Part shown: in pieces, positions 1-64,000 of the stretch
Position numbering within the stretch: the stretch's first letter is position 1
How the letters are laid out: each line of letters begins with the position of its first letter
From: Janibacter sp. A1S7
GTDB lineage: Bacteria > Actinomycetota > Actinomycetes > Actinomycetales > Dermatophilaceae
Direction: 5' to 3'
Length of the DNA: 64,000 nt
Assembly (NCBI RefSeq): GCF_037198315.1
Contig: NZ_CP144913.1
Location: 868,001-932,000 of the forward strand
Position numbers and translations under genes: made by a program
Notes under the pieces: model-generated
What the model was told of the DNA's origin: nothing
What the model saw: the letters and a program-made list of their open reading frames with translations, nothing else
The model's database searches: none

Positions 1-1
1 C

Positions 2-595
2 GTGCTCACCGCCAACATCAGCCCGCCCAACGTCTTCTCCTCGGCGACCTTCGTCGCGGCGGCGCTGGCCGGGAGCTGCATGGGCTTCCTGCCGCACAAC
101 ATCTTCCCGGCGAAGCTGTTCATGGGGGACTCCGGGGCGCTGACCCTGGGCCTGCTCTTCGCGGCGGCGACGATCCTCAACGTCGGCCACATCTCGCCCG
201 CCGACGTCAGCACCAACCGGACGACCGCGACGATCCTGCCGTTGCTCATCCCGATCTCGATCATCATGCTGCCGTTGCTCGACGTCGCCTGGGCGGTGGT
301 GCGGCGCACCGCCCGTGGGCAGCGCCCGTGGCAGCCGGACAGCCAGCACCTGCACCACCGGATGCTGCAGATCGGGCACGGGCACCGGCGTGCGGTGCTG
401 CTGCTGTGGCTGTGGGCGGTCGTCGTGGCGATGGGCGCGGTGAGCTTCGTCTTCCTGCCGCCGGGCGTCGCGGCGGCCGGGGGAGTGGTGATGGTCCTCT
501 TCGCGACGACCCTGACGGCGTGGCTCCCGCGCTTCTCGTTGCCCGGTCACCGACCCAAGAAGTTCGACCGCCAGGGCCGCAGACTCGACGTCTGA
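2..595 (+). CDS. WecA/TagO-family undecaprenyl-phosphate phosphosugar transferase, 3' part
   Basis: Only the C-terminal part is in the window; the gene starts upstream of base 1, so the first in-frame codon here is internal. The family transfers a sugar-1-phosphate (typically GlcNAc-1-P) from a UDP-sugar to undecaprenyl phosphate at the membrane, the first step of teichoic acid, arabinogalactan or O-antigen-type polymers. Visible support: the MGDSG motif at visible residues 41-45 followed by a hydrophobic segment, several more membrane segments, and the cytoplasmic HLHHR motif at residues 116-120 that is diagnostic for the WecA/MraY superfamily. A basic C-terminal tail follows the last membrane segment. 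Genes of this family commonly precede the atp operon in actinobacteria, which fits the neighbour. Which polymer it serves cannot be told from this fragment. Confidence 0.85.
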   Translation: MLTANISPPNVFSSATFVAAALAGSCMGFLPHNIFPAKLFMGDSGALTLGLLFAAATILNVGHISPADVSTNRTTATILPLLIPISIIMLPLLDVAWAVVRRTARGQRPWQPDSQHLHHRMLQIGHGHRRAVLLLWLWAVVVAMGAVSFVFLPPGVAAAGGVVMVLFATTLTAWLPRFSLPGHRPKKFDRQGRRLDV

Positions 596-661
596 GGCGA
601 CGAGGCCGTGCCGACGGGGTCGTATGCCGCGCCGATCGCCGCCGATTGGTCGGCTCCGGGA

Positions 662-685
662 CGCTTGTGTAAACTTTCACAAGCG
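662..685. promoter_or_regulatory. Rex-like operator upstream of the ATP synthase operon
   Basis: Bases 662-685 form a perfect 8-bp inverted repeat (CGCTTGTG ... CACAAGCG) with an 8-nt spacer. The inner 18 bases 665-682 read TTGTGTAAACTTTCACAA. They differ at one position from the general Rex box TTGTGAA-N4-TTCACAA. Rex is an NADH/NAD+-sensing repressor present in actinobacteria that controls respiratory genes. The site lies about 60 bases before the first gene of the operon and just ahead of a possible -10 (TACCCT, 694-699), so a bound protein would block initiation. Binding by Rex is inferred from the match only. Confidence 0.6.
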
Positions 686-692
686 CCCTCCA

Positions 693-705
693 GTACCCTT
701 GGTAC
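693..705. promoter_or_regulatory. short palindrome and possible -10 of the atp promoter
   Basis: GTACC-CTT-GGTAC is a perfect 5-bp inverted repeat just downstream of the Rex-like site. It contains TACCCT (694-699), which fits the actinobacterial TANNNT -10 pattern. No convincing -35 was found at the right distance, so promoter assignment is tentative. Confidence 0.3.
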
Positions 706-746
706 GACCCCGTTGAGCAACCCTGCTCCCGTCCCGAAGTGAGCCG

Positions 747-1162
747 ATGACGACGCCTCCCCACCGCACTCCCGTGCAGGGCATGCGCCGTGGCGTCCTC
801 GTCTCCGGCGTGGCCGGGACCATCGTCCTCACCATCGTGGGGGCCATGGCGAAGGGGGCGGACGGCGCCCTGAGCGCACTGGCCGGGTCCCTGCTCGCCT
901 TCGTCGTCATCCTCGTCGGCCTGCTGGCGATCACGGTGATCGTCGCCGGGGACCCCGCGGTCTCGATGGCCGGTGCCGGTGTCGTCTACCTCGGGCAGCT
1001 GATCCTCCTGGTCGGCGCCCTTCTGGTGCTGCACGGCGCCAGTTGGCTCGAGGGTGATGTGACCGCCTTCTCCGCGGTCGTCGCCACCGTCCTGCTGCAG
1101 GCAGGACAGGTGACCGGCTACGTCCGCTCGCGGCACGTGCTCTACCCGCAGGTGGGTCGCGC

Positions 1163-1166
<4 letters not shown>
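747..1166 (+). CDS. AtpI-like small membrane protein, first gene of the atp operon
   Basis: 139 residues with four predicted membrane segments (about 16-34, 42-66, 72-96 and 106-124) and short loops. No catalytic motif is visible. Its place as the first gene of the ATP synthase operon and its overlap of the next start codon (ATGA, 1163-1166) suggest an AtpI-type accessory protein, which in other bacteria helps c-ring assembly or divalent cation supply. Sequence similarity to AtpI proper is weak by eye, so the name rests mostly on position and topology. The ATG follows a weak purine-rich stretch; no better start is available. Confidence 0.6.
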
Positions 1167-3331
<2,165 letters not shown>

Positions 3332-3332
<1 letters not shown>

Positions 3333-4141
3333 TGCGAGGTTCCTCCCGCGCTGCCGTCATCGAGGGTCGTCCGGCCTTCGAGTCGGCGCTGACCTCCGGT
3401 GAGCCGGCCGTCGTGGCGGACGAGCTCTTCGCCGTGGTCGGGCTGCTCGACGACAACCCGACCCTGCGTCGTGGTGTCGCCGACCCCTCCCGCGAGGGCG
3501 CGGACAAGTCGGCTCTGGTGACCCGGCTGCTCGGCGGCAAGATCTCCGAAGGCACTGTCGGTGCCGTCGCGACCCTGGCCGCCCAGCGGTGGTCGTCCGG
3601 CCGGGACCTCACCGACACCCTCGAGCGCTTCGCCGTCGAGGCCGCGCTCAAGGGTGCCGAGGACGACCGGGCGATCGACCGGGTCGAGGACGAGCTCTTC
3701 CGGTTCGAGCGGGTCGTCGCCGGCAACCCCGAGCTGCGCGATGCGCTCGGCAACCGCCAGGGGGACCCGGCCGGCAAGGCCGAGCTCGTGAGCACCCTCC
3801 TGGCGGACAAGGCCCGACCGGAGACGCTGCGTCTCGCGCGACAGGCCGTGCTGGCCCCGCGCGGCCGCCGTTTCGCCCGGACCATCGAGGAGTACCTCGA
3901 GGTCGCGGCCGAGCGCCGTCAGCAGTACACCGCAGTCGTGATGACCGCGGTCGACCTCACCGACGCACAGCGCACCCGGCTCTCGGACGCTCTGCAGCGG
4001 ATCTACGGCAAGGCGGTCCAACTGCAGGTCGTCCACGACGAGCACGTCATCGGCGGGCTCCGTGTCCAGATCGGCGACGAGGTCGTCGACGGGACCGTCC
4101 TGCGCCGCCTCGACGAGGCACAGCGGCACCTGGCCGGTTGA
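3332..4141 (+). CDS. atpH: F0F1 ATP synthase subunit delta
   Basis: 269 residues, the long actinobacterial form of delta (OSCP), which joins the F1 crown to the b-subunit stator. The N-terminal helical domain occupies roughly the first 170 residues. The C-terminal part carries the conserved [16 protein letters not shown] stretch and the [17 protein letters not shown] signature near the end. The start codon shares a base with the atpF stop, so the two are translationally coupled. A 73-base spacer separates it from atpA. Confidence 0.95.
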
Positions 4142-4214
4142 GGCCCGAGCCGACATCCACCATGCAGACCACCCACTCGGCCCCCACCACGGCCGGCAAC
4201 GAGGAGAAGACAAC

Positions 4215-5852
4215 ATGACGGAGCTTTCGATCCGTCCGGAGGAGATCCGGGACGCCCTGGACGGCTACGTGCAGTCCTACAACCCGGGCGCGGCCTCCCG
4301 TGAAGAGGTCGGCCGCATCACCGACACCGGTGACGGCATCGCCCACATCGAGGGCCTGCCCTCGGCCATGACGAACGAGCTGCTCGAGTTCGAGGACGGC
4401 ACGCTCGGCCTCGCGCTCAACCTCGACGTCCACGAGATCGGCGTCGTCGTGCTCGGCGACTACTCGAAGCTGGAGGAGGGCCAGGAGGTCAAGCGCACTG
4501 GCGAGGTCCTCTCGGTCCCGATCGGTGACAACTTCCTCGGCCGCGTCATCAACCCGCTGGGCCAGCCGATCGACGGCCTCGGCGAGATCGTCTCCGAGGG
4601 GCGTCGCGCGCTCGAGCTGCAGGCTCCGAGTGTCGTCGAGCGCAAGTCGGTCCACGAGCCGCTGCAGTCGGGCATCAAGGCCATCGACGCCATGATCCCG
4701 GTCGGCCGCGGTCAGCGTCAGCTGATCATCGGTGACCGCCAGACCGGCAAGACCACGGTCGCGGTCGACACGATCATCAACCAGAAGCAGGCCTGGGAGA
4801 CCGGCGACCCGGACAAGCAGGTGCGCTGCATCTACGTCGCCATCGGTCAGAAGGGCTCGACGATCGCCTCGGTCAAGGGCTCCCTCGAGGAGGCCGGTGC
4901 GATGGAGTACACGACCATCGTCGCGGCTCCCGCGTCGGATGCCGCCGGCTTCAAGTACCTGGCCCCGTTCACCGGCTCCGCCATCGGTCAGCACTGGATG
5001 TACCAGGGCAAGCACGTCCTCATCGTCTTCGACGACCTGAGCAAGCAGGCCGAGGCCTACCGCTCGATGTCGCTGCTGCTGCGCCGCCCGCCGGGCCGCG
5101 AGGCCTACCCGGGTGACGTCTTCTACCTGCACTCGCGTCTGCTGGAGCGCTGCGCGAAGCTCTCCGACGACATGGGTGCCGGCTCGATGACCGGTCTGCC
5201 GATCATCGAGACGAAGGCGGGTGACGTCTCGGCGTACATCCCGACCAACGTCATCTCGATCACCGACGGTCAGATCTACCTGCAGGCCGACCTGTTCAAC
5301 TCGGACGTCCGTCCCGCGATCGACGTGGGTGTCTCGGTCTCGCGAGTCGGCGGTGACGCGCAGATCAAGCCGATGAAGAAGGTCGCCGGTCGACTCAAGC
5401 TCGACCTGGCCCAGTACCGCTCCCTCGAGGCCTTCGCGATGTTCGCGTCCGACCTGGACCCGGCCAGCAAGCAGCAGCTGGCCCGAGGAGCCCGCCTCGT
5501 CGAGCTGCTCAAGCAGCGGCAGGCCGACCCCTTCCCGGTCGAGGACCAGGTCGTCTCGGTCTGGGCCGGTACGACCGGTCGTCTCGACGACGTCGCGGTC
5601 ACCGACATCTCGCGCTTCGAGTCCGAGTGGATCGACCACATGCACCGCAACGAGCAGGGTCTGCTCGATGCGCTGCGTGAGCGCGGTGACTGGGAGGACT
5701 CCACCCAGCAGGCGCTGGCCACCGCCTTCGACGCCTTCCGTCCGACCTTCGTCGCGTCCGACGCGGACGAGGTGCCGGTCGGCAGCGCCGAGGAGGACGG
5801 CGACGACGCGCTGGACTCCTCGCAGGAGCAGATCGTCAAGCAGAAGCGCTGA
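4215..5852 (+). CDS. atpA: F0F1 ATP synthase subunit alpha
   Basis: 545-residue non-catalytic nucleotide-binding subunit of F1 (three per complex). The beta-barrel N-terminal domain is followed by the Walker A loop GDRQTGKT near residues 173-180, a Walker B region ([10 protein letters not shown]) and the [15 protein letters not shown] signature. The acidic C-terminal extension past about residue 510 ([14 protein letters not shown]) is of the actinobacterial kind; in mycobacteria such a tail suppresses ATP hydrolysis. The ATG at 4215 follows GAGGAGAAG; the frame is open further upstream into atpH but that has no support. Confidence 0.98.
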
Positions 5853-5957
5853 TGTCCTTCGGTCGGGTGCCCACGGGTGCCCGGCCGGGGCACCACGCAT
5901 CCCGGGTCGGCCGACGGCCGACTTCTCGACCACGAACCACCAGAGAGGCGGAAACGC

Positions 5958-8331
<2,374 letters not shown>

Positions 8332-8346
8332 TCCGCCACGCACCAC

Positions 8347-8387
8347 CGCGGCCGCCCCCCTTCGCCTGACGAAGGGGGGCGGCCGCG
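8347..8387 (+). terminator. strong terminator after atpD
   Basis: Perfect 18-bp stem (arms 8347-8364 and 8370-8387) with a 5-nt loop. The arms contain CCCCCCTTCG and CGAAGGGGGG, the recurring 9-mer of this window in inverted orientation. There is no clear T-run, as is common for actinobacterial terminators. Confidence 0.8.
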
Positions 8388-8405
8388 TTCGTCACCGGGG
8401 AGACC

Positions 8406-8460
8406 TACACTGGCCGACATGAGGACAGCCGGGGTCGAGCGCGTGCGAGCGCCGCGATGA
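8406..8460 (+). promoter_or_regulatory. probable leaderless promoter and 13-codon leader ORF before the DUF2752 gene
   Basis: TACACT at 8406-8411 fits a TANNNT -10 box and lies 7 bases before an ATG at 8419. That ATG opens a 13-codon frame (8419-8460, peptide MRTAGVERVRAPR). Its TGA overlaps the ATG of the DUF2752 gene (ATGA, 8457-8460). This suggests a leaderless mRNA whose short first ORF couples translation to the main gene. Whether the peptide is made or has a role is unknown. Confidence 0.4.
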
Positions 8461-8924
8461 CCGCCACCACCGGTCAGGAGCCGGTCCAGCTCGCGCGAGG
8501 AGCCCGCGGTGAGCGGGCCGTCGTGCTCGTCATCGCGGCCGTCAGCCTGGTCGGTCTGGTCATCGCCCGACTGTGGCCCCTCGCCTCCGTCGACTCCGGG
8601 CAACCGACGTGCTTGCTGCGGATCTTCACCGGACTGCCCTGCCCGGGCTGCGGCATGACCCGGGCCTGGGTGCACCTCGCGCACGGTGATGTGCTCACGG
8701 CCTTCGAGTACAACCTCTTCGGCCCGATCGGCATGGCCGTCGCGGCGGGGATCGTCGGCTACGTCGGTGTCGCGCTCGTGCGACGCCGCCCGCCGGAACG
8801 CATCCTCTCGCTCGTCGACCCCAAGGTCCTGCTCGGGCTGATCACCGTCTGGTTGGCCTACTCCGCCGTCCGGATGGTCAGCATCGGAGCGGGCCAGGAC
8901 TACTTCGCCCTCGTGGTCTCCTGA
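8457..8924 (+). CDS. DUF2752 membrane protein
   Basis: 155 residues, function unknown. It carries the DUF2752 core: a first membrane helix (about 21-41), then CLLRIFTGLPCPGCGMTRAW around residues 57-76 with the CPxCG cysteine motif, and two further hydrophobic segments. The motif looks like a membrane-embedded metal or redox site, but this is inference. The gene stands between the atpD terminator and atpC, with its own likely promoter, so it is an insertion into an otherwise standard atp gene order. Its start overlaps a 13-codon upstream frame. Confidence 0.8.
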   Translation: MTATTGQEPVQLARGARGERAVVLVIAAVSLVGLVIARLWPLASVDSGQPTCLLRIFTGLPCPGCGMTRAWVHLAHGDVLTAFEYNLFGPIGMAVAAGIVGYVGVALVRRRPPERILSLVDPKVLLGLITVWLAYSAVRMVSIGAGQDYFALVVS

Positions 8925-8954
8925 CCGGTGACCGGCCCACCGCCCCACCCGGGC

Positions 8955-8960
8955 TACCAT
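8955..8960 (+). promoter_or_regulatory. possible -10 box for atpC
   Basis: TACCAT matches TANNNT and lies 35 bases before the atpC start, leaving room for a short leader with GAAGGA at 8984-8989 as ribosome site. It would allow atpC to be transcribed independently of the atp operon. No clear -35 is visible. Confidence 0.35.
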
Positions 8961-8995
8961 GGACGTGTACTCACCCCGATCTCGAAGGACCCCCA

Positions 8996-9262
8996 GTGAG
9001 CTCCCTGAACGTTGAACTCGTCGCCGCGGACCGCAAGGTCTGGTCCGGAGAGGCCAGTCTGGTCCGAGCCCGCACCACCGAGGGCGAGATCGGTGTCATG
9101 CCCGGCCACACCCCGATGCTCGGTGTCCTCATCGAGGGTGACGTCGTGATCTCGTCCTCCGAGGGGGAGCAGACCGCGTCCATCGACGGCGGTTTCTTCT
9201 CCGTCGACCACGACACCGTGACGATCGTCGCGGAGACCGTCCAGGTCCCGGCCAAGGCCTGA
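8996..9262 (+). CDS. atpC: F0F1 ATP synthase subunit epsilon, short form
   Basis: 88 residues, only the N-terminal beta-sandwich that binds gamma and the c-ring (conserved GEIGVMPGHTPMLGVL near residues 33-48). The C-terminal two-helix domain found in 120-140 residue epsilon subunits, which inhibits ATP hydrolysis, is absent; the stop follows directly after the sandwich. The GTG start at 8996 is preceded by GAAGGA. It is separated from atpD by a terminator and the DUF2752 gene, and is followed after 8 bases by the DUF2550 gene. The family name is certain; the functional consequence of the missing domain is inferred. Confidence 0.95.
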   Translation: MSSLNVELVAADRKVWSGEASLVRARTTEGEIGVMPGHTPMLGVLIEGDVVISSSEGEQTASIDGGFFSVDHDTVTIVAETVQVPAKA

Positions 9263-9270
9263 CCCAGCTG

Positions 9271-9702
9271 ATGTCAGCCCTGCAGGTCGTGGAGATACTC
9301 CTCCTTGCAGGGTGCCTGCTCCTGGCGGTGTGGCTGGTGGTGCTGTGGCTGCGCCGACGTGCGCTGGCCGCGCACGGACCCGTGTGCCCCTGCGCCCTCC
9401 GGCTGCCCGGGTCGCCTCGTTGGCGGCTCGGGTTGCTGCGTATGGGAGCGCAGCATCTCGACTGGTTCAGCGTGGGCGGGCTGACGACGTCCCCCTCGAA
9501 GTCGTGGGGGCGTGAAGGACTGGAGATCTCCACCCCCGCGCCGGGGTCGGTCTCCCTCCCGGGACTGGACACCGCGCTCGCGGTGACCCTGACCCGCGAG
9601 GGCGGCCACCTGGCCGACTTGGCCATCGAGCCGAAGATCTATCCGGCCGTGCGTTCCTGGCTCGAGTCCGCCCCGCCCGGACACAACGTCAACGTCACCT
9701 AG
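9271..9702 (+). CDS. DUF2550 family protein
   Basis: 143 residues: one N-terminal membrane helix (about 7-27), then a soluble domain with the DUF2550 features RWRLGLLRMG and LDWFSVGGLTTSP. Function is unknown. Members are regularly encoded next to atpC in actinobacteria, and here only 8 bases separate the two, so they are probably co-transcribed. The TAG stop (9700-9702) shares the palindrome CTAG with the stop of the convergent adenosyltransferase gene. Confidence 0.85.
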   Translation: MSALQVVEILLLAGCLLLAVWLVVLWLRRRALAAHGPVCPCALRLPGSPRWRLGLLRMGAQHLDWFSVGGLTTSPSKSWGREGLEISTPAPGSVSLPGLDTALAVTLTREGGHLADLAIEPKIYPAVRSWLESAPPGHNVNVT

Positions 9703-10340
9703 TCCCCCTTCGCCCTGCCCCGACGCTCGGGGGCCTCCTCACGGCCGCCGCCGGGCTGCCACAGCACGTCCCCGCCGATCGAGAGGTTGGCGATGCGGGC
9801 GAGGATGAAGAGCAGGTCCGACAGGCGATTGAGGTAGGTCGTCGTCAGCGGGCTCACGCCGCCGACGCCACGCTCACCGGCCGTGTGCGTGCCGTACTCC
9901 TCGCGCGCCGCCCATGCGGAGCGCTCGGCCCTGCGGACCACCGTCGTCGCGTGGTGCAGGTGTGCCGACGCGGCGGTGCCGCCGGGAAGGATGAAGGAGC
10001 GCAACGGCTCGACCTGCGCGAGGTAGTGGTCGCAGTCGGCCTCCAGCTCGTCGACCCACATCTGCTTCACGCGCAGCGGTGGGTACTTCGGCTCCTCCAG
10101 CAGTGGGGTCGACAGGTCGGCACCCAGGTCGAAGAGGTCGTTCTGCACGCGGGTGAGGGTCGCGACGACCTCCTCGGGCAGCTCGCCGGTCGCGATGGCC
10201 ACCCCGATGACCGCATTGGCCTCGTTCGAGTCGGCGTAGGCCTGCAAGCGGGTGTCGGTCTTGCTCGTGCGGCTGAAGTCGCCGAGCGCCGTGGTGCCCT
10301 CGTCGCCGGTGCGGGTGTAGATCTTCGTCAGGTTGACCAT
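9699..10340 (-). CDS. PduO-type cob(I)alamin adenosyltransferase
   Basis: 213 residues. It transfers the adenosyl group of ATP to cob(I)alamin, making adenosylcobalamin. The N-terminal RTGDEGTTALGDFSRTSK (about residues 10-27) is the ATP-binding signature of the PduO family. The later RRAERSAW and YLNRLSDLLFILAR blocks are also family hallmarks. The likely client is the B12-dependent mutase MeaA encoded 0.7 kb away, with MeaB as its chaperone further on. The C-terminal tail is Arg/Glu-rich. Its stop codon overlaps that of the DUF2550 gene tail-to-tail. Confidence 0.93.
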   Translation of the reverse strand: MVNLTKIYTRTGDEGTTALGDFSRTSKTDTRLQAYADSNEANAVIGVAIATGELPEEVVATLTRVQNDLFDLGADLSTPLLEEPKYPPLRVKQMWVDELEADCDHYLAQVEPLRSFILPGGTAASAHLHHATTVVRRAERSAWAAREEYGTHTAGERGVGGVSPLTTTYLNRLSDLLFILARIANLSIGGDVLWQPGGGREEAPERRGRAKGD

Positions 10341-10504
10341 GCCGTCATCGTCGCAGGTGTGCTCGCCGGCCGTGCGGGGGCTGCGACCTGACCATCCGTG
10401 GAGAGTTGTGTAATCGCATCGTGACGACGGGGAGCAACCAGGGCGGGGTCGCGCACGTCACACTGGGTGACAACGGTTTCAGCAGGGGAAAGCAGGTGAC
10501 CGTC

Positions 10505-10858
10505 ATGAGCGCAATGACCGCGCTGACGCCAGTGGGTGGCGAGGGGACCACCCGTGTCCGGGTGGGCGTGCCCTTCGACATCGGACACAGCGCAGACCTC
10601 CGCCAGGAGTTCGTCGCCGTGCTGCGCGCGGGCAGTGGCTTGGTCCTCGTCGACATCTCGGAGTCGACGGTCATCGACCAGGTGGGTTTCGCCACCCTCC
10701 TCGGGGCACACGCACGGGCCGCGCGGGCGGGTCGACGACTGCGCTTCACCGGTGCCGACGAGCGCACCACCCGACTGCTGCGGCGGGCCGGGTTGGTCCG
10801 GCTCCTGCACGACGCGGAGCAGCTGGGTCGGCCCCGCCGGGACTACGCCGTCGGCTGA
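10505..10858 (+). CDS. STAS-domain protein, anti-sigma-factor antagonist-like
   Basis: 117 residues forming one STAS domain. The conserved strand-helix appears as LVDISESTVIDQVGFATLLGAH. In SpoIIAA-type antagonists the position after the conserved Asp is a phosphorylatable Ser (DSSG); here it reads DQVG, so regulation by phosphorylation at that site is unlikely. ATG 10505 has GCAGG 8 bases upstream; GTG 10496 (AGGGGA upstream) is almost as good, and an ATG at 10406 would add an unsupported extension. No cognate kinase or sigma factor is adjacent, so its partner is unknown. Confidence 0.7.
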   Translation: MSAMTALTPVGGEGTTRVRVGVPFDIGHSADLRQEFVAVLRAGSGLVLVDISESTVIDQVGFATLLGAHARAARAGRRLRFTGADERTTRLLRRAGLVRLLHDAEQLGRPRRDYAVG

Positions 10859-10998
10859 CCGAGCCCCGCCATCTCGCCGGGTGGCGGTCACGGCGCATTC
10901 GGTGCCCGGGCGAGCCGGCGTCCTCCCGCGAGCAGCCACGGCGCTGATTGTGGCGACCTTCACCGCGGACGACCCTGTGACGGCGGGCCGCGCGAGGG

Positions 10999-11004
10999 TA
11001 CCTT
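10999..11004 (+). promoter_or_regulatory. possible -10 for leaderless meaA mRNA
   Basis: TACCTT lies 6 bases before the meaA ATG. This distance places the transcription start at or next to the A of the ATG, which is the pattern of leaderless actinobacterial transcripts. Confidence 0.4.
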
Positions 11005-11010
11005 GCCACC

Positions 11011-13098
11011 ATGGCCGAGAGCACTGATTCCCCCACCCCCGCAGCCGAGGCGACGCGCCCTGAGCGTGACCGCCCCTGGGTGATGCGCACCTACGCCGGG
11101 CACTCCAGCGCCGCAGCGTCCAACGAGCTGTACCGCCGCAACCTGGCCAAGGGCCAGACCGGTCTCTCGGTCGCCTTCGACCTACCGACCCAGACCGGCT
11201 ACGACCCCGACCACGTGCTCAGCCGGGGCGAGGTGGGCAAGGTCGGCGTGCCGATCAGCCACATCGGTGACATGCGCGATCTCTTCGACCAGATCCCGCT
11301 CGGCGAGATGAACACCTCGATGACGATCAACGCCGTGGCGATGTACCTGCTGGCGATGTACCAGGTCGCTGCGGAGGAGCAGGCGGAGGCCGCCGGCCAG
11401 GACCCGGCCGAGGTCGTCGCCGCGCTCGGCGGCACCACCCAGAACGACATCATCAAGGAGTACCTGAGCCGCGGGACGCACGTCTTCCCACCCGGACCCT
11501 CGATGCGGCTGATCACCGACATGGTCACCTACACCGTCGGCGAGATCCCCAAGTGGAACCCGATCAACATCTGCAGCTACCACCTGCAGGAGGCCGGCGC
11601 GACACCCGTGCAGGAGGTCGCCTACGCGATGTCCACGGCGATCGCCGTCCTGGACGCCGTCCGCGACTCCGGCCGGGTGCCGCAGGAGGAGTTCGGCAGG
11701 GTCGTCGCCCGCATCTCCTTCTTCGTCAACGCCGGCGTGCGCTTCGTCGAGGAGATGTGCAAGATGCGCGCCTTCGTCGAGCTGTGGGACGAGATCACCC
11801 GGGAGCGCTACGGCGTCACCGAGGCCAAGCAGCGCCGCTTCCGCTACGGCGTCCAGGTCAACAGCCTGGGGCTGACCGAGGCGCAGCCGGAGAACAACGT
11901 CCAGCGCATCGTGCTGGAGATGCTCGCGGTGACGTTGAGCAAGGACGCCCGGGCCCGCGCGGTGCAGCTGCCGGCATGGAACGAGGCGCTGGGCCTGCCG
12001 CGACCGTGGGACCAGCAGTGGGCGCTGCGCCTGCAGCAGGTCCTGGCCTTCGAGTCCGACCTGCTCGAGTACGACGACCTCTTCACCGGGTCGCCCGTCG
12101 TGGAGCAGAAGGTCGCCGAGATCGTCGAGGGTGCCAAGGCCGAGATCGATCGCATCCAGGACATGGGTGGTGCCGTCCCGGCGGTCGAGTCCGGCTACAT
12201 GAAGTCCGCCCTCGTCGCCAGCCACGCCAAGCGTCGCCAGCGCATCGAGGCCGGTGAGGACATCGTCGTCGGCGTCAACAAGTTCGAGACGACTGAGCCC
12301 AACCCGTTGACGGCCGACCTCGACACCGCGATCCAGACGGTCGACGAGGGCGTCGAGGAGGCCGCCATCGCGGCCATCCGCAGCTGGCGCTCCGAGCGGG
12401 ACGCCGACCCCGAGCGCGGTCCGCGTGCCGCCGCCTCCCTGGAGCGCCTGCGCGAGGTCGCCCGGACGCAGGAGAACCTCATGGAGGCCTCCCTCGAGTG
12501 CGCCCGTGCGGGCGTCACGGTCGGGGAGTGGGCCCAGGCGTTGCGCGAGGTCTTCGGTGAGTTCCGCGCGCCGACCGGCGTCTCCGGCTCGGTCGGCGTG
12601 GCCGACGGTGGCTCGCAGGAGCTGCAGGCCGTGCGCGACCGGGTCGCCAGGACCGAGGAGGAGCTCGGCGAGAAGCTGCGCGTTCTCGTCGGCAAGCCCG
12701 GTCTGGACGGTCACTCCAACGGCGCCGAGCAGATCGCGGTGCGCGCGCGCGACGCCGGCTTCGAGGTCATCTACCAGGGCATCCGGCTCACGCCCGAGCA
12801 GGTCGTCTCCGCCGCGGTCGCCGAGGACGTGCACCTCGTCGGTGTCTCGATCCTCTCCGGCTCGCACATGGAGCTCGTCCCGGACGTCCTCGAGGGGCTG
12901 CGGGCCCAGGGCGCCGGTGACATCCCCGTCATCGTCGGCGGCATCATCCCCGAGTCCGACGCCAACCGGCTGCGGGAGATGGGCGTGGCCGCGGTGTTCA
13001 CCCCCAAGGACTTCGGCCTGAACGAGATCATGGGCCGCTTCGTCGACATCATCCGCGAGCAGCGGGGACTGCCGGCGCAGGAGCCCGCCACCGCCTGA
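11011..13098 (+). CDS. meaA: adenosylcobalamin-dependent ethylmalonyl-CoA mutase (MeaA)
   Basis: 695 residues. The N-terminal TIM-barrel substrate domain (about 25-520) contains YRRNLAKGQTGLSVAFDLP, then QTGYDPDH, NTSMTINA, KEYLSRGTHVFPP and the YHLQEAGATP block. The C-terminal B12 domain carries the base-off motif DGHSNG near residue 565 and ends with a GG-I-I-P loop. Overall it resembles Methylobacterium and Streptomyces MeaA, which convert ethylmalonyl-CoA to methylsuccinyl-CoA, more than methylmalonyl-CoA mutase. Both domains are on one chain, unlike two-subunit mutases. The ccr, epimerase, thiolase and meaB genes nearby support the ethylmalonyl-CoA role; isobutyryl-CoA mutase activity is the less likely alternative. 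Confidence 0.9.
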   Translation: MAESTDSPTPAAEATRPERDRPWVMRTYAGHSSAAASNELYRRNLAKGQTGLSVAFDLPTQTGYDPDHVLSRGEVGKVGVPISHIGDMRDLFDQIPLGEMNTSMTINAVAMYLLAMYQVAAEEQAEAAGQDPAEVVAALGGTTQNDIIKEYLSRGTHVFPPGPSMRLITDMVTYTVGEIPKWNPINICSYHLQEAGATPVQEVAYAMSTAIAVLDAVRDSGRVPQEEFGRVVARISFFVNAGVRFVEEMCKMRAFVELWDEITRERYGVTEAKQRRFRYGVQVNSLGLTEAQPENNVQRIVLEMLAVTLSKDARARAVQLPAWNEALGLPRPWDQQWALRLQQVLAFESDLLEYDDLFTGSPVVEQKVAEIVEGAKAEIDRIQDMGGAVPAVESGYMKSALVASHAKRRQRIEAGEDIVVGVNKFETTEPNPLTADLDTAIQTVDEGVEEAAIAAIRSWRSERDADPERGPRAAASLERLREVARTQENLMEASLECARAGVTVGEWAQALREVFGEFRAPTGVSGSVGVADGGSQELQAVRDRVARTEEELGEKLRVLVGKPGLDGHSNGAEQIAVRARDAGFEVIYQGIRLTPEQVVSAAVAEDVHLVGVSILSGSHMELVPDVLEGLRAQGAGDIPVIVGGIIPESDANRLREMGVAAVFTPKDFGLNEIMGRFVDIIREQRGLPAQEPATA

Positions 13099-13111
13099 TC
13101 CCGGCCGGCCC

Positions 13112-13117
13112 TACAGT
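13112..13117 (+). promoter_or_regulatory. possible -10 for leaderless mRNA of the 13124 gene
   Basis: TACAGT lies 6 bases before the GTG at 13124, the spacing expected for a leaderless transcript. It sits in the 25-base gap after meaA. Confidence 0.35.
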
Positions 13118-13123
13118 GGCGGG

Positions 13124-13447
13124 GTGACCATGCACTGCCCTGCGACGCTCCTGCTCACCGCCACCCCGGAGGGCGAAGGGGGCGTGCCCGCCCTCGTCGA
13201 GCGGCTCGCCGGGGAGCGGGTGCTGACCGTGGTGACGGCGCCGGGCGATGCCCGGGGGGCGGCGGTGGCCGCCGGGCTGGACGTGCCGCTGGAGCAGGAG
13301 CCCGGCCTCGAGGGAGGCGAGCTCTCCTCGGCCCTGCTCGGGGAGATCGCCGACCTGCACCGGGGCGAGACCGTGCTCGTGCTCGCCCGTGGGACCGGCG
13401 ACCCGGCCGTGCCGATCACCCGGATCGAGCTCGGCGAGGCGTTCTAG
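13124..13447 (+). CDS. hypothetical protein
   Basis: 107 residues, not recognised. It has alternating hydrophobic strands and helices with no cysteines in a motif and no membrane segment; the composition is Ala/Gly/Leu/Glu-rich. It looks like a small alpha/beta protein or a fragment of a phosphosugar-mutase-like fold, but no active-site motif is visible. GTG 13124 (leaderless) or ATG 13130 could be the start. It follows meaA closely but seems to have its own -10 box, and it is convergent with the SPFH gene, whose stop lies 4 bases away. Confidence 0.5.
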   Translation: MTMHCPATLLLTATPEGEGGVPALVERLAGERVLTVVTAPGDARGAAVAAGLDVPLEQEPGLEGGELSSALLGEIADLHRGETVLVLARGTGDPAVPITRIELGEAF

Positions 13448-13450
13448 CGC

Positions 13451-14437
13451 TCACTCCCAGTCGTCGCGCTCGTGGCTGACGGATCCGGGATGGTCGCCCT
13501 CGGGATGTACCTCGTGCCCGTCGTCCGACCACGCTCCGTGATGCGTGGCCCCAGCGTGCGTCCCGGCACCGGCTGCCGCGGCATCCGCGGCCGAACCGCC
13601 GGCAGCGGGCCCACCTGCAGCCGGTGGGGCGGAGCCTGCTGGGGCGGCCCCCTTCGGCGTACTGGGTTGGGCCCCCAGCGCCACGCCCGCGGCATCGAAG
13701 AGGCGCAGCAGCTCCATCGGCAGCGGGAAGACGACCGTGGAGTTCTGCTCCGCGCCCAGCTCGAGCATCGAGGACAGGGTGCGCAGGTGCATCGCCGCCG
13801 GGTGAGCCTCCATGACCTCCGCGGCCTTGGCGAGGTTCTCGGCGGCCTCCTGCTCACCGATGGCGTGGATGACCTTCGCCCGACGGTCGCGCTCGGACTC
13901 CGCCTGACGGGCCATGGCACGGCGCATGCTCTCGGGGAGCAACACGTCCTTGACCTCGACGATCGTGACCTTGATGCCCCAGGGGTTGGTCACCTCGTCG
14001 ATGATCTGCTGGAGCCGGGCGTTGATCTCCTCGCGCTTGGTCAGCAGGTCGTCCAGGCTCGTCTGGCCGATGATGCTGCGCAGGGTCGTCTGGGCCACCT
14101 GCTGGGTGCCGACCTGGTAGTTCTCGATGGACAGCACGGAGCGGACCGGGTCGACGACGTTGTAGTAGGTGACCGCGTTGACCTGGACGGTGACGTTGTC
14201 CCTCGTGATCAGGTCCTGCGGGGGGATGTCGTAGGTGTGCGTGCGCAGGTCGATCCGGCGCACCTTGTCCACGATGGGCGCGACGATGATGATCCCCGGC
14301 CCCTTCGCGTCCTGGATGCGACCGAGCCGGAAGAGCACCGCCCGCTCGTACTCGGGGATGATCCGCACCGCCCGGGTGACGATGAAGATCACGACCAGGG
14401 CCGCGAGCACCAGACCGATCAGAGTGGTGTTGATCAT
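13451..14437 (-). CDS. SPFH/band 7 (stomatin/slipin-like) membrane protein
   Basis: 328 residues. One N-terminal membrane helix (about 5-25) is followed by a band-7 domain with EYERAVLFRLGR and the DNVTVQVNAVTYYNVVDP stretch. A coiled-coil region follows (residues about 190-240, AESERDRRAKVIHAIGEQEAAENL). The tail is Pro/Ala/Gly-rich and ends in a His/Asp/Glu-rich segment. Members oligomerise in the membrane as scaffolds. The gene overlaps the upstream NfeD gene by ATGA, the classic slipin-NfeD operon; the two act together in membrane organisation. The His/acidic tail is unusual and could bind metal. Confidence 0.9.
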   Translation of the reverse strand: MINTTLIGLVLAALVVIFIVTRAVRIIPEYERAVLFRLGRIQDAKGPGIIIVAPIVDKVRRIDLRTHTYDIPPQDLITRDNVTVQVNAVTYYNVVDPVRSVLSIENYQVGTQQVAQTTLRSIIGQTSLDDLLTKREEINARLQQIIDEVTNPWGIKVTIVEVKDVLLPESMRRAMARQAESERDRRAKVIHAIGEQEAAENLAKAAEVMEAHPAAMHLRTLSSMLELGAEQNSTVVFPLPMELLRLFDAAGVALGAQPSTPKGAAPAGSAPPAAGGPAAGGSAADAAAAGAGTHAGATHHGAWSDDGHEVHPEGDHPGSVSHERDDWE

Positions 14438-14838
14438 GACTCCTCCTTGCCTTGCGACGACTCGAGGGGTTCGACGAGCAGCTCCAGCCGCTCCACGGCG
14501 GTGATCCGCACGTCCTGACCGGCACGGAGGGGGACCTCGCTGCGCACCGACCACCAGCTGCCCTCGACGAAGACCTGCCCGTGGGTGCCCTCTGCCGAGC
14601 GCAGGTCGACGATCTGGCCCGGGAAGAGGTCGGCGCCGGTGCTGATCGAGGGGGAGCGTCCGTAGCGCCGCCACAGCAGCGCGGTCAGGACGAGGCCGAC
14701 GGCGACCACGACGAGCAACGGTACGACCAGGCCCCAGAGCAGGCCCCAGCCGATCCCGAGCACGTCGGCCAGCCAGGAGAGCACGTCACCGGCGTCCGGT
14801 TCGAGCGAAGGGGGATGGAGCGGCTGTGCGGTCGCCAT
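14434..14838 (-). CDS. NfeD-like membrane protein
   Basis: 134 residues. A hydrophobic N-terminal half (about residues 28-60, likely one to two helices) is followed by a C-terminal OB-fold NfeD domain with ADLFPGQIVDLRSAEGTHG and SEVPLRAGQDVRI. This is the short NfeD form without the N-terminal ClpP-like protease domain. It is translated just before, and overlaps, the SPFH/slipin gene, its usual partner. Confidence 0.85.
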   Translation of the reverse strand: MATAQPLHPPSLEPDAGDVLSWLADVLGIGWGLLWGLVVPLLVVVAVGLVLTALLWRRYGRSPSISTGADLFPGQIVDLRSAEGTHGQVFVEGSWWSVRSEVPLRAGQDVRITAVERLELLVEPLESSQGKEES

Positions 14839-14943
14839 GCCTCATCCTTCCCCTCGGCTGCTTTCGACCAGCCTAGTGCGAGGGCGTGGACGAACCGGGC
14901 GTAGAGGTGCAGGGCCACTCGGGGACGAGCCTGTGGGCAGCGG

Positions 14944-15639
14944 TCAGAAGAGGCGGTGCATGCTCGTGTCGATCCCCTTGAGCTCGTCGTAGTCGAGGGT
15001 CACGCAGCGGATGCCACGGTCCTCGGCGAGCGTGCGTGCCTGGGGCTTGATCACCTGCGCGGCGAAGACGCCGGTGACCGGGCGCAGCGCCGGGTCGCGG
15101 TTCATCAGCTCGAGGTAGCGGGTCAGCTGCTCGACACCGTCGATCTCGCCGCGCCGCTTGATCTCCACGGCGACGCAGACCCCCTTCGCGTCCTTGGCCA
15201 GGATGTCCACGGGGCCGATGGCCGTCATGTACTCACGACGCACGAGCGTGTAGCCCGCGCCGAGCGTGCCGATGTGCTCGGCCAGCAGCTTCTGCAGGTG
15301 GGCCTCGACGCCGTCCTTGACCAGGCCGGGGTCCACACCCAGCTCGTGGGACGAGTCGTGGTGGATCTCGTGCAGGCGCACCCGCAGGTGGTCCTCGGTC
15401 TTGGCGTGCTGGACGTTCCACACGGCGACGACGCCCTCGGCTGACTCGGTCTCGTCGGGCTCCACCTCGGCCATGGCGCACGGCGGAGCCATCCAGTTCA
15501 GCGGCTTGTAGGAGCCGCCGTCACTGTGGATGAGCACCGACCCGTCCGCCTTGACGATGAGCAGACGGGTCGCCAGGGGCAGGTGGGCGTTCAGCCGGCC
15601 CTCGTAGTCGACGCTGCAGGTCGCAATCACCACTCGCAC
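14944..15639 (-). CDS. nucS: mismatch-specific endonuclease NucS (EndoMS)
   Basis: 231 residues. In actinobacteria lacking MutS/MutL, NucS cuts both strands at mismatches with help from the beta clamp and so provides mismatch repair. The N-terminal DNA-binding domain includes [17 protein letters not shown] and [10 protein letters not shown]. The C-terminal nuclease has the PD-(D/E)xK elements GPVDILAKD and VAVEIKRRG near residues 150-175. The GTG at 15639 is chosen because [16 protein letters not shown] matches the usual N-terminus; an upstream ATG would add 26 Pro/Gly/Arg-rich residues. Length is normal. It is divergent from the dehydrogenase gene. Confidence 0.95.
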
Positions 15640-15781
15640 GGGGCCGACCCTACGACCCCGGGGAGCGGCGCCCAAGCGGGTCCACCGGCCGGGACCCGGC
15701 CCGGTGTCCTGGATCACCTGTGCCCACTGTCACGCGGCCGGGCACTACCCGGGGGTGAGTCGGGCTGGAACACTCCCAGAC

Positions 15782-16990
15782 ATGTCTGAATCCCGCTCTC
15801 TCGCCGACTCCCTCGTCCTGCCGTACCTGAACCACGCCGTGTCGATGTTCGAGGAGGAGTACGCCTCCCGTGAGGACCTGGACAACGGTATGCGCTTCGG
15901 CTGCGGACTGCCGAAGGGTCCCCTGACCGTCATCGACGAGCTCGGTCTCGAGACCGTCCGGGACGCCCTCGCCGCACGTTTCGCCGAGACCGGCGACCCG
16001 CGGCACCAGCCGAACCCGGCGTTCGAGCGGCTCATCGCGGAGGGCCGCACCGGCAAGGCGGCCGGCACGGGCTTCTACACCTACGCGGGTGACGAGGTCG
16101 CCGCCGACGACCTGTCCCCAGCCCAGGGATCAGGGGGCGCGACCCGCGAGGTCCGCACGGTCGGTGTGGTCGGTTCCGGCACCATGGCCACCGGCATGGT
16201 CGAGGTCTTCGCGACCAGCGGGTTCCCGGTCACCTACGTCGCCCGCAGCCAGGAGAAGGTCGACGCGGTCGCCGCGAAGATCGCCAAGAACCTCGCCCGC
16301 AAGGTCGACAAGGGCCGCATGGAGAAGGCCGACGCCGATGCCGTCCTGGGCCGCCTGACCGGATCCCTCGAGCGGGAGTCCCTCGCCGACGTCGATCTCG
16401 TCGTCGAGGCGGTCGCCGAGGAGGTCGGCATCAAGAACCAGCTCTTCGCCGACCTGGACCGCATCTGCAAGGGCGGTGCCGTGCTCGCCACCACGACCTC
16501 CTCGCTGTGCATCGCCGACCTGGCCGCACGGACGGCGCGGCCGCAGGATGTCGTCGGCATGCACTTCTTCAACCCCGCCCCGGTCATGAAGCTCGTGGAG
16601 GTCATCGACCACGAGCACACCGGCCAGGACGTCCTCGACACGGTCGTCGAGCTGTGCAAGCGCATCCGCAAGGTCCCGGTCCGCTGCTCCGACCGCGCCG
16701 GCTTCATCGTCAACGCGCTGCTCTTCCCCTACCTCAACGACGCCATCAGGGCGCACGAGGCCGGGGCCTCCCTCGACGAGATCGACGCCGCGATCACCGA
16801 GGGCTACGGCTACCCGATGGGGCCCTTCGCGCTGCTGGACGTCGTCGGCACCGACGTCGCGCTGGCGATCGAGGAGGAGCTGCTCGCGGAGTTCGAGCAC
16901 GAGTCGCTCGCCCCGGCGCCGCTCCTGCGCGAGGTCGTCGACGCCGGCAAGCTCGGTCGCAAGACCGGCGAGGGATTCCGCGCGTACTGA
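15782..16990 (+). CDS. 3-hydroxyacyl-CoA dehydrogenase with an extra N-terminal C-domain
   Basis: 402 residues. It oxidises or reduces 3-hydroxyacyl-CoA with NAD(P), probably acetoacetyl-CoA to 3-hydroxybutyryl-CoA in this context. The domain order is odd. A 3HCDH C-terminal-type domain comes first (about 10-100, with GCGLPKGPLTVIDELGLE and GKAAGTGFYTY). The NAD-binding Rossmann domain follows (about 118-300; VGVVGSGTMATGMVE, HFFNPAPVMKLVEVI), then a second, standard C-terminal domain (about 305-402; GYGYPMGPFALLDVVGTDV, GRKTGEGF). Ordinary HBD has one of each. ATG 15782 is chosen; the open frame upstream has no support. The gene is divergent from nucS and ends at a large hairpin. Confidence 0.9.
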   Translation: MSESRSLADSLVLPYLNHAVSMFEEEYASREDLDNGMRFGCGLPKGPLTVIDELGLETVRDALAARFAETGDPRHQPNPAFERLIAEGRTGKAAGTGFYTYAGDEVAADDLSPAQGSGGATREVRTVGVVGSGTMATGMVEVFATSGFPVTYVARSQEKVDAVAAKIAKNLARKVDKGRMEKADADAVLGRLTGSLERESLADVDLVVEAVAEEVGIKNQLFADLDRICKGGAVLATTTSSLCIADLAARTARPQDVVGMHFFNPAPVMKLVEVIDHEHTGQDVLDTVVELCKRIRKVPVRCSDRAGFIVNALLFPYLNDAIRAHEAGASLDEIDAAITEGYGYPMGPFALLDVVGTDVALAIEEELLAEFEHESLAPAPLLREVVDAGKLGRKTGEGFRAY

Positions 16991-17006
16991 GCCCGCGTCA
17001 CCCTGT

Positions 17007-17079
17007 GCACGAAAGGGACTCCCGGAGCACACAACCGCCCACACACTGTGGGGCTGGTGCCCGGGAGTCCCTTTTGTGC
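17007..17079 (+). terminator. long terminator hairpin after the dehydrogenase gene
   Basis: Arms 17007-17025 and 17061-17079 pair over 19 bases with one mismatch (GCACgAAAGGGACTCCCGG against CCGGGAGTCCCTTTTGTGC). Four more pairs continue inward past a bulged A. CTTTT lies within the 3' arm. The loop is about 26 bases and G+C-poor compared with the surroundings. Confidence 0.7.
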
Positions 17080-17107
17080 TCGTACCAGCACGGGGGACGA
17101 TGAGCGC

Positions 17108-17395
17108 ATGCCCCGCTCCAACCGCCGTCGCCGTGACGAGCACCGTCCACTGCGGATGGGCGCCATGGGATCGCAGACCGTCCAGTCCTGGATGGGTCGC
17201 GCGTGGGTGGTGCGCCAGCTGAGCGGCCACAGCTCGACCCGCAGCTACACCTGCCCGGGCTGCACCCACGAGATCGCTCCCGGCACCCCGCACGTCGTCG
17301 TCTGGCCCGACGACGGCCTCGGTGGTGTCGACGACCGCCGCCACTGGCACGGCACGTGCTGGAAGGCCCGCGACCACGGTCGCTTCGGCCGCTGA
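17108..17395 (+). CDS. small conserved actinobacterial zinc-ribbon-like protein
   Basis: 95 residues with a very basic N-terminus (SNRRRRDEHRPLRMG), then YTCPGCTHEIAPGTPHVVVWP near residues 48-67 and HWHGTCWKARDH near 79-90. The CPGC pair plus His/Cys later could form a zinc site. Similar small basic proteins are widespread in actinobacteria and are sometimes labelled ATP/GTP-binding, without clear reason. Function is unknown. It lies between two terminator hairpins, so it is probably a single-gene transcript. Confidence 0.7.
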   Translation: MPRSNRRRRDEHRPLRMGAMGSQTVQSWMGRAWVVRQLSGHSSTRSYTCPGCTHEIAPGTPHVVVWPDDGLGGVDDRRHWHGTCWKARDHGRFGR

Positions 17396-17542
17396 CCCGC
17401 CCGGCGCCCGAGGTGACCCCGCGAGAACGACGACCTGTGCGGGTGGGCCGACGCGCGAACCCCGAGATCATGGGGAACCTGGCTCCCGCTGTGCACGACC
17501 GTGTCGTCGTACTCGTGCGTGGGTAGGGCGTCCGTCCACGGC

Positions 17543-17580
17543 GAAGGGGGCCGCACCGGCAATCCGGCGCGGCCCCCTCC
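17543..17580. terminator. bidirectional terminator between the zinc-ribbon gene and ccr
   Basis: GAAGGGGGCCGCaCCGG pairs with CCGGcGCGGCCCCCTCC around a CAAT loop, about 15 pairs with two mismatches. It lies 11 bases after the ccr stop on the minus strand and after the plus-strand gene, so it can serve both. Confidence 0.7.
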
Positions 17581-17591
17581 TGCGGTGGGTC

Positions 17592-18938
17592 TCAGGCGTC
17601 CTGGAAGCGGTTGATCTGCTTCTCGAACTGCGCGCGCTTGTCCGGGTTGGAGACACCCAGACCCGCCTCGGGGGCCAGCGTGAGCACGCCGACCTTGCCC
17701 TGGTGCTTGTTGTGGTGCACGTCGAGCGTCGCCTGGCCGACCTCGTCGAGGGAGTAGGTGCGGCTCAGCGTCGGGTGGATCAGGCCGCGGCTGATGAGCT
17801 CGTTGGCCTCCCAGGACTCGCGGTAGTTGGCGAAGTGGCTGGAGATGATGCTCTTGAGGTTCATCCACAGGTAGCGGTTGTCGTACTCGTGCATGTAGCC
17901 CGAGGTCGACGCGCAGGTGACGATCTTGCCGCCCTTGCGCGCGACGTAGACCGAGGCACCGAAGGTCTCCCGGCCCGGGTGCTCGAAGACGATGTCCACG
18001 TCGTGGCCGCCGGTGAGCTCGCGGATCCTCTTGCCCAGGCGCTTCCACTCCTTGGGGTTCTGCTTGGTGCCGTCCTCGTTCCAGAACTGGTAGCCCTCCG
18101 CCCTGCGGTCGATGATCAGCTCGGCACCCATGGCGCGGCAGATCTCGGCCTTCTCCGGCGAGGAGACGACGCAGACCGGCTCGGCGCCGGCGGCCAGCGC
18201 CATCTGGACGGCGTAGGAACCCAGGCCACCGGAGGCGCCCCAGATGAGCACGCGGTCACCGAGCTTGAGCGAGGCGCCGTTCTTGGAGATCAGCTGGCGG
18301 TAGGCCGTGGAGTTGACCAGACCGGGAGATGCGGACTCCTCCCAGGTGAGGTGGTCGGCCTTGGGCATCAGCTGGTTGGCCTTGACGATGGCCAGCTCGG
18401 CGAGGCCACCGAAGTTGGTCTCGAAGCCCCAGATGCGCTGCTGCGGGTCCATCATCGTGTCGTCGTGGCCGTCGGCGTCCTCGAGCTCGACGGACAGGCA
18501 GTGCGCGACGACCTCCTGGCCGGGCTTCCACTTGGACACGTGCCCACCGGTGCGCAGCACGACGCCGGACAGGTCGGAGCCGACGATGTGGTACGGCAGG
18601 TCGTGGCGCTTGGAGTACTTGTTCAACTTCCCGTAGCGCTCGAGGAAGGAGAAGGTCGACACCGGCTCGAAGATCGAGGTCCACACGGTGTTGAAGTTGA
18701 TCGCACTGGCCATGACGGCCACGAGCGCCTCGTCCGGGGCGAGCTCGGGGATCTCGACGTCGTCGATGTGCAGGGACGTGCGCGGGTCCTTGTCGCGGCT
18801 GGCCAGCCCCTCGAACATGTCGACGTCGGCCTTGTGGACGGTCGCGGCGCGGTAGGTCTGCGGGAGGGGGAGGTTGGCGTAGGTCTCCTCGCTCCGGTCA
18901 CCGGAGAGGATCGCGTCGCGGATCTGGTCGATTGCCAT
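17592..18938 (-). CDS. ccr: crotonyl-CoA carboxylase/reductase
   Basis: 448 residues, the usual Ccr length. The enzyme reduces crotonyl-CoA with NADPH while adding CO2, giving (2S)-ethylmalonyl-CoA. It is an MDR-fold protein: N-terminal region with SAINFNTVWTSIFEP, RIWGFETNFGGLAELA, the NADPH loop WGASGGLGSYAVQMA, VFEHPGRETFGASVYVARKGG and a late SHFANY. The Asn, Phe-Glu and His residues known to hold CO2 in Ccr can be recognised in these blocks, so carboxylation rather than simple reduction is expected. ATG 18938 gives the canonical MAIDQIRDAILSG start. Its product feeds the epimerase and MeaA encoded on either side. Confidence 0.95.
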   Translation of the reverse strand: MAIDQIRDAILSGDRSEETYANLPLPQTYRAATVHKADVDMFEGLASRDKDPRTSLHIDDVEIPELAPDEALVAVMASAINFNTVWTSIFEPVSTFSFLERYGKLNKYSKRHDLPYHIVGSDLSGVVLRTGGHVSKWKPGQEVVAHCLSVELEDADGHDDTMMDPQQRIWGFETNFGGLAELAIVKANQLMPKADHLTWEESASPGLVNSTAYRQLISKNGASLKLGDRVLIWGASGGLGSYAVQMALAAGAEPVCVVSSPEKAEICRAMGAELIIDRRAEGYQFWNEDGTKQNPKEWKRLGKRIRELTGGHDVDIVFEHPGRETFGASVYVARKGGKIVTCASTSGYMHEYDNRYLWMNLKSIISSHFANYRESWEANELISRGLIHPTLSRTYSLDEVGQATLDVHHNKHQGKVGVLTLAPEAGLGVSNPDKRAQFEKQINRFQDA

Positions 18939-18990
18939 GTGGGTGGGCTCCTCGGCCTCGTGGGGTCGGTCGGTCGGTTGCCGCCTGGGC

Positions 18991-19005
18991 GACAGTTGCT
19001 GCGTG
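18991..19005. promoter_or_regulatory. inverted repeat in the ccr promoter region
   Basis: GTTGC-TGCGT-GCAAC is a perfect 5-bp inverted repeat 53-67 bases upstream of the ccr ATG. TTGC-N5-GCAA resembles, loosely, the TTTGC/GCAAA boxes of short-chain-acyl-CoA regulators of the ScfR/PccR type. A second palindrome, GTCATGAC, lies at 19040-19047. Roles are inferred from position only. Confidence 0.3.
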
Positions 19006-19183
19006 CAACGTATGGGGGTCATGGCGCCGTTGGGGTGGTGTCATGACTGACTTCACACGCCGGATCGTGGGGCCGCCCCACACCCCGGGGCGAAGGGGGG
19101 AAAGGCCAGTGGGGGTCTCGACCGCGAACGTGCCCGGGCAGGTGCCGAATGTGCCGGGCAGATCCGGTCAGACCCGCATGTGC

Positions 19184-19615
19184 CTAGGCTCCTGCGGGTT
19201 GTGCGGGCTCCACGAGCTCCACGAGGATGCCGCGGGCGTCCTTGGGGTGGATGAAGTTCACCCGGGAATTGCTCGTCCCACGCTTGGGGGTGTCGTAGAG
19301 CAGCCGCAGGCCACGCTCGCGCAGGGTCGCGCAGACGGCGTCGATGTCCTCGACGCGGTAGGCGAGCTGCTGCATGCCCTGACCGTTGCGGTCGAGGAAC
19401 TTCGCGATCGTCGACTCGGGGGACAGCGGCGCGAGCAGCTGGATGCATGACCCGGAGTCTCCGACGCGCATCATGGCCTCACGCACACCCTGCTCCTCGT
19501 TGGTCTCCTCGTGCGCGAGGTCCATGCCCAGGGAGTCCCGGTAGAAGGCGATCGCGTCGTCGAGGTCGGGAACGGCGACACCGACGTGGTCGATGGCGGT
19601 GAAGAGATCAGTCAT
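19184..19615 (-). CDS. mce: methylmalonyl/ethylmalonyl-CoA epimerase
   Basis: 143 residues of the vicinal-oxygen-chelate fold. It interconverts the 2R and 2S forms of methylmalonyl-CoA (and ethylmalonyl-CoA), needed between Ccr and the mutase. Visible: [18 protein letters not shown] at the N-terminus with the first metal His, [32 protein letters not shown] and the C-terminal [15 protein letters not shown] with the metal Glu. The third ligand region usually reads HH(I/M)A; here it is QQLA, a Gln-for-His change that I believe is shared by several actinobacterial homologues. Start ATG 19615; divergent from the thiolase gene. Confidence 0.9.
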
Positions 19616-19712
19616 ACTGCGCAGCCTAAGGACGCGACTGCCGAAGGGGGAGACCATCGGCCTGTGAGGCCCACCACCGTCACCGGCCCTGCCCTCCCTT
19701 CGACGGCGTCGA

Positions 19713-19718
19713 TAGACT
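19713..19718 (+). promoter_or_regulatory. possible -10 of the thiolase promoter
   Basis: TAGACT matches TANNNT and lies about 63 bases before the thiolase ATG in the divergent mce-thiolase region. The gene also has a good ribosome site, GGAGG at 19769-19773. Confidence 0.3.
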
Positions 19719-19780
19719 TGGGGGCAGTACCCGCGGTGTCGCTCCGGTGCCGCGCACCCCACGAAGTTGGAGGCATCCAC

Positions 19781-20980
19781 ATGTCCGAGCGTCCCGTGTC
19801 CGTCATCGTCGCCGGGGCCCGCACCCCGATGGGCCGCATGAGCGGCTCCCTCAAGGGGTTCTCCGGCTCCGACCTCGGTGGCTTCGCCATCAAGGGGGCC
19901 CTGGAGAAGGCCGGCATCTCGGGCGAGCAGGTCGACTACGTGATCATGGGCCAGGTGCTGACCGCCGGCGAGGGCCAGATCCCCGCGCGTCAGGCCGCGA
20001 TCAAGGGTGGCATCCCGAAGAACGTGCCCGCGCTGACCGTCAACAAGGTCTGCCTCTCCGGCATGGACGCGATCGCGCTGGCCGCCCAGCTGGTCCGCGC
20101 CGGCGAGTTCGACGTCGTCGTCGCCGGTGGCCAGGAGTCGATGACCAACGCCCCGCACCTGCTGCCCAAGAGCCGTGAGGGCATCAAGTACGGCGACACC
20201 AAGCTCAAGGACTCGATGGCCTACGACGGCCTGCACGACATCATCACCGACCAGGCGATGGGCTCGCTGACCGAGGCCAGGAACGCCGAGAACTCCGAGT
20301 TCTCCCGCGAGGAGCAGGACGCCTTCGCCGCCGCGAGCCACCAGAAGGCCGCCAAGGCGTGGTCCGAGGGCAAGTTCGCCGACGAGGTCGTCGCCGTCGA
20401 GGTTCCGCAGCGCAAGGGTGACCCTGTCGTCTTCGACACCGACGAGGGCGTGCGCGCCGACACCACCGCCGAGTCCCTGGGCAAGTTGCGTCCGGCGTTC
20501 GCCAAGGACGGCACCATCACCGCCGGCTCCGCCTCGCAGATCTCCGACGGCGCCGCGGCGGTCGTCGTCATGAGCAAGGCCAAGGCGCAGGAGCTCGGTC
20601 TGGACTACCTCGCCGAGATCGGCGCCCACGGCGTCGTCGCCGGCCCGGACTCCACGCTGCAGGCCCAGCCGGCCAACGCGATCGAGGCCGCGCTGAAGAA
20701 GGACGGCATCTCGGTGGGTGACCTCGACGTCGTCGAGATCAACGAGGCCTTCGCCGCCGTCGGCCTCTCCTCGACCAAGCAGCTGGGCCTGGACCCGGAG
20801 AAGGTCAACCCCAACGGCGGAGCCATCGCGATGGGCCACCCGCTGGGCATGTCCGGCGCGCGCATCACGCTCGCGCTGGCGCATGAGCTCAAGCGTCGCG
20901 GTGGCGGCACGGGTGCGGCCTCCCTCTGCGGCGGTGGCGGTCAGGGCGACGCCCTGATCGTGCGCGTGCCGAACGCCTGA
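19781..20980 (+). CDS. acetyl-CoA C-acetyltransferase (thiolase)
   Basis: 399 residues, the typical thiolase length. The biosynthetic direction condenses two acetyl-CoA to acetoacetyl-CoA, the entry step to the C4 module here. The nucleophilic Cys lies in [11 protein letters not shown] near residue 90; the catalytic His in [17 protein letters not shown] (about 347-363), with the second Cys in [11 protein letters not shown] near the C-terminus. The EINEAFAAV motif is intact. ATG 19781 is preceded by GGAGG. The meaB start follows after 2 bases, so the two genes form an operon. Confidence 0.93.
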
Positions 20981-20982
20981 GT

Positions 20983-21945
20983 GTGATCCGTAGCGTCGAC
21001 GTCCCCGCCCTGGTCGAGCAGACCAGGGCGGGGACGCCGCGTGCCATCGGGCGGCTGATCTCGCTGGTCGACGACCAGCACCCAGCGCTGCGGGAGGCGA
21101 TGGCTGCTCTCGCGCCGCACACGGGTGGGGCACACGTGATCGGTCTGACCGGCTCGCCGGGTGTCGGCAAGTCGACGACGACCAATGCCCTGGTCGGGGT
21201 CTTCCGAGCGGCCGGCAAGAGCGTTGCCGTGCTCGCGGTGGACCCGTCGTCCCCCTTCTCCGGCGGGGCACTCCTCGGTGACCGCATCAGGATGAGCGAG
21301 GCGGCCACCGACCCGGGCGTCTACATCCGCTCGCTCGCCGCGCGCGGGCACCTCGGTGGCATCTCGCTCGCCACACCGCAGGCGATTCGCGTCCTCGACG
21401 CGGCCGGCTTCGACGTCGTCATCGTCGAGACGGTCGGCGTCGGCCAGTCCGAGGTCGCGGTCGCCGGCTCCGCCGACACGACGCTCGTCCTGCTCGCTCC
21501 CGGGATGGGCGACGGGATCCAGGCCGCCAAGGCCGGCATCCTCGAGATCGGGGACGTCTTCGTCGTCAACAAGGCCGACCGCGAGGGGGCCGACTCGACC
21601 GTCCGTGACCTGCGGCACATGATCAGGATGGGGGAGGGGAGCGCACCCGGCGGTTGGCGCCGCCCGGTCGTGCGCGCGTCCGCGGTCGACGGCACCGGTA
21701 TCGGCGACATCGCCGTGTCCGTCGGTGACCATCTCGACTGGCTGGCGTCCAGCGGTGAGCTGCGCCGTCGCCGCACTGCGCGTGCCCGCGACGAGGTCTC
21801 CGCTCTCGCCGTCGCCGAGCTGCGCTCGCGGATGGGGGACCTCGGGGCGGGCGGAACGCTCGATCAACTCGCCGCCGATGTCGTCGACGGCGGCAGGGAC
21901 CCCTTCGCCGCGGCTGACGTCCTGCTCGAGTCCGTCGCCGGCTGA
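20983..21945 (+). CDS. meaB: MeaB GTPase, B12-mutase chaperone
   Basis: 320 residues of the MeaB/ArgK G3E GTPase family, which gates adenosylcobalamin loading into, and removes damaged cofactor from, acyl-CoA mutases. Motifs: Walker A GSPGVGKSTTTNAL near residue 57, AVDPSSPFSGGALLGDRIRM, ETVGVGQSEVAV (switch/Walker B region) and the base-specificity motif NKAD. Start is GTG 20983, 2 bases after the thiolase stop, so it is in the same operon; the client is most likely MeaA. The gene ends 3 bases before the convergent LuxR-type regulator. Confidence 0.95.
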   Translation: MIRSVDVPALVEQTRAGTPRAIGRLISLVDDQHPALREAMAALAPHTGGAHVIGLTGSPGVGKSTTTNALVGVFRAAGKSVAVLAVDPSSPFSGGALLGDRIRMSEAATDPGVYIRSLAARGHLGGISLATPQAIRVLDAAGFDVVIVETVGVGQSEVAVAGSADTTLVLLAPGMGDGIQAAKAGILEIGDVFVVNKADREGADSTVRDLRHMIRMGEGSAPGGWRRPVVRASAVDGTGIGDIAVSVGDHLDWLASSGELRRRRTARARDEVSALAVAELRSRMGDLGAGGTLDQLAADVVDGGRDPFAAADVLLESVAG

Positions 21946-21948
21946 CCG

Positions 21949-24381
21949 TCAGGACACCAGGTGCAGGGTCCGTTGGAGGCGCTCTAGCAGCTCGCGGCGC
22001 GTCTGCGCCCCGCTGCGCTGCCGGATCCGGGCCATGTGGTGCTCGACCGTGCGCGGGGAGAGGTAGAGCTCCTCGCCCACTTCGCGGTAGGTCTTGCCGT
22101 CGAGCACGAGCCGGACGACCTCCACCTCCCGCTCCGAGAGCAGGATCGAGCCGGGCACGGATTCACCGGCGGGGGGCTCACTGCGGTCCTCGTCCGGGTC
22201 GCGCAGGGACCGGGCCAGCTCGCGAAGGGAGGCCGTCTGCCGTGGATCGTCGCACCGGGCGGCGGCGTGGGCCGCCAGCCGGGCGCCGTCCCAGGCCTGG
22301 CCGACCTGGGCCAGCCCGGTGACGGCTGCGCGGACCTCGGCTGCGTCGAAGTCACGGGCCAGCACGTGCATCCATGCCTTCCCGGCACGGGCCAGACGGG
22401 CGGCGAAGGGGTGGTGCTCCGCTGCGTGGAGCAGTGCGGTGGCGTGAGGCGCGATGGCAGAGGGCTGGTTGGCCAGGATGGCGGCCTGCACGCTGGACCA
22501 GTTCAGCGGCGTGCTCCACAGCGGCGGTGAACCGAGGTTCTCCAGGAGCTGGTGCGCTCGGTCGAGGTCGGCCGTCAGCGCCTCCGTCTGGCGCAAGCGG
22601 ACGGCAGCGATGTTCAGCTCGCCGAGCGCGAGGAGCGAGAAGAGGTCGGGTTCGACCCGGTCGAGGCACTGGGTCGCGTCCGTCCACGCCTGCACGGCCG
22701 CGGCCTCGTCGGTGGTGCGCCGGGCGATACCCGACCTGAGTCCGGCGAGGACGAGGCGATTGCGCAGCTGGCTGTCGTGCAGACCGGCGGCCGCCCGGTC
22801 GGCGTGGCTCCGCGCGCCCGACAGGTCCCCCTGCCACAGCGAGGCCCATCCCAGCAGCAGCTCACGCTGGATGATGTGCGGACGCAGCGATGGCCGCGCG
22901 CGCTCGGCCACGGCCCGGGCGGTCGTGGAGTCGCCCACGTGCAGGGCAGCCCACCCGGCGAGGAGGGAGACCGGGTAGGGACTCAGCGCGGAGGGTGCCG
23001 GGGGCAGCAGGTGGGCGGCTTTGACCAGCTGGCCGACGGCCTCTGCGGTGGCCCCGGTCAGGGACGTCTGCAGCCCGTGCCGGGCGGTCTCGGCGGCCAC
23101 CCTGCCCAACGTCGGTGCCCCCGCGGTGGGGGCGGTCGCCGCAACCGTGTCCGTCGACTCATCATCCTGCGATGGATCCCCCGCGGCCTCCCGGGTGGCG
23201 AGAAGATCGACGGCGGGGACGGTGCCGAGGGCACCACTCGCCCACAGCGCCAACGCACGCGCCTGGGATACCAGCCCACGCTCGACGTGCGCCACGATCG
23301 CCGTGGAGACGACGCGGTCGAGGTCGACGTCGTGGCCGGAGGCGAGCACGAGGTCGCAGATGTGGGCTGCAGCGGCCACGTCCCCGATGCGAAGCAGGGC
23401 TTCGGCCCGACGCGGCGCAAGGTCCGAGAGGGAGGCCCCGGATGCCTCCGAGCGGTCGTACCACGCGAGGGCATTCTCCGGTGCGGAGTGCAGCGCACTG
23501 TCCCCGAGATCGCCGGTGATGTCGGCCAGGCGCTCGCAGCGTGCCCCACCTGCGAACAGCTCCTCGATGACGGCGGCGTGCGGGGTGGGGTCGCTGATGC
23601 CCTCGACGACGGCGTGCCCGATGCGCATGATCCGGTGGACCGGCATGCCGCGACGCACCGTGTGCCGCACCAGCGGGAGCAGCTCGCCGTCCGGCCCGAG
23701 GAGGGCGTGCTGGTCGAGTTCCTCAACGACCCGGTCGCGGCGGTCGGTCTCGGCGAGGGAGGGCGCCAAGGGCGCCCTGTGCACCATGAAGCCGATCGCG
23801 AGCTCGTCCACGAGCGTGCGTGCCGTGGGACCCAGGGTCGCCATCTGGCGGTCGAGCGCGTGTTCCCACAGCCCGGGATCGAGCACCGATGGGGGCTCGG
23901 CGGGGGAGCGTCGCAAGGATGTGAAGTGCCGGATGAATGCCGGGTGCCCGCCGGTCGCCTCGGCCAGTGTCCGGACCAGCTCGCCCGTGGGTGCGACGTC
24001 GTGGCAGTGCTCGAGGTACTCGGCCACGTCCTGCTCCGACCACGGACGCAACCGCAGGGTCGAGCACGAGGCGAGGAGGTCGTGCGGGACCACCGGCGCG
24101 GCTGCGGTCCACGGCACCAGGACCAGGCGAGCGCCGCGGCCGGCGAGGTGGCGCACCCGCTCGTGCACGTCCTCCCCGGCGAGATCCTCACCCTCGAGCA
24201 CGAGGACGTCCTGTGTCTCGGCGGCGTCGGTCATGCGCGCTGCCAGCATCCGGGCGACCACAGGCTGCCCGTCGCCGGTCCGGCCCAGCACGACGGCGTG
24301 CGGGGCGGGGTCGTCGAGCACGGTGTCGATGTCGTCGATGACCGAGGGCGGGAGCCAGTCGCCGGCGTTGGCGCGGGTCAT
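21949..24381 (-). CDS. large LuxR-type transcriptional regulator with degenerate NTPase domain (IniR-like)
   Basis: 810 residues. The N-terminal part resembles a STAND/MalT-type NTPase, but the P-loop reads GRTGDGQP where GxxxxGK(S/T) is expected, so nucleotide binding may be lost. A long Ala/Leu-rich helical-repeat (TPR-like) middle follows (about 270-720). The last about 65 residues are a LuxR/NarL helix-turn-helix (LSEREVEVVRLVLDGKTYREV, LSPRTVEHHMARIR). It overlaps the upstream Hsp70-like gene by ATGA and so is made with it. By size, layout and position next to an iniBAC-like operon it recalls mycobacterial IniR (Rv0339c), reported as an activator of iniBAC; orthology is inferred. Its likely targets are the two promoters in the 26.3-26.65 kb region. 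Confidence 0.8.
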   Translation of the reverse strand: MTRANAGDWLPPSVIDDIDTVLDDPAPHAVVLGRTGDGQPVVARMLAARMTDAAETQDVLVLEGEDLAGEDVHERVRHLAGRGARLVLVPWTAAAPVVPHDLLASCSTLRLRPWSEQDVAEYLEHCHDVAPTGELVRTLAEATGGHPAFIRHFTSLRRSPAEPPSVLDPGLWEHALDRQMATLGPTARTLVDELAIGFMVHRAPLAPSLAETDRRDRVVEELDQHALLGPDGELLPLVRHTVRRGMPVHRIMRIGHAVVEGISDPTPHAAVIEELFAGGARCERLADITGDLGDSALHSAPENALAWYDRSEASGASLSDLAPRRAEALLRIGDVAAAAHICDLVLASGHDVDLDRVVSTAIVAHVERGLVSQARALALWASGALGTVPAVDLLATREAAGDPSQDDESTDTVAATAPTAGAPTLGRVAAETARHGLQTSLTGATAEAVGQLVKAAHLLPPAPSALSPYPVSLLAGWAALHVGDSTTARAVAERARPSLRPHIIQRELLLGWASLWQGDLSGARSHADRAAAGLHDSQLRNRLVLAGLRSGIARRTTDEAAAVQAWTDATQCLDRVEPDLFSLLALGELNIAAVRLRQTEALTADLDRAHQLLENLGSPPLWSTPLNWSSVQAAILANQPSAIAPHATALLHAAEHHPFAARLARAGKAWMHVLARDFDAAEVRAAVTGLAQVGQAWDGARLAAHAAARCDDPRQTASLRELARSLRDPDEDRSEPPAGESVPGSILLSEREVEVVRLVLDGKTYREVGEELYLSPRTVEHHMARIRQRSGAQTRRELLERLQRTLHLVS

Positions 24382-26342
24382 GACTGTCCGGGCGCCGCCG
24401 AGGTCGTCTGCTCGGACGTGGCTGGTGGTGCCGGCGTGGTGGTGGATGCGGAGCTCGTGACGCTCGGTTCGCTGCTCGGTGTGGTGCTGGTGCTCGGCTC
24501 CGGGGCCGGGGTCGGCGTCGGGGTCGGGGTCGGCGTCGGAGCGGGGGTGGTGCTCGGCCGTGGGGAGGAGGGCGTGGGCCCGGGCGCGCTCGTGGATGGT
24601 GACGACGTGCCGCCGGCCGGCTTGCCGGACGTGGAACTCGGGGCGTGGGATGACGTGGGCGTCCGCCCGGTGGACGAACTCGAGGGCTTCGAGGACGTGT
24701 TCGACGTCGTGCCCTTGCTCGACGAGCGCGGAGAGGCCTTGTCGGACCCGGTGTCGCCGGCAGCCGTGCTCTTGGTGGCCGTGTCCTTGTCCTTCTTCTT
24801 CTCGTCGCCGCCCTTCTTCTTCTTCCCGTTCTCGGACTCGTCGCGGTCATCGGGGTCCGTGCCCTTGTCGGACCCCTTCTTGTCCTTCGGGCCGTGGGTG
24901 GAGGTCGGCGAAGGGCCGGTCGTGTCGTCGCCGGTGCTGTCGTCGCGGCGATCGGCGCTCTCGCCGGCGCCATTGGTCGCAGCAGAGCTGCCGGCGTCAG
25001 CATCTGCCTCGTCCGAGTCACCCCACGGCAGGGCGGGGAGAATGGCAGCGTCGGCCAAGCTGTCCAGCACATCATCGGAGGTGGAGTCGGACGAGGACGA
25101 GTCCTGCGGCACGACGCCGTCGACGAGGGAGAGCAGGGTGGCCTCTCCGGCATCGGTCATCGACATCGCGACCGCTGCCACGGGGGCGGCGAGAGCGAGC
25201 GAGGCCGCGACCAGGACGGCAGTGCGTCGGCGGTGTCCCCGATGACCGACCGATGGCAGGGGTGCGATCGGTAGCAACTGTGTCTCCTGGGCGTCGTCCT
25301 CGTCCGCGGCCACGGGATCGGCGTCCACGGGCTCGGCGGCGAGGCCCGACTCCATCACGGCTGCACCTGCCTCGGCGTACCGCCGGAGGGCTTCACTGTC
25401 GGTGACGTGCGCGACGGACATGCCCAAGGCGCCGGACACGGCCTCGACGACCATCGGCAGGGAGGTGAGGGAGCCTGTGACAAGCACCGTGGAAGGACGG
25501 GCCCCGACCGGGTCGATGACGTCGTCCACCAGCTGGTCGACGACGTCGGTGACGGTACCGCCCGCCAGCAGCTCGAGATCTGCGCGGACGAGCCGGACGG
25601 GATCCCTGCCGGGCAGCTCCACCTCCGTCGCGGTCCGTCGGGCGAGATCCGCGCGTGCGCTTGTGCACGCGGCGCGGACGGCGACGGCGTCGAGCGTCTC
25701 CTGCGCCGGCGCCGGCGTCGACGGTGATCGATGGTCGATGAACTCAGCCAACGCGTCATCGATGTCGTTGCCGCCCCAGTCGGAGCAGCTCGTGCGATCC
25801 ACCTGCCAGCCGTCCTCCCCGTGGGTGAAGACGTCGGCCCGGAAGGACTCGTCCCCGGCTGTGAGCACGAGGACGGATCCGGTCAGCTCCTCGCGGGTGC
25901 CCGGATCGATGAGTCCGAGACCGGCATCGACCATGGTCACCGACTGGTCGGTGAGCTCGACGAGCGCGTCGCGGAGCGCGGCTCGGCGGTGAGCACGCCA
26001 CTCGTCCGGGACGACCAGGACGAGGTGCTCAGCAGGAGTATCGGCCACGGCTGCGGCCGCATCGGCGATGACGGCGGCCACGAGAGCCTCGGCCGGCCAG
26101 GACCGAGATCCCACCCGGATCGGGACGGGGTCACCCACCCGAGCGAGGAGGCCGTCGACCAGCGGGCCGTGCCCTCCCGGGGCGCTGACCGTGACCGGGG
26201 TGCCGGATTCGTCAACGACCGCCAGCGGTCTGCGGAGCATGTGGCTGGCTGGTTGTGTGGTTCCGTCGGAGGAGTGCGTCATGTGAATGACGCCCACCTC
26301 CGCCGCACCGATGGTCACGACGACCTGATCCCCCGACAACAC
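24378..26342 (-). CDS. membrane-anchored Hsp70-like protein with Ser/Thr/Pro-rich tail
   Basis: 654 residues from GTG 26342 (GAGGGGG ribosome site just upstream). Residues 1 to about 320 follow the Hsp70/actin-fold ATPase pattern. GGNDIDDAL near 190 corresponds to the Hsp70 GG(E/N)DFD motif, VRADLELL to TRAEFE, and VLVTGSLTSLP near 283 to the VGGSTRIP motif. The first phosphate loop (DLGT) reads TIGAAEVG and the second (DLGGGT) reads VLTAGDES, so ATPase activity is doubtful. There is no substrate-binding domain. A membrane helix at about 374-396 is followed by about 255 residues of acidic and Ser/Thr/Pro/Lys low complexity ending in PT repeats, probably outside the cell. Genes of this type next to iniB-like genes are seen in other actinobacteria. 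Role unknown; a sensor or anchor for the IniB/dynamin system is inferred. Confidence 0.7.
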   Translation of the reverse strand: MLSGDQVVVTIGAAEVGVIHMTHSSDGTTQPASHMLRRPLAVVDESGTPVTVSAPGGHGPLVDGLLARVGDPVPIRVGSRSWPAEALVAAVIADAAAAVADTPAEHLVLVVPDEWRAHRRAALRDALVELTDQSVTMVDAGLGLIDPGTREELTGSVLVLTAGDESFRADVFTHGEDGWQVDRTSCSDWGGNDIDDALAEFIDHRSPSTPAPAQETLDAVAVRAACTSARADLARRTATEVELPGRDPVRLVRADLELLAGGTVTDVVDQLVDDVIDPVGARPSTVLVTGSLTSLPMVVEAVSGALGMSVAHVTDSEALRRYAEAGAAVMESGLAAEPVDADPVAADEDDAQETQLLPIAPLPSVGHRGHRRRTAVLVAASLALAAPVAAVAMSMTDAGEATLLSLVDGVVPQDSSSSDSTSDDVLDSLADAAILPALPWGDSDEADADAGSSAATNGAGESADRRDDSTGDDTTGPSPTSTHGPKDKKGSDKGTDPDDRDESENGKKKKGGDEKKKDKDTATKSTAAGDTGSDKASPRSSSKGTTSNTSSKPSSSSTGRTPTSSHAPSSTSGKPAGGTSSPSTSAPGPTPSSPRPSTTPAPTPTPTPTPTPAPEPSTSTTPSSEPSVTSSASTTTPAPPATSEQTTSAAPGQS

Positions 26343-26418
26343 ATTTCCCCCTCGTTCAACCGGTGTGCCAGATCGGGGCCCCCCACGACTGGCACGTATC
26401 CACAGCATAGGCACGATT

Positions 26419-26431
26419 CCGGTGTTACCGG
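26419..26431. promoter_or_regulatory. inverted repeat in the divergent hsp70-like/iniB promoter region
   Basis: CCGGT-GTT-ACCGG is a perfect 5-bp inverted repeat 77-89 bases upstream of the Hsp70-like start and beside the 11-bp tandem repeats. It is a candidate operator for the leftward promoter; the binding protein is unknown. Confidence 0.35.
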
Positions 26432-26452
26432 AGAGTAATCCTTGCTTTTCCC

Positions 26453-26507
26453 TGACTACCTAATGACTACCTAATGATCCCCTACTGAAAGTACCCAACC
26501 CCCTAAG
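26453..26507 (+). repeat. phased 11-bp direct repeats, likely activator binding sites
   Basis: Two exact copies of TGACTACCTAA (26453-26463 and 26464-26474) are followed without gap by TGATCCCCTAC (26475-26485), TGAAAGTACCC (26486-26496) and AACCCCCTAAG (26497-26507). The period of 11 bases is one helical turn, so a protein binding each unit would line up on one DNA face, as for MalT or SARP-type activators. The LuxR-type regulator encoded in the divergent operon is the obvious candidate ligand; binding is inferred. Confidence 0.6.
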
Positions 26508-26523
26508 GCCCCGTCGCGGAGAT

Positions 26524-26551
26524 CCCCCTTCGCCGCCGGACCCGAAGGGGG
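26524..26551 (+). terminator. hairpin in the putative leader of the iniB-like gene
   Basis: CCCCCTTCG (26524-26532) and CGAAGGGGG (26543-26551) form a perfect 9-bp stem with a 10-nt loop, about 100 bases before the iniB-like ATG; GGAGA/TCTCC outside can extend it. It could insulate the two promoters or act as an attenuator in the rightward leader. No T-run follows. Confidence 0.45.
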
Positions 26552-26650
26552 TCCGGACCGGGTCTCCCCGACACCACCGTCTCCCTAGGTTGATCAGTGG
26601 CGTCACCAGGGCGCCGAGCACGGAATCAACTCAGGGGGAAGGAACCCGTC

Positions 26651-28084
26651 ATGGCCGTCTCGACCAGCGATCTGCTCGACTTCATTCTCAACCTGCTCCG
26701 CGACCCGCAGGCCGCAGCAGACTTCAACGACGACCCGCAGGCCGCTCTCGAGAGCGCCGGCCTCGGTGACCTCTCGTGCGATGACGTCGACGCGGTCATG
26801 CCCGTCGTCATCGACTACGCACCGGTGAACACGACCACCACCACCAACGCCTCCAGCTTCGACCGTCAGTTCGACACCGGTGCGCACGTCAGCGCCCCGG
26901 GCGGTGACTCCTGGACCCAGGCCAACTCGGACAACGACGGTGGGGGCTGGCACGGCGGTGGCGGTCACGGCGGTGGCGGTCACGATGGTGGCGGTCACGG
27001 CGGCGGCGGTCACGGCGGCGGCGGTCACGATGGTGGCGGTCACCACGGCGGCGGCGGTCACGGCGGTGGCGGTCACCACGGCGGCGGCGGCCATGACATG
27101 GACGACCACGGTCACGCCGTGCAGCAGCTGCACCACGTGGTCAACAACTACAGCTACACCAGCACCGTCGACGACCGCGACACCACCCTCGACCAGTCCG
27201 TGAACCAGAACATCTGGGCCAACGGCGACGTCAGCCAGGTGTTCGACAACGACGCGATCATCGCCTCCGGTGACGGTTCCGTCGCGGCCGGCGACGACGC
27301 CATGATCGACAACTCGGTCAACGACTCGAACAACGACAACTCGGACAACTCCATCAACGGGTCGTACAACGACATGTCCGACAACTCGGACAACTCGGTC
27401 AACGACTCGTACAACTCGGACTCGTACAACGACAACTCCGACAACTCGGACAACTCCGACAACTCCGACAACTCGGACAACTCGGACAACTCGGACAACT
27501 CGGACAACTCGATCAACGTCAATGACTCGTTCAACGACAACTCGGACAACTCCGACAACTCCGACAACTCGGACAACTCGGACAACTCCGACAACTCCAC
27601 CAACGACTCGTACAACGACAACGACGGCATCGACAACGACGGTGGTGACAACGACGGCCTGGACATCGACAACAGCGGTAACAGCGACGACAACTCCACC
27701 AACGACTCGTACAACGACAGCTCCGACAACTCCGTGTCGGACGATGACGGCATCGACAACGACGGTGGCGACAACGACGGCCTGGACATCGACAACAGCG
27801 GTAACACCGACGACAACTCGGACAACTCCGTCAACGACTCGCTGAACGACAACTTCAGCGACAACTTCAGCGACAACTTCAGCGACAACGAGGACAACTC
27901 GGACAACTCGGACAACTCGGTGAACGACTCGTTGAACGACAACTTCAGCGACAACTTCAGCGACAACGAGGACAACTCGGACAACTCGGACAACTCGGTG
28001 AACGAATCGTTGAACGACAACTTCAGCGACAACTTCAGCGACAACTTCAGCGACAACGACAACGACGTCGTCGACGTCGGCTGA
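26651..28084 (+). CDS. iniB: IniB-like repeat protein
   Basis: 477 residues, close to the about 480 of mycobacterial IniB. Residues 1 to about 57 form an IniB-type N-terminal domain (LLDFILNLLRDPQAAADF). Residues about 97-148 are a Gly/His repeat (GGGGH units, often with Asp). Residues about 157-215 are less repetitive (NQNIWANGDVSQVFDNDA, IIASGDGSVAAGD). Residues about 216 to the end are Asp/Asn/Ser repeats (DNS, NDSYND, DNFSDN). Neither signal peptide nor membrane helix is seen. The composition is very acidic, almost free of Lys and Arg after residue 180, and predicted disordered or beta-solenoid-like; the His-rich part may bind metal. IniB of mycobacteria is induced by cell-wall inhibitors. 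It precedes the two dynamin-like genes. ATG 26651 has GGGGGAAGGA upstream. Confidence 0.75.
   Translation: MAVSTSDLLDFILNLLRDPQAAADFNDDPQAALESAGLGDLSCDDVDAVMPVVIDYAPVNTTTTTNASSFDRQFDTGAHVSAPGGDSWTQANSDNDGGGWHGGGGHGGGGHDGGGHGGGGHGGGGHDGGGHHGGGGHGGGGHHGGGGHDMDDHGHAVQQLHHVVNNYSYTSTVDDRDTTLDQSVNQNIWANGDVSQVFDNDAIIASGDGSVAAGDDAMIDNSVNDSNNDNSDNSINGSYNDMSDNSDNSVNDSYNSDSYNDNSDNSDNSDNSDNSDNSDNSDNSDNSINVNDSFNDNSDNSDNSDNSDNSDNSDNSTNDSYNDNDGIDNDGGDNDGLDIDNSGNSDDNSTNDSYNDSSDNSVSDDDGIDNDGGDNDGLDIDNSGNTDDNSDNSVNDSLNDNFSDNFSDNFSDNEDNSDNSDNSVNDSLNDNFSDNFSDNEDNSDNSDNSVNESLNDNFSDNFSDNFSDNDNDVVDVG
26940..27106 (+). repeat. GGCGGTCAC-type tandem repeat encoding Gly/His units
   Basis: About ten imperfect copies of a 12-15 base unit (GGCGGTGGCGGTCAC and variants with GAT or CAC inserted) encode GGGGH/GGGHD repeats inside the iniB-like gene. 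Confidence 0.85.
27300..28070 (+). repeat. tandem repeats encoding Asp-Asn-Ser units
   Basis: GACAACTCG/GACAACTCC 9-mers occur in long runs (for example 27429-27510 and 27536-27600). A compound block around GACGGCATCGACAACGACGG appears twice (27625-27690 and 27747-27810). A 12-mer GACAACTTCAGC is tandem in three blocks from about 27845 to 28055. Near-identical third positions show recent expansion by unequal exchange or slippage. Confidence 0.85.
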
Positions 28085-28113
28085 CCCGACTGCTCGTCCC
28101 CGACGAGCGGACA

Positions 28114-28153
28114 GCCCGGACCGATCCGACCATCTGGTCGGGTCGGTCCGGGC
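28114..28153 (+). terminator. strong hairpin between the iniB-like and iniA-like genes
   Basis: Arms 28114-28131 and 28136-28153 pair over 18 bases with a single G-U wobble and a 4-nt ATCT loop. A smaller GCTCGTC/GACGAGC hairpin lies just before. It can reduce read-through so that the repeat protein is made in excess over the GTPases, or stabilise the iniB-like mRNA 3' end. Confidence 0.65.
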
Positions 28154-28247
28154 CATTTCGGGAGCTCCGCAGGTGTGGGACAGTGGAGTCAGTCGGTGCC
28201 GACGCCGGCGAACACGTCATGGGGATGGATGCGCTGGGGGAGGGCGG

Positions 28248-30080
28248 ATGGAACCTGGATCGATGATCGAGCGGGCGAGCGAGCTGGTCGCCGCGGTTGA
28301 TCGGGAGGACCTGCAACGCAGGCTGGTCGGTGCACGCGAGCGATTCGACGACCCGACCACACGGGTCCTCGTCGTGGGCGAGTTCAAGCAGGGCAAAAGC
28401 GCTCTGGTCAATGCCTTGGTCAATGCCCCGGTGTGCCAGGTGGGTGACGATGTCGCGACTGCTGTTCCCACCGTGGTGTCCTGGTCACAGTCACCGACGG
28501 CAACTCTCGTCGAGGCCGACGAGCAGCTCGATGACGAGGGTGACGTCCCGCTGCGGCCGACCCGTCGCGAGGTCCCGCTGGAGCGGTTCGACGAGGAGAT
28601 CCGACTGGCCACCCGCACCGAGCGACGTCAACGACTCCTCCACGCAGAGGCGGGGCTGCCGCGCGAGATCCTGACCGGGGGACTGACCCTCGTCGACACC
28701 CCGGGCGTCGGCGGTCTGCGCACCAGCCATGCTGCGGCCACCGTCGGCGCGCTGCCCTCGGCCGACGCGGTGCTCTTCGTCTCCGACGCCTCCGCCGAGC
28801 TGTCGGCGGCAGAACTGCGGTTCCTGCGCGACGTCGTCGACGCCTGCCCACACGTCACCTGCGTGATGACGAAGACCGACATCGCCCCCGAGTGGCAGCG
28901 ACTGGCGGACATCAACCGCGGCCATCTGCGGGACGCCGGCATAGCCGCCACCGTGGTACCCGTCTCCTCCGTCCTGCGGGACGCGGCCACGCGCTCACAG
29001 GACGTCGCGCTGAACCAGGAGTCCGGTTTCCCCGAGCTGGTGAGGCTGCTGCGGCAGGGCATCCTCGCCCGTACGAGGGACCTTGCCCGACAGACACTGA
29101 CCCAGGATGTGCGGCTGGTCAGTCGGCACCTGAGGCTCGCGGTGGAGTCCGAGCTGGACGCCCTGCAGAACCCGGAGGAGCTGCCCGCCCGCATCGCCGA
29201 CCTGGAACGCGCCAAGGCGCAGGCGGACTCCCTGCGCAATCGTGGCTCCCGCTGGCAGGTCACTCTCGGGGACGGGATGGCCGATCTCATGTCCGACCTG
29301 GAGCACGACCTGAAGGACCGTCTGCGGGGGGTCGTCCATGACGCCGAGGACAGCATCGACAGCGGAGACCCGGGCAAGGACTGGGAGGCCTTCTCGCAGT
29401 GGCTGGATGAGCAGGTGGGCGACGCCCTCGCCGAGACCTTCCGGTGGACCGAGGACAACACCCAGTGGATCACCACTCAGGTGGCGCAGCACTTCGCCGA
29501 CGACGCGGCGTCGTCCGTGCCGCGCATGGCGGTCGGGAGCACGTCGGGACTCACCGATCGGGCCAGGCCCCTCGTCGAGATCGACCCGGGGGTGCTCAAC
29601 GTCGGGCAGAAGGTCCTCATCGGGATGAGGGGTTCCTACGGAGGAGTGCTGATGTTCGGGCTGCTCACCGGGCTCGCGGGCTTCGCGCTGGTCAACCCGA
29701 TCTCCATCAGCGCGGGCCTCCTGCTCGGTACCAAGGCCTACTCCGACGATCGGACCAACCGGCTCAAGCGTCGGCAGAACGACGCGAAGATGGCCGTGCG
29801 CCGCTACATCGACGACGTGACCTTCCAGGTGACCAAACAGCTGAAGGACCGGCTGCGGCTGGTGCACCGCACGCTGCGTGACCACTTCACCGAGGTGGCC
29901 GGGGACCTGCAGCGCTCGTCCGTCGACGCGCTGCGGCAGGCCAACGCGGCGGCCAAGGCCTCGGATGCGGAGCGGGCCGAACGCATCCGGTTCCTGAAGA
30001 AGCACCGGAGCAGGGTCGTCGAGCTCGAGGAGGCGCTCGGCACCGCCCGGCCGGAGGCGCAGCGGGCGGTCGCATCATGA
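28248..30080 (+). CDS. iniA: IniA-like dynamin-family GTPase with membrane hairpin
   Basis: 610 residues (mycobacterial IniA is about 640). Bacterial dynamin-like proteins bind and reshape membranes on GTP hydrolysis. Motifs: P-loop GEFKQGKSALVNAL near residues 44-57, DTPGVGGL near 149, TKTD near 208. A helical middle domain follows, and a hydrophobic hairpin at about 461-497 (VLMFGLLTGLAGFALVNP) probably inserts into the membrane; a charged C-terminal helical region returns to the stalk. ATG 28248 (GGGGAGGG upstream) is preferred; ATG 28263 is possible. The stop overlaps the start of the next GTPase (ATGA), pointing to a stoichiometric pair that may act as a heteromer. Confidence 0.85.
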   Translation: MEPGSMIERASELVAAVDREDLQRRLVGARERFDDPTTRVLVVGEFKQGKSALVNALVNAPVCQVGDDVATAVPTVVSWSQSPTATLVEADEQLDDEGDVPLRPTRREVPLERFDEEIRLATRTERRQRLLHAEAGLPREILTGGLTLVDTPGVGGLRTSHAAATVGALPSADAVLFVSDASAELSAAELRFLRDVVDACPHVTCVMTKTDIAPEWQRLADINRGHLRDAGIAATVVPVSSVLRDAATRSQDVALNQESGFPELVRLLRQGILARTRDLARQTLTQDVRLVSRHLRLAVESELDALQNPEELPARIADLERAKAQADSLRNRGSRWQVTLGDGMADLMSDLEHDLKDRLRGVVHDAEDSIDSGDPGKDWEAFSQWLDEQVGDALAETFRWTEDNTQWITTQVAQHFADDAASSVPRMAVGSTSGLTDRARPLVEIDPGVLNVGQKVLIGMRGSYGGVLMFGLLTGLAGFALVNPISISAGLLLGTKAYSDDRTNRLKRRQNDAKMAVRRYIDDVTFQVTKQLKDRLRLVHRTLRDHFTEVAGDLQRSSVDALRQANAAAKASDAERAERIRFLKKHRSRVVELEEALGTARPEAQRAVAS

Positions 30081-31594
30081 CGTGGGGCGCCCAGGGCTCG
30101 CAGGACCGGGCACGACGGCTGCTGGTGGAGGCGATCGCGGCCTACGAGGGGTGCGAAGCGGACCAGCAGGTCCTGCGAGCTCACCTGACGCGGTTGGACG
30201 AACCCCTGCGGATCGCTCTCGCAGGAAAGGTCAAGGCCGGCAAGTCCACCCTGATCAACGCCCTGATCGGCGAAGAGGTCGCACCCACCGACGCAGGTGA
30301 GTGCACCATGGTCACGACGTGGTATCGCCACGGCCCGGCACCGCGATCCCGTCTGGTCCGGGCCGACGGGGAGTGCCTGGACCTACCGCTCACCCGACGT
30401 CACGGCCGTCTGCAGCACACGCTCCTGGGGCTGACTCCCCAGGAGGTCGCCCGCATCGAGGTCGAGTGGCCGTCACCGATGCTGGAGCAGGTCACGCTCG
30501 TCGACACCCCGGGGATCGGCTCGCTGACCGCCGAGGCCTCCCGGCACACCACGGACCTGCTCTCCGCGGAGGCGACGGGGCGCCCCGTGGACGCCGTCAT
30601 CTACCTCTTCAAGAGCCGCCACGCAGATGACCTCACCATGCTGCAGGAGTTGCGTGGCGGCGCCGTCACCGACGCCGCCCACGCCGTTGCGACCACCGTC
30701 GGAGTGCTCTCGCGTGCGGATGAGATCGGAGGTGGGCGCCTCGACAGCCTCATCTCCGCCAAGGACGTCGCGACGAGGCACGCCGAGGATCCCCGGATGC
30801 GGGCCCTGTGCTCGGACGTCCTGCCCGTGGCGGGGCTTCTTGCGCAGGGTGGACGCACTCTGCGGCAGGACGACTTCGAGATCCTCGCCGCGCTCGCGCG
30901 GATGGAGCGTGCGGACCGGGAGGCGGTGCTCGTCTCCGTGGGGCGGTTCCAGGACGCGGACGCGGTCGGTGGCACGCTGCAGTCCCGCACCGCGCTCGTC
31001 GCTCGGCTCGGGCTCTTCGGGGTCCGACTGGGCACGGTGCTCGTCCGCCAGGGCATCAGCCGGCCGGGCGAGCTGGCCGACGAGCTCGCCCGGCGCAGTG
31101 GGTTGGGGATGGTGGAGCGCGTCATCTCCACCCAGTTCGCGCCGCGTGCCGCAGCACTGACCAGCCTGGGCGCCGTCTCGGCACTGGAGCATCTGCTGCG
31201 TGTGCACCCCGTGCCGGAGGCGGAATCACTGCTCACCCAGTGCGAGGCGATCAGGGTGGGGGAGTACGCACCCCAGGAGATGCGTCTGCTCGCGGACGTG
31301 CGTCAGGCTGCGGTGCCGGGGCTGGACCAACGTCGTGCTGCGGCCGCGCTCCGGTTGCTCGGCGACCAGGGCGTGCAGCCCTGGCGGCGGCTGGGCCTGC
31401 GGGAGACGGCGAGCGCCGACGACGTCGCGCGGGCTGCCCGCGAGTCCTTGGCCGAGTGGCGGGCGCTCGCGGGCGACTGCCTGGCCACCCAGTCCACCCG
31501 GCGCGCGGCCAGGGTGCTGGCCCGCGTGTGCGAGGAACTCCTGGACTGCCTACCCGTCCTCAGTCCTTCCAGTGGGACCCCGGCAGCCACATGA
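30077..31594 (+). CDS. iniC: IniC-like dynamin-family GTPase
   Basis: 505 residues (mycobacterial IniC is about 490). P-loop AGKVKAGKSTLINALIGEE near residues 50-67, DTPGIGSL near 142. The fourth motif reads LSRADE in place of (T/N)KxD, a weakened base-recognition loop. No hydrophobic paddle or membrane helix is visible, unlike the partner encoded just upstream. It may therefore depend on that partner for membrane contact. The C-terminal part is helical with many Arg/Ala. ATGA overlap with the previous gene shows coupled translation. The 3' end overlaps the convergent membrane-protein gene by 35 bases. Confidence 0.83.
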   Translation: MTWGAQGSQDRARRLLVEAIAAYEGCEADQQVLRAHLTRLDEPLRIALAGKVKAGKSTLINALIGEEVAPTDAGECTMVTTWYRHGPAPRSRLVRADGECLDLPLTRRHGRLQHTLLGLTPQEVARIEVEWPSPMLEQVTLVDTPGIGSLTAEASRHTTDLLSAEATGRPVDAVIYLFKSRHADDLTMLQELRGGAVTDAAHAVATTVGVLSRADEIGGGRLDSLISAKDVATRHAEDPRMRALCSDVLPVAGLLAQGGRTLRQDDFEILAALARMERADREAVLVSVGRFQDADAVGGTLQSRTALVARLGLFGVRLGTVLVRQGISRPGELADELARRSGLGMVERVISTQFAPRAAALTSLGAVSALEHLLRVHPVPEAESLLTQCEAIRVGEYAPQEMRLLADVRQAAVPGLDQRRAAAALRLLGDQGVQPWRRLGLRETASADDVARAARESLAEWRALAGDCLATQSTRRAARVLARVCEELLDCLPVLSPSSGTPAAT

Positions 31595-32093
31595 GGACGG
31601 CGCCGACGGCGCCGAGCACGGCCTGCAGGACGAGCAGGCCCGTGGTGACCCAGCCCTCCCACTGCCAGGCGGTCAGGATCGGCACCGCGATGGGTGTGAC
31701 GATGACCTGGAGGAGTGCCAGCACGGTCAACGAGATGCGGGTGGGCAGCCCACCGTGGGCGAGTCGTATCGCCAGGAGGATCGTGAGCGTGAGCAGCACG
31801 ACGAGCACCGCGAAGGTGGCGATGATCAGGAGCCGGACCGCCTGTTCCCCGTCGGCCTCGCCGACGTCGGGGCCCAGGACTGCGGCGAGCTCATCGTGGC
31901 GCTCGTCGCGCCACAGGGCCGCCGTCACCAGGGCGAGGACGCCACTGAGGTAGCCGGCCTTCCACACGGAAAGGGCGCGAGTCAGGCCGGGCGGTCGCCG
32001 CTGGGCATCGATGGGTGAGGAGTCCCGGATCCGCGTCGGCGGTCGCTGTGGTCGGTCCTCGAAGTCGTCATCCGTCCCGCTCCCCCTGGTCAT
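31560..32093 (-). CDS. small multi-pass membrane protein, unknown function
   Basis: 177 residues. A polar N-terminus (about 1-40, Arg/Pro/Asp-rich) is followed by membrane segments at about 45-60, 86-108, 118-136 and 145-170. No known motif. The tail-to-tail 35-base overlap with the IniC-like gene is real because both reading frames have good support. It could be part of the envelope-stress neighbourhood, but there is no direct evidence. Confidence 0.7.
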   Translation of the reverse strand: MTRGSGTDDDFEDRPQRPPTRIRDSSPIDAQRRPPGLTRALSVWKAGYLSGVLALVTAALWRDERHDELAAVLGPDVGEADGEQAVRLLIIATFAVLVVLLTLTILLAIRLAHGGLPTRISLTVLALLQVIVTPIAVPILTAWQWEGWVTTGLLVLQAVLGAVGAVLMWLPGSHWKD

Positions 32094-32188
32094 GTCAGCA
32101 GGTTATGCGCCCCGAGCCCATCGTGGAAGGGCGCTGGCCGGCCAAATGGCGCCACCGGTCCTCGTGACCGGGCACCTCGAGGGCCATC

Positions 32189-32194
32189 TACGCT
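32189..32194 (+). promoter_or_regulatory. possible -10 of the kinase gene
   Basis: TACGCT lies 9 bases before the kinase ATG, giving a leaderless or nearly leaderless mRNA; no ribosome site is visible in the gap. Confidence 0.35.
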
Positions 32195-32203
32195 GGAACT
32201 GCC

Positions 32204-33286
32204 ATGACTGACCACACCCCGCCCGCCGTGATCGGTGGTCGCTACGAGACCGTGCGACCGATCGGACGCGGCGGCATGGGAGTCGTGTGGCTCGCGCGGG
32301 ACGCCGTGCTCGGCCGCGCGGTCGCCGCCAAGCAGATCGGGGACTTCCCCGGGGAGAGCGCGGGCGAGACCCACCGCGCGATGCGTGAGGCCCGTGCCGC
32401 GGCAGCGCTCAACCATCCCAATGTCGTCGCCGTCTACGACGTCGTCGAGCACGAGGGGAGTCCGTGGCTGGTGATGGAGTACGTCGCCGGGCCGACGCTC
32501 GCCACGGCCATCCGGCAGCGTGGTCCGATGACGGCGAAGGGGGCGGCGGACCTGGGCGCGCAGCTCGCCGGGGCTCTCGACTCCGCTCACCGGGCGGGGA
32601 TCGTGCACCGGGACATCAAGCCCGCCAACGTCCTCATCGGCGGTGGTCTGCCCAAGCTCGGCGATTTCGGCATCGCCCGTGCCGGCACCGATGAGCAGAC
32701 GACCGGGAGCGGCCAGGTCACCGGCACCCCGAACTACATGGCCCCCGAGGTCGCGGTCGGCAGGCCCCACGGCGAGGCCGCCGACGTGTGGGCGCTGGGT
32801 GCGACGATCTACTTCGCGGTGGAGGGTCAGGACGCCCACGAGAACCAGGCCACCGCGCTCGCCACCCTGGAGGGCGTCGCCTCCCGTGCGCCGGGGCGCC
32901 CCGAGCGCGCCGGCCCACTCGAGCCCGTCCTCGCCGACATGCTCGCCCGCGACCCCGCTCGTCGCCCGACGATGCGGCAGGCCCGGCGTCGCCTGGAGAC
33001 CATCGCTGCTGGTGGAACCGACGTGCCCGCAACCGCGCGGACGAGCGCTGGTGCGCCACCCACGGGCTCGACCACCGCTCACCGTCCCGCCGCGTCCGGC
33101 GCAGCACCGGCCGCCGGGAGGGCGAAGGGGGGCCGCGCCCGCCTGCTGTGGTTGCTGCTCGGCATCATCGCGGTGGCGGTGATCATCGGGGCGATCGTTC
33201 TCGCCACCCGGGGCGGTGTGGTCGGGGATCCCTCGGGCGCAGCGCCGACGCAGCAGGAGCAGGCCCCGACACCGTCCAGCGACTGA
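32204..33286 (+). CDS. PknB-family Ser/Thr protein kinase with one membrane helix
   Basis: 360 residues. The kinase domain (about 12-268) is complete: glycine loop IGRGGMGVVW, catalytic Lys in AAKQI near 44, catalytic loop HRDIKPAN near 135-142, DFG at about 154, activation segment ending TGTPNYMAPE, and the ADVWALGATIYFAVEG motif. A Ala/Pro/Thr-rich linker leads to a membrane helix at about 313-335 and only about 25 outside residues, so there is no PASTA or other sensor domain. It is encoded beside the Ini-like cluster and could phosphorylate components of it, but no direct link is visible. Confidence 0.92.
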   Translation: MTDHTPPAVIGGRYETVRPIGRGGMGVVWLARDAVLGRAVAAKQIGDFPGESAGETHRAMREARAAAALNHPNVVAVYDVVEHEGSPWLVMEYVAGPTLATAIRQRGPMTAKGAADLGAQLAGALDSAHRAGIVHRDIKPANVLIGGGLPKLGDFGIARAGTDEQTTGSGQVTGTPNYMAPEVAVGRPHGEAADVWALGATIYFAVEGQDAHENQATALATLEGVASRAPGRPERAGPLEPVLADMLARDPARRPTMRQARRRLETIAAGGTDVPATARTSAGAPPTGSTTAHRPAASGAAPAAGRAKGGRARLLWLLLGIIAVAVIIGAIVLATRGGVVGDPSGAAPTQQEQAPTPSSD

Positions 33287-33309
33287 CGACCACGACACCA
33301 GGAGGACCC

Positions 33310-33609
33310 ATGTTGCTCGCCTTCTCCATCGCCCCCGCCGGCCCCGGCGACGACGATTCGTACGCCCCGGCGGTCGCGGCCGCCCTGCAGGTGGTGCGCG
33401 GCAGTGGCCTGCCCCACGACCTCGGCTCGATGTTCACCACCATCGAGGGGGAGTGGGACGAGGTCATGCCCGTGATCAAGCAGTGCGTCGACGCCATGGG
33501 GCCCTACGGGGACCGCGTCTCACTGGTGATGAAGGCTGACATCCGGGCCGGACGCACCGGCCAGCTCACCGCGAAGGTCGACCGGGTCGAGGGCCTCCTG
33601 CGGGAGTGA
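33310..33609 (+). CDS. MTH1187/YkoF-type thiamine-binding protein
   Basis: 99 residues, a single ferredoxin-like domain of the MTH1187 (formerly DUF77) family, some members of which bind thiamine or its precursors. The N-terminal LLAFSIAPAG and the GSMFTTIEGEWDEVMPVIKQC stretch fit the family. GGAGGA lies 4 bases before ATG 33310. It follows the kinase after 23 bases and may share its mRNA. No riboswitch or thiamine gene is nearby, so the physiological ligand is open. Confidence 0.75.
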   Translation: MLLAFSIAPAGPGDDDSYAPAVAAALQVVRGSGLPHDLGSMFTTIEGEWDEVMPVIKQCVDAMGPYGDRVSLVMKADIRAGRTGQLTAKVDRVEGLLRE

Positions 33610-33709
33610 CCGCGTCGTGACCAATTTGTGACCTCGATGGAACTTTGTCATCGTGGATCGTCCGCCGCGCGTGGCGGGCACTCCTGACCCTCCACACGAA
33701 AGCAGCGAC

Positions 33710-34351
33710 ATGAGTGCGCTCATCCTGCGCATCGCCGGGACGATCGTGGCCCTGATCGGCCTCGTCGGCGTCCTCGTCGGCGGTTGGTTCCTCAGCGCCC
33801 TGGGGACCTCCGGTACCGCGACCTTCACCGGTCAGCCGGACCAACGCGTCGTCGTCCTCGCTCCCGACGTCCTCAACCGGCTCGACTCCCCGATCGAGGT
33901 CACCGCGACCGGCACGGGCGACGTCTGGGCCGGGACCGCGCGCCCGTCCGACGTCGAGGCCCTCCTGGGTGACGGCCCCCGGACCGTGGCCACCGGCGTC
34001 GACGTCTCCGAGTGGGCCCTGACCTCCACCGACGTCGGTGAGGGGGATGCGATGGACGTGCGCGGCCTCGACATCTGGCAGTCCTCCACGAACGAGGAGG
34101 GGACGGTCACCACGACGATCGAGCAGGACGACGCCCCGCAGACGCTCGTCATCACCGCCCCCGAGGGCGAGGAGGTCCAGCAGGTCGAGTACCGGGTCAG
34201 CGACGACCGGTGGAGCACGATCGCGATCGTCGTTCTCGTCGTCGGGCTCGTCCTGCTGCTCCTGGGCATCGCCCTGGTCCTCGGCCCCCGCCGGCTGCGC
34301 GCCCGTCGTGACCGACCGGCCGCCCGCACCCGCGAGGAGGTCGGAGCATGA
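33710..34351 (+). CDS. membrane protein with large extracytoplasmic domain, unknown function
   Basis: 213 residues: membrane helix at about 7-29, an extracytoplasmic domain rich in beta strands and acidic residues (about 35-165), a second helix at about 167-190, and a basic cytoplasmic tail (RRLRARRDRPAARTREE). No enzyme motif. The stop overlaps the start of the lipoprotein gene (ATGA, 34348-34351), suggesting the two products act together at the outer face of the membrane. Confidence 0.7.
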   Translation: MSALILRIAGTIVALIGLVGVLVGGWFLSALGTSGTATFTGQPDQRVVVLAPDVLNRLDSPIEVTATGTGDVWAGTARPSDVEALLGDGPRTVATGVDVSEWALTSTDVGEGDAMDVRGLDIWQSSTNEEGTVTTTIEQDDAPQTLVITAPEGEEVQQVEYRVSDDRWSTIAIVVLVVGLVLLLLGIALVLGPRRLRARRDRPAARTREEVGA

Positions 34352-35328
34352 GCCGACGCACCCCCTTCGTCGCCCTCGCCGTGTCCCTGCCGCTCGCCCT
34401 GGCCGGATGCGGCGCCGGTCCCGCAGTCGTCGGCATGCACGCCGCCCCGACCGAGAGCTCCGACGGCGCCTCGATCACCCCGGAGAGGGCGACCGATGTG
34501 GCCGCCAGCGTGCTCGAGGAGGCCGCGACCGTGCGAGAGGACGGTGGCAAGGCGTCGCCGGAGGAGCGCGCGGCGGTCTTCTCCGGGCCGGCCCTGCGCG
34601 CGGCCGGCGCCGCGGCCGAGAGCAAGGACGAGCAGAACCACGCCGGTGGTGGCGCCGAGGACCTCCAGGTGCTCGGTGTCAGCCGCGGGACCGACTGGCC
34701 CCGCGCCGTACTCGCGACCTCGCAGGACGAGGGCACCCAGTTCCTCCACGTCCTCGTCGCCGCGGCGGCCGACCAGCCGTACCGGCTCTTCGCGGACGTG
34801 CCGATGGCGGCCGGGGCGAGCGTCCCGGCACTGGCACCCGTCGACGAGGGCTCCTCGGTGACCATCGCCAAGGATCCCGGCACGGACGTGACCACAGCGG
34901 TCCGGTCCTGGTCCGAGGGCGTCACCTACCAGCCGCCGAAGAAGGCTCCGGAGGGCGTCTCCTTCGACGACGCGTTCTCCACCGCACTGCAGAAGAACGC
35001 CAAGGACAAGGACAAGGACCTCGGCGACCTGGGCAGCTACCGCCAGAAGCAGTCGACGGTCGACGCGGCCTCAGCCAGCTTCGAGCTCGCCGCCGGTGGG
35101 CGCCTGACCTTCGTCCCGATGACGCGCACCGACACGATCACCGCGAGCGACAAGCTCAAGGTGCTCAAGATCGAGGACCCCGCGATCCGTCGCGTCCTCG
35201 ACACCGACAAGGTCAAGAAGAAGCTGTCCATCGAGCACGCCGAGACCCTCGCGATGGTCACTCCGGCGACGGGGGACGCCACCGTCGTCGGCGTCAGCGA
35301 CGTGCTGGAGTCGGCCACGGGCGAGTAG
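34348..35328 (+). CDS. lipoprotein, unknown function
   Basis: 326 residues with a type II signal peptide: basic MSRR, hydrophobic stretch and lipobox LALAGC, giving Cys21 or close to it as the lipidated residue. The mature part is Ala/Asp/Lys-rich with two repeated-looking halves (an ALRAAGAAAESKDEQ helix and later an AFSTALQKNAKDKDKD segment). I do not recognise a family with confidence; the pattern of two tandem alpha/beta halves is seen in other unassigned actinobacterial lipoproteins. It is translationally coupled to the preceding membrane protein. Confidence 0.7.
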   Translation: MSRRTPFVALAVSLPLALAGCGAGPAVVGMHAAPTESSDGASITPERATDVAASVLEEAATVREDGGKASPEERAAVFSGPALRAAGAAAESKDEQNHAGGGAEDLQVLGVSRGTDWPRAVLATSQDEGTQFLHVLVAAAADQPYRLFADVPMAAGASVPALAPVDEGSSVTIAKDPGTDVTTAVRSWSEGVTYQPPKKAPEGVSFDDAFSTALQKNAKDKDKDLGDLGSYRQKQSTVDAASASFELAAGGRLTFVPMTRTDTITASDKLKVLKIEDPAIRRVLDTDKVKKKLSIEHAETLAMVTPATGDATVVGVSDVLESATGE

Positions 35329-35377
35329 ACCGGCCCCGGTTTGTCCTTCGCACGCACGCGTGGGGAATGATGGGGGC

Positions 35378-36337
35378 ATGACTGACCCGACCCGCGCCAT
35401 CCGTGGAGCCGTCGACCTCTCCGGCCTCGGCGGTCCAGCCCGATCCGACGCCGCACCTGCAGCCGGGACGCCGGCCGGCTCTCCCGACCGAGCCGGAGGC
35501 GCCACCTCCCCGGGCGGTAGCGCCGACGGCCTGCTGATCGAGGCCGACGACGCCTCCTTCAACCAGGTGGTCTCCCGCACCGCCGCCGTGCCGGCCCTGG
35601 CGATCGTCTGGTCCTCGCAGCACCCGCAGAGTCGCACCCTCGTCGACGACGCCGTCGACATCGCCCGCTCGCTCGATGGTCGGCTGCAGGTCGTCGCGAT
35701 CGACCTCGTCAACAGCCCCGGAGTGGCCCAGGCGCTCCAGGCCCAGGAGGTCCCGGTCGCCCTCGGCCTCGTCTCCGGGCAGCCGGTGCCGCTCTTCAGC
35801 GGACTCGTCGACAAGGAGCAGTTCCGTCAGGTGGTCGACCAGCTGCTCCAGCTCGCCGTGCAGCACGGCGTGACCGGGCGGGTCGAGGCCGGCGGCGCCG
35901 CGCCCGAGGAAGGGCAGGAGGAGCTGCCGCCGCTGCACCAGGAGGCCTTCGATGCCATCGAGCGCGATGACCTCGATGCCGCGACTGCTGCCTACGAGAA
36001 GGCCCTCGCGGAGAACCCCAAGGACACCGAGGCCGAGCTCGGTCTCGCCCAGGTCGCCCTGATGAGGCGCACCCGCGGCGTTGACCTGCAGGCTGCCCGC
36101 GCCGCTGCCGCGCAGGACCCGAAGGACATCGACGCCGCTCTCGTCGTCGCCGACATGGACGTCCTCGGCGGGCACGTCGAGGACGCCTTCGTCCGACTCA
36201 TCGACCTCGTGCGCGTCACTGCGGGCGAGGAGCGCGACCGGGTGAAGGACCATCTGCTCGATCTCTTCGCCGTCGTCGGCAACCAGGACGAGCGGGTGCG
36301 CAAGGGCCGCACGACGTTGATGAGCGCGTTGTTCTGA
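35378..36337 (+). CDS. thioredoxin-fold/TPR protein lacking CxxC (CnoX/YbbN-like)
   Basis: 319 residues. A Pro/Ala/Gly-rich N-terminal 50 residues is followed by a thioredoxin-like domain (about 50-160), in which the redox site CxxC is replaced by SSQH (VWSSQHPQSR). A tetratricopeptide-like region follows (about 190-319; DDLDAATAAYEKALAENPKD). This is the layout of CnoX/YbbN, a holdase that hands clients to chaperones; actinobacterial members generally lack redox cysteines. ATG 35378 lies after GGGGG. The gene is convergent with glgB, with an intervening hairpin. Confidence 0.85.
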   Translation: MTDPTRAIRGAVDLSGLGGPARSDAAPAAGTPAGSPDRAGGATSPGGSADGLLIEADDASFNQVVSRTAAVPALAIVWSSQHPQSRTLVDDAVDIARSLDGRLQVVAIDLVNSPGVAQALQAQEVPVALGLVSGQPVPLFSGLVDKEQFRQVVDQLLQLAVQHGVTGRVEAGGAAPEEGQEELPPLHQEAFDAIERDDLDAATAAYEKALAENPKDTEAELGLAQVALMRRTRGVDLQAARAAAAQDPKDIDAALVVADMDVLGGHVEDAFVRLIDLVRVTAGEERDRVKDHLLDLFAVVGNQDERVRKGRTTLMSALF

Positions 36338-36397
36338 GTCCTGTTGTCGCACGTGGCGGCCGGGTCCGCGGACGACGGACCGGGTCGGCCCCTGGCG

Positions 36398-36451
36398 CGA
36401 AGCCCGCACGGCTCTCCCGTCATGGCGCCTCGTCCTCAGGTGCGGGCTTCG
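36398..36451. terminator. convergent terminator between the thioredoxin-fold gene and glgB
   Basis: CGAAGCCCGCAC (36398-36409) and GTGCGGGCTTCG (36440-36451) form a perfect 12-bp stem with a 30-nt loop. The right arm overlaps the last codons of glgB. Confidence 0.55.
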
Positions 36452-38700
36452 GCCTGAGTCGGGCTCGATCCCGATCCGTCGACCGCTCCGGTCCGTGGCT
36501 CCCGTGCCGGGACGAGGTAGATCGCGCTGAGACGGGCGACGTTCAGCTCGACCGAGAAGGGCTGGTCGTGCCAGGGGCGCTCCTGGGCCACGAGGTCGGT
36601 GCCGGCCCGGCTCGGTGAGTTCGCCGCGTCGAAGCCGCTGGTGTCGAGGTCGACGCGCCAGGCCCCTCCTCGGGGGAGGCCGATGCGCAGGTCACGGTCG
36701 GTGCCACCGAAGTTGACGACGACAACGACGACATCGCTCGTGCCCGCCGTGCCGGCACCGCCCTCGGCCGAGCGGACGAACGAGACGGTGTTGCCCGCGG
36801 CGTCGTCCGCGTCCAGCCAGCGGAAACCCTCCGGGCGGTCGTCCCGTGCCCACATCGCGGGGTGGCGGGCGGCGAAGGAGTTCAGCTCGCGCACCAGCTC
36901 CTGCACCCGACGGTGGGCGGGGTGGTCGAGCAGGTGCCAGTCGAGGGAGCGGCCGTCCGCCCACTCGGACGTCTGCGCGAACTCGGTGCCCATGAAGACC
37001 AGGTGCTTGCCGGGGAAGGCCCACTGGTAGGCGTAGAAGCTGCGCAGGGTCGCGAGGCGGTCCGCGTCGTCCCCGGGGATCTTGTACGGCATCGAGCCCT
37101 TGCCGTGGACGACCTCGTCGTGGCTGATCGGGAGCAGGTAGTGCTCTGCGTAGGCGTACATCATCGCGAAGGTCAGCAGCGTGTGGTGGTGTGCCCGGTT
37201 GATCGGGTCCTCGCCCAGGTAGCGCAGGGCGTCGTTCATCCACCCCATGTTCCACTTCAGGCCGAAGCCGAGCCCCCCTTCGTCCGTCCGGCGGGTCACG
37301 CCCGGCCAGGCGGTCGACTCCTCGGCCACGGTGATGATGCCGGGCGAGCGGCGGTAGGCGGTGGCGTTGATCTCCTGCAGGAGGGCGATCGCCTCGAGGT
37401 TCTCGCGGCCGCCGTGGATGTTGGGGATCCACTCGCCGTCGTTGCGTGAGTAGTCGAGGTAGAGCATCGAGGCGACCCCGTCCACGCGCAGCCCGTCGAC
37501 GTGGAACTCCTCGAGCCAGTACAGCGCGTTCGCGACGAGGAAGTTGCGCACCTCGGGCCTGCCGAAGTCGAAGACGTAGCTGCCCCAGTCCGGCTGCCAC
37601 CCGCGCCGCGGATCCGGGTGCTCGTAGAGCGGGAGCCCGTCGAAGCGCACCAGCGCCCACTCGTCGGTCGCGAAGTGCCCGGGGACCCAGTCCAGGATCA
37701 CCCCGATGTCGGCGCCGTGCAGGGCGTCGACGAGGTGGCGGAAGTCGTCGGGTGAACCGAAACGCGAGTTCGGCGCGAAGTAGCTGGTCACGTGGTAGCC
37801 CCACGAGGGCGGGTAGGGGTGGTCCATCACCGGCATCAGCTCGACGTGGGTGAAGCCCTGCTCGCGCACGTACGCGACGAGCTCCCTCGCCAGCTGCCGG
37901 TAGTCGAGCCCGCGCCGCCACGAACCCAGGTGCACCTCGTAGACGCTCATCCGTGCCGTGTGCGGGTCGCGCGCGGCCCGTGCGGCGAGCCAGTTCGCGT
38001 CGTCCCACTCGTAGGTCGAGGAGGTCACCACGGAGCCGGTGGCGGGAGCGGTCTCCGCGAGGCGGGCCAGGGGATCGGCCTTGTGCCGCAGCACGTCGTC
38101 GGCGCCGCGCACGGCGAACTTGTACACGGCTCCGGCCCGGACGTCGGGCACGAAGAGTTCCCAGACCCCGGAACTGCCCAGGGCCCGCATCGGGTGGGTG
38201 AGCTCGTCCCAGCCGTTGAAGTCGCCGATGACGTGCACGGCCTTGGCCCGCGGTGCCCACACGGCGAAGGACACCCCGGTCACCGTGCCGATCGGTCCGT
38301 CGTAGCGGTGCAGGTGCGCGCCGAGCACGCTCCACAGCTGCTCGTGGCGGCCCTCGTTGATCAGGTGCAGGTCCATCTCGCCGAGCGTCGGGACGAAGCG
38401 GTACGCGTCGTCCTGGACGTGCTCGACCCCGTCCTCCCACGTCGCCAGGACCCGGTAGTCCATCGTCCGGGTCGCGTCGGCGCGCACCCCGGAGAAGATC
38501 CCGTCCTGCTCGTGGGCGAGGTCGGTGACGACGTCGTCCTCGAACCGCACCCGCACCCGGGTCGCAAGGGGTCGGCGCACCCGCACGCGCAGCCCGCCCT
38601 CCTCGAGGTGCTGGCCGAGCACGTCGTGCGGCTGGGCGCTGCGGCCGTGCGTGATGGCCCAGAGGGCTCCGGGCAGGGCGGAGTCGGGGATCGGTGTCAC
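36436..38700 (-). CDS. glgB: 1,4-alpha-glucan branching enzyme
   Basis: 754 residues. It makes alpha-1,6 branches in the glucan. An N-terminal N1 domain is followed by a CBM48 domain (about 110-210) and the GH13 catalytic barrel: EVHLGSWRR, VDGLRVDGVASMLYLDYSR (nucleophile Asp in GLRVDGVA), TVAEESTAWPG (acid/base Glu) and LPISHDEVVHGKGS (the His-Asp pair). A C-terminal beta domain completes it. Start GTG 38700 overlaps the maltokinase stop (GTGA), so glgE-mak-glgB is one coupled operon. The last enzyme of the GlgE pathway, it turns linear glucan into branched product. Confidence 0.96.
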   Translation of the reverse strand: MTPIPDSALPGALWAITHGRSAQPHDVLGQHLEEGGLRVRVRRPLATRVRVRFEDDVVTDLAHEQDGIFSGVRADATRTMDYRVLATWEDGVEHVQDDAYRFVPTLGEMDLHLINEGRHEQLWSVLGAHLHRYDGPIGTVTGVSFAVWAPRAKAVHVIGDFNGWDELTHPMRALGSSGVWELFVPDVRAGAVYKFAVRGADDVLRHKADPLARLAETAPATGSVVTSSTYEWDDANWLAARAARDPHTARMSVYEVHLGSWRRGLDYRQLARELVAYVREQGFTHVELMPVMDHPYPPSWGYHVTSYFAPNSRFGSPDDFRHLVDALHGADIGVILDWVPGHFATDEWALVRFDGLPLYEHPDPRRGWQPDWGSYVFDFGRPEVRNFLVANALYWLEEFHVDGLRVDGVASMLYLDYSRNDGEWIPNIHGGRENLEAIALLQEINATAYRRSPGIITVAEESTAWPGVTRRTDEGGLGFGLKWNMGWMNDALRYLGEDPINRAHHHTLLTFAMMYAYAEHYLLPISHDEVVHGKGSMPYKIPGDDADRLATLRSFYAYQWAFPGKHLVFMGTEFAQTSEWADGRSLDWHLLDHPAHRRVQELVRELNSFAARHPAMWARDDRPEGFRWLDADDAAGNTVSFVRSAEGGAGTAGTSDVVVVVVNFGGTDRDLRIGLPRGGAWRVDLDTSGFDAANSPSRAGTDLVAQERPWHDQPFSVELNVARLSAIYLVPAREPRTGAVDGSGSSPTQAEART

Positions 38701-40106
38701 GGATGTGCCTCCTGGAGCAGCCGGTCGATCGCCTCGAGCGGCAGGGGCAGCCACGAGGGACGGTTGCGTGCCTCGTAGATGACCTCGTAGAGAGCCTTGT
38801 CGAGGACGAAGGCGGTGAGCAGGGTCTCGTGCTCGCGCGGGTCGGTGTCGATCTCGCCGTAACCGTCGAGGAAGGCCTCCTGGGCCCGGGTGCACCACCG
38901 GCGCACGTCGACGTCCGCGGCGGTGTGGGCACCGGGCCGCGTCAGCGACCCGGCGACGTAGTCGATCGAGCGCAGCAGACCGGCGACATCGCGAAGGGGG
39001 GAGTCCAGGGCATTGCGCTCGCTCAGGGGGCGCAGCGGCTCGCCCTCGAAGTCGATGAGCACCCAGCCGCGGCGGGGGGAGTCGAGGACCTGACCGAGGT
39101 GCAGGTCGCCGTGGATGCGTTGCAACGCCGGCCAGTCCGCTCGCTCCGCGGCCCGGAGCAGACGGTTGATCGGCCGCTCGTGGGCGGCCAGGGCGGGGAC
39201 CTCACCGAGCGCGACGCCGGCGCGACGACGCATCCGACCCACGTGCTCGCGGACCGTCGCGGCGTCGGCGGCCCGGGTGGGCAGTGCCTTGGCGAGGGTC
39301 GAGTGGACCTGTGCGGTCACCCGGCCGAGCTCGCGCGCACGGTCGGCGAAGGGGGTGCCGCTCGCCGCCTGCTCCAGCCCCACCTGCCAGGCGTCGGTCG
39401 TGTCCGCGAGGTACTCCTGGGCGAAGGCGATCTGGCCGTGGTCCCGCCCGTCACCGTCCGGGCGCGTCCAGGCGCCGTCCACGTGGCCGATGCTGGAGGG
39501 GACGAAGGGGGACTGCGCCTTGGCCAGCGCCTCCTGGAGGGTGATGTCGGGGTTGTCCCCCGCGGCGAGGGTGCGGAAGATCTTGATGACCACCGGGCTG
39601 GGCGTGGCATCGACGATCACCGAGGTGTTGGACTGCTCCCCGCCGTGGACCCGGCTGGAGCCGACGACGGGGTCCGTGGGCCAGGTCGGGTGCGGCACCC
39701 CGCGCACGTCCGGCTCGGGTGTGTCCGACTGCGACCCGTGCTGCGCGACGACCCGCCCCCGGACCAGCCGGAGGAGCTGCTCGACGTAGACCGGGTCGTG
39801 GGGGGCGTCGTAGACCCACCGTCGGCCGAGGACCGAGTGGTCCATCTCGCCGAGGAGCGCCGCCGTGCCCCCCTCGAGTGGTGCACCCCGATAGGTGAGC
39901 GGTACCTGGTAGACGACCGAGTCGGACTCGTCGAGCAGCACGATCGTCTCGATGCCGACCTCGCCCGCGGGGTCGTCGAGCCGCCACGAGTCGAGTCGTC
40001 GCAGGTGGGGTCGCCCGGTGCCGGTGTACCAGCGTTGCGCGCCGATCCACCCCGCGACGAGCTCGACCTTGCCGGGGGAGAGCGCGGCGTCGTGGATCGT
40101 GGCCAT
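38697..40106 (-). CDS. mak: maltokinase (Pep2)
   Basis: 469 residues. It phosphorylates maltose with ATP to maltose-1-phosphate, the donor for GlgE. The aminoglycoside-phosphotransferase-like C-lobe has the catalytic RIHGDLHLGQVL motif (about 313-324) and LIDFEGEPLRP with the metal-binding Asp. The N-terminal cap domain WIGAQRWYTG is typical. It is separate from trehalose synthase, as in M. tuberculosis, whereas many actinobacteria have a TreS-Pep2 fusion. ATG 40106 is preferred to the TTG one codon earlier. It starts 4 bases after the glgE stop. Confidence 0.93.
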   Translation of the reverse strand: MATIHDAALSPGKVELVAGWIGAQRWYTGTGRPHLRRLDSWRLDDPAGEVGIETIVLLDESDSVVYQVPLTYRGAPLEGGTAALLGEMDHSVLGRRWVYDAPHDPVYVEQLLRLVRGRVVAQHGSQSDTPEPDVRGVPHPTWPTDPVVGSSRVHGGEQSNTSVIVDATPSPVVIKIFRTLAAGDNPDITLQEALAKAQSPFVPSSIGHVDGAWTRPDGDGRDHGQIAFAQEYLADTTDAWQVGLEQAASGTPFADRARELGRVTAQVHSTLAKALPTRAADAATVREHVGRMRRRAGVALGEVPALAAHERPINRLLRAAERADWPALQRIHGDLHLGQVLDSPRRGWVLIDFEGEPLRPLSERNALDSPLRDVAGLLRSIDYVAGSLTRPGAHTAADVDVRRWCTRAQEAFLDGYGEIDTDPREHETLLTAFVLDKALYEVIYEARNRPSWLPLPLEAIDRLLQEAHP

Positions 40107-40110
40107 CAAC

Positions 40111-42150
40111 TCACCGTACCGAGACGATGTGGACCGGCTCGCTGTCGACGCCCAGGCGCACGTAGGTGGCCTCGCCCCACTCCCACCGACTGCCGGTGAC
40201 CAGATCGGTGACCTGCAGGCGGGCGTCCCAGTCGAGACCGAGAGCGCCCATGTCCAGGCGCAGCGTCGACTCGCGGGTGCCGTGCGGGTCGAGGTTGGCG
40301 ACGACGATGACGAGGTCCTCGCTGCCGTCGGCCAGGGTGCGTGACTTGGAGTAGGCGATGAGGTTCTCGTCGTCGACGTGGTGGAAGGTCAGGTTGCGCA
40401 GCAGCTGCAGGCTCGGGTGCTCGCGCCGGATCGCGTTGAGCATCGTCAGCCAGCCGGTGAGCGACTCCCCGGACTCGGCGACCTCGTCCCAGCGCCGGTC
40501 CTTGTACTCGTACTTCTCGTTGTCGATCTGCTCCTCGGAGCCGGGACGGGCGACGTGCTCCATCAGCTCGTAGCCGCTGTAGATCCCCCACGTCGGGACC
40601 ATCGTCGCGGCCAGTGCCGCGCGCACCTTCCACGCCGCGGGCCCGCCGAACTGCAGGTACGGCGTGAGGATGTCGTGCGTCGTCGGCCAGAAGCTGGGCC
40701 GCATGTACGCCGCGGCCTCGCCCGAGACCTCCGTGCCGTACTCGGTCAGCTCGGCGACGGTGTTGCGCCAGGCGAAGTAGGTGTAGCTCTGCTGGAAACC
40801 GACCTTGGCCAGGGTGTGCATCATCGCCGGCTTCGTGAAGGCCTCGGCCAGCCAGATGACATCGGGCGCCACGGCTGCGACATCTTGGATCAGCCACTGC
40901 CAGAACTCAACCGGCTTGGTGTGCGGGTTGTCGACGCGGAAGAGCGTCACGCCGTGGTCGATCCACACCTGCACGACCCGTCGCACCTCGGCGTAGATCC
41001 CGGCCGGGTCGTTGTCGAAGTTGACCGGGTAGATGTCCTGGTACTTCTTCGGCGGGTTCTCCGCGTGCGCGATCGTGCCGTCGGCGCGGGTGGTGAACCA
41101 CTCCGGGTGCTCGGCGACCCACGGATGGTCGGGGGAGCACTGCAGCGCCAGGTCGAGGGCCACCTCGAGGCCGAGGTCCCGCGCGTCGGCGACGAAGGCG
41201 TCGAAGTCGGCGAAGGTCCCCAGGTCGGGGTGGATCGCGTCGTGCCCACCGTCGGGGGAGCCGATCGCGTAGGGGGAGCCGGGGTCGAGCGGACCGGCAT
41301 CCAGGGTGTTGTTGGGGCCCTTGCGCGCGGTCGTGCCGATCGGGTGGACGGGCGTGAGGTAGACGACGTCGAATCCCATCCCGGCGATCGCGGGCAGCCG
41401 CCGGGCGGCGGTGCGCAGCGTGCCGCTGACCCAGCGTCCGGTGGTCTCGTCGACGTGGGCGCCCTCGCTGCGCGGGAAGATCTCGTACCAAGAGCCGTAC
41501 AGCGCCAGATCGCGCTCGACGAGCAGCGGTAGGTCCACGCTCGGGCTGAGCAACTCGCGCAGCGGCAGTGCCGCCAGCTCCTCAGCGGCGGGCCCGGTGG
41601 TCACGAGGTGGAGGGCCGCCTCCGGCCGGTGCGCGGGGTCGCGCAGGATCTCCGCAGCGCAGCGAAGGGCGCGGCGCCCCCCTTCGCTGCGCTGTGGCTC
41701 GTCCGCCGCGCGGCCGAGGACGCGGGCGCCCTCGGCCCGCATCAGCTCGGCGTCGATGCCGGCGGGGATCTTGATCGAGGCGTCGTGCACCCACGTCGCC
41801 CACGGGTGCGACCAGCCCTCGACGCGGTAGGTCCACGTGCCCGGGGCGTCGGCGCTCACCTCGGCCTGCCAGTGGCTCAGGCCCGGGTTGGTGCAGGTCA
41901 TCGGCCGACGGTGCTCGCTGCCGTCCGGGGCGGTGAGCACGACGCTCGCGCCCACGGCGTCGTGACCCTCACCGAAGACCGTGGCGGTCACCGTGAAGGG
42001 CTCGCCGACCACGGACTTCGCTGGGCGACACCCGTGGTCGACGCAGGGGCGTACGTCCAGGACCGGGATCCGACCGAGCGGGTGCTGCGGCGGGACGGAC
42101 ACGGGTACGGCGGGCGAAGGGGGCGGGTCGCCGAGGACGTCGGGGCTCAC
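40111..42150 (-). CDS. glgE: maltose-1-phosphate maltosyltransferase
   Basis: 679 residues (about 700 in M. tuberculosis). It extends alpha-1,4-glucan by two glucose units from maltose-1-phosphate. The N-terminal beta domain (GRIPVLDVRP, CRPAKSVVGEPFTV) is followed by the GH13_3 barrel with DLALQCSPDHPW, TLFRVDNPHTKPVEFWQWL (nucleophile Asp) and IWLAEAFTKP (acid/base Glu), and the Tyr/Lys phosphate-site region. Start GTG 42150 yields the expected N-terminus; a longer open frame into the divergent glgP is rejected. A perfect 15-bp inverted repeat containing the window's 9-mer lies inside the gene at 41655-41694. Confidence 0.94.
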   Translation of the reverse strand: MSPDVLGDPPPSPAVPVSVPPQHPLGRIPVLDVRPCVDHGCRPAKSVVGEPFTVTATVFGEGHDAVGASVVLTAPDGSEHRRPMTCTNPGLSHWQAEVSADAPGTWTYRVEGWSHPWATWVHDASIKIPAGIDAELMRAEGARVLGRAADEPQRSEGGRRALRCAAEILRDPAHRPEAALHLVTTGPAAEELAALPLRELLSPSVDLPLLVERDLALYGSWYEIFPRSEGAHVDETTGRWVSGTLRTAARRLPAIAGMGFDVVYLTPVHPIGTTARKGPNNTLDAGPLDPGSPYAIGSPDGGHDAIHPDLGTFADFDAFVADARDLGLEVALDLALQCSPDHPWVAEHPEWFTTRADGTIAHAENPPKKYQDIYPVNFDNDPAGIYAEVRRVVQVWIDHGVTLFRVDNPHTKPVEFWQWLIQDVAAVAPDVIWLAEAFTKPAMMHTLAKVGFQQSYTYFAWRNTVAELTEYGTEVSGEAAAYMRPSFWPTTHDILTPYLQFGGPAAWKVRAALAATMVPTWGIYSGYELMEHVARPGSEEQIDNEKYEYKDRRWDEVAESGESLTGWLTMLNAIRREHPSLQLLRNLTFHHVDDENLIAYSKSRTLADGSEDLVIVVANLDPHGTRESTLRLDMGALGLDWDARLQVTDLVTGSRWEWGEATYVRLGVDSEPVHIVSVR
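41655..41694. repeat. perfect 15-bp inverted repeat inside glgE
   Basis: CAGCGCAGCGAAGGG (41655-41669) and CCCTTCGCTGCGCTG (41680-41694) form a 15-bp stem with a 10-nt loop, stronger than many intergenic terminators in the window. It lies in the non-conserved linker between the N-terminal domains of GlgE (SEGGRRALRCA). Confidence 0.75.
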
Positions 42151-42222
42151 CCCCCTGACGTTACCCGCGAAGGCGCGCAGGACGACTTGGCGCGGCACCT
42201 CACCACCCGCCAAGATGAAGTC

Positions 42223-44802
42223 GTGAAGGCCATTCGACGTTTCAGCGTCCGTACCGTCCTGCCCGAACCCATCGCAGCACTGGGGGACCTGGCGATGAAC
42301 CTGCGGTGGAGCTGGCACTCGCCGACCAGCGACCTCTTCGCGGGCATCGACCCGCAGCTGTGGGAGGAGGTGAACCGGGACCCGGTGCGACTGTTGTCCG
42401 AGCTCGCCGGCGCCCGGCTCGAGGAGCTGGCCGGGGACGGGGACTTCTGCGCCAGCGTCGACGCTGCCAAGGCCGACCTCGACCGCTACCTGGGTGCGAC
42501 GCGCTGGTACCAGGAGGCGGTCCCGGACGAGGGCCACCTGCCGGCGGCGATCGCCTACTTCAGCCCCGAGTACGGCATCACCGAGGTGCTGCCGCAGTAC
42601 TCCGGCGGCCTGGGGATCCTCGCCGGCGACCACCTCAAGGCGGCCTCCGACCTCGGCGTCCCGATCGTCGGCGTGGGCCTGTTCTACAAGACCGGCTATT
42701 TCAAGCAGAGCCTCAACCGCGAGGGGTGGCAGCAGGAGACCTACCCGGTCCTCGACCCGCAGGGCCTGCCACTGCACCTGCTGCGTGAGGACGACGGCAG
42801 CCCGTGCGTCGTTGCCGTCGCCATGCCCGGCGGTGGCCAGCTGCACGCCCACGTGTGGCGTGCCCAGGTCGGTCGCGTGCCGCTGCTGCTGCTCGACTCC
42901 GACGTGCCGGGCAACGACGACGCGATGCGTGCGGTCACCGAGCGGCTCTACGGCGGCGGCGGCGAGCAGCGCCTCCAGCAGGAGATGCTGCTGGGCATCG
43001 GTGGCGTGCGTGCCCTGCGCCTGTGGTCACGCCTGACCGGTGCGCCCGACCCGGAGGTCTTCCACACCAACGAGGGCCACGCGGGCTTCCTCGGCATCGA
43101 GCGGATCAGCGAGTTCACGCAATCTGCCGGGATGACCTTCGACGAGGCCGCCGAGGCCACCCGCGCCGGCACCGTCTTCACCACGCACACGCCGGTCCCC
43201 GCCGGCATCGACCGCTTCGACGTCGAGCTGCTGGAGCGGTACTTCGGAGGATCGCAGGAGCTGCCCGGCGTGCCGCTGGAGAAGCTGCGCGCCCTCGGTG
43301 CCGAGACCTACGAGGGCGGCTCCGACGAGGTCTTCAACATGGCGGTCATGGGGCTGCGCCTGGCCGTCCGGGCCAACGGTGTCTCGCAGCTGCACGGGCA
43401 CGTCTCGCGGGAGATGTTCGAGGGTCTGTGGCCCGGCTTCGACGAGTCCGAGGTGCCGATCACCTCGATCACCAACGGCGTGCACGCCCCGACCTGGGTC
43501 GACGACAGCGTCTACGAGGTCGCCGCGAAGCACCTCGGCGGTCGCGACGTCGCCGCCGCCGACCGCTGGGACGAGATCCCCGACGTGCCCGGCGAGGCCA
43601 TCTGGTCGGCCAAGGGGCGGATGCGGTCCGCACTCGTCGACGACGTGCGGGCTCGCCTGCGATCGAGCTGGTCCAAGCGCGGCGCCACCGATGCCGAGCT
43701 GGGGTGGACCGACTCCGTGCTCGACCCCGACGTGCTGACGATCGGCTTCGCGCGACGGGTGCCCACGTACAAGCGCCTGACGCTGATGCTGCGCGATCCC
43801 GAGCGGCTCAAGACCCTGCTGCTCCACCCGGAGCGGCCGATCCAGCTCGTCATCGCCGGCAAGTCCCACCCCGCAGACGAGACCGGCAAGCAGCTCATCC
43901 AGCAGATGGTGCAGTTCGCCGACCAGCACGACGTGCGCCACCGCATCGTCTTCCTGCCCAACTACGACATCGCGATGGCCCGCACCCTCTACCCGGGCTG
44001 CGACGTCTGGCTGAACAACCCCCTTCGCCCCCTCGAGGCCTGTGGCACGTCCGGCATGAAGGCGGCCCTCAACGGCGGGCTGAACCTCTCCATCCTCGAC
44101 GGCTGGTGGGACGAGTGGTTCGACGGCGAGAACGGCTGGGCCATCCCCACCGCCGACGGCCTCGACGACGAGTCCCGCCGCGACGACATCGAGGCCGCCG
44201 CGCTCTACGACCTGATCGAGACCGAGGTCGCGGCGCGCTTCTACGACGTCGACGAGGCGGGGTTGCCGCAACGCTGGCTGTCCATGCTGCGGCACACCGT
44301 GACCACCCTCGGCCCGAAGGTCCTGGCCACCCGCATGGTCCGTGACTACGTCGAGCAGCTCTACGCACCTGCCGCCGGGCAGAACGCCCGCGTCAACACC
44401 GACGACCACGCCGGTGCCCGGTTGCTCGCCGACTACAAGGCCCGGGTGCGCGCCGGGTGGCCGGCCGTGCACGTCGACCACGTCGAGGGGTCCGGGGTCT
44501 CCGACTCACCCGTGGTGGGGGAGTCCCTGCGGGTCGACGCCTACGTCGCCCTCGACGGGCTCGACCCCGCGGAGGTCGACGTGCAGGTCGTCGCCGGCCG
44601 CGTGGGGCTGGGCACCGACGACCTCGTCGACTGGGACGCGACCTCGCTCGACTTCGTCGAGTCCTACCAGGACGGCAAGGCGAAGTTCGCCGGGCAGGTC
44701 CCGATCGAGCGCACCGGCCAGTTCGGCTGGACCGTGCGCGTCCTGCCCAGGCACGAGCTCATGGCCTTCGCCGCGAGCATGGGGCTCGTCGCCAACGCCT
44801 GA
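42223..44802 (+). CDS. glgP: alpha-glucan phosphorylase
   Basis: 859 residues, matching the actinobacterial GlgP class (about 860). It releases glucose-1-phosphate from glucan ends using phosphate and pyridoxal phosphate. Visible: AYFSPEYGITEVLPQYSGGLGILAGDH split over residues about 103-130, VFHTNEGHAGFLGIER, TTHTPVPAGIDRF, TIGFARRVPTYKRL, VIAGKSHPADETGK, and the PLP/phosphate block EACGTSGMKAALNGG. GTG 42223 gives the canonical VKAIRRFSVR start; a ribosome site is weak. It is divergent from glgE with only 72 bases between starts. Confidence 0.95.
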   Translation: MKAIRRFSVRTVLPEPIAALGDLAMNLRWSWHSPTSDLFAGIDPQLWEEVNRDPVRLLSELAGARLEELAGDGDFCASVDAAKADLDRYLGATRWYQEAVPDEGHLPAAIAYFSPEYGITEVLPQYSGGLGILAGDHLKAASDLGVPIVGVGLFYKTGYFKQSLNREGWQQETYPVLDPQGLPLHLLREDDGSPCVVAVAMPGGGQLHAHVWRAQVGRVPLLLLDSDVPGNDDAMRAVTERLYGGGGEQRLQQEMLLGIGGVRALRLWSRLTGAPDPEVFHTNEGHAGFLGIERISEFTQSAGMTFDEAAEATRAGTVFTTHTPVPAGIDRFDVELLERYFGGSQELPGVPLEKLRALGAETYEGGSDEVFNMAVMGLRLAVRANGVSQLHGHVSREMFEGLWPGFDESEVPITSITNGVHAPTWVDDSVYEVAAKHLGGRDVAAADRWDEIPDVPGEAIWSAKGRMRSALVDDVRARLRSSWSKRGATDAELGWTDSVLDPDVLTIGFARRVPTYKRLTLMLRDPERLKTLLLHPERPIQLVIAGKSHPADETGKQLIQQMVQFADQHDVRHRIVFLPNYDIAMARTLYPGCDVWLNNPLRPLEACGTSGMKAALNGGLNLSILDGWWDEWFDGENGWAIPTADGLDDESRRDDIEAAALYDLIETEVAARFYDVDEAGLPQRWLSMLRHTVTTLGPKVLATRMVRDYVEQLYAPAAGQNARVNTDDHAGARLLADYKARVRAGWPAVHVDHVEGSGVSDSPVVGESLRVDAYVALDGLDPAEVDVQVVAGRVGLGTDDLVDWDATSLDFVESYQDGKAKFAGQVPIERTGQFGWTVRVLPRHELMAFAASMGLVANA

Positions 44803-44829
44803 GCGCGCTCGCCAGAGCCCAAGCAGGTG

Positions 44830-44870
44830 CGAAGGGGGTGGCGGTCCGAGCCGGACCGCCACCCACTTCG
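44830..44870. terminator. bidirectional terminator between glgP and the symporter gene
   Basis: CGAAGGGGGTGGCGGTCCG pairs with CGGACCGCCACCCACTTCG over 19 bases with one mismatch and a 3-nt loop. It is 27 bases after the glgP stop and 12 bases past the symporter stop on the other strand. Confidence 0.85.
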
Positions 44871-44882
44871 CCGATCGCCGGG

Positions 44883-46223
44883 TCAGGCCGTCGCCGGAAC
44901 CGGCTGCCGAACGCTGCCCTCGGGCGTGAGTGCCTCGCCATGGGTCGTCGCGTCGTAGGCCGCCTGGTCGAGGATGCCCTCGCGGCGGGCGACGATCGTC
45001 GGCACGAGTGCCTGACCGGCGACATTGGTCGCGGTGCGGCCCATGTCGAGGATCGGGTCGACCGCGAGCAGCAGACCGACGCCCTCGAGCGGCAGGCCCA
45101 GCGTCGACAGGGTCAGGGTGAGCATGACCACGGCACCGGTGACACCCGCGGTCGCCGCGGACCCCAGGACCGAGACGAAGGCGATGAGCAGGTAGTCGGT
45201 CATCCCCAGTGACACCCCGAAGAACTGCGCCACGAAGATCGCCGCGATCGCCGGGTAGATGGCCGCGCAGCCGTCCATCTTCGTCGTCGCACCGAGCGGC
45301 ACCGCGAAGGACGCGTACGAGCGGGGCACGCCGAGGTTGCGCTCGGCGACGCTCTGGGTGACCGGCAGCGTGCCGATCGAGGAGCGGGAGACGAAGCCGA
45401 GCTGGATGGCGGGCCAGGCGCCGGCGTAGAAGCGGCGCACGGACAGGCCGTTCAGGCGCAGCAGGACCGGGTAGACGACGAGGAGCACGATCGCCAGACC
45501 GAGGTAGATCGCGCCGGTGAAGCGACCGAGCGAGCTGATCGCGTCCCAGCCGTAGCTGGCGACCGCGTTCCCGAGCAGGCCGACCGTCGCGATCGGGGCG
45601 AGGCGGATGACCCACCACAGGACCTTCTGCACGACCGACAGCGCGGAGCGGGCGAAGGTCAGGAAGGGCTCGGCCTCCTCGCCGACCTTGAGCGCGGCGA
45701 TGCCGACGGCGATGGCCATGATCAGGATCTGCAGGACGTTGAAGTCGAAGCCGATGGAGCCGTCGCCAGCGGCCGAGCCCTCGAGCCCGAGGATGTTGGC
45801 CGGGATGAGCCCGGTGAGGAAGTCCAGCCAGCTGCCGGTGCTCTCCGGTGCGGTCGCGGCGTCGGCGCTGACCTGCGCGCCGCGGGCCGGGTCGATGACC
45901 AGACCGAGGGTGATGCCGATGCCGACCGCGATGAGCGCGGTGGCGGCGAACCACAGGAGCGTCTGCCACGCGAGGCGGGCGGCCCCGGTGACCTGCTTGA
46001 GGTTGGCGATCGAGGTGACGATCGCGAGGAAGACCAGTGCCGGGACGATCGTGCGCAGGAGGCTGACGAAGGAGGAGCCGACGATCGTCAGCGTCTCGGT
46101 CAGCCAGTTCGGGTTGTCCGCGCTGCCGCCCATGTTGCGGGCGACGATGCCGAGGATGACACCGAGGACGAGGCCGATGAGCACCTGCTGGCCGAACGAG
46201 ATGCGGCGCAATGAGGCAAGCAT
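44883..46223 (-). CDS. dicarboxylate/amino acid:cation symporter (DAACS family)
   Basis: 446 residues. GltPh-type fold: about eight membrane helices plus two hairpins. The HP1 Ser-rich tip reads SRSSIGTLPVT; the cation-binding TM7 motif (NMDGT) appears as TTKMDG; DMGRTATNVAGQ corresponds to the TM8 substrate region (D-x-x-R-T-x-x-N-V). Arg in this motif suggests acidic substrates (glutamate, aspartate or C4-dicarboxylates) with Na+ or H+. It stands alone between terminators. The 218 bases before it (46224-46441) show no gene or clear promoter motif. Confidence 0.93.
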   Translation of the reverse strand: MLASLRRISFGQQVLIGLVLGVILGIVARNMGGSADNPNWLTETLTIVGSSFVSLLRTIVPALVFLAIVTSIANLKQVTGAARLAWQTLLWFAATALIAVGIGITLGLVIDPARGAQVSADAATAPESTGSWLDFLTGLIPANILGLEGSAAGDGSIGFDFNVLQILIMAIAVGIAALKVGEEAEPFLTFARSALSVVQKVLWWVIRLAPIATVGLLGNAVASYGWDAISSLGRFTGAIYLGLAIVLLVVYPVLLRLNGLSVRRFYAGAWPAIQLGFVSRSSIGTLPVTQSVAERNLGVPRSYASFAVPLGATTKMDGCAAIYPAIAAIFVAQFFGVSLGMTDYLLIAFVSVLGSAATAGVTGAVVMLTLTLSTLGLPLEGVGLLLAVDPILDMGRTATNVAGQALVPTIVARREGILDQAAYDATTHGEALTPEGSVRQPVPATA

Positions 46224-46441
46224 GTGTGAGGGGTCCTTGCTGTGAGTGGGGATGAAAGCGATCTGCGTCAGGGCGCAGGCACTAACGGCAGGTGGAGTGG
46301 CGCTTCAGGTCCACGTCCAGCCGCCGGGTCAGACCCCACCGGTTCCATCTCACGACAGCCGCCAACCTCGCCCGTTCCGGTTCTATTCCCACCCGGACGC
46401 ACCTGCTTGGGCTCGTGCGGGATCCCGGCGACGGGGGCGAC

Positions 46442-48526
46442 TCAGGTCGTGTAGAGCCGCAGGCTGAGCGGGGTGAGCACCTGTGCGGGTGGAGGTGAAC
46501 TCGCGGGGGATTCCTCGGCGAGTCCACCGCCACCCAGGCAGGCGGGCCGTTCCCAGGCGCTGTCCCACCGCAGTCGCCAGTGGCCGCCGTCCGGGGTCTG
46601 CGGCAGGGTCACCTCGACCTCGTCCAGACCGCCGTGCGCGACGAGCAGCGCACAGGGCTGCCCCGCGAGCCGCAGTTGCAGGGTCCGACGCTCGTCCTGC
46701 CCCCAGGCGGCGTCGGTCATCTCGGCAGCGGTCTCGTCGAACCATCCGATGACCGACTCGTCGTGGTCCCGCAGCACCGGGACCGCGCGCCGCAGGGCGG
46801 TCAGGGCCCTCGCGGTCGCCAGCAGGTCGCGGCGGGTGTCGTCGAGGTCCCAGTCCAACCAGGTGATCTCGTTGTCCTGGCAGTAGGGGTTGTTGTTGCC
46901 GTCGTGGGTGCGGCCGATCTCGTCACCGCAGGAGAGCATCGGCACCCCCGCGGACAGCAGCAGCGTCCCGAGGAGGTTGCGCATCGACCGGCGGCGGGCG
47001 AGCGAGACGACCTCGTCGTCGGTGGGCCCCTCGGTGCCGTGGTTCCAGGAGAGGTTGTGGTCGTTGCCGTCGCGGTTGTCCTCGCCGTTGGCCTCGTTGT
47101 GCTTCTCGTCGTAGGTCACCAGGTCGGCGAGGGTGAAACCGTCGTGGGCGGTGACGAAGTTCACCGACGCCAGCGGGGTGCGCTCGGCGAAGAGGTCGCG
47201 GCTGCCGACGAGCCGGGTGGCCAGGTCGCGCACGCCGTGCCGGGGGTCCGCGCCGGCCGACAGGCCACCGGGGCCGGCGAGCCAGAACTCGCGCGCGGTG
47301 TCGCGGAAGCGGTCGTTCCACTCCGCCCAGGCGCCGGGGAACTGACCGGTGCGCCAGCCGTCCGGCCCGATGTCCCACGGCTCGGCGATGTGCAGCACGC
47401 CCGAGAGCACCGGGTCCTCGCGCAGCGCGACGAAGAAGGGGTGGTCCGGATCGAAGTCGAGGTCCTCGTCCCGGCCGAGCGTCGCCGCGAGGTCGTAGCG
47501 GAAGCCGTCGACGTGGCACTCGTCAACCCAGTAGCGCAGCGAGTCGAGCACCATCTCGCGCACGACCGGGTCGCTGAGGTCGAGCGTGTTGCCGACTCCG
47601 GTGACGTCGACGTCGTGCCCCTCGTCGTCGAGGCGGTAGTACGTCGGCGCGGCGAGTCCGCGCCAGGCGATGGTCGCGCCCCCGACGCTCTGCTCGGCCG
47701 TGTGGTTGTAGACGACGTCGAGCAGGACCTCGAGCCCTGCCTCGTGGAACAGCTTGACCATGCCCTTGAACTCGCGCAGCACCTCGTGCGGTTCGCTGCT
47801 GCTCGCGTACGCGGCGTGCGGCGCGAAGAAGCCGATCGTGTTGTAGCCCCAGTGGTTGGTCAACCCCAGGTCGCGCAGGTGCGGCTCGTCGACGTGGGCG
47901 TGCACCGGGAGCAGCTCGACGCTCGTGACGCCGAGGTCGAGCAGGTGCTCGATCGTCGCCGGGTGGGCCAGTCCCGCGTACGTGCCGCGCAGCTGCTCGG
48001 GCACGCCGGGCAGGCGCATGGTCACCTCGCGCACGTGCGCCTCGTAGACGACCCGCTCGTCCCGGGAGGGCGAAGGGGGAGTGTCCCCTCCCCAGTCGAA
48101 GTCGGTCTCGACGACCACGCACCGCGGGACGAAGGGGGCGGAGTCGACGGGGGAGGGGGCAGCTGCGTCGTCGGGGTCGTGGGCGAGCACCTCGGGGCCG
48201 TAGGTGATGTCGCCCTCGATCGAGCGCGCCCACGGGTCGAGGAGGAGCTTGGCCGGGTTGAATCGGTGCCCTGAGGTGGGGTCCCACGGGCCGTCGGCCC
48301 GGAAACCGTACCGGGTGCCGGCCGCGATGTCCGGCACGTACCCGCCGAACCAGCCCTGCCCGGTGTCGAGGAGCGCGTGGCGGGACTCGCTCCCGTCGTC
48401 GTCGAAGGTGCACAGCCACACGTCGGTGGCCCCGACCGCGAGGACGGCTGCCTCGACGCCGCCGGTGACGGGGCGCACTCCGGGGTCGGGACGGGGGGCG
48501 AGCGCTCGGGCGCCGGTGGTCGACAT
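46442..48526 (-). CDS. glgX: glycogen debranching enzyme
   Basis: 694 residues, GH13_11 isoamylase/GlgX type, hydrolysing alpha-1,6 branches of phosphorylase-trimmed glucan. CBM48 domain at about 15-110; barrel motifs LLDVVYNHTAEQ, VDGFRYDLAATLGR (nucleophile Asp), HIAEPWDIGPDGW (acid/base Glu), NFVTAHDGFTLADLVTYDEKHN. A C-terminal beta domain ends the protein. The start ATG 48526 lies 7 bases after a -10-like TACTCT on the minus strand, so it is probably leaderless. It acts with GlgP encoded 2 kb away. Confidence 0.95.
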   Translation of the reverse strand: MSTTGARALAPRPDPGVRPVTGGVEAAVLAVGATDVWLCTFDDDGSESRHALLDTGQGWFGGYVPDIAAGTRYGFRADGPWDPTSGHRFNPAKLLLDPWARSIEGDITYGPEVLAHDPDDAAAPSPVDSAPFVPRCVVVETDFDWGGDTPPSPSRDERVVYEAHVREVTMRLPGVPEQLRGTYAGLAHPATIEHLLDLGVTSVELLPVHAHVDEPHLRDLGLTNHWGYNTIGFFAPHAAYASSSEPHEVLREFKGMVKLFHEAGLEVLLDVVYNHTAEQSVGGATIAWRGLAAPTYYRLDDEGHDVDVTGVGNTLDLSDPVVREMVLDSLRYWVDECHVDGFRYDLAATLGRDEDLDFDPDHPFFVALREDPVLSGVLHIAEPWDIGPDGWRTGQFPGAWAEWNDRFRDTAREFWLAGPGGLSAGADPRHGVRDLATRLVGSRDLFAERTPLASVNFVTAHDGFTLADLVTYDEKHNEANGEDNRDGNDHNLSWNHGTEGPTDDEVVSLARRRSMRNLLGTLLLSAGVPMLSCGDEIGRTHDGNNNPYCQDNEITWLDWDLDDTRRDLLATARALTALRRAVPVLRDHDESVIGWFDETAAEMTDAAWGQDERRTLQLRLAGQPCALLVAHGGLDEVEVTLPQTPDGGHWRLRWDSAWERPACLGGGGLAEESPASSPPPAQVLTPLSLRLYTT

Positions 48527-48533
48527 GGATCAC

Positions 48534-48554
48534 AGAGTATGCAGTCGGTACGTT
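48534..48554. promoter_or_regulatory. back-to-back leaderless promoters for glgX and the YbjN-like gene
   Basis: On the minus strand TACTCT (48539-48534) lies 7 bases before the glgX ATG; on the plus strand TACGTT (48549-48554) lies 6 bases before ATG 48561. The two start codons are only 34 bases apart, so the -35 regions must lie in the opposite gene or be dispensable. Confidence 0.4.
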
Positions 48555-48560
48555 GGGGGG

Positions 48561-49073
48561 ATGAGCGATCCCACCGCCCTTCCGAACTTCAACAACCAGC
48601 CCGCCGGCAACGACGGCGCCGAGACCGAGGCGCAGCCATCGCTGCGCGACCAGGTCGTCACCGCCCTGAAGGCGATCGAGCTCGAGCCGACCATCGACAA
48701 GGAGGGCGACGTCGCGTTCGTCTTCTCCGAGCAGCAGATGTTCGTGCGCTGCACCGACGACGACTCCAACGTCCTGCGCATCTTCGGCCAGTGGGCCCTG
48801 GAGGACCCGGTCCCGGCTGACCCGATGGAGCGCATGCAGGTCTGCAACGACCTCAACGTCGCCTTCAACCTCGTCAAGACCGCCGTCGCCGGGGACACCC
48901 TCCTGGTGACCAGCGAGCACATCCTCCCGCGCGGTGCCGACGTGCGCGGCCTGCTCGGGCTCGCCGTCCCGCTCGTCCTGCAGGGCGTGCAGCTGTGGCA
49001 CCAGCGCGCCACCGGCCAAGATGGCGCAGACGGCGCCGAGGGCCAGCGGACCGACGCAGAGCCGCAGGCATGA
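48561..49073 (+). CDS. YbjN-domain (type III secretion chaperone-like) protein
   Basis: 170 residues. Central YbjN-like domain (about 28-140): LRDQVVTALKAIELEPTID, FVFSEQQMFVRC, LEDPVPADPMERMQVCNDLNVAFNLVKTAV. The fold is shared with secretion chaperones, but in actinobacteria these are cytosolic proteins of unknown role. No secretion system is nearby. The stop overlaps the start of the crotonase gene (ATGA). GGGGGG precedes the ATG, but the spacing to the -10 suggests a leaderless mRNA. Confidence 0.75.
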   Translation: MSDPTALPNFNNQPAGNDGAETEAQPSLRDQVVTALKAIELEPTIDKEGDVAFVFSEQQMFVRCTDDDSNVLRIFGQWALEDPVPADPMERMQVCNDLNVAFNLVKTAVAGDTLLVTSEHILPRGADVRGLLGLAVPLVLQGVQLWHQRATGQDGADGAEGQRTDAEPQA

Positions 49074-49849
49074 GCGACATCGTCCGTCTCGAGGTCGCCG
49101 ACGGCATCGGCACGATCGTCCTCGACCGCCCGAAGATGAACGCCCTCGACTCAGCGATGCAGCGCCGTCTCGTCGAGGTCGCCGAGGAGGCGGCCGAGCG
49201 GTCGGACATCAGCGCGGTCATCGTCTGGGGCGGCGAGAAGGTCTTCGCCGCCGGGGCGGACGTCAAGGAGATGGCCGAGATGTCCTACACGGACATGGCG
49301 GCCCACGTGCGACTGCTGCAGAAGTTCTCCCGCGCGCTCGCCGCGATCGGCAAGCCGACGGTCGCCGCGATCACCGGCTTCGCGCTCGGCGGTGGCCTCG
49401 AGGTCGCGTTGTGCTGCGACTTCCGCATCGTCGCCAGCAATGCCAAGCTCGGCCAGCCCGAGATCGCCCTCGGGATCATCCCCGGCGCCGGTGGCACCCA
49501 GCGCCTACCGCGCCTCGTCGGCCCGGCCAGGGCGAAGCAGATGATCTTCACCGGTCGTCCCGTCGACGCGCAGGAGGCCCTGTCCATCGGCCTGGCCGAC
49601 CAGGTCGTCGAGCCGGGCGAGGTCCTGGCCGCCGCGCACGCGATGGTCGCACCCTTCGTCGGGGGTCCCGCCCAGGCGCTCAGGGCCGCCAAGGAGAGCA
49701 TCGACCGCGGTCTCGAGGTCGACCTGCAGACCGGTCTGGAGATCGAGGCCCTGCAGTTCACCGGCCTCTTCGCCACCCGGGACCAGAAGAGCGGCATGCG
49801 CAGCTTCGTCGAGAACGGCCCCGGCAAGGCCACCTTCGAGGGCATCTGA
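49070..49849 (+). CDS. enoyl-CoA hydratase (crotonase)
   Basis: 259 residues. It hydrates 2-enoyl-CoA; in this genome segment it can link 3-hydroxybutyryl-CoA and crotonyl-CoA. The oxyanion-hole elements FAAGADVKEMAEM (about 64-76) and ITGFALGGGLEVAL (about 99-112) are present; the catalytic Glu pair region is QPEIALGIIPGAGGTQRL (about 131-148), with Glu in both expected positions or close. Length is standard. It overlaps the genes on both sides by 4 and 1 bases, so its mRNA also carries the YbjN-like, methyltransferase and acyltransferase genes. Confidence 0.92.
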   Translation: MSDIVRLEVADGIGTIVLDRPKMNALDSAMQRRLVEVAEEAAERSDISAVIVWGGEKVFAAGADVKEMAEMSYTDMAAHVRLLQKFSRALAAIGKPTVAAITGFALGGGLEVALCCDFRIVASNAKLGQPEIALGIIPGAGGTQRLPRLVGPARAKQMIFTGRPVDAQEALSIGLADQVVEPGEVLAAAHAMVAPFVGGPAQALRAAKESIDRGLEVDLQTGLEIEALQFTGLFATRDQKSGMRSFVENGPGKATFEGI

Positions 49850-50844
49850 TGGCTCCGGACCCGGTGGTCACACCGGCGGCCAGCGCCCGGGACGTGGAGC
49901 GCGCCTACCAGGACAACAAGCTCGCCCAGGTGCTGTACCACGACTGGGAGGCGCAGACCTACGACGAGAAGTGGTCCATCTCCTTCGACGAGCGCTGCAC
50001 CTCGATCGTGCGCGAGCGCTTCATGCGCGTCCTGGAGTCGACCCGCCACCCGGGGGAGTCGCTCCCCTACGGCAGGGTGCTCGAGCTCGGGGCCGGTACG
50101 GGCTTCTTCTCGCTCAACCTCAAGCGTGCCGGTCTCGTCGAGGACGTCCATGTCAGCGATCTGTCCCCGGGCATGGTCGAGGCGGCCGAGACCAATGCCG
50201 AGCGCCTCGGCTTCACCATCGAGGGGCGGGTCGCGGACGCGGAGTCGCTGCCCTACGAGGACGACAGCTTCGACCTCGTCGTCGGGCACGCGGTGCTCCA
50301 CCACATCCCCGACGTCGAGGCCGCCCTGCGCGAGGTGCTGCGGGTGCTGCGGCCGGGCGGGCGCTTCGTCATCGCGGGAGAGCCGACGAGGATCGGCCAC
50401 TGGTACGCCCGTCATCTCGGCCGCCTCACCTGGGAGACCGCGACCCGCGTGACCCGGCTGCCCCACCTCAGGCAGAAGTGGGCCCGCGAGCAGGCCGAGC
50501 TCGACGAGTCCTCCCGTGCCGCTGCGCTCGAGGCCGTCGTCGACCTGCACACCTTCGACCCCGCCGAGCTCGCCGGGACGGCTCGCCGCGCGGGGGCGGA
50601 CGCGGTCGGTACGGCCACCGAGGAGCTCCTCTCGGCCTTCGCCGGTTGGCCGATCCGCACCTTCGAGTACGCCGTCCCCGAGGAGGCGCTCGGCCGTGGC
50701 TGGGCGACGTTCGCCTACCGCACGTGGCGGACGCTGATGACCGTCGACTCGGCCCTCGACGCCGTCGTGCCGCAGAAGTTCTTCTACAACGTCGGCGTGA
50801 CGGGTGTGAAGCCACGGAAGACACAGGCGGCGCCCCGGCGATGA
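49849..50844 (+). CDS. class I SAM-dependent methyltransferase
   Basis: 331 residues. The SAM-binding fold is clear: motif I VLELGAGTGFFSLNL near residues 80-94, DLSPGMVEAAE, then ADAESLPYEDDSFDLVVGHAVLHHIPD and LREVLRVLRPGGRFVIAGEP. The N-terminal WEAQTYDEKWSISFDERC and the C-terminal region with PQKFFYNVGVTG are shared with a group of actinobacterial methyltransferases of unknown substrate. Coupled by TGATG to the crotonase gene and by ATGA to the acyltransferase gene; a lipid or glycan acceptor is possible but not shown. Confidence 0.85.
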   Translation: MAPDPVVTPAASARDVERAYQDNKLAQVLYHDWEAQTYDEKWSISFDERCTSIVRERFMRVLESTRHPGESLPYGRVLELGAGTGFFSLNLKRAGLVEDVHVSDLSPGMVEAAETNAERLGFTIEGRVADAESLPYEDDSFDLVVGHAVLHHIPDVEAALREVLRVLRPGGRFVIAGEPTRIGHWYARHLGRLTWETATRVTRLPHLRQKWAREQAELDESSRAAALEAVVDLHTFDPAELAGTARRAGADAVGTATEELLSAFAGWPIRTFEYAVPEEALGRGWATFAYRTWRTLMTVDSALDAVVPQKFFYNVGVTGVKPRKTQAAPRR

Positions 50845-51494
50845 GTCGGGGTCGTACCGGCAGTGGGTTCACGTGGTGGCACTGGGCCCGGTGGGTGGCG
50901 GCCAACCGCGCCTGGAGCCACCATCACGTCCTCGGGTACCTGCGGATGGTCCGGGCGCGACTGACCACGCCGGGGCTCGTCTTCGAAGGACCGTGCTTCA
51001 TCGGCCCGGGCGTGCAGTTCCAGGTCACCCCGGGCACGGCCCGGCTGATCGTCGGCGCCTACACCCACATCGGCGGCGGGACCGCCCTGCGCGCCCACGA
51101 GGGCACCCTGCGCATCGGCGAGAAGAGCGTCCTGGGCATCCGCAACACGGTCAACACGTGGCTCGACATCGAGATCGGGGCGGCGTGCATCTTCGCCGAC
51201 GACGTCTACGTGTGCGACTTCGACCACCGCACCGACGACCTCGACCGACCGATCAAGGACCAGGGTCTGGTGAAGTCCCCGGTCCGCATCGGCGACGACG
51301 TGTGGGTCGCGACGAAGTGCGTGGTCACCCGGGGCGCGGACATCGGCGACCACTCGGTCGTCGGTGCCGGCGCCGTCGTCAGGGGGGCCCATCCCCCCTT
51401 CGTCGTCCTCGGGGGAGTGCCCGCCCGGGTGCTCAGGGTGCGTCGTCCGGTGGACGTCTCCGCGGCCGAGCTCGACCTGCCGGAGGGCTGGTGA
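50841..51494 (+). CDS. left-handed beta-helix (hexapeptide) acyltransferase
   Basis: 217 residues. The N-terminus is Trp/His/Arg-rich. It is followed by hexapeptide repeats (IVGAYTHIGGGTAL, IGEKSVLGIRNTVN, IEIGAACIFADDVYV, IGDDVWVATKCVVTRGADIGDHSVVGAGAVV) and ends with VVLGGVPARVLR, as in maltose/galactoside O-acetyltransferases. The catalytic His is probably in CDFDHRTDD. It resembles enzymes that acetylate sugars or lipid-linked glycans. Coupled to the methyltransferase gene, so both may modify the same molecule. Confidence 0.85.
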   Translation: MSRGRTGSGFTWWHWARWVAANRAWSHHHVLGYLRMVRARLTTPGLVFEGPCFIGPGVQFQVTPGTARLIVGAYTHIGGGTALRAHEGTLRIGEKSVLGIRNTVNTWLDIEIGAACIFADDVYVCDFDHRTDDLDRPIKDQGLVKSPVRIGDDVWVATKCVVTRGADIGDHSVVGAGAVVRGAHPPFVVLGGVPARVLRVRRPVDVSAAELDLPEGW

Positions 51495-51495
51495 C

Positions 51496-51831
51496 ATGAC
51501 CGGACAGCCCCGTGAGCCACTCGACGTGCTCGTCGTGCACATCCCGCAGGAGTCGACCCGCAGGGTGCTTGCCGCGCTCTTCGCCGCCGGCGCCGGGGAG
51601 GTGGGCGAGTACCGCGAGTGCGCCTTCGTCATCCCCGGTCAGGGGCAGTTCCGCCCCGTGGGGTCGGCCAACCCCACGATCGGGACGGTCGGCGAGCTCG
51701 AGTACGTCCTCGAGGACCGTGCCGAGGTCACGTTCCCGCGATCGCGAAGGGCGCTCGTGGTCAACGCCCTTCGTCGCGCACACCCCTACGAGGAGCCCTC
51801 CTTCCACGTGCTGGAGAACGCCGCCGACTGA
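51496..51831 (+). CDS. standalone NIF3-insert/YqfO-like domain protein
   Basis: 111 residues. It matches the small ferredoxin-like (PII/CutA-like) domain normally inserted in the NIF3/YqfO metal-binding proteins: VVHIPQESTRRVLAALFAAGAG, GEYRECAFVIPGQGQF, and the C-terminal HPYEEPSFHVLE signature. The surrounding NIF3 halves with their dinuclear metal site are absent. Function is unknown. It starts 1 base after the acyltransferase stop, so it may ride on that operon. Confidence 0.75.
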   Translation: MTGQPREPLDVLVVHIPQESTRRVLAALFAAGAGEVGEYRECAFVIPGQGQFRPVGSANPTIGTVGELEYVLEDRAEVTFPRSRRALVVNALRRAHPYEEPSFHVLENAAD

Positions 51832-52044
51832 GGTCGCATCCCGACCTCTCCCAGGGGCCCGTGCAGCGCGTGCCGCCGGGGGTGTGTCCAACGGCACCTC
51901 GGTCCACCTTGGAGGCCGCTGGCGCTCCTCGTTAGCGTGAGGGGTGCTGGGAGACTCCTCACACCTTGGGAACGAGCACGCCCCGAGGTGGCAGGATCGG
52001 CCCGGTACCCAAGCCCCCTGACCCAGGAAGAGGACGATTCACCG

Positions 52045-52824
52045 ATGAACATCGTCGTCTGCGTGAAGCACGTGCCGGACGCCCAGTCCGAGCGTGGATT
52101 CAACGAGGACAACACGACCGACCGCGACGGCGTCGACGGGCTCCTCTCCGAGCTCGACGAGTACGCCGTCGAGCAGGCCCTCCAGATCGCCGAGGCCGGC
52201 GAGGGAGAGGTCACCGTCCTGACGGTCGGCCCGGCTGACGCCGCCGACGCCGTCAAGAAGTCCCTCCAGATGGGTGCCGACAAGGGCGTCCACGTCTCCG
52301 ACGACGCGATCGCCGGATCCGACGCCCCCGCCACCTCGCTGATTCTCGCCGAGGCCATCAAGAAGATCGGCACGCCCGACCTCGTCATCACCGGTATGGC
52401 CTCGACCGACGGCACCATGGGTGTCGTCCCGGCGATGCTCGCCGAGCGCCTCGGCCTCCCGCAGGTCACCTACGCCTCCGAGCTGACCGTCGACGACGGC
52501 ACCGCCACGATCCGTCGTGACGGCGACACCGCGAGCGAGACCGTCCAGGCCTCCCTCCCGGCGCTGGTCTCGGTCACCGACCAGATCAACGAGCCGCGTT
52601 ACCCCTCCTTCAAGGGCATCATGGCCGCGAAGAAGAAGCCGGTCGAGGAGTGGGCGCTCGCCGACCTCGGCGTGGACGCCGGACAGGTCGGCCTGGCGAA
52701 CGCGTGGACCGCGGTCGAGCAGACCACCAAGCGTCCGCCGCGCGAGCAGGGCACCATCGTCACCGACGAGGGCGACGGCGGCACCAAGCTCGCCGAGTTC
52801 CTCACCACCCACAAGTTCGTCTGA
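52045..52824 (+). CDS. etfB: electron transfer flavoprotein beta subunit
   Basis: 259 residues. With EtfA it carries electrons from acyl-CoA dehydrogenases to the quinone pool. N-terminal MNIVVCVKHVPDAQ, the AMP-binding loop region TGMASTDGTMGVVPAMLAE, and the C-terminal PSFKGIMAAKKKPVEEW block are typical. GAAGAGGA lies about 8 bases before the ATG. The 213 bases upstream hold a possible -10 (TAGCGT, 51933-51938) and a weak GTGAGG/CCTCAC repeat. Confidence 0.95.
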   Translation: MNIVVCVKHVPDAQSERGFNEDNTTDRDGVDGLLSELDEYAVEQALQIAEAGEGEVTVLTVGPADAADAVKKSLQMGADKGVHVSDDAIAGSDAPATSLILAEAIKKIGTPDLVITGMASTDGTMGVVPAMLAERLGLPQVTYASELTVDDGTATIRRDGDTASETVQASLPALVSVTDQINEPRYPSFKGIMAAKKKPVEEWALADLGVDAGQVGLANAWTAVEQTTKRPPREQGTIVTDEGDGGTKLAEFLTTHKFV

Positions 52825-52856
52825 GCGACGACTCCACAGATTCAAGGAGCACAGAC

Positions 52857-53807
52857 ATGGCTGAAGTCCTCGTCCTCGTCGACCACGCAAACGGTGAGGT
52901 GAAGAAGCCCGCCGCCGAGATGCTGACCCTGGCCCGCCGCCTGGGTGAGCCCTCCGCCGTCTTCATCGGCCCCGGCGCCGAGACGGCCAAGGACCTCCTC
53001 GCGCGCTACGGCGCCGAGAAGATCTACAGCGTCTCCGACCCGGCCGCGCTGGAGTCCCTCGTCGCCCCCCAGGCCGAGATCCTCGCGCAGCTGGTCCAGG
53101 AGAAGCAGCCCGCCGCGGTGCTCATCCCGAGCAACTCCGCCGGCAAGGAGATCGGTGCCCGCCTCGCGGTCAAGACCGAGTCCGGTCTGATCACCGACGC
53201 CGAGGACATCGAGACCGGTGACTCGGGTCCGGTGACCCTGCAGTCCGTCTTCGCCGGCAGCTACACCGTCAACGCGAAGGTCACCAAGGGCACCCCGATC
53301 ATCTGCGTCAAGCCCAACTCCGCCACCCCGGAGCAGGCCGATGGCGCCGGTGCCTTCGAGGAGCTCTCCGTGAGCATCTCCGACGACGCCAAGGCGGCGA
53401 AGATCACCGCGTCCGAGCCGCGGAAGTCCTCTGGTCGCCCCGAGCTCGCCGAGGCGGCGATCGTCGTCTCCGGCGGTCGCGGCACCGGCGGCGACTTCTC
53501 CCCGGTGGAGACCTTCGCGGACACCCTCGGTGCCGCCGTCGGCGCCTCGCGTGCCGCGGTCGACGCCGGCTGGTACCCGCACTCCTCGCAGGTCGGCCAG
53601 ACCGGCAAGCAGGTCTCCCCGCAGCTCTACGTCGCTGCCGGCATCTCCGGCGCCATCCAGCACCGCGCCGGTATGCAGACGTCGAAGACGATCGTCGCGG
53701 TCAACAAGGACGAAGAGGCCCCGATCTTCGAGCTCGTCGACTTCGGAGTCGTCGGTGACCTCTTCCAGGTCCTGCCGCAGGCGACCGAGGCCGTCAAGGG
53801 CAGCTGA
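52857..53807 (+). CDS. etfA: electron transfer flavoprotein alpha subunit
   Basis: 316 residues. It binds FAD: conserved GGRGTGGDF, then [36 protein letters not shown] and [22 protein letters not shown] in the C-terminal FAD domain. AAGGAG lies 8 bases before the ATG, and the gene follows etfB after 32 bases. Its physiological dehydrogenases are not adjacent. A methylsuccinyl-CoA dehydrogenase of the ethylmalonyl-CoA pathway would be one, encoded elsewhere if present. Confidence 0.95.
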
Positions 53808-53852
53808 GCCCATGCGCTGACGACGGCGTTGCGCGGCGACGCCCGAGCAGCG

Positions 53853-53891
53853 CGAAGGGGGGTCCGCACCACGGGTGCGGACCCCCCTTCG
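53853..53891 (+). terminator. perfect terminator after etfA
   Basis: CGAAGGGGGGTCCGCACC pairs perfectly (18 bp) with GGTGCGGACCCCCCTTCG around an ACG loop, 45 bases after the etfA stop. Both arms end in the window's recurring 9-mer. Confidence 0.85.
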
Positions 53892-54057
53892 GCATGCCGT
53901 GGGTGGGACGCGGCGCGCGATGCCGATGTGAACTCGGTCCGGTGAGCGGGTAAGGTGCTCTGCGCTCGCTCTGCAGGTCACGGACGCCCTGGAGCGAAGC
54001 CGACCGAGGCCGCGACCGGCCCGGCCACCCCGCGGGGGAGCGTCCGTATCCGATGGC

Positions 54058-55782
54058 ATGTCCGGCATGCCGCGCTCCCGGCCGCTGCCCGCTCCACCGA
54101 CAGCAACTGAGGCTCCCATCATCGAACCCCGAACCGTGCACCCTGCCCGAAACTCCACCGAGGACGTGGGCGGGCCAACGGACCACGACCCGCCCGCCAT
54201 GCATCCGAGCCGCGACCGGGTGGTCACCGGCGTCAGCGCAGGCAGCTTGGCGCTCTTCGTCGCCCTGGCCCTGCTCGTCCCGAGCACGGTCAGTGAGTGG
54301 GTCGCCAGCGGCGCCGCGTTCAGCGGGCGGTGGTTCGGTCTGTTCTGGCAGGTACTGCTGCTGGTGACGTTCGTGGTGGCCGTGCTGCTGGCGGCCACCC
54401 CGTGGGCCAAGGCGCGACTGGGCGGCCTGGCCACGCCGGAGTACGGCCGGTTCAAGTGGGTGGCGATGATCATGTGCACCCTGCTGGCCGGTGGCGGGGT
54501 CTTCTGGGCCGCCGCCGAGCCGATGTACCACTACACGTCGACCCCGCCCTACTTCGACGGCAGCGGCACCGATCGGGCCGCTGCTGCGCTGGGTCAGAGC
54601 TTCGTGCACTGGGGATTCCTCGTCTGGGCCATCCTCGGCTCGCTCGGTGCGCTGGTGATGCTCTACGGCGCCGAGCGCGGGATGCCTCTGCGGCCGCGGA
54701 CGCTGCTCTACCCGGTGATGGGTGAGCGTCTGCGCACCAGCTGGATCGGGACCGTCGTCGACATCGTCTGCATCATCTCGGTGGTCGCCGGGACCGTGGG
54801 GCCGATCGGCTTCCTCGGGCTGCAGGTCGCCTACGGTCTGCACGGCCTCTTCGACGTCCCCAATTCCTATGGTGTCCAGCTCGCCGTGATCCTCGCACTG
54901 AGCGGGATCGCCCTGCTGTCGGTCCTCTCGGGCATCGACAAGGGCATCCAGCTGCTCAGCCGGTTCAACGTGTGGCTGGCCGTCGCCCTGATGGGCCTCC
55001 TCCTGGTGGTCGGATCCGCACTCTTCGTCCTGAAGTCCTGGCTGGCCGGCCTGGGCACCTACGCCACCGACTTCGTCGGCACCTCCCTCTACCAGGGCGA
55101 CCAGGCCTGGCTGGACAGCTGGACGCTGTTCTTCTTCGGGTGGTTCTTGGGCTACGCACCGCTGATGTCGATCTTCATCGCGCGCATCTCGCGCGGTCGC
55201 ACCGCGCGCGACCTGTTGGTCGCCACCTCGATCATCGCCCCGATCGCCACGACGGTGTGGTTCAGCGTGCTCGGCGGGACGGCCATCTGGATCGAGCAGG
55301 ACCGTCCCGGCGCGATCTCCGAGCCCCTGGCCAGCGACGGACTGCCCGCTGCGGTCATGGCGATCTCGGACAACCTGCCCCTGGCCGTCCTGATCGCCGT
55401 GGGCTTCTTCGTGCTGACGATCACCTTCGTCGCGACCACCACCGACTCGATGTCCTACGCGGTCGCCCAGGCCTGTACGGCGCACGACTCGCCGTCGCGG
55501 TGGCTGCGCGGACTGTGGACCCTCCTGATGGGCGGAGCCGCTGCGACCCTGGTCTCCGTCGGCAACGGTGGCATCTCGGCGCTGCAGTCCTTCATCGTCA
55601 TCACGGCCGTGCCGGTCGGCTTCGTCATGCTCCCCAGCGTCGTCGCGGCACCGATCTACCTGCGCCGTCTGGCCATCGAGCAGGGCGTCCTGCGGGAAGG
55701 GGGCGACGGCCAGGCTCCGCAGGACACGACCCGCGAGGACGCTCGATCCGAGCGCCGTGCGGAATCGGCCCCGCGGCGCTAG
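54058..55782 (+). CDS. BCCT-family transporter
   Basis: 574 residues. BCCT carriers import betaine, choline, carnitine or related quaternary ammonium solutes with Na+ or H+. About 12 membrane segments are visible. The family signature is GWFLGYAPLMSIFIARISRGRT near residues 361-382. The glycine-rich TM helix region MCTLLAGGGVFWAAAEPMYHY and later NLPLAVLIAVGFFVLT also fit. The charged C-terminal tail (REDARSERRAESAPRR) could be the osmosensory kind. The N-terminus is uncertain: ATG 54058 adds about 50 polar residues; ATG 54199 is the other option. Confidence 0.88.
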   Translation: MSGMPRSRPLPAPPTATEAPIIEPRTVHPARNSTEDVGGPTDHDPPAMHPSRDRVVTGVSAGSLALFVALALLVPSTVSEWVASGAAFSGRWFGLFWQVLLLVTFVVAVLLAATPWAKARLGGLATPEYGRFKWVAMIMCTLLAGGGVFWAAAEPMYHYTSTPPYFDGSGTDRAAAALGQSFVHWGFLVWAILGSLGALVMLYGAERGMPLRPRTLLYPVMGERLRTSWIGTVVDIVCIISVVAGTVGPIGFLGLQVAYGLHGLFDVPNSYGVQLAVILALSGIALLSVLSGIDKGIQLLSRFNVWLAVALMGLLLVVGSALFVLKSWLAGLGTYATDFVGTSLYQGDQAWLDSWTLFFFGWFLGYAPLMSIFIARISRGRTARDLLVATSIIAPIATTVWFSVLGGTAIWIEQDRPGAISEPLASDGLPAAVMAISDNLPLAVLIAVGFFVLTITFVATTTDSMSYAVAQACTAHDSPSRWLRGLWTLLMGGAAATLVSVGNGGISALQSFIVITAVPVGFVMLPSVVAAPIYLRRLAIEQGVLREGGDGQAPQDTTREDARSERRAESAPRR

Positions 55783-55936
55783 GACGTGGCACACCGGCGC
55801 GGTCCGGCGGGCCGGTGGGCTCCGCGAAAAGGGGCCCAACTCGCCTTTACCCAAACGTGACTTGTCGGGGCCGGGTCGGCTACGGTCGCACCTGGCCACG
55901 TCCGATGTCCCTGCACCATCCGTCTTGAGGTTTCCT

Positions 55937-56836
55937 GTGATTTCGTCCCGTTACGTCGGCCGCCACGGTCGGTCGCGTGCCCGCATCTGCCTGCCGGCCA
56001 TCGGGGGCAGTGGCGCCGCGCGCGCAGCCGCGAAGTCCGTGGCGGGCATGGGTATCGTCCTGGGGTCCGGGGCATTCGTCATCGCGCCGTCCTCGGCCGT
56101 CGGTACCGTCGACGTCGACCCGAGCGTCCTGGGTGCCGAACGCGCCATCTCCGCCACGGACCTCTTGGCGGACCGCGACGCGGGCTCCGAGGAGTCCACC
56201 GCCGCCCGCTCGGCCCGGCGCAGTGCTCCAGCAGCGATCACCGCGCCGGACGGCGGCCCCGGGCAGGCCGGCCCGGGGACGCTGGACGTCGAGCCGGTGG
56301 CCAAGCCGGAGCCGAAGCCGAAGCCGAAGCCGGAACCGGAACCGGAACCGGAAGCACCATCGGCGGACACCGGTGCGACACGGGCCGACGCGTCGACGGA
56401 GACCGACGGGCCCGCTGCTGAGCCGACGCCGTCCGGGTCGAGCGAGCCCGAGGCACAGGAGAGCTCGACCTCCGCGTCCGGCGGCGTGCAGACGGACGGC
56501 TATGCCGCGCAGGCGTCCGCGATCGGCCTCGGCCCGAACGCGAGTGCCGTCTACTCGGCCGTGCGCAACCAGTTCCCCGACATGACCAACATCGGGGGGT
56601 ACCGCGCGGGTGACCCGGGTGACCACGGTTCCGGTCGAGCGGTGGACATCATGGTCAGTGGTGCCCGTGGTGACCAGGTCGCCGCATGGTTGCAGCAGAA
56701 CGCCGGCAGCCTGAACATCAAGTACGTGATCTGGAAACAGCGCATCTGGCGCCCCGGCTCGTCATGGAGCGCCATGGAGGACCGGGGGTCGGCCACGGCC
56801 AACCACTACGACCACGTGCACGTCTCGGTGCACTGA
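55937..56836 (+). CDS. secreted cell-wall peptidase, M15-like (ARB_07466-type C-terminal domain)
   Basis: 299 residues from GTG 55937 (GAGG 7 bases upstream). A hydrophobic, signal-like segment lies at about 35-55. It is followed by a low-complexity linker with Lys/Pro and Glu/Pro repeats at about 120-138 and more Ser/Thr/Glu to about 185. The C-terminal domain (about 190-299) has DHGSGRAVDIMV near 229-240 and HYDHVHVS near 290-297, the His/Asp and HxH zinc pattern of M15/VanY-type peptidases. Role: probably cleavage of peptidoglycan stem peptides outside the cell. The 154 bases upstream do not show a ydaO-type riboswitch. Confidence 0.75.
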   Translation: MISSRYVGRHGRSRARICLPAIGGSGAARAAAKSVAGMGIVLGSGAFVIAPSSAVGTVDVDPSVLGAERAISATDLLADRDAGSEESTAARSARRSAPAAITAPDGGPGQAGPGTLDVEPVAKPEPKPKPKPEPEPEPEAPSADTGATRADASTETDGPAAEPTPSGSSEPEAQESSTSASGGVQTDGYAAQASAIGLGPNASAVYSAVRNQFPDMTNIGGYRAGDPGDHGSGRAVDIMVSGARGDQVAAWLQQNAGSLNIKYVIWKQRIWRPGSSWSAMEDRGSATANHYDHVHVSVH

Positions 56837-56843
56837 CGCGGCG

Positions 56844-57479
56844 TCACAACAGTTTGGGCAGCGCGGCCAGGAAGGCGATGCCGACGACCATCAGGGCGGA
56901 GGTCATCGCCACAAGAGTCCATGACAGGGCGCGGGATCCGATGCGGGTGGCGAAGGCGGCGAAGAAGAGGACGAGCGCGAACAGCACCGTCAGCAGGGTG
57001 TAGCGGTCACCCCGCGCGTTGTCGTCCAGGCCCTCTTGGAAGAGAGCGTCGGCACGCTCGTCCGCGGCCGTGGCCTTGATCGCCCCCGGTGGGATGTACG
57101 AGTCGAGCTCGAACGGGCTCTTGGGAGCTGAAGGGTTCTTCAGTGGTTTCGTGGACTTCCATTCTGTGAAGGCCACGTCGAAGTGCGGGGTGAAACGCTC
57201 TTGCGCGAAATCAGCGAGCCGTTGGTCATCTTCGGAAACGGCCTTCAGGTAGATGCCGAAGACCTGCAGATCGATGGCGCGCGCGGCGTCGGCGTGCGTG
57301 GCCTGTCGGGATGCCTCGATCCGCTGCGAGGACGCCTTCGAGAAATTGATGGACATGCTGCCGCCCCACTTGCTGCTCTCGAAGCCGCTCCACGCGGTGA
57401 GCACAGCCGTCAGGGAAAGCACCATGACGATGACCATCTCCCGGGCTTTCCCGGCACGATCGTCGGTCTGGGCAGACAT
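56844..57479 (-). CDS. DUF4337-like membrane protein
   Basis: 211 residues. Membrane helix at about 15-35, then a long helical soluble part rich in Ala, Asp, Gln and Lys (about 45-155), and two membrane helices at about 160-180 and 187-208. The pattern (WSGFESSKWGG, later DRYTLLTVLFALVLFFAAFA) fits the DUF4337 group, whose function is unknown. Codon use is less GC-rich than in the neighbours, with many A/T third positions, which hints at acquisition. It is 17 bases downstream of the SHOCT gene, so probably in one operon. Confidence 0.7.
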   Translation of the reverse strand: MSAQTDDRAGKAREMVIVMVLSLTAVLTAWSGFESSKWGGSMSINFSKASSQRIEASRQATHADAARAIDLQVFGIYLKAVSEDDQRLADFAQERFTPHFDVAFTEWKSTKPLKNPSAPKSPFELDSYIPPGAIKATAADERADALFQEGLDDNARGDRYTLLTVLFALVLFFAAFATRIGSRALSWTLVAMTSALMVVGIAFLAALPKLL

Positions 57480-57496
57480 GATGTGAAACCGGCGCT

Positions 57497-57871
57497 CTAG
57501 CTCAGGGCTTTGCTCTTGAGCGAGTCGTACTCCTGCTGGGTGATGGTCCCGTCCTCCAGCAACGCCTTCGCCCTCTGAATCTGATCGGCGGGCGCGGCCG
57601 TGGCCACGGACTTGATGTAGGCGTCCTGGGCATCGATGGCCGACTGGACGGACCGGGCCCGTCGCCGCGCCATCCCGTCGCCACGAACGATCAGGTACAC
57701 CAGCGCCGTGAGCAGCGGGAGGAACAACAAGAAGATCACCCACACCGCCTTGACGATGCCGCGGGTGTCATGATCGGCGAACAAATCGCCGATGATCGAG
57801 AACAACATCATCAGGTAGAAAAGAAATCCGAAACTCACGATGATGAGCCAGAGAACGTCCCAGAACGACAT
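57497..57871 (-). CDS. SHOCT-domain membrane protein
   Basis: 124 residues. Two membrane helices (about 7-29 and 40-62; PLD-nuclease-N-type) are followed by a linker and a C-terminal SHOCT motif (IQRAKALLEDGTITQQEYDSLKSKAL, split across about 97-122). SHOCT modules are thought to mediate oligomerisation. The start is set by AGAGGAGA just upstream of ATG 57871. Several A/T-rich codons, like the next gene. Confidence 0.85.
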   Translation of the reverse strand: MSFWDVLWLIIVSFGFLFYLMMLFSIIGDLFADHDTRGIVKAVWVIFLLFLPLLTALVYLIVRGDGMARRRARSVQSAIDAQDAYIKSVATAAPADQIQRAKALLEDGTITQQEYDSLKSKALS

Positions 57872-58050
57872 CGAATCTCCTCTTTGATTTTCGCGAAGGC
57901 GTCCTTTGTCGTCGGCCCTCTTCGCGGTTGTTGTTGCGTCAGCGTAATGTCTCCACGTCCACGGGGGCCAGCCCGGATCCTTCACGATTCATCGGGTCCG
58001 ACAATTCCCACCGTGGAAGGTGCTCCGCAACTGAAGCGGACGTGGTGGGC

Positions 58051-59439
58051 CTATCGGTTCGTCCGCCCCGGTGGCCGGCCCCGGACGAGGTGACGCCCGT
58101 GAGCGCGGGTCACGGCGCCGAACTCGAGATTCCCGGTCGACGGATGTACCTGGAAGGGCGGCAGCGACCGAGCGACGAGCCACAGTGGTGCGAGGGTGAG
58201 GCAGAGCAGAGGAAGGACCTCGACGTCGCCGACGGTGATGGCCGCCAGGAACAAGGCGATCCAGCCGTCGCGATCGACGGCGATCACCGCTCCCAGCGTG
58301 CCGGCAGCGACCGCCAGAGCCGGCGGGACGGCGGGGACCAGCGTCGTCGCGCTGAGCCCGACCGCCACGCCGACGAAGACCGCGGGGAAGATCCGGCCCC
58401 CACGGAATCCGGCCGCGGCGGCGACGAGCAGTGCCAGCACCTTGATCACCGCGATCAGGGCGAGCCCGCCCCAGGCGCGGTCGTCGACGGTGTCGGCCAA
58501 CTCCTTGGTCTGGTCCAGTCCCTTGAACAGCGTCACCTCGCCGCCGAGCACACCGAGCACCCCCAGCAGGAGACCGGCGACACCCAGCGCCAGGACCGGA
58601 CTTGCGAGGCGATGGAAGGCGGAGTGGAGGTATGGGAGCGCGAGCGCGCCGAGTCCGACGAGCCCGGCGGCGGTGATGGCGATGACCGGGACGCTGAGCA
58701 GGTCCCAGGCACGGGGGTGGGTGTAGTCGGGGACGTCCACGGCGAACGTCGGTGCCCCGACCAGCACCATGGTCAGCGAGCCGGCGCCGGCCGCGATGAG
58801 CGGAGGGAACAGCAGGTCGAACAGCCGCTGTCCGGGGCCGGTGCGGCTGGCGAGGGTTTCGGTGAGGACGAGCGCGGCCGCAACCGGTGTCGCGAAGAGG
58901 GCACCGATGGTCCCGGCGGTGGCGAGGACTCCCGCGCCTGCCTGTGCCGTGGCGTCGCGTCGGCGGGCAAGGATCCAGACGGCGAGGGCGACATTCACCG
59001 CGATGATGGGGTTCTCCGGGCCCAGACTCACCCCGCCGGCGAGGCCGAGGACCAGAGCAAGCGCCAGTCCCGGAAGTGCTCCGATCGGCAGTGGCGGGGC
59101 GACCAGGCCGGTGGTTACCGGATCGGTGCCGGCGTGCCCGGGCACCCAGCGGATCGTTGCTCCGACCAGCAGCCCCGTCGTGGTCAGCACGGCGATCGTC
59201 CACCACCAGGCGGCGCCGTCGGCATGGGCGATTCCCCAGGCGTCAGGAACATCACGCCACACGAACTCCTGGAGGCGCTCCGCGATCGCGGACAGCCCCA
59301 GCAACGTCAGGGCGCTGAGGACGCCGATGAGTGCTGCAGTGGGCACGGCCTTGAGCAGCGACGATGTCGTGGATGTCGTGCGCGGACCAGCCTCGGCCGC
59401 GTCACTCGGCTCCGGGGCCTGCGAGTCGCTTGTGCTCAC
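58051..59439 (-). CDS. ClC-family chloride channel/antiporter
   Basis: 462 residues with about ten to twelve hydrophobic helices. The ClC selectivity motifs are recognisable but altered: GGVSLGPENPIIAVNV (for GREGP) and GFRGGRIFPAVFVGVAVG (for GGxFxP). There is no regulatory domain. The glutamate that gates transport in antiporters sits in GPENP. Substrate is chloride or another anion (fluoride not excluded). GTG 59439 is taken as start; a TTG four codons earlier is possible. Single gene, no operon partner. Confidence 0.85.
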   Translation of the reverse strand: MSTSDSQAPEPSDAAEAGPRTTSTTSSLLKAVPTAALIGVLSALTLLGLSAIAERLQEFVWRDVPDAWGIAHADGAAWWWTIAVLTTTGLLVGATIRWVPGHAGTDPVTTGLVAPPLPIGALPGLALALVLGLAGGVSLGPENPIIAVNVALAVWILARRRDATAQAGAGVLATAGTIGALFATPVAAALVLTETLASRTGPGQRLFDLLFPPLIAAGAGSLTMVLVGAPTFAVDVPDYTHPRAWDLLSVPVIAITAAGLVGLGALALPYLHSAFHRLASPVLALGVAGLLLGVLGVLGGEVTLFKGLDQTKELADTVDDRAWGGLALIAVIKVLALLVAAAAGFRGGRIFPAVFVGVAVGLSATTLVPAVPPALAVAAGTLGAVIAVDRDGWIALFLAAITVGDVEVLPLLCLTLAPLWLVARSLPPFQVHPSTGNLEFGAVTRAHGRHLVRGRPPGRTNR

Positions 59440-59536
59440 GACACGAAGCAAACCACAACGTTCTTCGCCATTTCACGGATTGGCTGGCCACGCACTGGCG
59501 CTCGTCGGTCAGGGTCAGCACCGGGTGGGCGATCGG

Positions 59537-60358
59537 TCAGTCGACGGCGCGCCGGAGGAAGCCCCGGATCCCGACCAGCAGGAACCCGGCGGTGGCGATC
59601 GTCAGCCCGACCACGATCCATCCTGCCGGGAGGTGCGGTGCGGCGGTCAGGGTGCCGCGCATCCCCTCGGAGACGTAGGTCAGTGGGTTGAACAGCGTCA
59701 CGACCTGGAACCAGCGCAGGCTGTCCAACGCCTGCCAGGGGTAGAAGGTCGATCCGGTGAAGATCAGCGGCGTGAGCGCGACGGCGAAGATGACGTTGAT
59801 CTGGTTGGGCGGGACCACGGTGCCCAGGACGAGGCCGATCGCACTCCCGGCGAAGCCACCGACGACGAGCAGCACGACGAAGAGGGGCCAGTGTGCTCCC
59901 TGCACCTGGAGTCCGCCGGGCAGGATGAGGGCACCGAGCGGCAGGATCAGGGCTGCCGCGACGATCGCCCGGAGGGTCGCGAAGACCAGCTTCTCCAGGG
60001 CGACGGCCCATGGTGCCAGTGGCGCCAGCAGCCGGTCCTCGATCTCCTTGGTGAAGGAGAACTCGATGACCAGGGGCAGCGCGACGTTCTGCAGGGCGGT
60101 GAGCACGAGGGTCAGCGCGATGATGCCCGGTAGCAGCTGGGCGCCGTAGTCAGGTCCGGCCGCGCCGATCTCGGGCAGGACCCGACCGAAGACGAACAGG
60201 AAGGCCAGCGGCTGCAGCAGGGCCTGGGCCAGGAATCCGGGCAGGTCGTGACGCACGGTGTTCCACGTGTCCCGTTGCAAGAGGCCGACGAAGGCCCTGG
60301 TGGCCGTGGAGTTGGCGGTCACGCTGCTGCGGACCATCGTGCTGCTGGTGGTGCTCAT
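59537..60358 (-). CDS. ABC-2 type transporter permease (DrrB-like)
   Basis: 273 residues, six membrane helices (roughly 35-60, 75-97, 120-145, 155-178, 185-205 and 240-262). It is the DrrB/NodJ-type permease that pairs with the ATPase encoded just upstream; the start codon overlaps the ATPase stop (ATGA). Together they form a drug or lipid exporter. The substrate cannot be told. Confidence 0.9.
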   Translation of the reverse strand: MSTTSSTMVRSSVTANSTATRAFVGLLQRDTWNTVRHDLPGFLAQALLQPLAFLFVFGRVLPEIGAAGPDYGAQLLPGIIALTLVLTALQNVALPLVIEFSFTKEIEDRLLAPLAPWAVALEKLVFATLRAIVAAALILPLGALILPGGLQVQGAHWPLFVVLLVVGGFAGSAIGLVLGTVVPPNQINVIFAVALTPLIFTGSTFYPWQALDSLRWFQVVTLFNPLTYVSEGMRGTLTAAPHLPAGWIVVGLTIATAGFLLVGIRGFLRRAVD

Positions 60359-61329
60359 CGCAGTTCCCGTCCGGTCAGGTGCACGAAGACGTCCTCGAGG
60401 CTTCCCTCGAGCCGGTGCACGTCGAGTACGTCGCAGGCGTCGTTCTCCGCGGCCGTGATCGCCGCGGAGAGGTCCGGCTCACCGAAGCACCGCACCCGCC
60501 ATCGGTCGTCGTCGAGCTCGATGGTCTCGACGGCGCCCACCGACTCGAAGGCTGCGACCGGGTCGTGGTCGCTGCGCACGATCAGGTCCAGCCCTCGCCC
60601 CTCGGGCAGCAGCCCGCGCAGACCACTGGGAGTGTCGAGTGCGATGCGCTCGCCGTGGTCGACGATCGCGATCCGGTCGCACAGCCGGTCCGCCTCGGCC
60701 ATGTCGTGAGTGGTCAGCAAAATGGTGGTTCCCGACGCCCGCAGCTCGGCGACCCGGTCCCACAGGAAGAGGCGCGACTGGGGATCCAGGCCCGTGGTGG
60801 GCTCGTCGAGGAACAGCACCACCGGTTGGTGCATCAGGGCGCGGGCGATCATCAATCGCTGGGCCATCCCCCCGGAGTAGTTGTCCACCCGCTCCGTGGC
60901 GCGGTCGGCGAGGCCGAACTCCTCGAGGAGCTCGTCGGCTCGCCGTCGCCGCTGCGCACGGCCGACCCCGAAGTAGGCACCGTGGAAGGTCAGGTTCTCC
61001 CGCGCGGTCAGGGCCCGGTCGAGGTTGGCGCGCTGTGGCATGACGGCGATCCGACGCTTGACCTCCTGCGGTCGGGTCGCCACGTCGATGCCGTCGATCG
61101 AGGCCGAGCCACTGGATGGACGCACGCGGGTGGTCAGCACCCCGATGGTCGTGGTCTTGCCCGCCCCGTTGGGGCCGAGCAGACCGAAGATCTCACCCGG
61201 GGCGACGGTGAAGCTGACGCCCTTGAGCGCCTCCGGGCCGCGGGCGCCGTACTGCTTGCGCAGATCGGACACCTCGATGACCGCATCCGTCCTGGTGGGG
61301 GCGCTGGTCGTGGTCGCCACGTCGTTCAC
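60355..61329 (-). CDS. ABC transporter ATPase (DrrA-like)
   Basis: 324 residues. Walker A GPNGAGKTT near residue 53, Q-loop PQRANLDRALT, signature NYSGGMAQRL, Walker B LFLDEPTTGLDP, H-loop TTHDMAEAD. The C-terminal about 90 residues are the DrrA-type extension (ending LEDVFVHLTGRELR) that regulates nucleotide binding with the permease. It starts 15 bases after the MFS gene stop and overlaps the permease gene, so all three form one efflux operon. Confidence 0.93.
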   Translation of the reverse strand: MNDVATTTSAPTRTDAVIEVSDLRKQYGARGPEALKGVSFTVAPGEIFGLLGPNGAGKTTTIGVLTTRVRPSSGSASIDGIDVATRPQEVKRRIAVMPQRANLDRALTARENLTFHGAYFGVGRAQRRRRADELLEEFGLADRATERVDNYSGGMAQRLMIARALMHQPVVLFLDEPTTGLDPQSRLFLWDRVAELRASGTTILLTTHDMAEADRLCDRIAIVDHGERIALDTPSGLRGLLPEGRGLDLIVRSDHDPVAAFESVGAVETIELDDDRWRVRCFGEPDLSAAITAAENDACDVLDVHRLEGSLEDVFVHLTGRELR

Positions 61330-61344
61330 TCTCCTTCGTCCGGG

Positions 61345-62844
61345 TCAGTCGATGCCTGGGGTGGCGAGGTCAGGGACTCCGCTGGGCTCACCCGCGGTGT
61401 GCCTCGTCCGGTCCCGCTGGTCCTTGAACGCGAAGGCCAGCGCCATGAGCACGACCAGGCCGATGAGGCCGAACCCGACCGCGATCGCGACCGACCAGCT
61501 GCCGCTGACGCCGAGTGTGGCGAAGGCGGCGGAGGTGATGACGGCGATGCCGATCGAGGTGCCGATGCGCTGTCCGGTCTGCATCACCGCTCCGGAGCTG
61601 CCGGCGTAGTCGAGCGGGATGTCGGCCAGGGTCAGGGTCTGGTTGGGGCTGATGACGGCTCCCTGACCGACGCCGATGAAGGCCAGACTCGCCAGCAGCC
61701 ACCATTCGCTCACCAGGCCCTGTGCCTGCAGCACGACGACCACGATGCTCAGCGCCAGTCCGACCAGCGCGAAGACCAGGCCACCGATGACGACCTTGCG
61801 TCCGTAGCGGTTGACCCGTCTGCCGGCCCAGCTCGCGGCGTACGCGGAGATCAGTGCGGAGGGGACACCGATGAAGCCGGCCTGGAGGGCGCTCTTGCCG
61901 GTGCCCTCCTGCAGGTACAGCGCCACGAGCACCCAGATGCTCGTCATGCCCAGGAAGTAGAGCATGACGATGACGCTGCCGTTGGTGAAGCTGCGGATGG
62001 AGAAGATGTCGAGATCGACCATCGGTGCCCGGCCGGTGGCGCGGTAGTGCTGCTCCCACTTCACCCAGGCCCACCCGAGGAGGATGCCGACGGGCAGCAG
62101 CAGCCACAGCCACGCCGACGAGCGACCCTCGACGAAGGGGAACATCGTCGCCAGCACGGCCAGCCCGAGCAGGATCGAACCGATCGGGTCGAAGGAGCGG
62201 GAGGCCTTGGGCGCGCCCGCCGCGGTGCGGCGCAGGAGCGGACGCGGGAACCAGCGCAGCGCGAGCGCGAGACAGAGCAGGCCCACGGGCACGTTGACGA
62301 GGAAGGTCAGTCGCCACCCCAGCTCGGGTCCACCGAGCTCGATGAGCAGGCCACCGAGGACCGGACCGATGCCGACCGCGACCCCGACGACGCTGCCGAA
62401 GTAGCCGAAGGCCTTCCCTCGCTCGGACCCGCGGAAGTACTGCTGGATCATGCCGACGCCCTGCGGGTTGAGCAGGCCGGAGCCGACGCCCTGGACGAAG
62501 CGGGCCGCGTTGAGCGCGTCGGCATTGGGCGCCAGACCGGCCGCGACGGACGCGATGGTGAAGACGCTGACCCCGAGGACGAAGATGCCGCCGCGCCCCA
62601 TGAGGTCGCCGGCGCGTCCGGCAGCGACGAGCACGACGCCGAAGGTCAGGGCGTAACCGGCGAGCACCCACTGGGCGTCCGAGTCACTGGCGTCGAGGCC
62701 GTGCTGGATGGAGGGGAGGGCGACGTTGACGATGCTCACGCTGATGAGCGACATGAAGATCGCGACGAGCAGCACCCACAGCACCCGCCAGCGGTGCGCC
62801 TCCGAGATCACGTCACGAGGGTCCGCGTCGTTCTGACCCGCCAC
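61345..62844 (-). CDS. MFS drug efflux transporter (DHA2/EmrB-QacA type)
   Basis: 499 residues, about 14 membrane helices. The N-terminal VSIVNVALPSIQHGL and ALRAGDLMGRGG-like motif A region (GRAGDLMGRG), and the motif C region VGVAVGIGPVLGGLL (about residues 130-145), are typical of DHA2 antiporters. Start GTG 62844 has GGAGG 7 bases upstream. It is the first gene of an operon with the ABC ATPase and permease. MFS and ABC exporters together suggest defence against the same toxic compound, or self-resistance. No regulator gene is adjacent. Confidence 0.9.
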   Translation of the reverse strand: MAGQNDADPRDVISEAHRWRVLWVLLVAIFMSLISVSIVNVALPSIQHGLDASDSDAQWVLAGYALTFGVVLVAAGRAGDLMGRGGIFVLGVSVFTIASVAAGLAPNADALNAARFVQGVGSGLLNPQGVGMIQQYFRGSERGKAFGYFGSVVGVAVGIGPVLGGLLIELGGPELGWRLTFLVNVPVGLLCLALALRWFPRPLLRRTAAGAPKASRSFDPIGSILLGLAVLATMFPFVEGRSSAWLWLLLPVGILLGWAWVKWEQHYRATGRAPMVDLDIFSIRSFTNGSVIVMLYFLGMTSIWVLVALYLQEGTGKSALQAGFIGVPSALISAYAASWAGRRVNRYGRKVVIGGLVFALVGLALSIVVVVLQAQGLVSEWWLLASLAFIGVGQGAVISPNQTLTLADIPLDYAGSSGAVMQTGQRIGTSIGIAVITSAAFATLGVSGSWSVAIAVGFGLIGLVVLMALAFAFKDQRDRTRHTAGEPSGVPDLATPGID

Positions 62845-63002
62845 CCGTGACCTCCTCACCTCGATTCGTGCATCCTGCACACAAACGCCGGGACGCCCCC
62901 GTTCATTCCCACGGAGCATCCCACCTGCCGGCGTTGCGCGTACCCGTCACGCGGTATGTCGGGACACGGGTGCGCACAGCGCCGCCAGGCGAAGGGGGGA
63001 TG

Positions 63003-63929
63003 TCAGCGGTAGTCGCTGAGCAGCCCCAGCGGCTGGTCCTCCCACCCGAGGTCGCGGATGAGCCCCCAAGCGTCCGGGCGGGAGCCGTCGACGTCCCGCA
63101 CGCCGTACTCGTCGGACAGCTGCCGGGCGGTGAGGACGGCGCCGTGGTGACGTGCCACGTCAGCATCCGCAGCGAGGGCCGCCACCCCCCGTGCGACGTA
63201 GGTCGGTGTCTCCGAGGCCCCGAACCCCGGGACCGTCGCGGCGGCCTGCTGCCACGTCTTCTCCGTGACGCCGACGTTCTCCAGCATCGCCTCCGAGCGC
63301 AGCCATCCCGGCGTCACCCCCACGACCGTGACCGGCTGCTCCGCCAGCTCGGCCGTCAGGCTCGTGATGAGACGGTCGATGCAGCCCTTGACGTAGTCGT
63401 AGTAGAAACCGACGCCCTCCCGGTACCCGGTGTTCACCTCGCTCGGCCCGTCGGTCATCTCCACGAGCAACCCACCGCCGGACTCGAGCACCAGAGGCAG
63501 AGCGAGCGCGCTGGTGATGACGTGGGTGTCGATGCCCATCCGCAGCATCCGCAGGCCACCGGCGAGGTCGTGCTCCCACAGCGGGGTGCCGAACTGCGCG
63601 TACCGGTCCCCGCCGAAGATGTCGTTGACCAGGACGTCCAGCCGCCCGTGGCGCTCGCGGATCCGCTCGACGAGGGTGCGCACCTCGTCCGGATCGGTGT
63701 GGTCGACCACCTCGGCGACGCCCGCGCCGCCGGCCGCCTCGATGAGGTCGAGCGTGTCCTCGATGGTCTCCGGCCGCTCGATCTCGGACGCGCCGCACGC
63801 GCGGCTGCTGCGTCCGCTCGCGTGGACGAGTGCCCCCGCCCGCGCGAGCTCGACGGCACACGCCCGCCCGGCACCCCGGGTGGCTCCGGCGACGAGGGCG
63901 ACGGTTCCGGACAACGGCTGGTCCTCCAT
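63003..63929 (-). CDS. SDR-family oxidoreductase
   Basis: 308 residues, Rossmann-fold short-chain dehydrogenase. NAD(P) motif GATRGAGRA near residues 15-23 (with Arg suggesting NADP), VNDIFGGD in the place of NNAG, and the catalytic pair in YYDYVKG. The catalytic Ser position is unclear (VEMTDG). Layout and length fit the DHRS1-like group rather than classical 250-residue SDRs. Substrate unknown. 158 bases separate it from the MFS gene, and the last 71 bases of the window hold no gene. Confidence 0.88.
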   Translation of the reverse strand: MEDQPLSGTVALVAGATRGAGRACAVELARAGALVHASGRSSRACGASEIERPETIEDTLDLIEAAGGAGVAEVVDHTDPDEVRTLVERIRERHGRLDVLVNDIFGGDRYAQFGTPLWEHDLAGGLRMLRMGIDTHVITSALALPLVLESGGGLLVEMTDGPSEVNTGYREGVGFYYDYVKGCIDRLITSLTAELAEQPVTVVGVTPGWLRSEAMLENVGVTEKTWQQAAATVPGFGASETPTYVARGVAALAADADVARHHGAVLTARQLSDEYGVRDVDGSRPDAWGLIRDLGWEDQPLGLLSDYR

Positions 63930-64000
63930 CCACCCAGTCTGGCAGCGGCGACCAGCCGGTGGAGGCGGGAATATCCCCCTTCGTCCATCCGTAGACTCTT

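Follow-up and report, generated by a model that had tools for sequence, protein, structure and literature searches.

The closest described counterpart of the locus studied here is the mycobacterial iniBAC operon with its regulator IniR; induction by ethambutol and isoniazid is described as strongest at the iniBAC promoter (PMC5760070). The portions of that paper available to us report that IniR overexpression by itself induces, that ChIP puts IniR upstream of iniBAC, and that in M. marinum only iniR insertions, among 25 mutants, were unresponsive to drugs. Since trehalose induction persists in a mutant of the trehalose importer, its authors assign the sensing system to the periplasm, and no protein is named for it in those portions. 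A dnaK-like gene beside iniR was noted in M. smegmatis in 2017, the legend to Figure 2 speaking of insertions, and the M. tuberculosis and M. bovis loci are described with no Hsp70-like gene mentioned in the available text (PMC5760070). Publications naming both IniA and Hsp70 yielded, in their accessible parts, unconnected mentions and references only.

The window analysed in this study is a stretch of 64,000 nucleotides from the genome of Janibacter sp. A1S7, and its five-gene locus is an IniR–IniBAC envelope-stress system of known kind from a member of the Micrococcales. The list of open reading frames bears out the five genes, their positions and sizes and both four-base overlaps given in a preliminary description of this DNA, and profile and PDB matches support the identities proposed there for IniB, IniA, IniC and an IniR-type regulator sharing a divergent upstream region. 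On the forward strand, iniB (26651..28084; ORF 26597-28084, likely ATG at 26651) encodes an IniB N-terminal domain at about 26672-26815 (IniB_NTERM, NF038175, 70.4 bits for a cut-off of 40), followed by Gly/His repeats (26937-27087) and Asp/Asn/Ser repeats (27307-28066). It is followed by iniA (28248..30080, ATG at 28248), encoding a dynamin-like GTPase of 610 residues with an intact P-loop, and by iniC (30077..31594), which overlaps iniA at 30077-30080 and encodes a second dynamin-like GTPase, of 505 residues. Both GTPases contain Dynamin_N; IniA matches the solved IniA structure 6j72 (E 4e-135, 455 bits in a PDB sequence search) and is 44-52% identical to the IniA of 80 named loci. The reverse strand carries the regulator gene (21949..24381) and the Hsp70-like gene (24378..26345), overlapping at 24378-24381. 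The frame of the latter is open to 26414 (678 aa), where reading by eye led us to prefer a GTG start at 26345, preceded by GAGGGGGA. Beyond iniR, the window encodes MeaB, a thiolase, a glyoxalase-family protein and a zinc-type dehydrogenase. We considered a methylmalonyl-CoA link, with MeaB here and iniBAC being linked to MutAB in the available text of PMC5760070, and set it aside as coincidence, MeaB being found at only two Janibacter loci among those compared.

The 810-residue regulator matches the IniR model NF038181 with an E-value of 7e-88 and 296 bits, below the curated cut-off of 750, so we name it IniR-type and argue its orthology from linkage and operator. It comprises a degenerate P-loop region, a long helical TPR-like middle and a C-terminal LuxR-type HTH (GerE, 748-798, 41.8 bits). 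The AF2 model is a confident helical array (pLDDT 85.8), whose first PDB match is the STAND-TPR protein 6mfv, at E 3e-5 but with a TM-score of only about 0.2. At the Walker A place the protein reads GRTGDGQP, with no GK[ST]; the P-loop is intact in Mycobacterium loci, and the domain is missing from many Micrococcaceae ORFs. Janibacter shares with Mycobacterium the IniB N-terminal domain, the IniA–IniC dynamin pair, the divergent IniR-type regulator, the common upstream region and one box consensus (PMC5760070, in the parts available; IniA structure, PMC6715688), but its window is devoid of an iniB* gene, its IniR P-loop is broken and its Hsp70-like protein is more decayed.

For this last protein, no Pfam (including PF00012) or NCBIfam match was found up to E 0.1, and sequence comparison with the PDB gave noise-level matches only, including an Hsp70 (E 0.69). 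The AlphaFold model is confident (mean pLDDT 84.8, pTM 0.82) and matches DnaK/Hsp70 nucleotide-binding domains (NBDs) at E ~1e-19 by Foldseek, so that the label given in the preliminary description is correct at the level of the fold. The NBD (25341..26345) is followed by a predicted membrane helix after RGHRRR (25164..25220, hydropathy 2.31) and a low-complexity tail of 261 residues (24381..25163), 70% of which are P, S, T, G, A, Q or N. The fold is common to this protein and the DnaK/Hsp70 chaperones, which differ from it in having a substrate-binding domain where it has the helix and tail, and in their catalytic residues. By the positive-inside rule the helix is predicted to be oriented N-in/C-out, and the tail is probably extracytoplasmic. 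Measured against the DnaK encoded in this genome, the catalytic positions are replaced in the window protein (D8 to T, K70 to L, D194 to T, D201 to R), and E171 falls in an alignment gap. The ATPase residues are kept in many lineages, mostly gone in Mycobacterium and replaced in Janibacter. A quick tree of 88 Hsp70 sequences, from which rows at least 80% alike, fragments and low scores had been removed, requires four changes at the catalytic Asp, three of them forced by starred branches; given the great length and unsure placement of the Janibacter branch, we claim no number of independent losses. We also rejected a trade of ATPase function, in which loss of the IniR P-loop would go with an intact Hsp70, because all four combinations occur: D8 with P-loop 23 times, D8 without P-loop 40, P-loop without D8 24 and neither 15, the P-loop counts being approximate since some ORFs are cut and the pattern misses forms such as AxxGxGKT.

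The Hsp70-like gene is a regular, overlooked companion of IniR–IniBAC and is not special to the Janibacter cluster. It had been put forward as absent from the mycobacterial operon, which does not stand: it was found near iniA in 134/134 evaluable Mycobacterium loci, as well as in 35/35 loci of a class-wide sample and 70/70 evaluable named loci. The M. smegmatis dnaK-like gene likewise adjoins iniR, but where it was taken as a one-species insertion in the available text of PMC5760070, the gene appears here as a regular constituent of such loci throughout the class. Searching genome contigs with the single Hsp70-like sequence as query gave no matches. The co-occurrence check proposed earlier was run, and the complete five-gene set is present in 32 of the 35 loci sampled across the class and in 67 of the 80 named ones. 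IniB matches below the cut-off in three genomes (G081, G127, G168) were left out before counting. Ten of the 13 incomplete named loci run into a contig end; in L102 a single open frame spans Hsp70 and IniR, and no IniB was detected in L120 and L175. We dropped such apparent fusions (L102, L143) as proof of partnership: the L102 junction resembles a frame slip, and IniR fused behind the tail would sit outside the cell. In 87 of 103 loci the Hsp70-like gene adjoins iniR on the same strand, the intergenic distance being -10 to +30 bases in 72, and the pair occurs in three orientations relative to iniBAC; in the other 16 it is not directly before iniR, some of these having broken or run-together frames. 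IniR matches were found in 38 of 394 class genomes, and IniA in all 38, on one contig in 36, with only 2 and 3 candidates scored per genome. Of the earlier expectation that both reverse-strand genes keep to ini genes, the part concerning IniR held, whereas Hsp70-like relatives also occur elsewhere.

A conserved candidate operator, A[A/T]CCCCTAAYG, precedes iniB. In the window, candidate IniR boxes lie on the forward strand at 26479..26487 (CCCCTACTG, 13.1 bits) and 26500..26508 (CCCCTAAGG, 16.3 bits), next to a direct repeat of 2.3 copies of TGACTACCTAA (26453..26477, forward strand, TRF) in which positions 26457 and 26468 weakly resemble the box (4.9 and 3.8 bits with the position weight matrix). 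The double-box pattern to which the pair belongs occurs once in the Janibacter genome, and its reversed control 16 times. A matrix trained on 50 upstream regions from outside the Mycobacteriales gave hits in 50/50 fresh upstream regions of Mycobacterium iniB and in 16 of 1000 random windows. Boxes were found upstream of IniB in 133/147 cases and of IniA, IniC and true dnaK in 0/119, 0/117 and 0/12, the 12 true dnaK genes having been set aside before the counts. Near-identical upstream regions had been removed as well (141 to 108). Box pairs were present, at the threshold used, in 69 of 109 loci having IniR and IniA and in none of 19 dynamin loci without IniR. The boxes are conserved at the right place to be IniR sites, and IniR may bind them.

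In E. coli, MalK gates MalT. Following PMC5760070, in its available text, MalT/MalK combines a STAND-type LuxR activator having a TPR-like domain with repeated boxes and a membrane partner, an arrangement that IniR, its candidate boxes and the Hsp70-like protein may resemble; MalK is the ATPase of an ABC transporter, whereas in Janibacter the proposed partner has an Hsp70 fold and a single membrane helix. By analogy, IniR would bind the tandem boxes and turn on iniB-iniA-iniC, IniA and IniC would form a paired membrane-remodelling dynamin with IniB as their partner, and the Hsp70-like protein, its actin-fold domain in the cytoplasm and its long tail toward the wall, would bind IniR and keep it at the membrane until an envelope change, perhaps sensed by the tail, released or activated it. 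We consider control of IniR from the membrane by the Hsp70-like protein the best mechanism, although as a full explanation it falls just short of being probable, and that the protein acts together with the dynamins is almost as likely. It is favored by the coupling to iniR across three orientations, the constant presence of IniA with IniR, the NBD-helix-tail layout, the specificity of the candidate boxes for iniB upstreams, and the reported IniR overexpression, ChIP and periplasmic sensing (PMC5760070, in part). Against it stand the 16 loci in which Hsp70 is not directly before iniR, the box pairs in only 69 of 109 loci, and the M. tuberculosis and M. bovis loci as described. The need for iniR alone among the M. 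marinum mutants implies in addition that Hsp70 is not a required activator in that species, barring replacement by paralogues or a role as a brake. More tentative is the stronger proposal that this protein is the missing transmembrane sensor, its NBD having become, in Mycobacteriales, Janibacter and some Propionibacteriales, a pseudo-ATPase gating a STAND regulator.

It could also be that the Hsp70-like protein has no part in sensing and serves IniB, IniA and IniC at the membrane, in assembly, anchoring or disassembly of a dynamin scaffold, an explanation that we regard as a serious contender while thinking it rather improbable. An Hsp70 with a membrane helix stands beside IniA–IniC without IniR in L184 and L185, and Hsp70-model matches above 100 bits were obtained in 7 of the 19 IniR-less dynamin loci, which are a part of the class-genome IniA matches without IniR. 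In the Mycobacterium loci L074, L088, L090 and L096 and, mirrored, L094, an Hsp70 gene of like orientation lies behind iniC, and several Mycobacterium have a second copy at this end; these IniR-less and iniC-end copies point to the effector side. In Pseudonocardia and Lentzea the gene is divergent from iniB and apart from iniR, and boxes precede the distal copies in L077, L079, L084 and L087. Yet the coupling is mostly to iniR rather than to iniBAC, the two genes moving together, and collinear hsp70-iniR promoters mostly have no boxes: among Hsp70 genes not arranged divergently to iniB, 9 of 75 have forward boxes in front, and in 31 fresh Mycobacterium loci none of the 36 rows scanned, true DnaK included, has one. 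As a rule, then, Hsp70 would not rise with the effectors.

Association by history, with a general actinobacterial family of wall-linked Hsp70 NBDs having its own job and being kept close to ini genes by a shared service to the envelope, appears unlikely. Close relatives do lie away from IniA in genomes of one family (f27; e.g. G054, G265, G322), and 191 of 198 Mycobacterium genomes have an Hsp70-like match at E 1e-30 or better, compared with 141 having IniA, but the presence of the gene at every evaluable ini locus, through several rearrangements, and its near-zero gaps to iniR argue otherwise. That the locus is an undescribed stress system merely resembling iniBAC, as the preliminary description had it, is very improbable, for although the IniR model score is below its cut-off and Micrococcales, to our knowledge, are not expected to have mycolic acids, the five parts and the operator are as in Mycobacterium, the operator is predicted across the divide, and IniA is 44-52% identical to that of the named loci.

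What is new here is the Hsp70-like gene as a regular companion of IniR–IniBAC, the lineage pattern of its ATPase residues and the conserved candidate iniB operator, the last allowing the IniR regulon to be tested directly. With its gene immediately ahead of iniR, the membrane-anchored protein is a candidate for the carrier of the envelope signal and, if it is indeed the sensor, would explain why the signal seems to be perceived outside the cytoplasmic membrane despite IniR being a DNA-binding protein. Occurrence of the system in genera that, as far as we know, have no mycolic acids suggests that this response predates the mycomembrane, and trehalose mycolates need not have been its original signal.

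All five open reading frames and both four-base overlaps lie in the window where the preliminary description had placed them (ORF listing), and the cluster, put forward there as an undescribed envelope stress system, is a member of a known one. The IniB N-terminal domain is recognised in its IniB (70.4 bits versus a cut-off of 40), with Gly/His and Asp/Asn/Ser repeats following, its IniA matches the solved IniA structure over residues 6-589 (E 4e-135), and its IniC is a second dynamin with 32% identity to IniA across 154 columns. GTPase P-loops are retained in 118 of 119 IniA and 116 of 117 IniC rows from the fetched loci; the one IniA exception is a fragment of a split gene. In two Mycobacterium genomes, G320 (locus L091) and G474 (L231), iniA is split in two frames. 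Residues 107-803 of the window's regulator align to the IniR model with 296 bits, under the equivalog cut-off of 750, and the AlphaFold model of the regulator (pLDDT 85.8, pTM 0.72) consists of a small alpha/beta N-terminal end, a long helical array and an HTH, the first PDB match being a STAND protein with TPRs (E 3e-5, low TM-score). Mycobacterium IniR has an intact P-loop, Janibacter IniR has lost it, and in many Micrococcaceae ORFs the domain is missing entirely.

Across a class sample of 394 Actinomycetes genomes, IniB_NTERM scored above cut-off in 37 (any match, 40), and the IniR profile made here matched 38. IniA was found in 69, including all 38 with IniR; because the candidates scored per genome were few (17 for IniB, 2 for IniR, 3 for IniA), lone IniR copies could have escaped detection. 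IniR and IniA share a contig in 36 of the 38, and contigs end in genomes G123 and G134. Among 41 stretches fetched around IniB matches, 35 contain IniA, and every one of these has an Hsp70-like gene, true DnaK excluded. The grouping of five genes proposed from the window held in 32 of these 35 loci, the other three being truncated by stretch or contig ends. For the named loci (the best 80 of at least 547, ranked by likeness to the window IniA), the same count gave an Hsp70-like gene in 69, plus locus L102 in a run-together frame; in the remaining ten the contig stops before the expected place, which by reading of the loci makes 70 of 70 evaluable. Hsp70-like protein and IniR share a single open frame in both L102 and L143, probably through an indel or deletion. 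Strong IniR matches are patchy in Janibacter, by loss or transfer (2 of the 13 genomes G000-G012).

The preliminary description also held that the Hsp70-like component is absent from the mycobacterial operon. IniA is present in 141 of 198 Mycobacterium genomes, and among the best 150 Hsp70 matches listed, an Hsp70-like match falls within 12 kb of IniA in at least 101 of the 141. All 31 further loci fetched contain a non-DnaK Hsp70-like gene (two truncated by a contig end), as do those of G098 and G320. In total, contrary to that claim, the gene lies near iniA in 134 of 134 evaluable Mycobacterium loci; in the seven other genomes the Hsp70 match is on a different contig. The M. tuberculosis ini locus is not known to carry an Hsp70-like gene, and the iniBAC/IniR paper is silent on one there. 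That paper, PMC5760070, mentions a dnaK-like gene beside iniR in M. smegmatis, and insertions are marked in the genome of this species according to the excerpted legend of its Figure 2; no other paper linking iniBAC to an Hsp70 was found among open-licence PMC papers, the few that contain both terms having only unconnected mentions and references. Members of the Hsp70-like family also occur away from ini loci.

The Hsp70-like protein of the window, whose closest relative is from Janibacter cremeus (66% identity), matched no Pfam or NCBIfam model and was not picked up by a PF00012 search across the 3.36 Mb host genome. AlphaFold, given an alignment with 51 relatives, returned a confident domain of ~335 residues, which Foldseek matched to DnaK/Hsp70 nucleotide-binding domains (best 50 matches listed: E 1e-19 to 3e-17, query TM 0.60-0.69, 14-18% identity). 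After it come RGHRRR, a single hydrophobic helix and a 261-residue low-complexity tail, with no substrate-binding domain. The same layout recurs at other loci, where 92 of 134 rows reach a hydropathy of at least 1.8, the 134 including 12 true DnaK and several fragments, and some rows, mainly from Arthrobacter kin, falling just below 1.8. Catalytic positions D8/K70/E171/D194/D201 were read against the DnaK of the same genome, with groups assigned by hand. DKEDD is found in 32 of 35 rows from Micrococcaceae, Georgenia and a few others, 12 of 18 from Microbacteriaceae, 7 of 7 from Pseudonocardiales and 5 of 7 from family f22. Propionibacteriales retain D8 in 1 of 3 rows, and Rhodococcus plus Williamsia retain D8 in 1, K70 in none and D194 in all of 14. 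Mycobacterium has S V D D S/N/T in 27 of 28 rows (the remaining row starts late), and both Janibacter rows have substitutions at four of the positions, with no aligned residue at the fifth.

Of the 103 loci holding Hsp70, IniR and IniA, 87 have Hsp70 directly before iniR in the same orientation, and in 72 of these 87 the two genes are separated by -10 to +30 bases. This pair is collinear before iniBAC in 36 loci (mainly Micrococcaceae), divergent from it in 35 (Janibacter, Mycobacteriales, some others) and faces it from the iniC end in 16 (mainly Microbacteriaceae and Propionibacteriales). The arrangement differs in Pseudonocardia, Lentzea and family f22, where Hsp70 is divergent from iniB and iniR lies beyond iniC. 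Several Mycobacterium have a second Hsp70-like copy, behind iniC or behind iniR, and slow-grower-like Mycobacterium loci with a long iniB have the gene only behind iniC, facing it. In Rhodococcus, Williamsia, Nocardia and some Mycobacterium, true dnaK is located no more than several kb from iniC (L023, L072, L124, L125, L136, L143, L160, L165, L167, L168, L174, L176; L204, L226-L230). Beyond iniR, window positions 17592-21945 encode a zinc-type dehydrogenase, a glyoxalase-family protein, a thiolase and MeaB, the last present only in the two Janibacter loci among those fetched; excerpts of PMC5760070 link iniBAC to methylmalonyl-CoA mutase in M. marinum. Behind iniC, at 31560-36337, lie genes for a membrane protein, a Ser/Thr kinase and a TPR protein, with two more ORFs before the last; the full row has a counterpart in just one locus, the other Janibacter one (L097), with single weaker matches elsewhere.

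Of 108 dereplicated iniB upstream regions, 76 contain the motif CCCCTAA, versus 18 of 2146 random windows from the same loci. The matrix for this candidate IniR operator has the consensus A[A/T]CCCCTAAYG and finds at least two boxes in 64 of the 108 upstreams, the median box position being 166 bases upstream of the IniB domain. A box is found in front of IniB in 133 of 147 cases, IniA in 0/119, IniC in 0/117, iniR behind hsp70 in 0/90 and true dnaK in 0/12; where Hsp70 and iniB diverge, the box region is common to both in 41 of 48 cases, and of the other Hsp70 genes 9 of 75 are preceded by a forward box. When a matrix built from 50 non-Mycobacteriales upstreams was applied to newly fetched Mycobacterium loci, unseen data for it, the box was found in 50 of 50 IniB upstreams versus 16 of 1000 random windows (same loci, promoters themselves included), and a forward box before 0 of 36 Hsp70 rows. 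Among loci that have both IniR and IniA, 69 of 109 carry a box pair; the 19 fetched dynamin loci that lack IniR carry none, nor does L183, where IniR is low-scoring. In the window the matrix places candidate boxes at 26479 and 26500; the pair pattern is unique to that site in the host genome (reversed control, 16 times), and single boxes with one mismatch show no enrichment over the whole window (7 found versus 12.8 expected). Box pairs also stand ~150 bases before 5 of 5 unlinked Mycobacterium IniB genes outside the training set, each a second IniB-type gene remote from iniBAC (L064, L076, L078, L081, L085), which on this upstream sequence are predicted to be members of the IniR regulon. Literature searches for A[A/T]CCCCTAAYG found no report of it, and the iniBAC promoter site for HpoR, a palindrome, is distinct from the candidate CCCCTAA operator.

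Excerpts of PMC5760070 report, for the M. marinum and M. tuberculosis proteins, that IniR overexpression is enough for induction and that IniR is located on the iniBAC promoter. Since trehalose induces even in a trehalose importer mutant, the authors assign the sensing step to the periplasm. The Hsp70-like protein, membrane-anchored and encoded together with IniR, is a natural candidate for connecting that step to the regulator. Nearly as good is the explanation that the protein serves the dynamins instead: L184 (5446-11769) and L185 (871-8716) combine IniA-IniC with a membrane-anchored Hsp70 with intact motifs, a small protein lying between, and neither IniR nor boxes were found in these two loci. 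IniA cuts membranes (excerpts of PMC6715688), and vesicle formation in a deletion was restored only with the whole operon, according to excerpts of a review citing a preprint (PMC9204639). Loss of the catalytic residues is compatible with a binding or scaffold role, whether the Hsp70-like protein serves IniR or the dynamins. What the known system gains is a regular companion that had been overlooked, the Hsp70-like protein, together with the decay series of its ATPase and a candidate operator.
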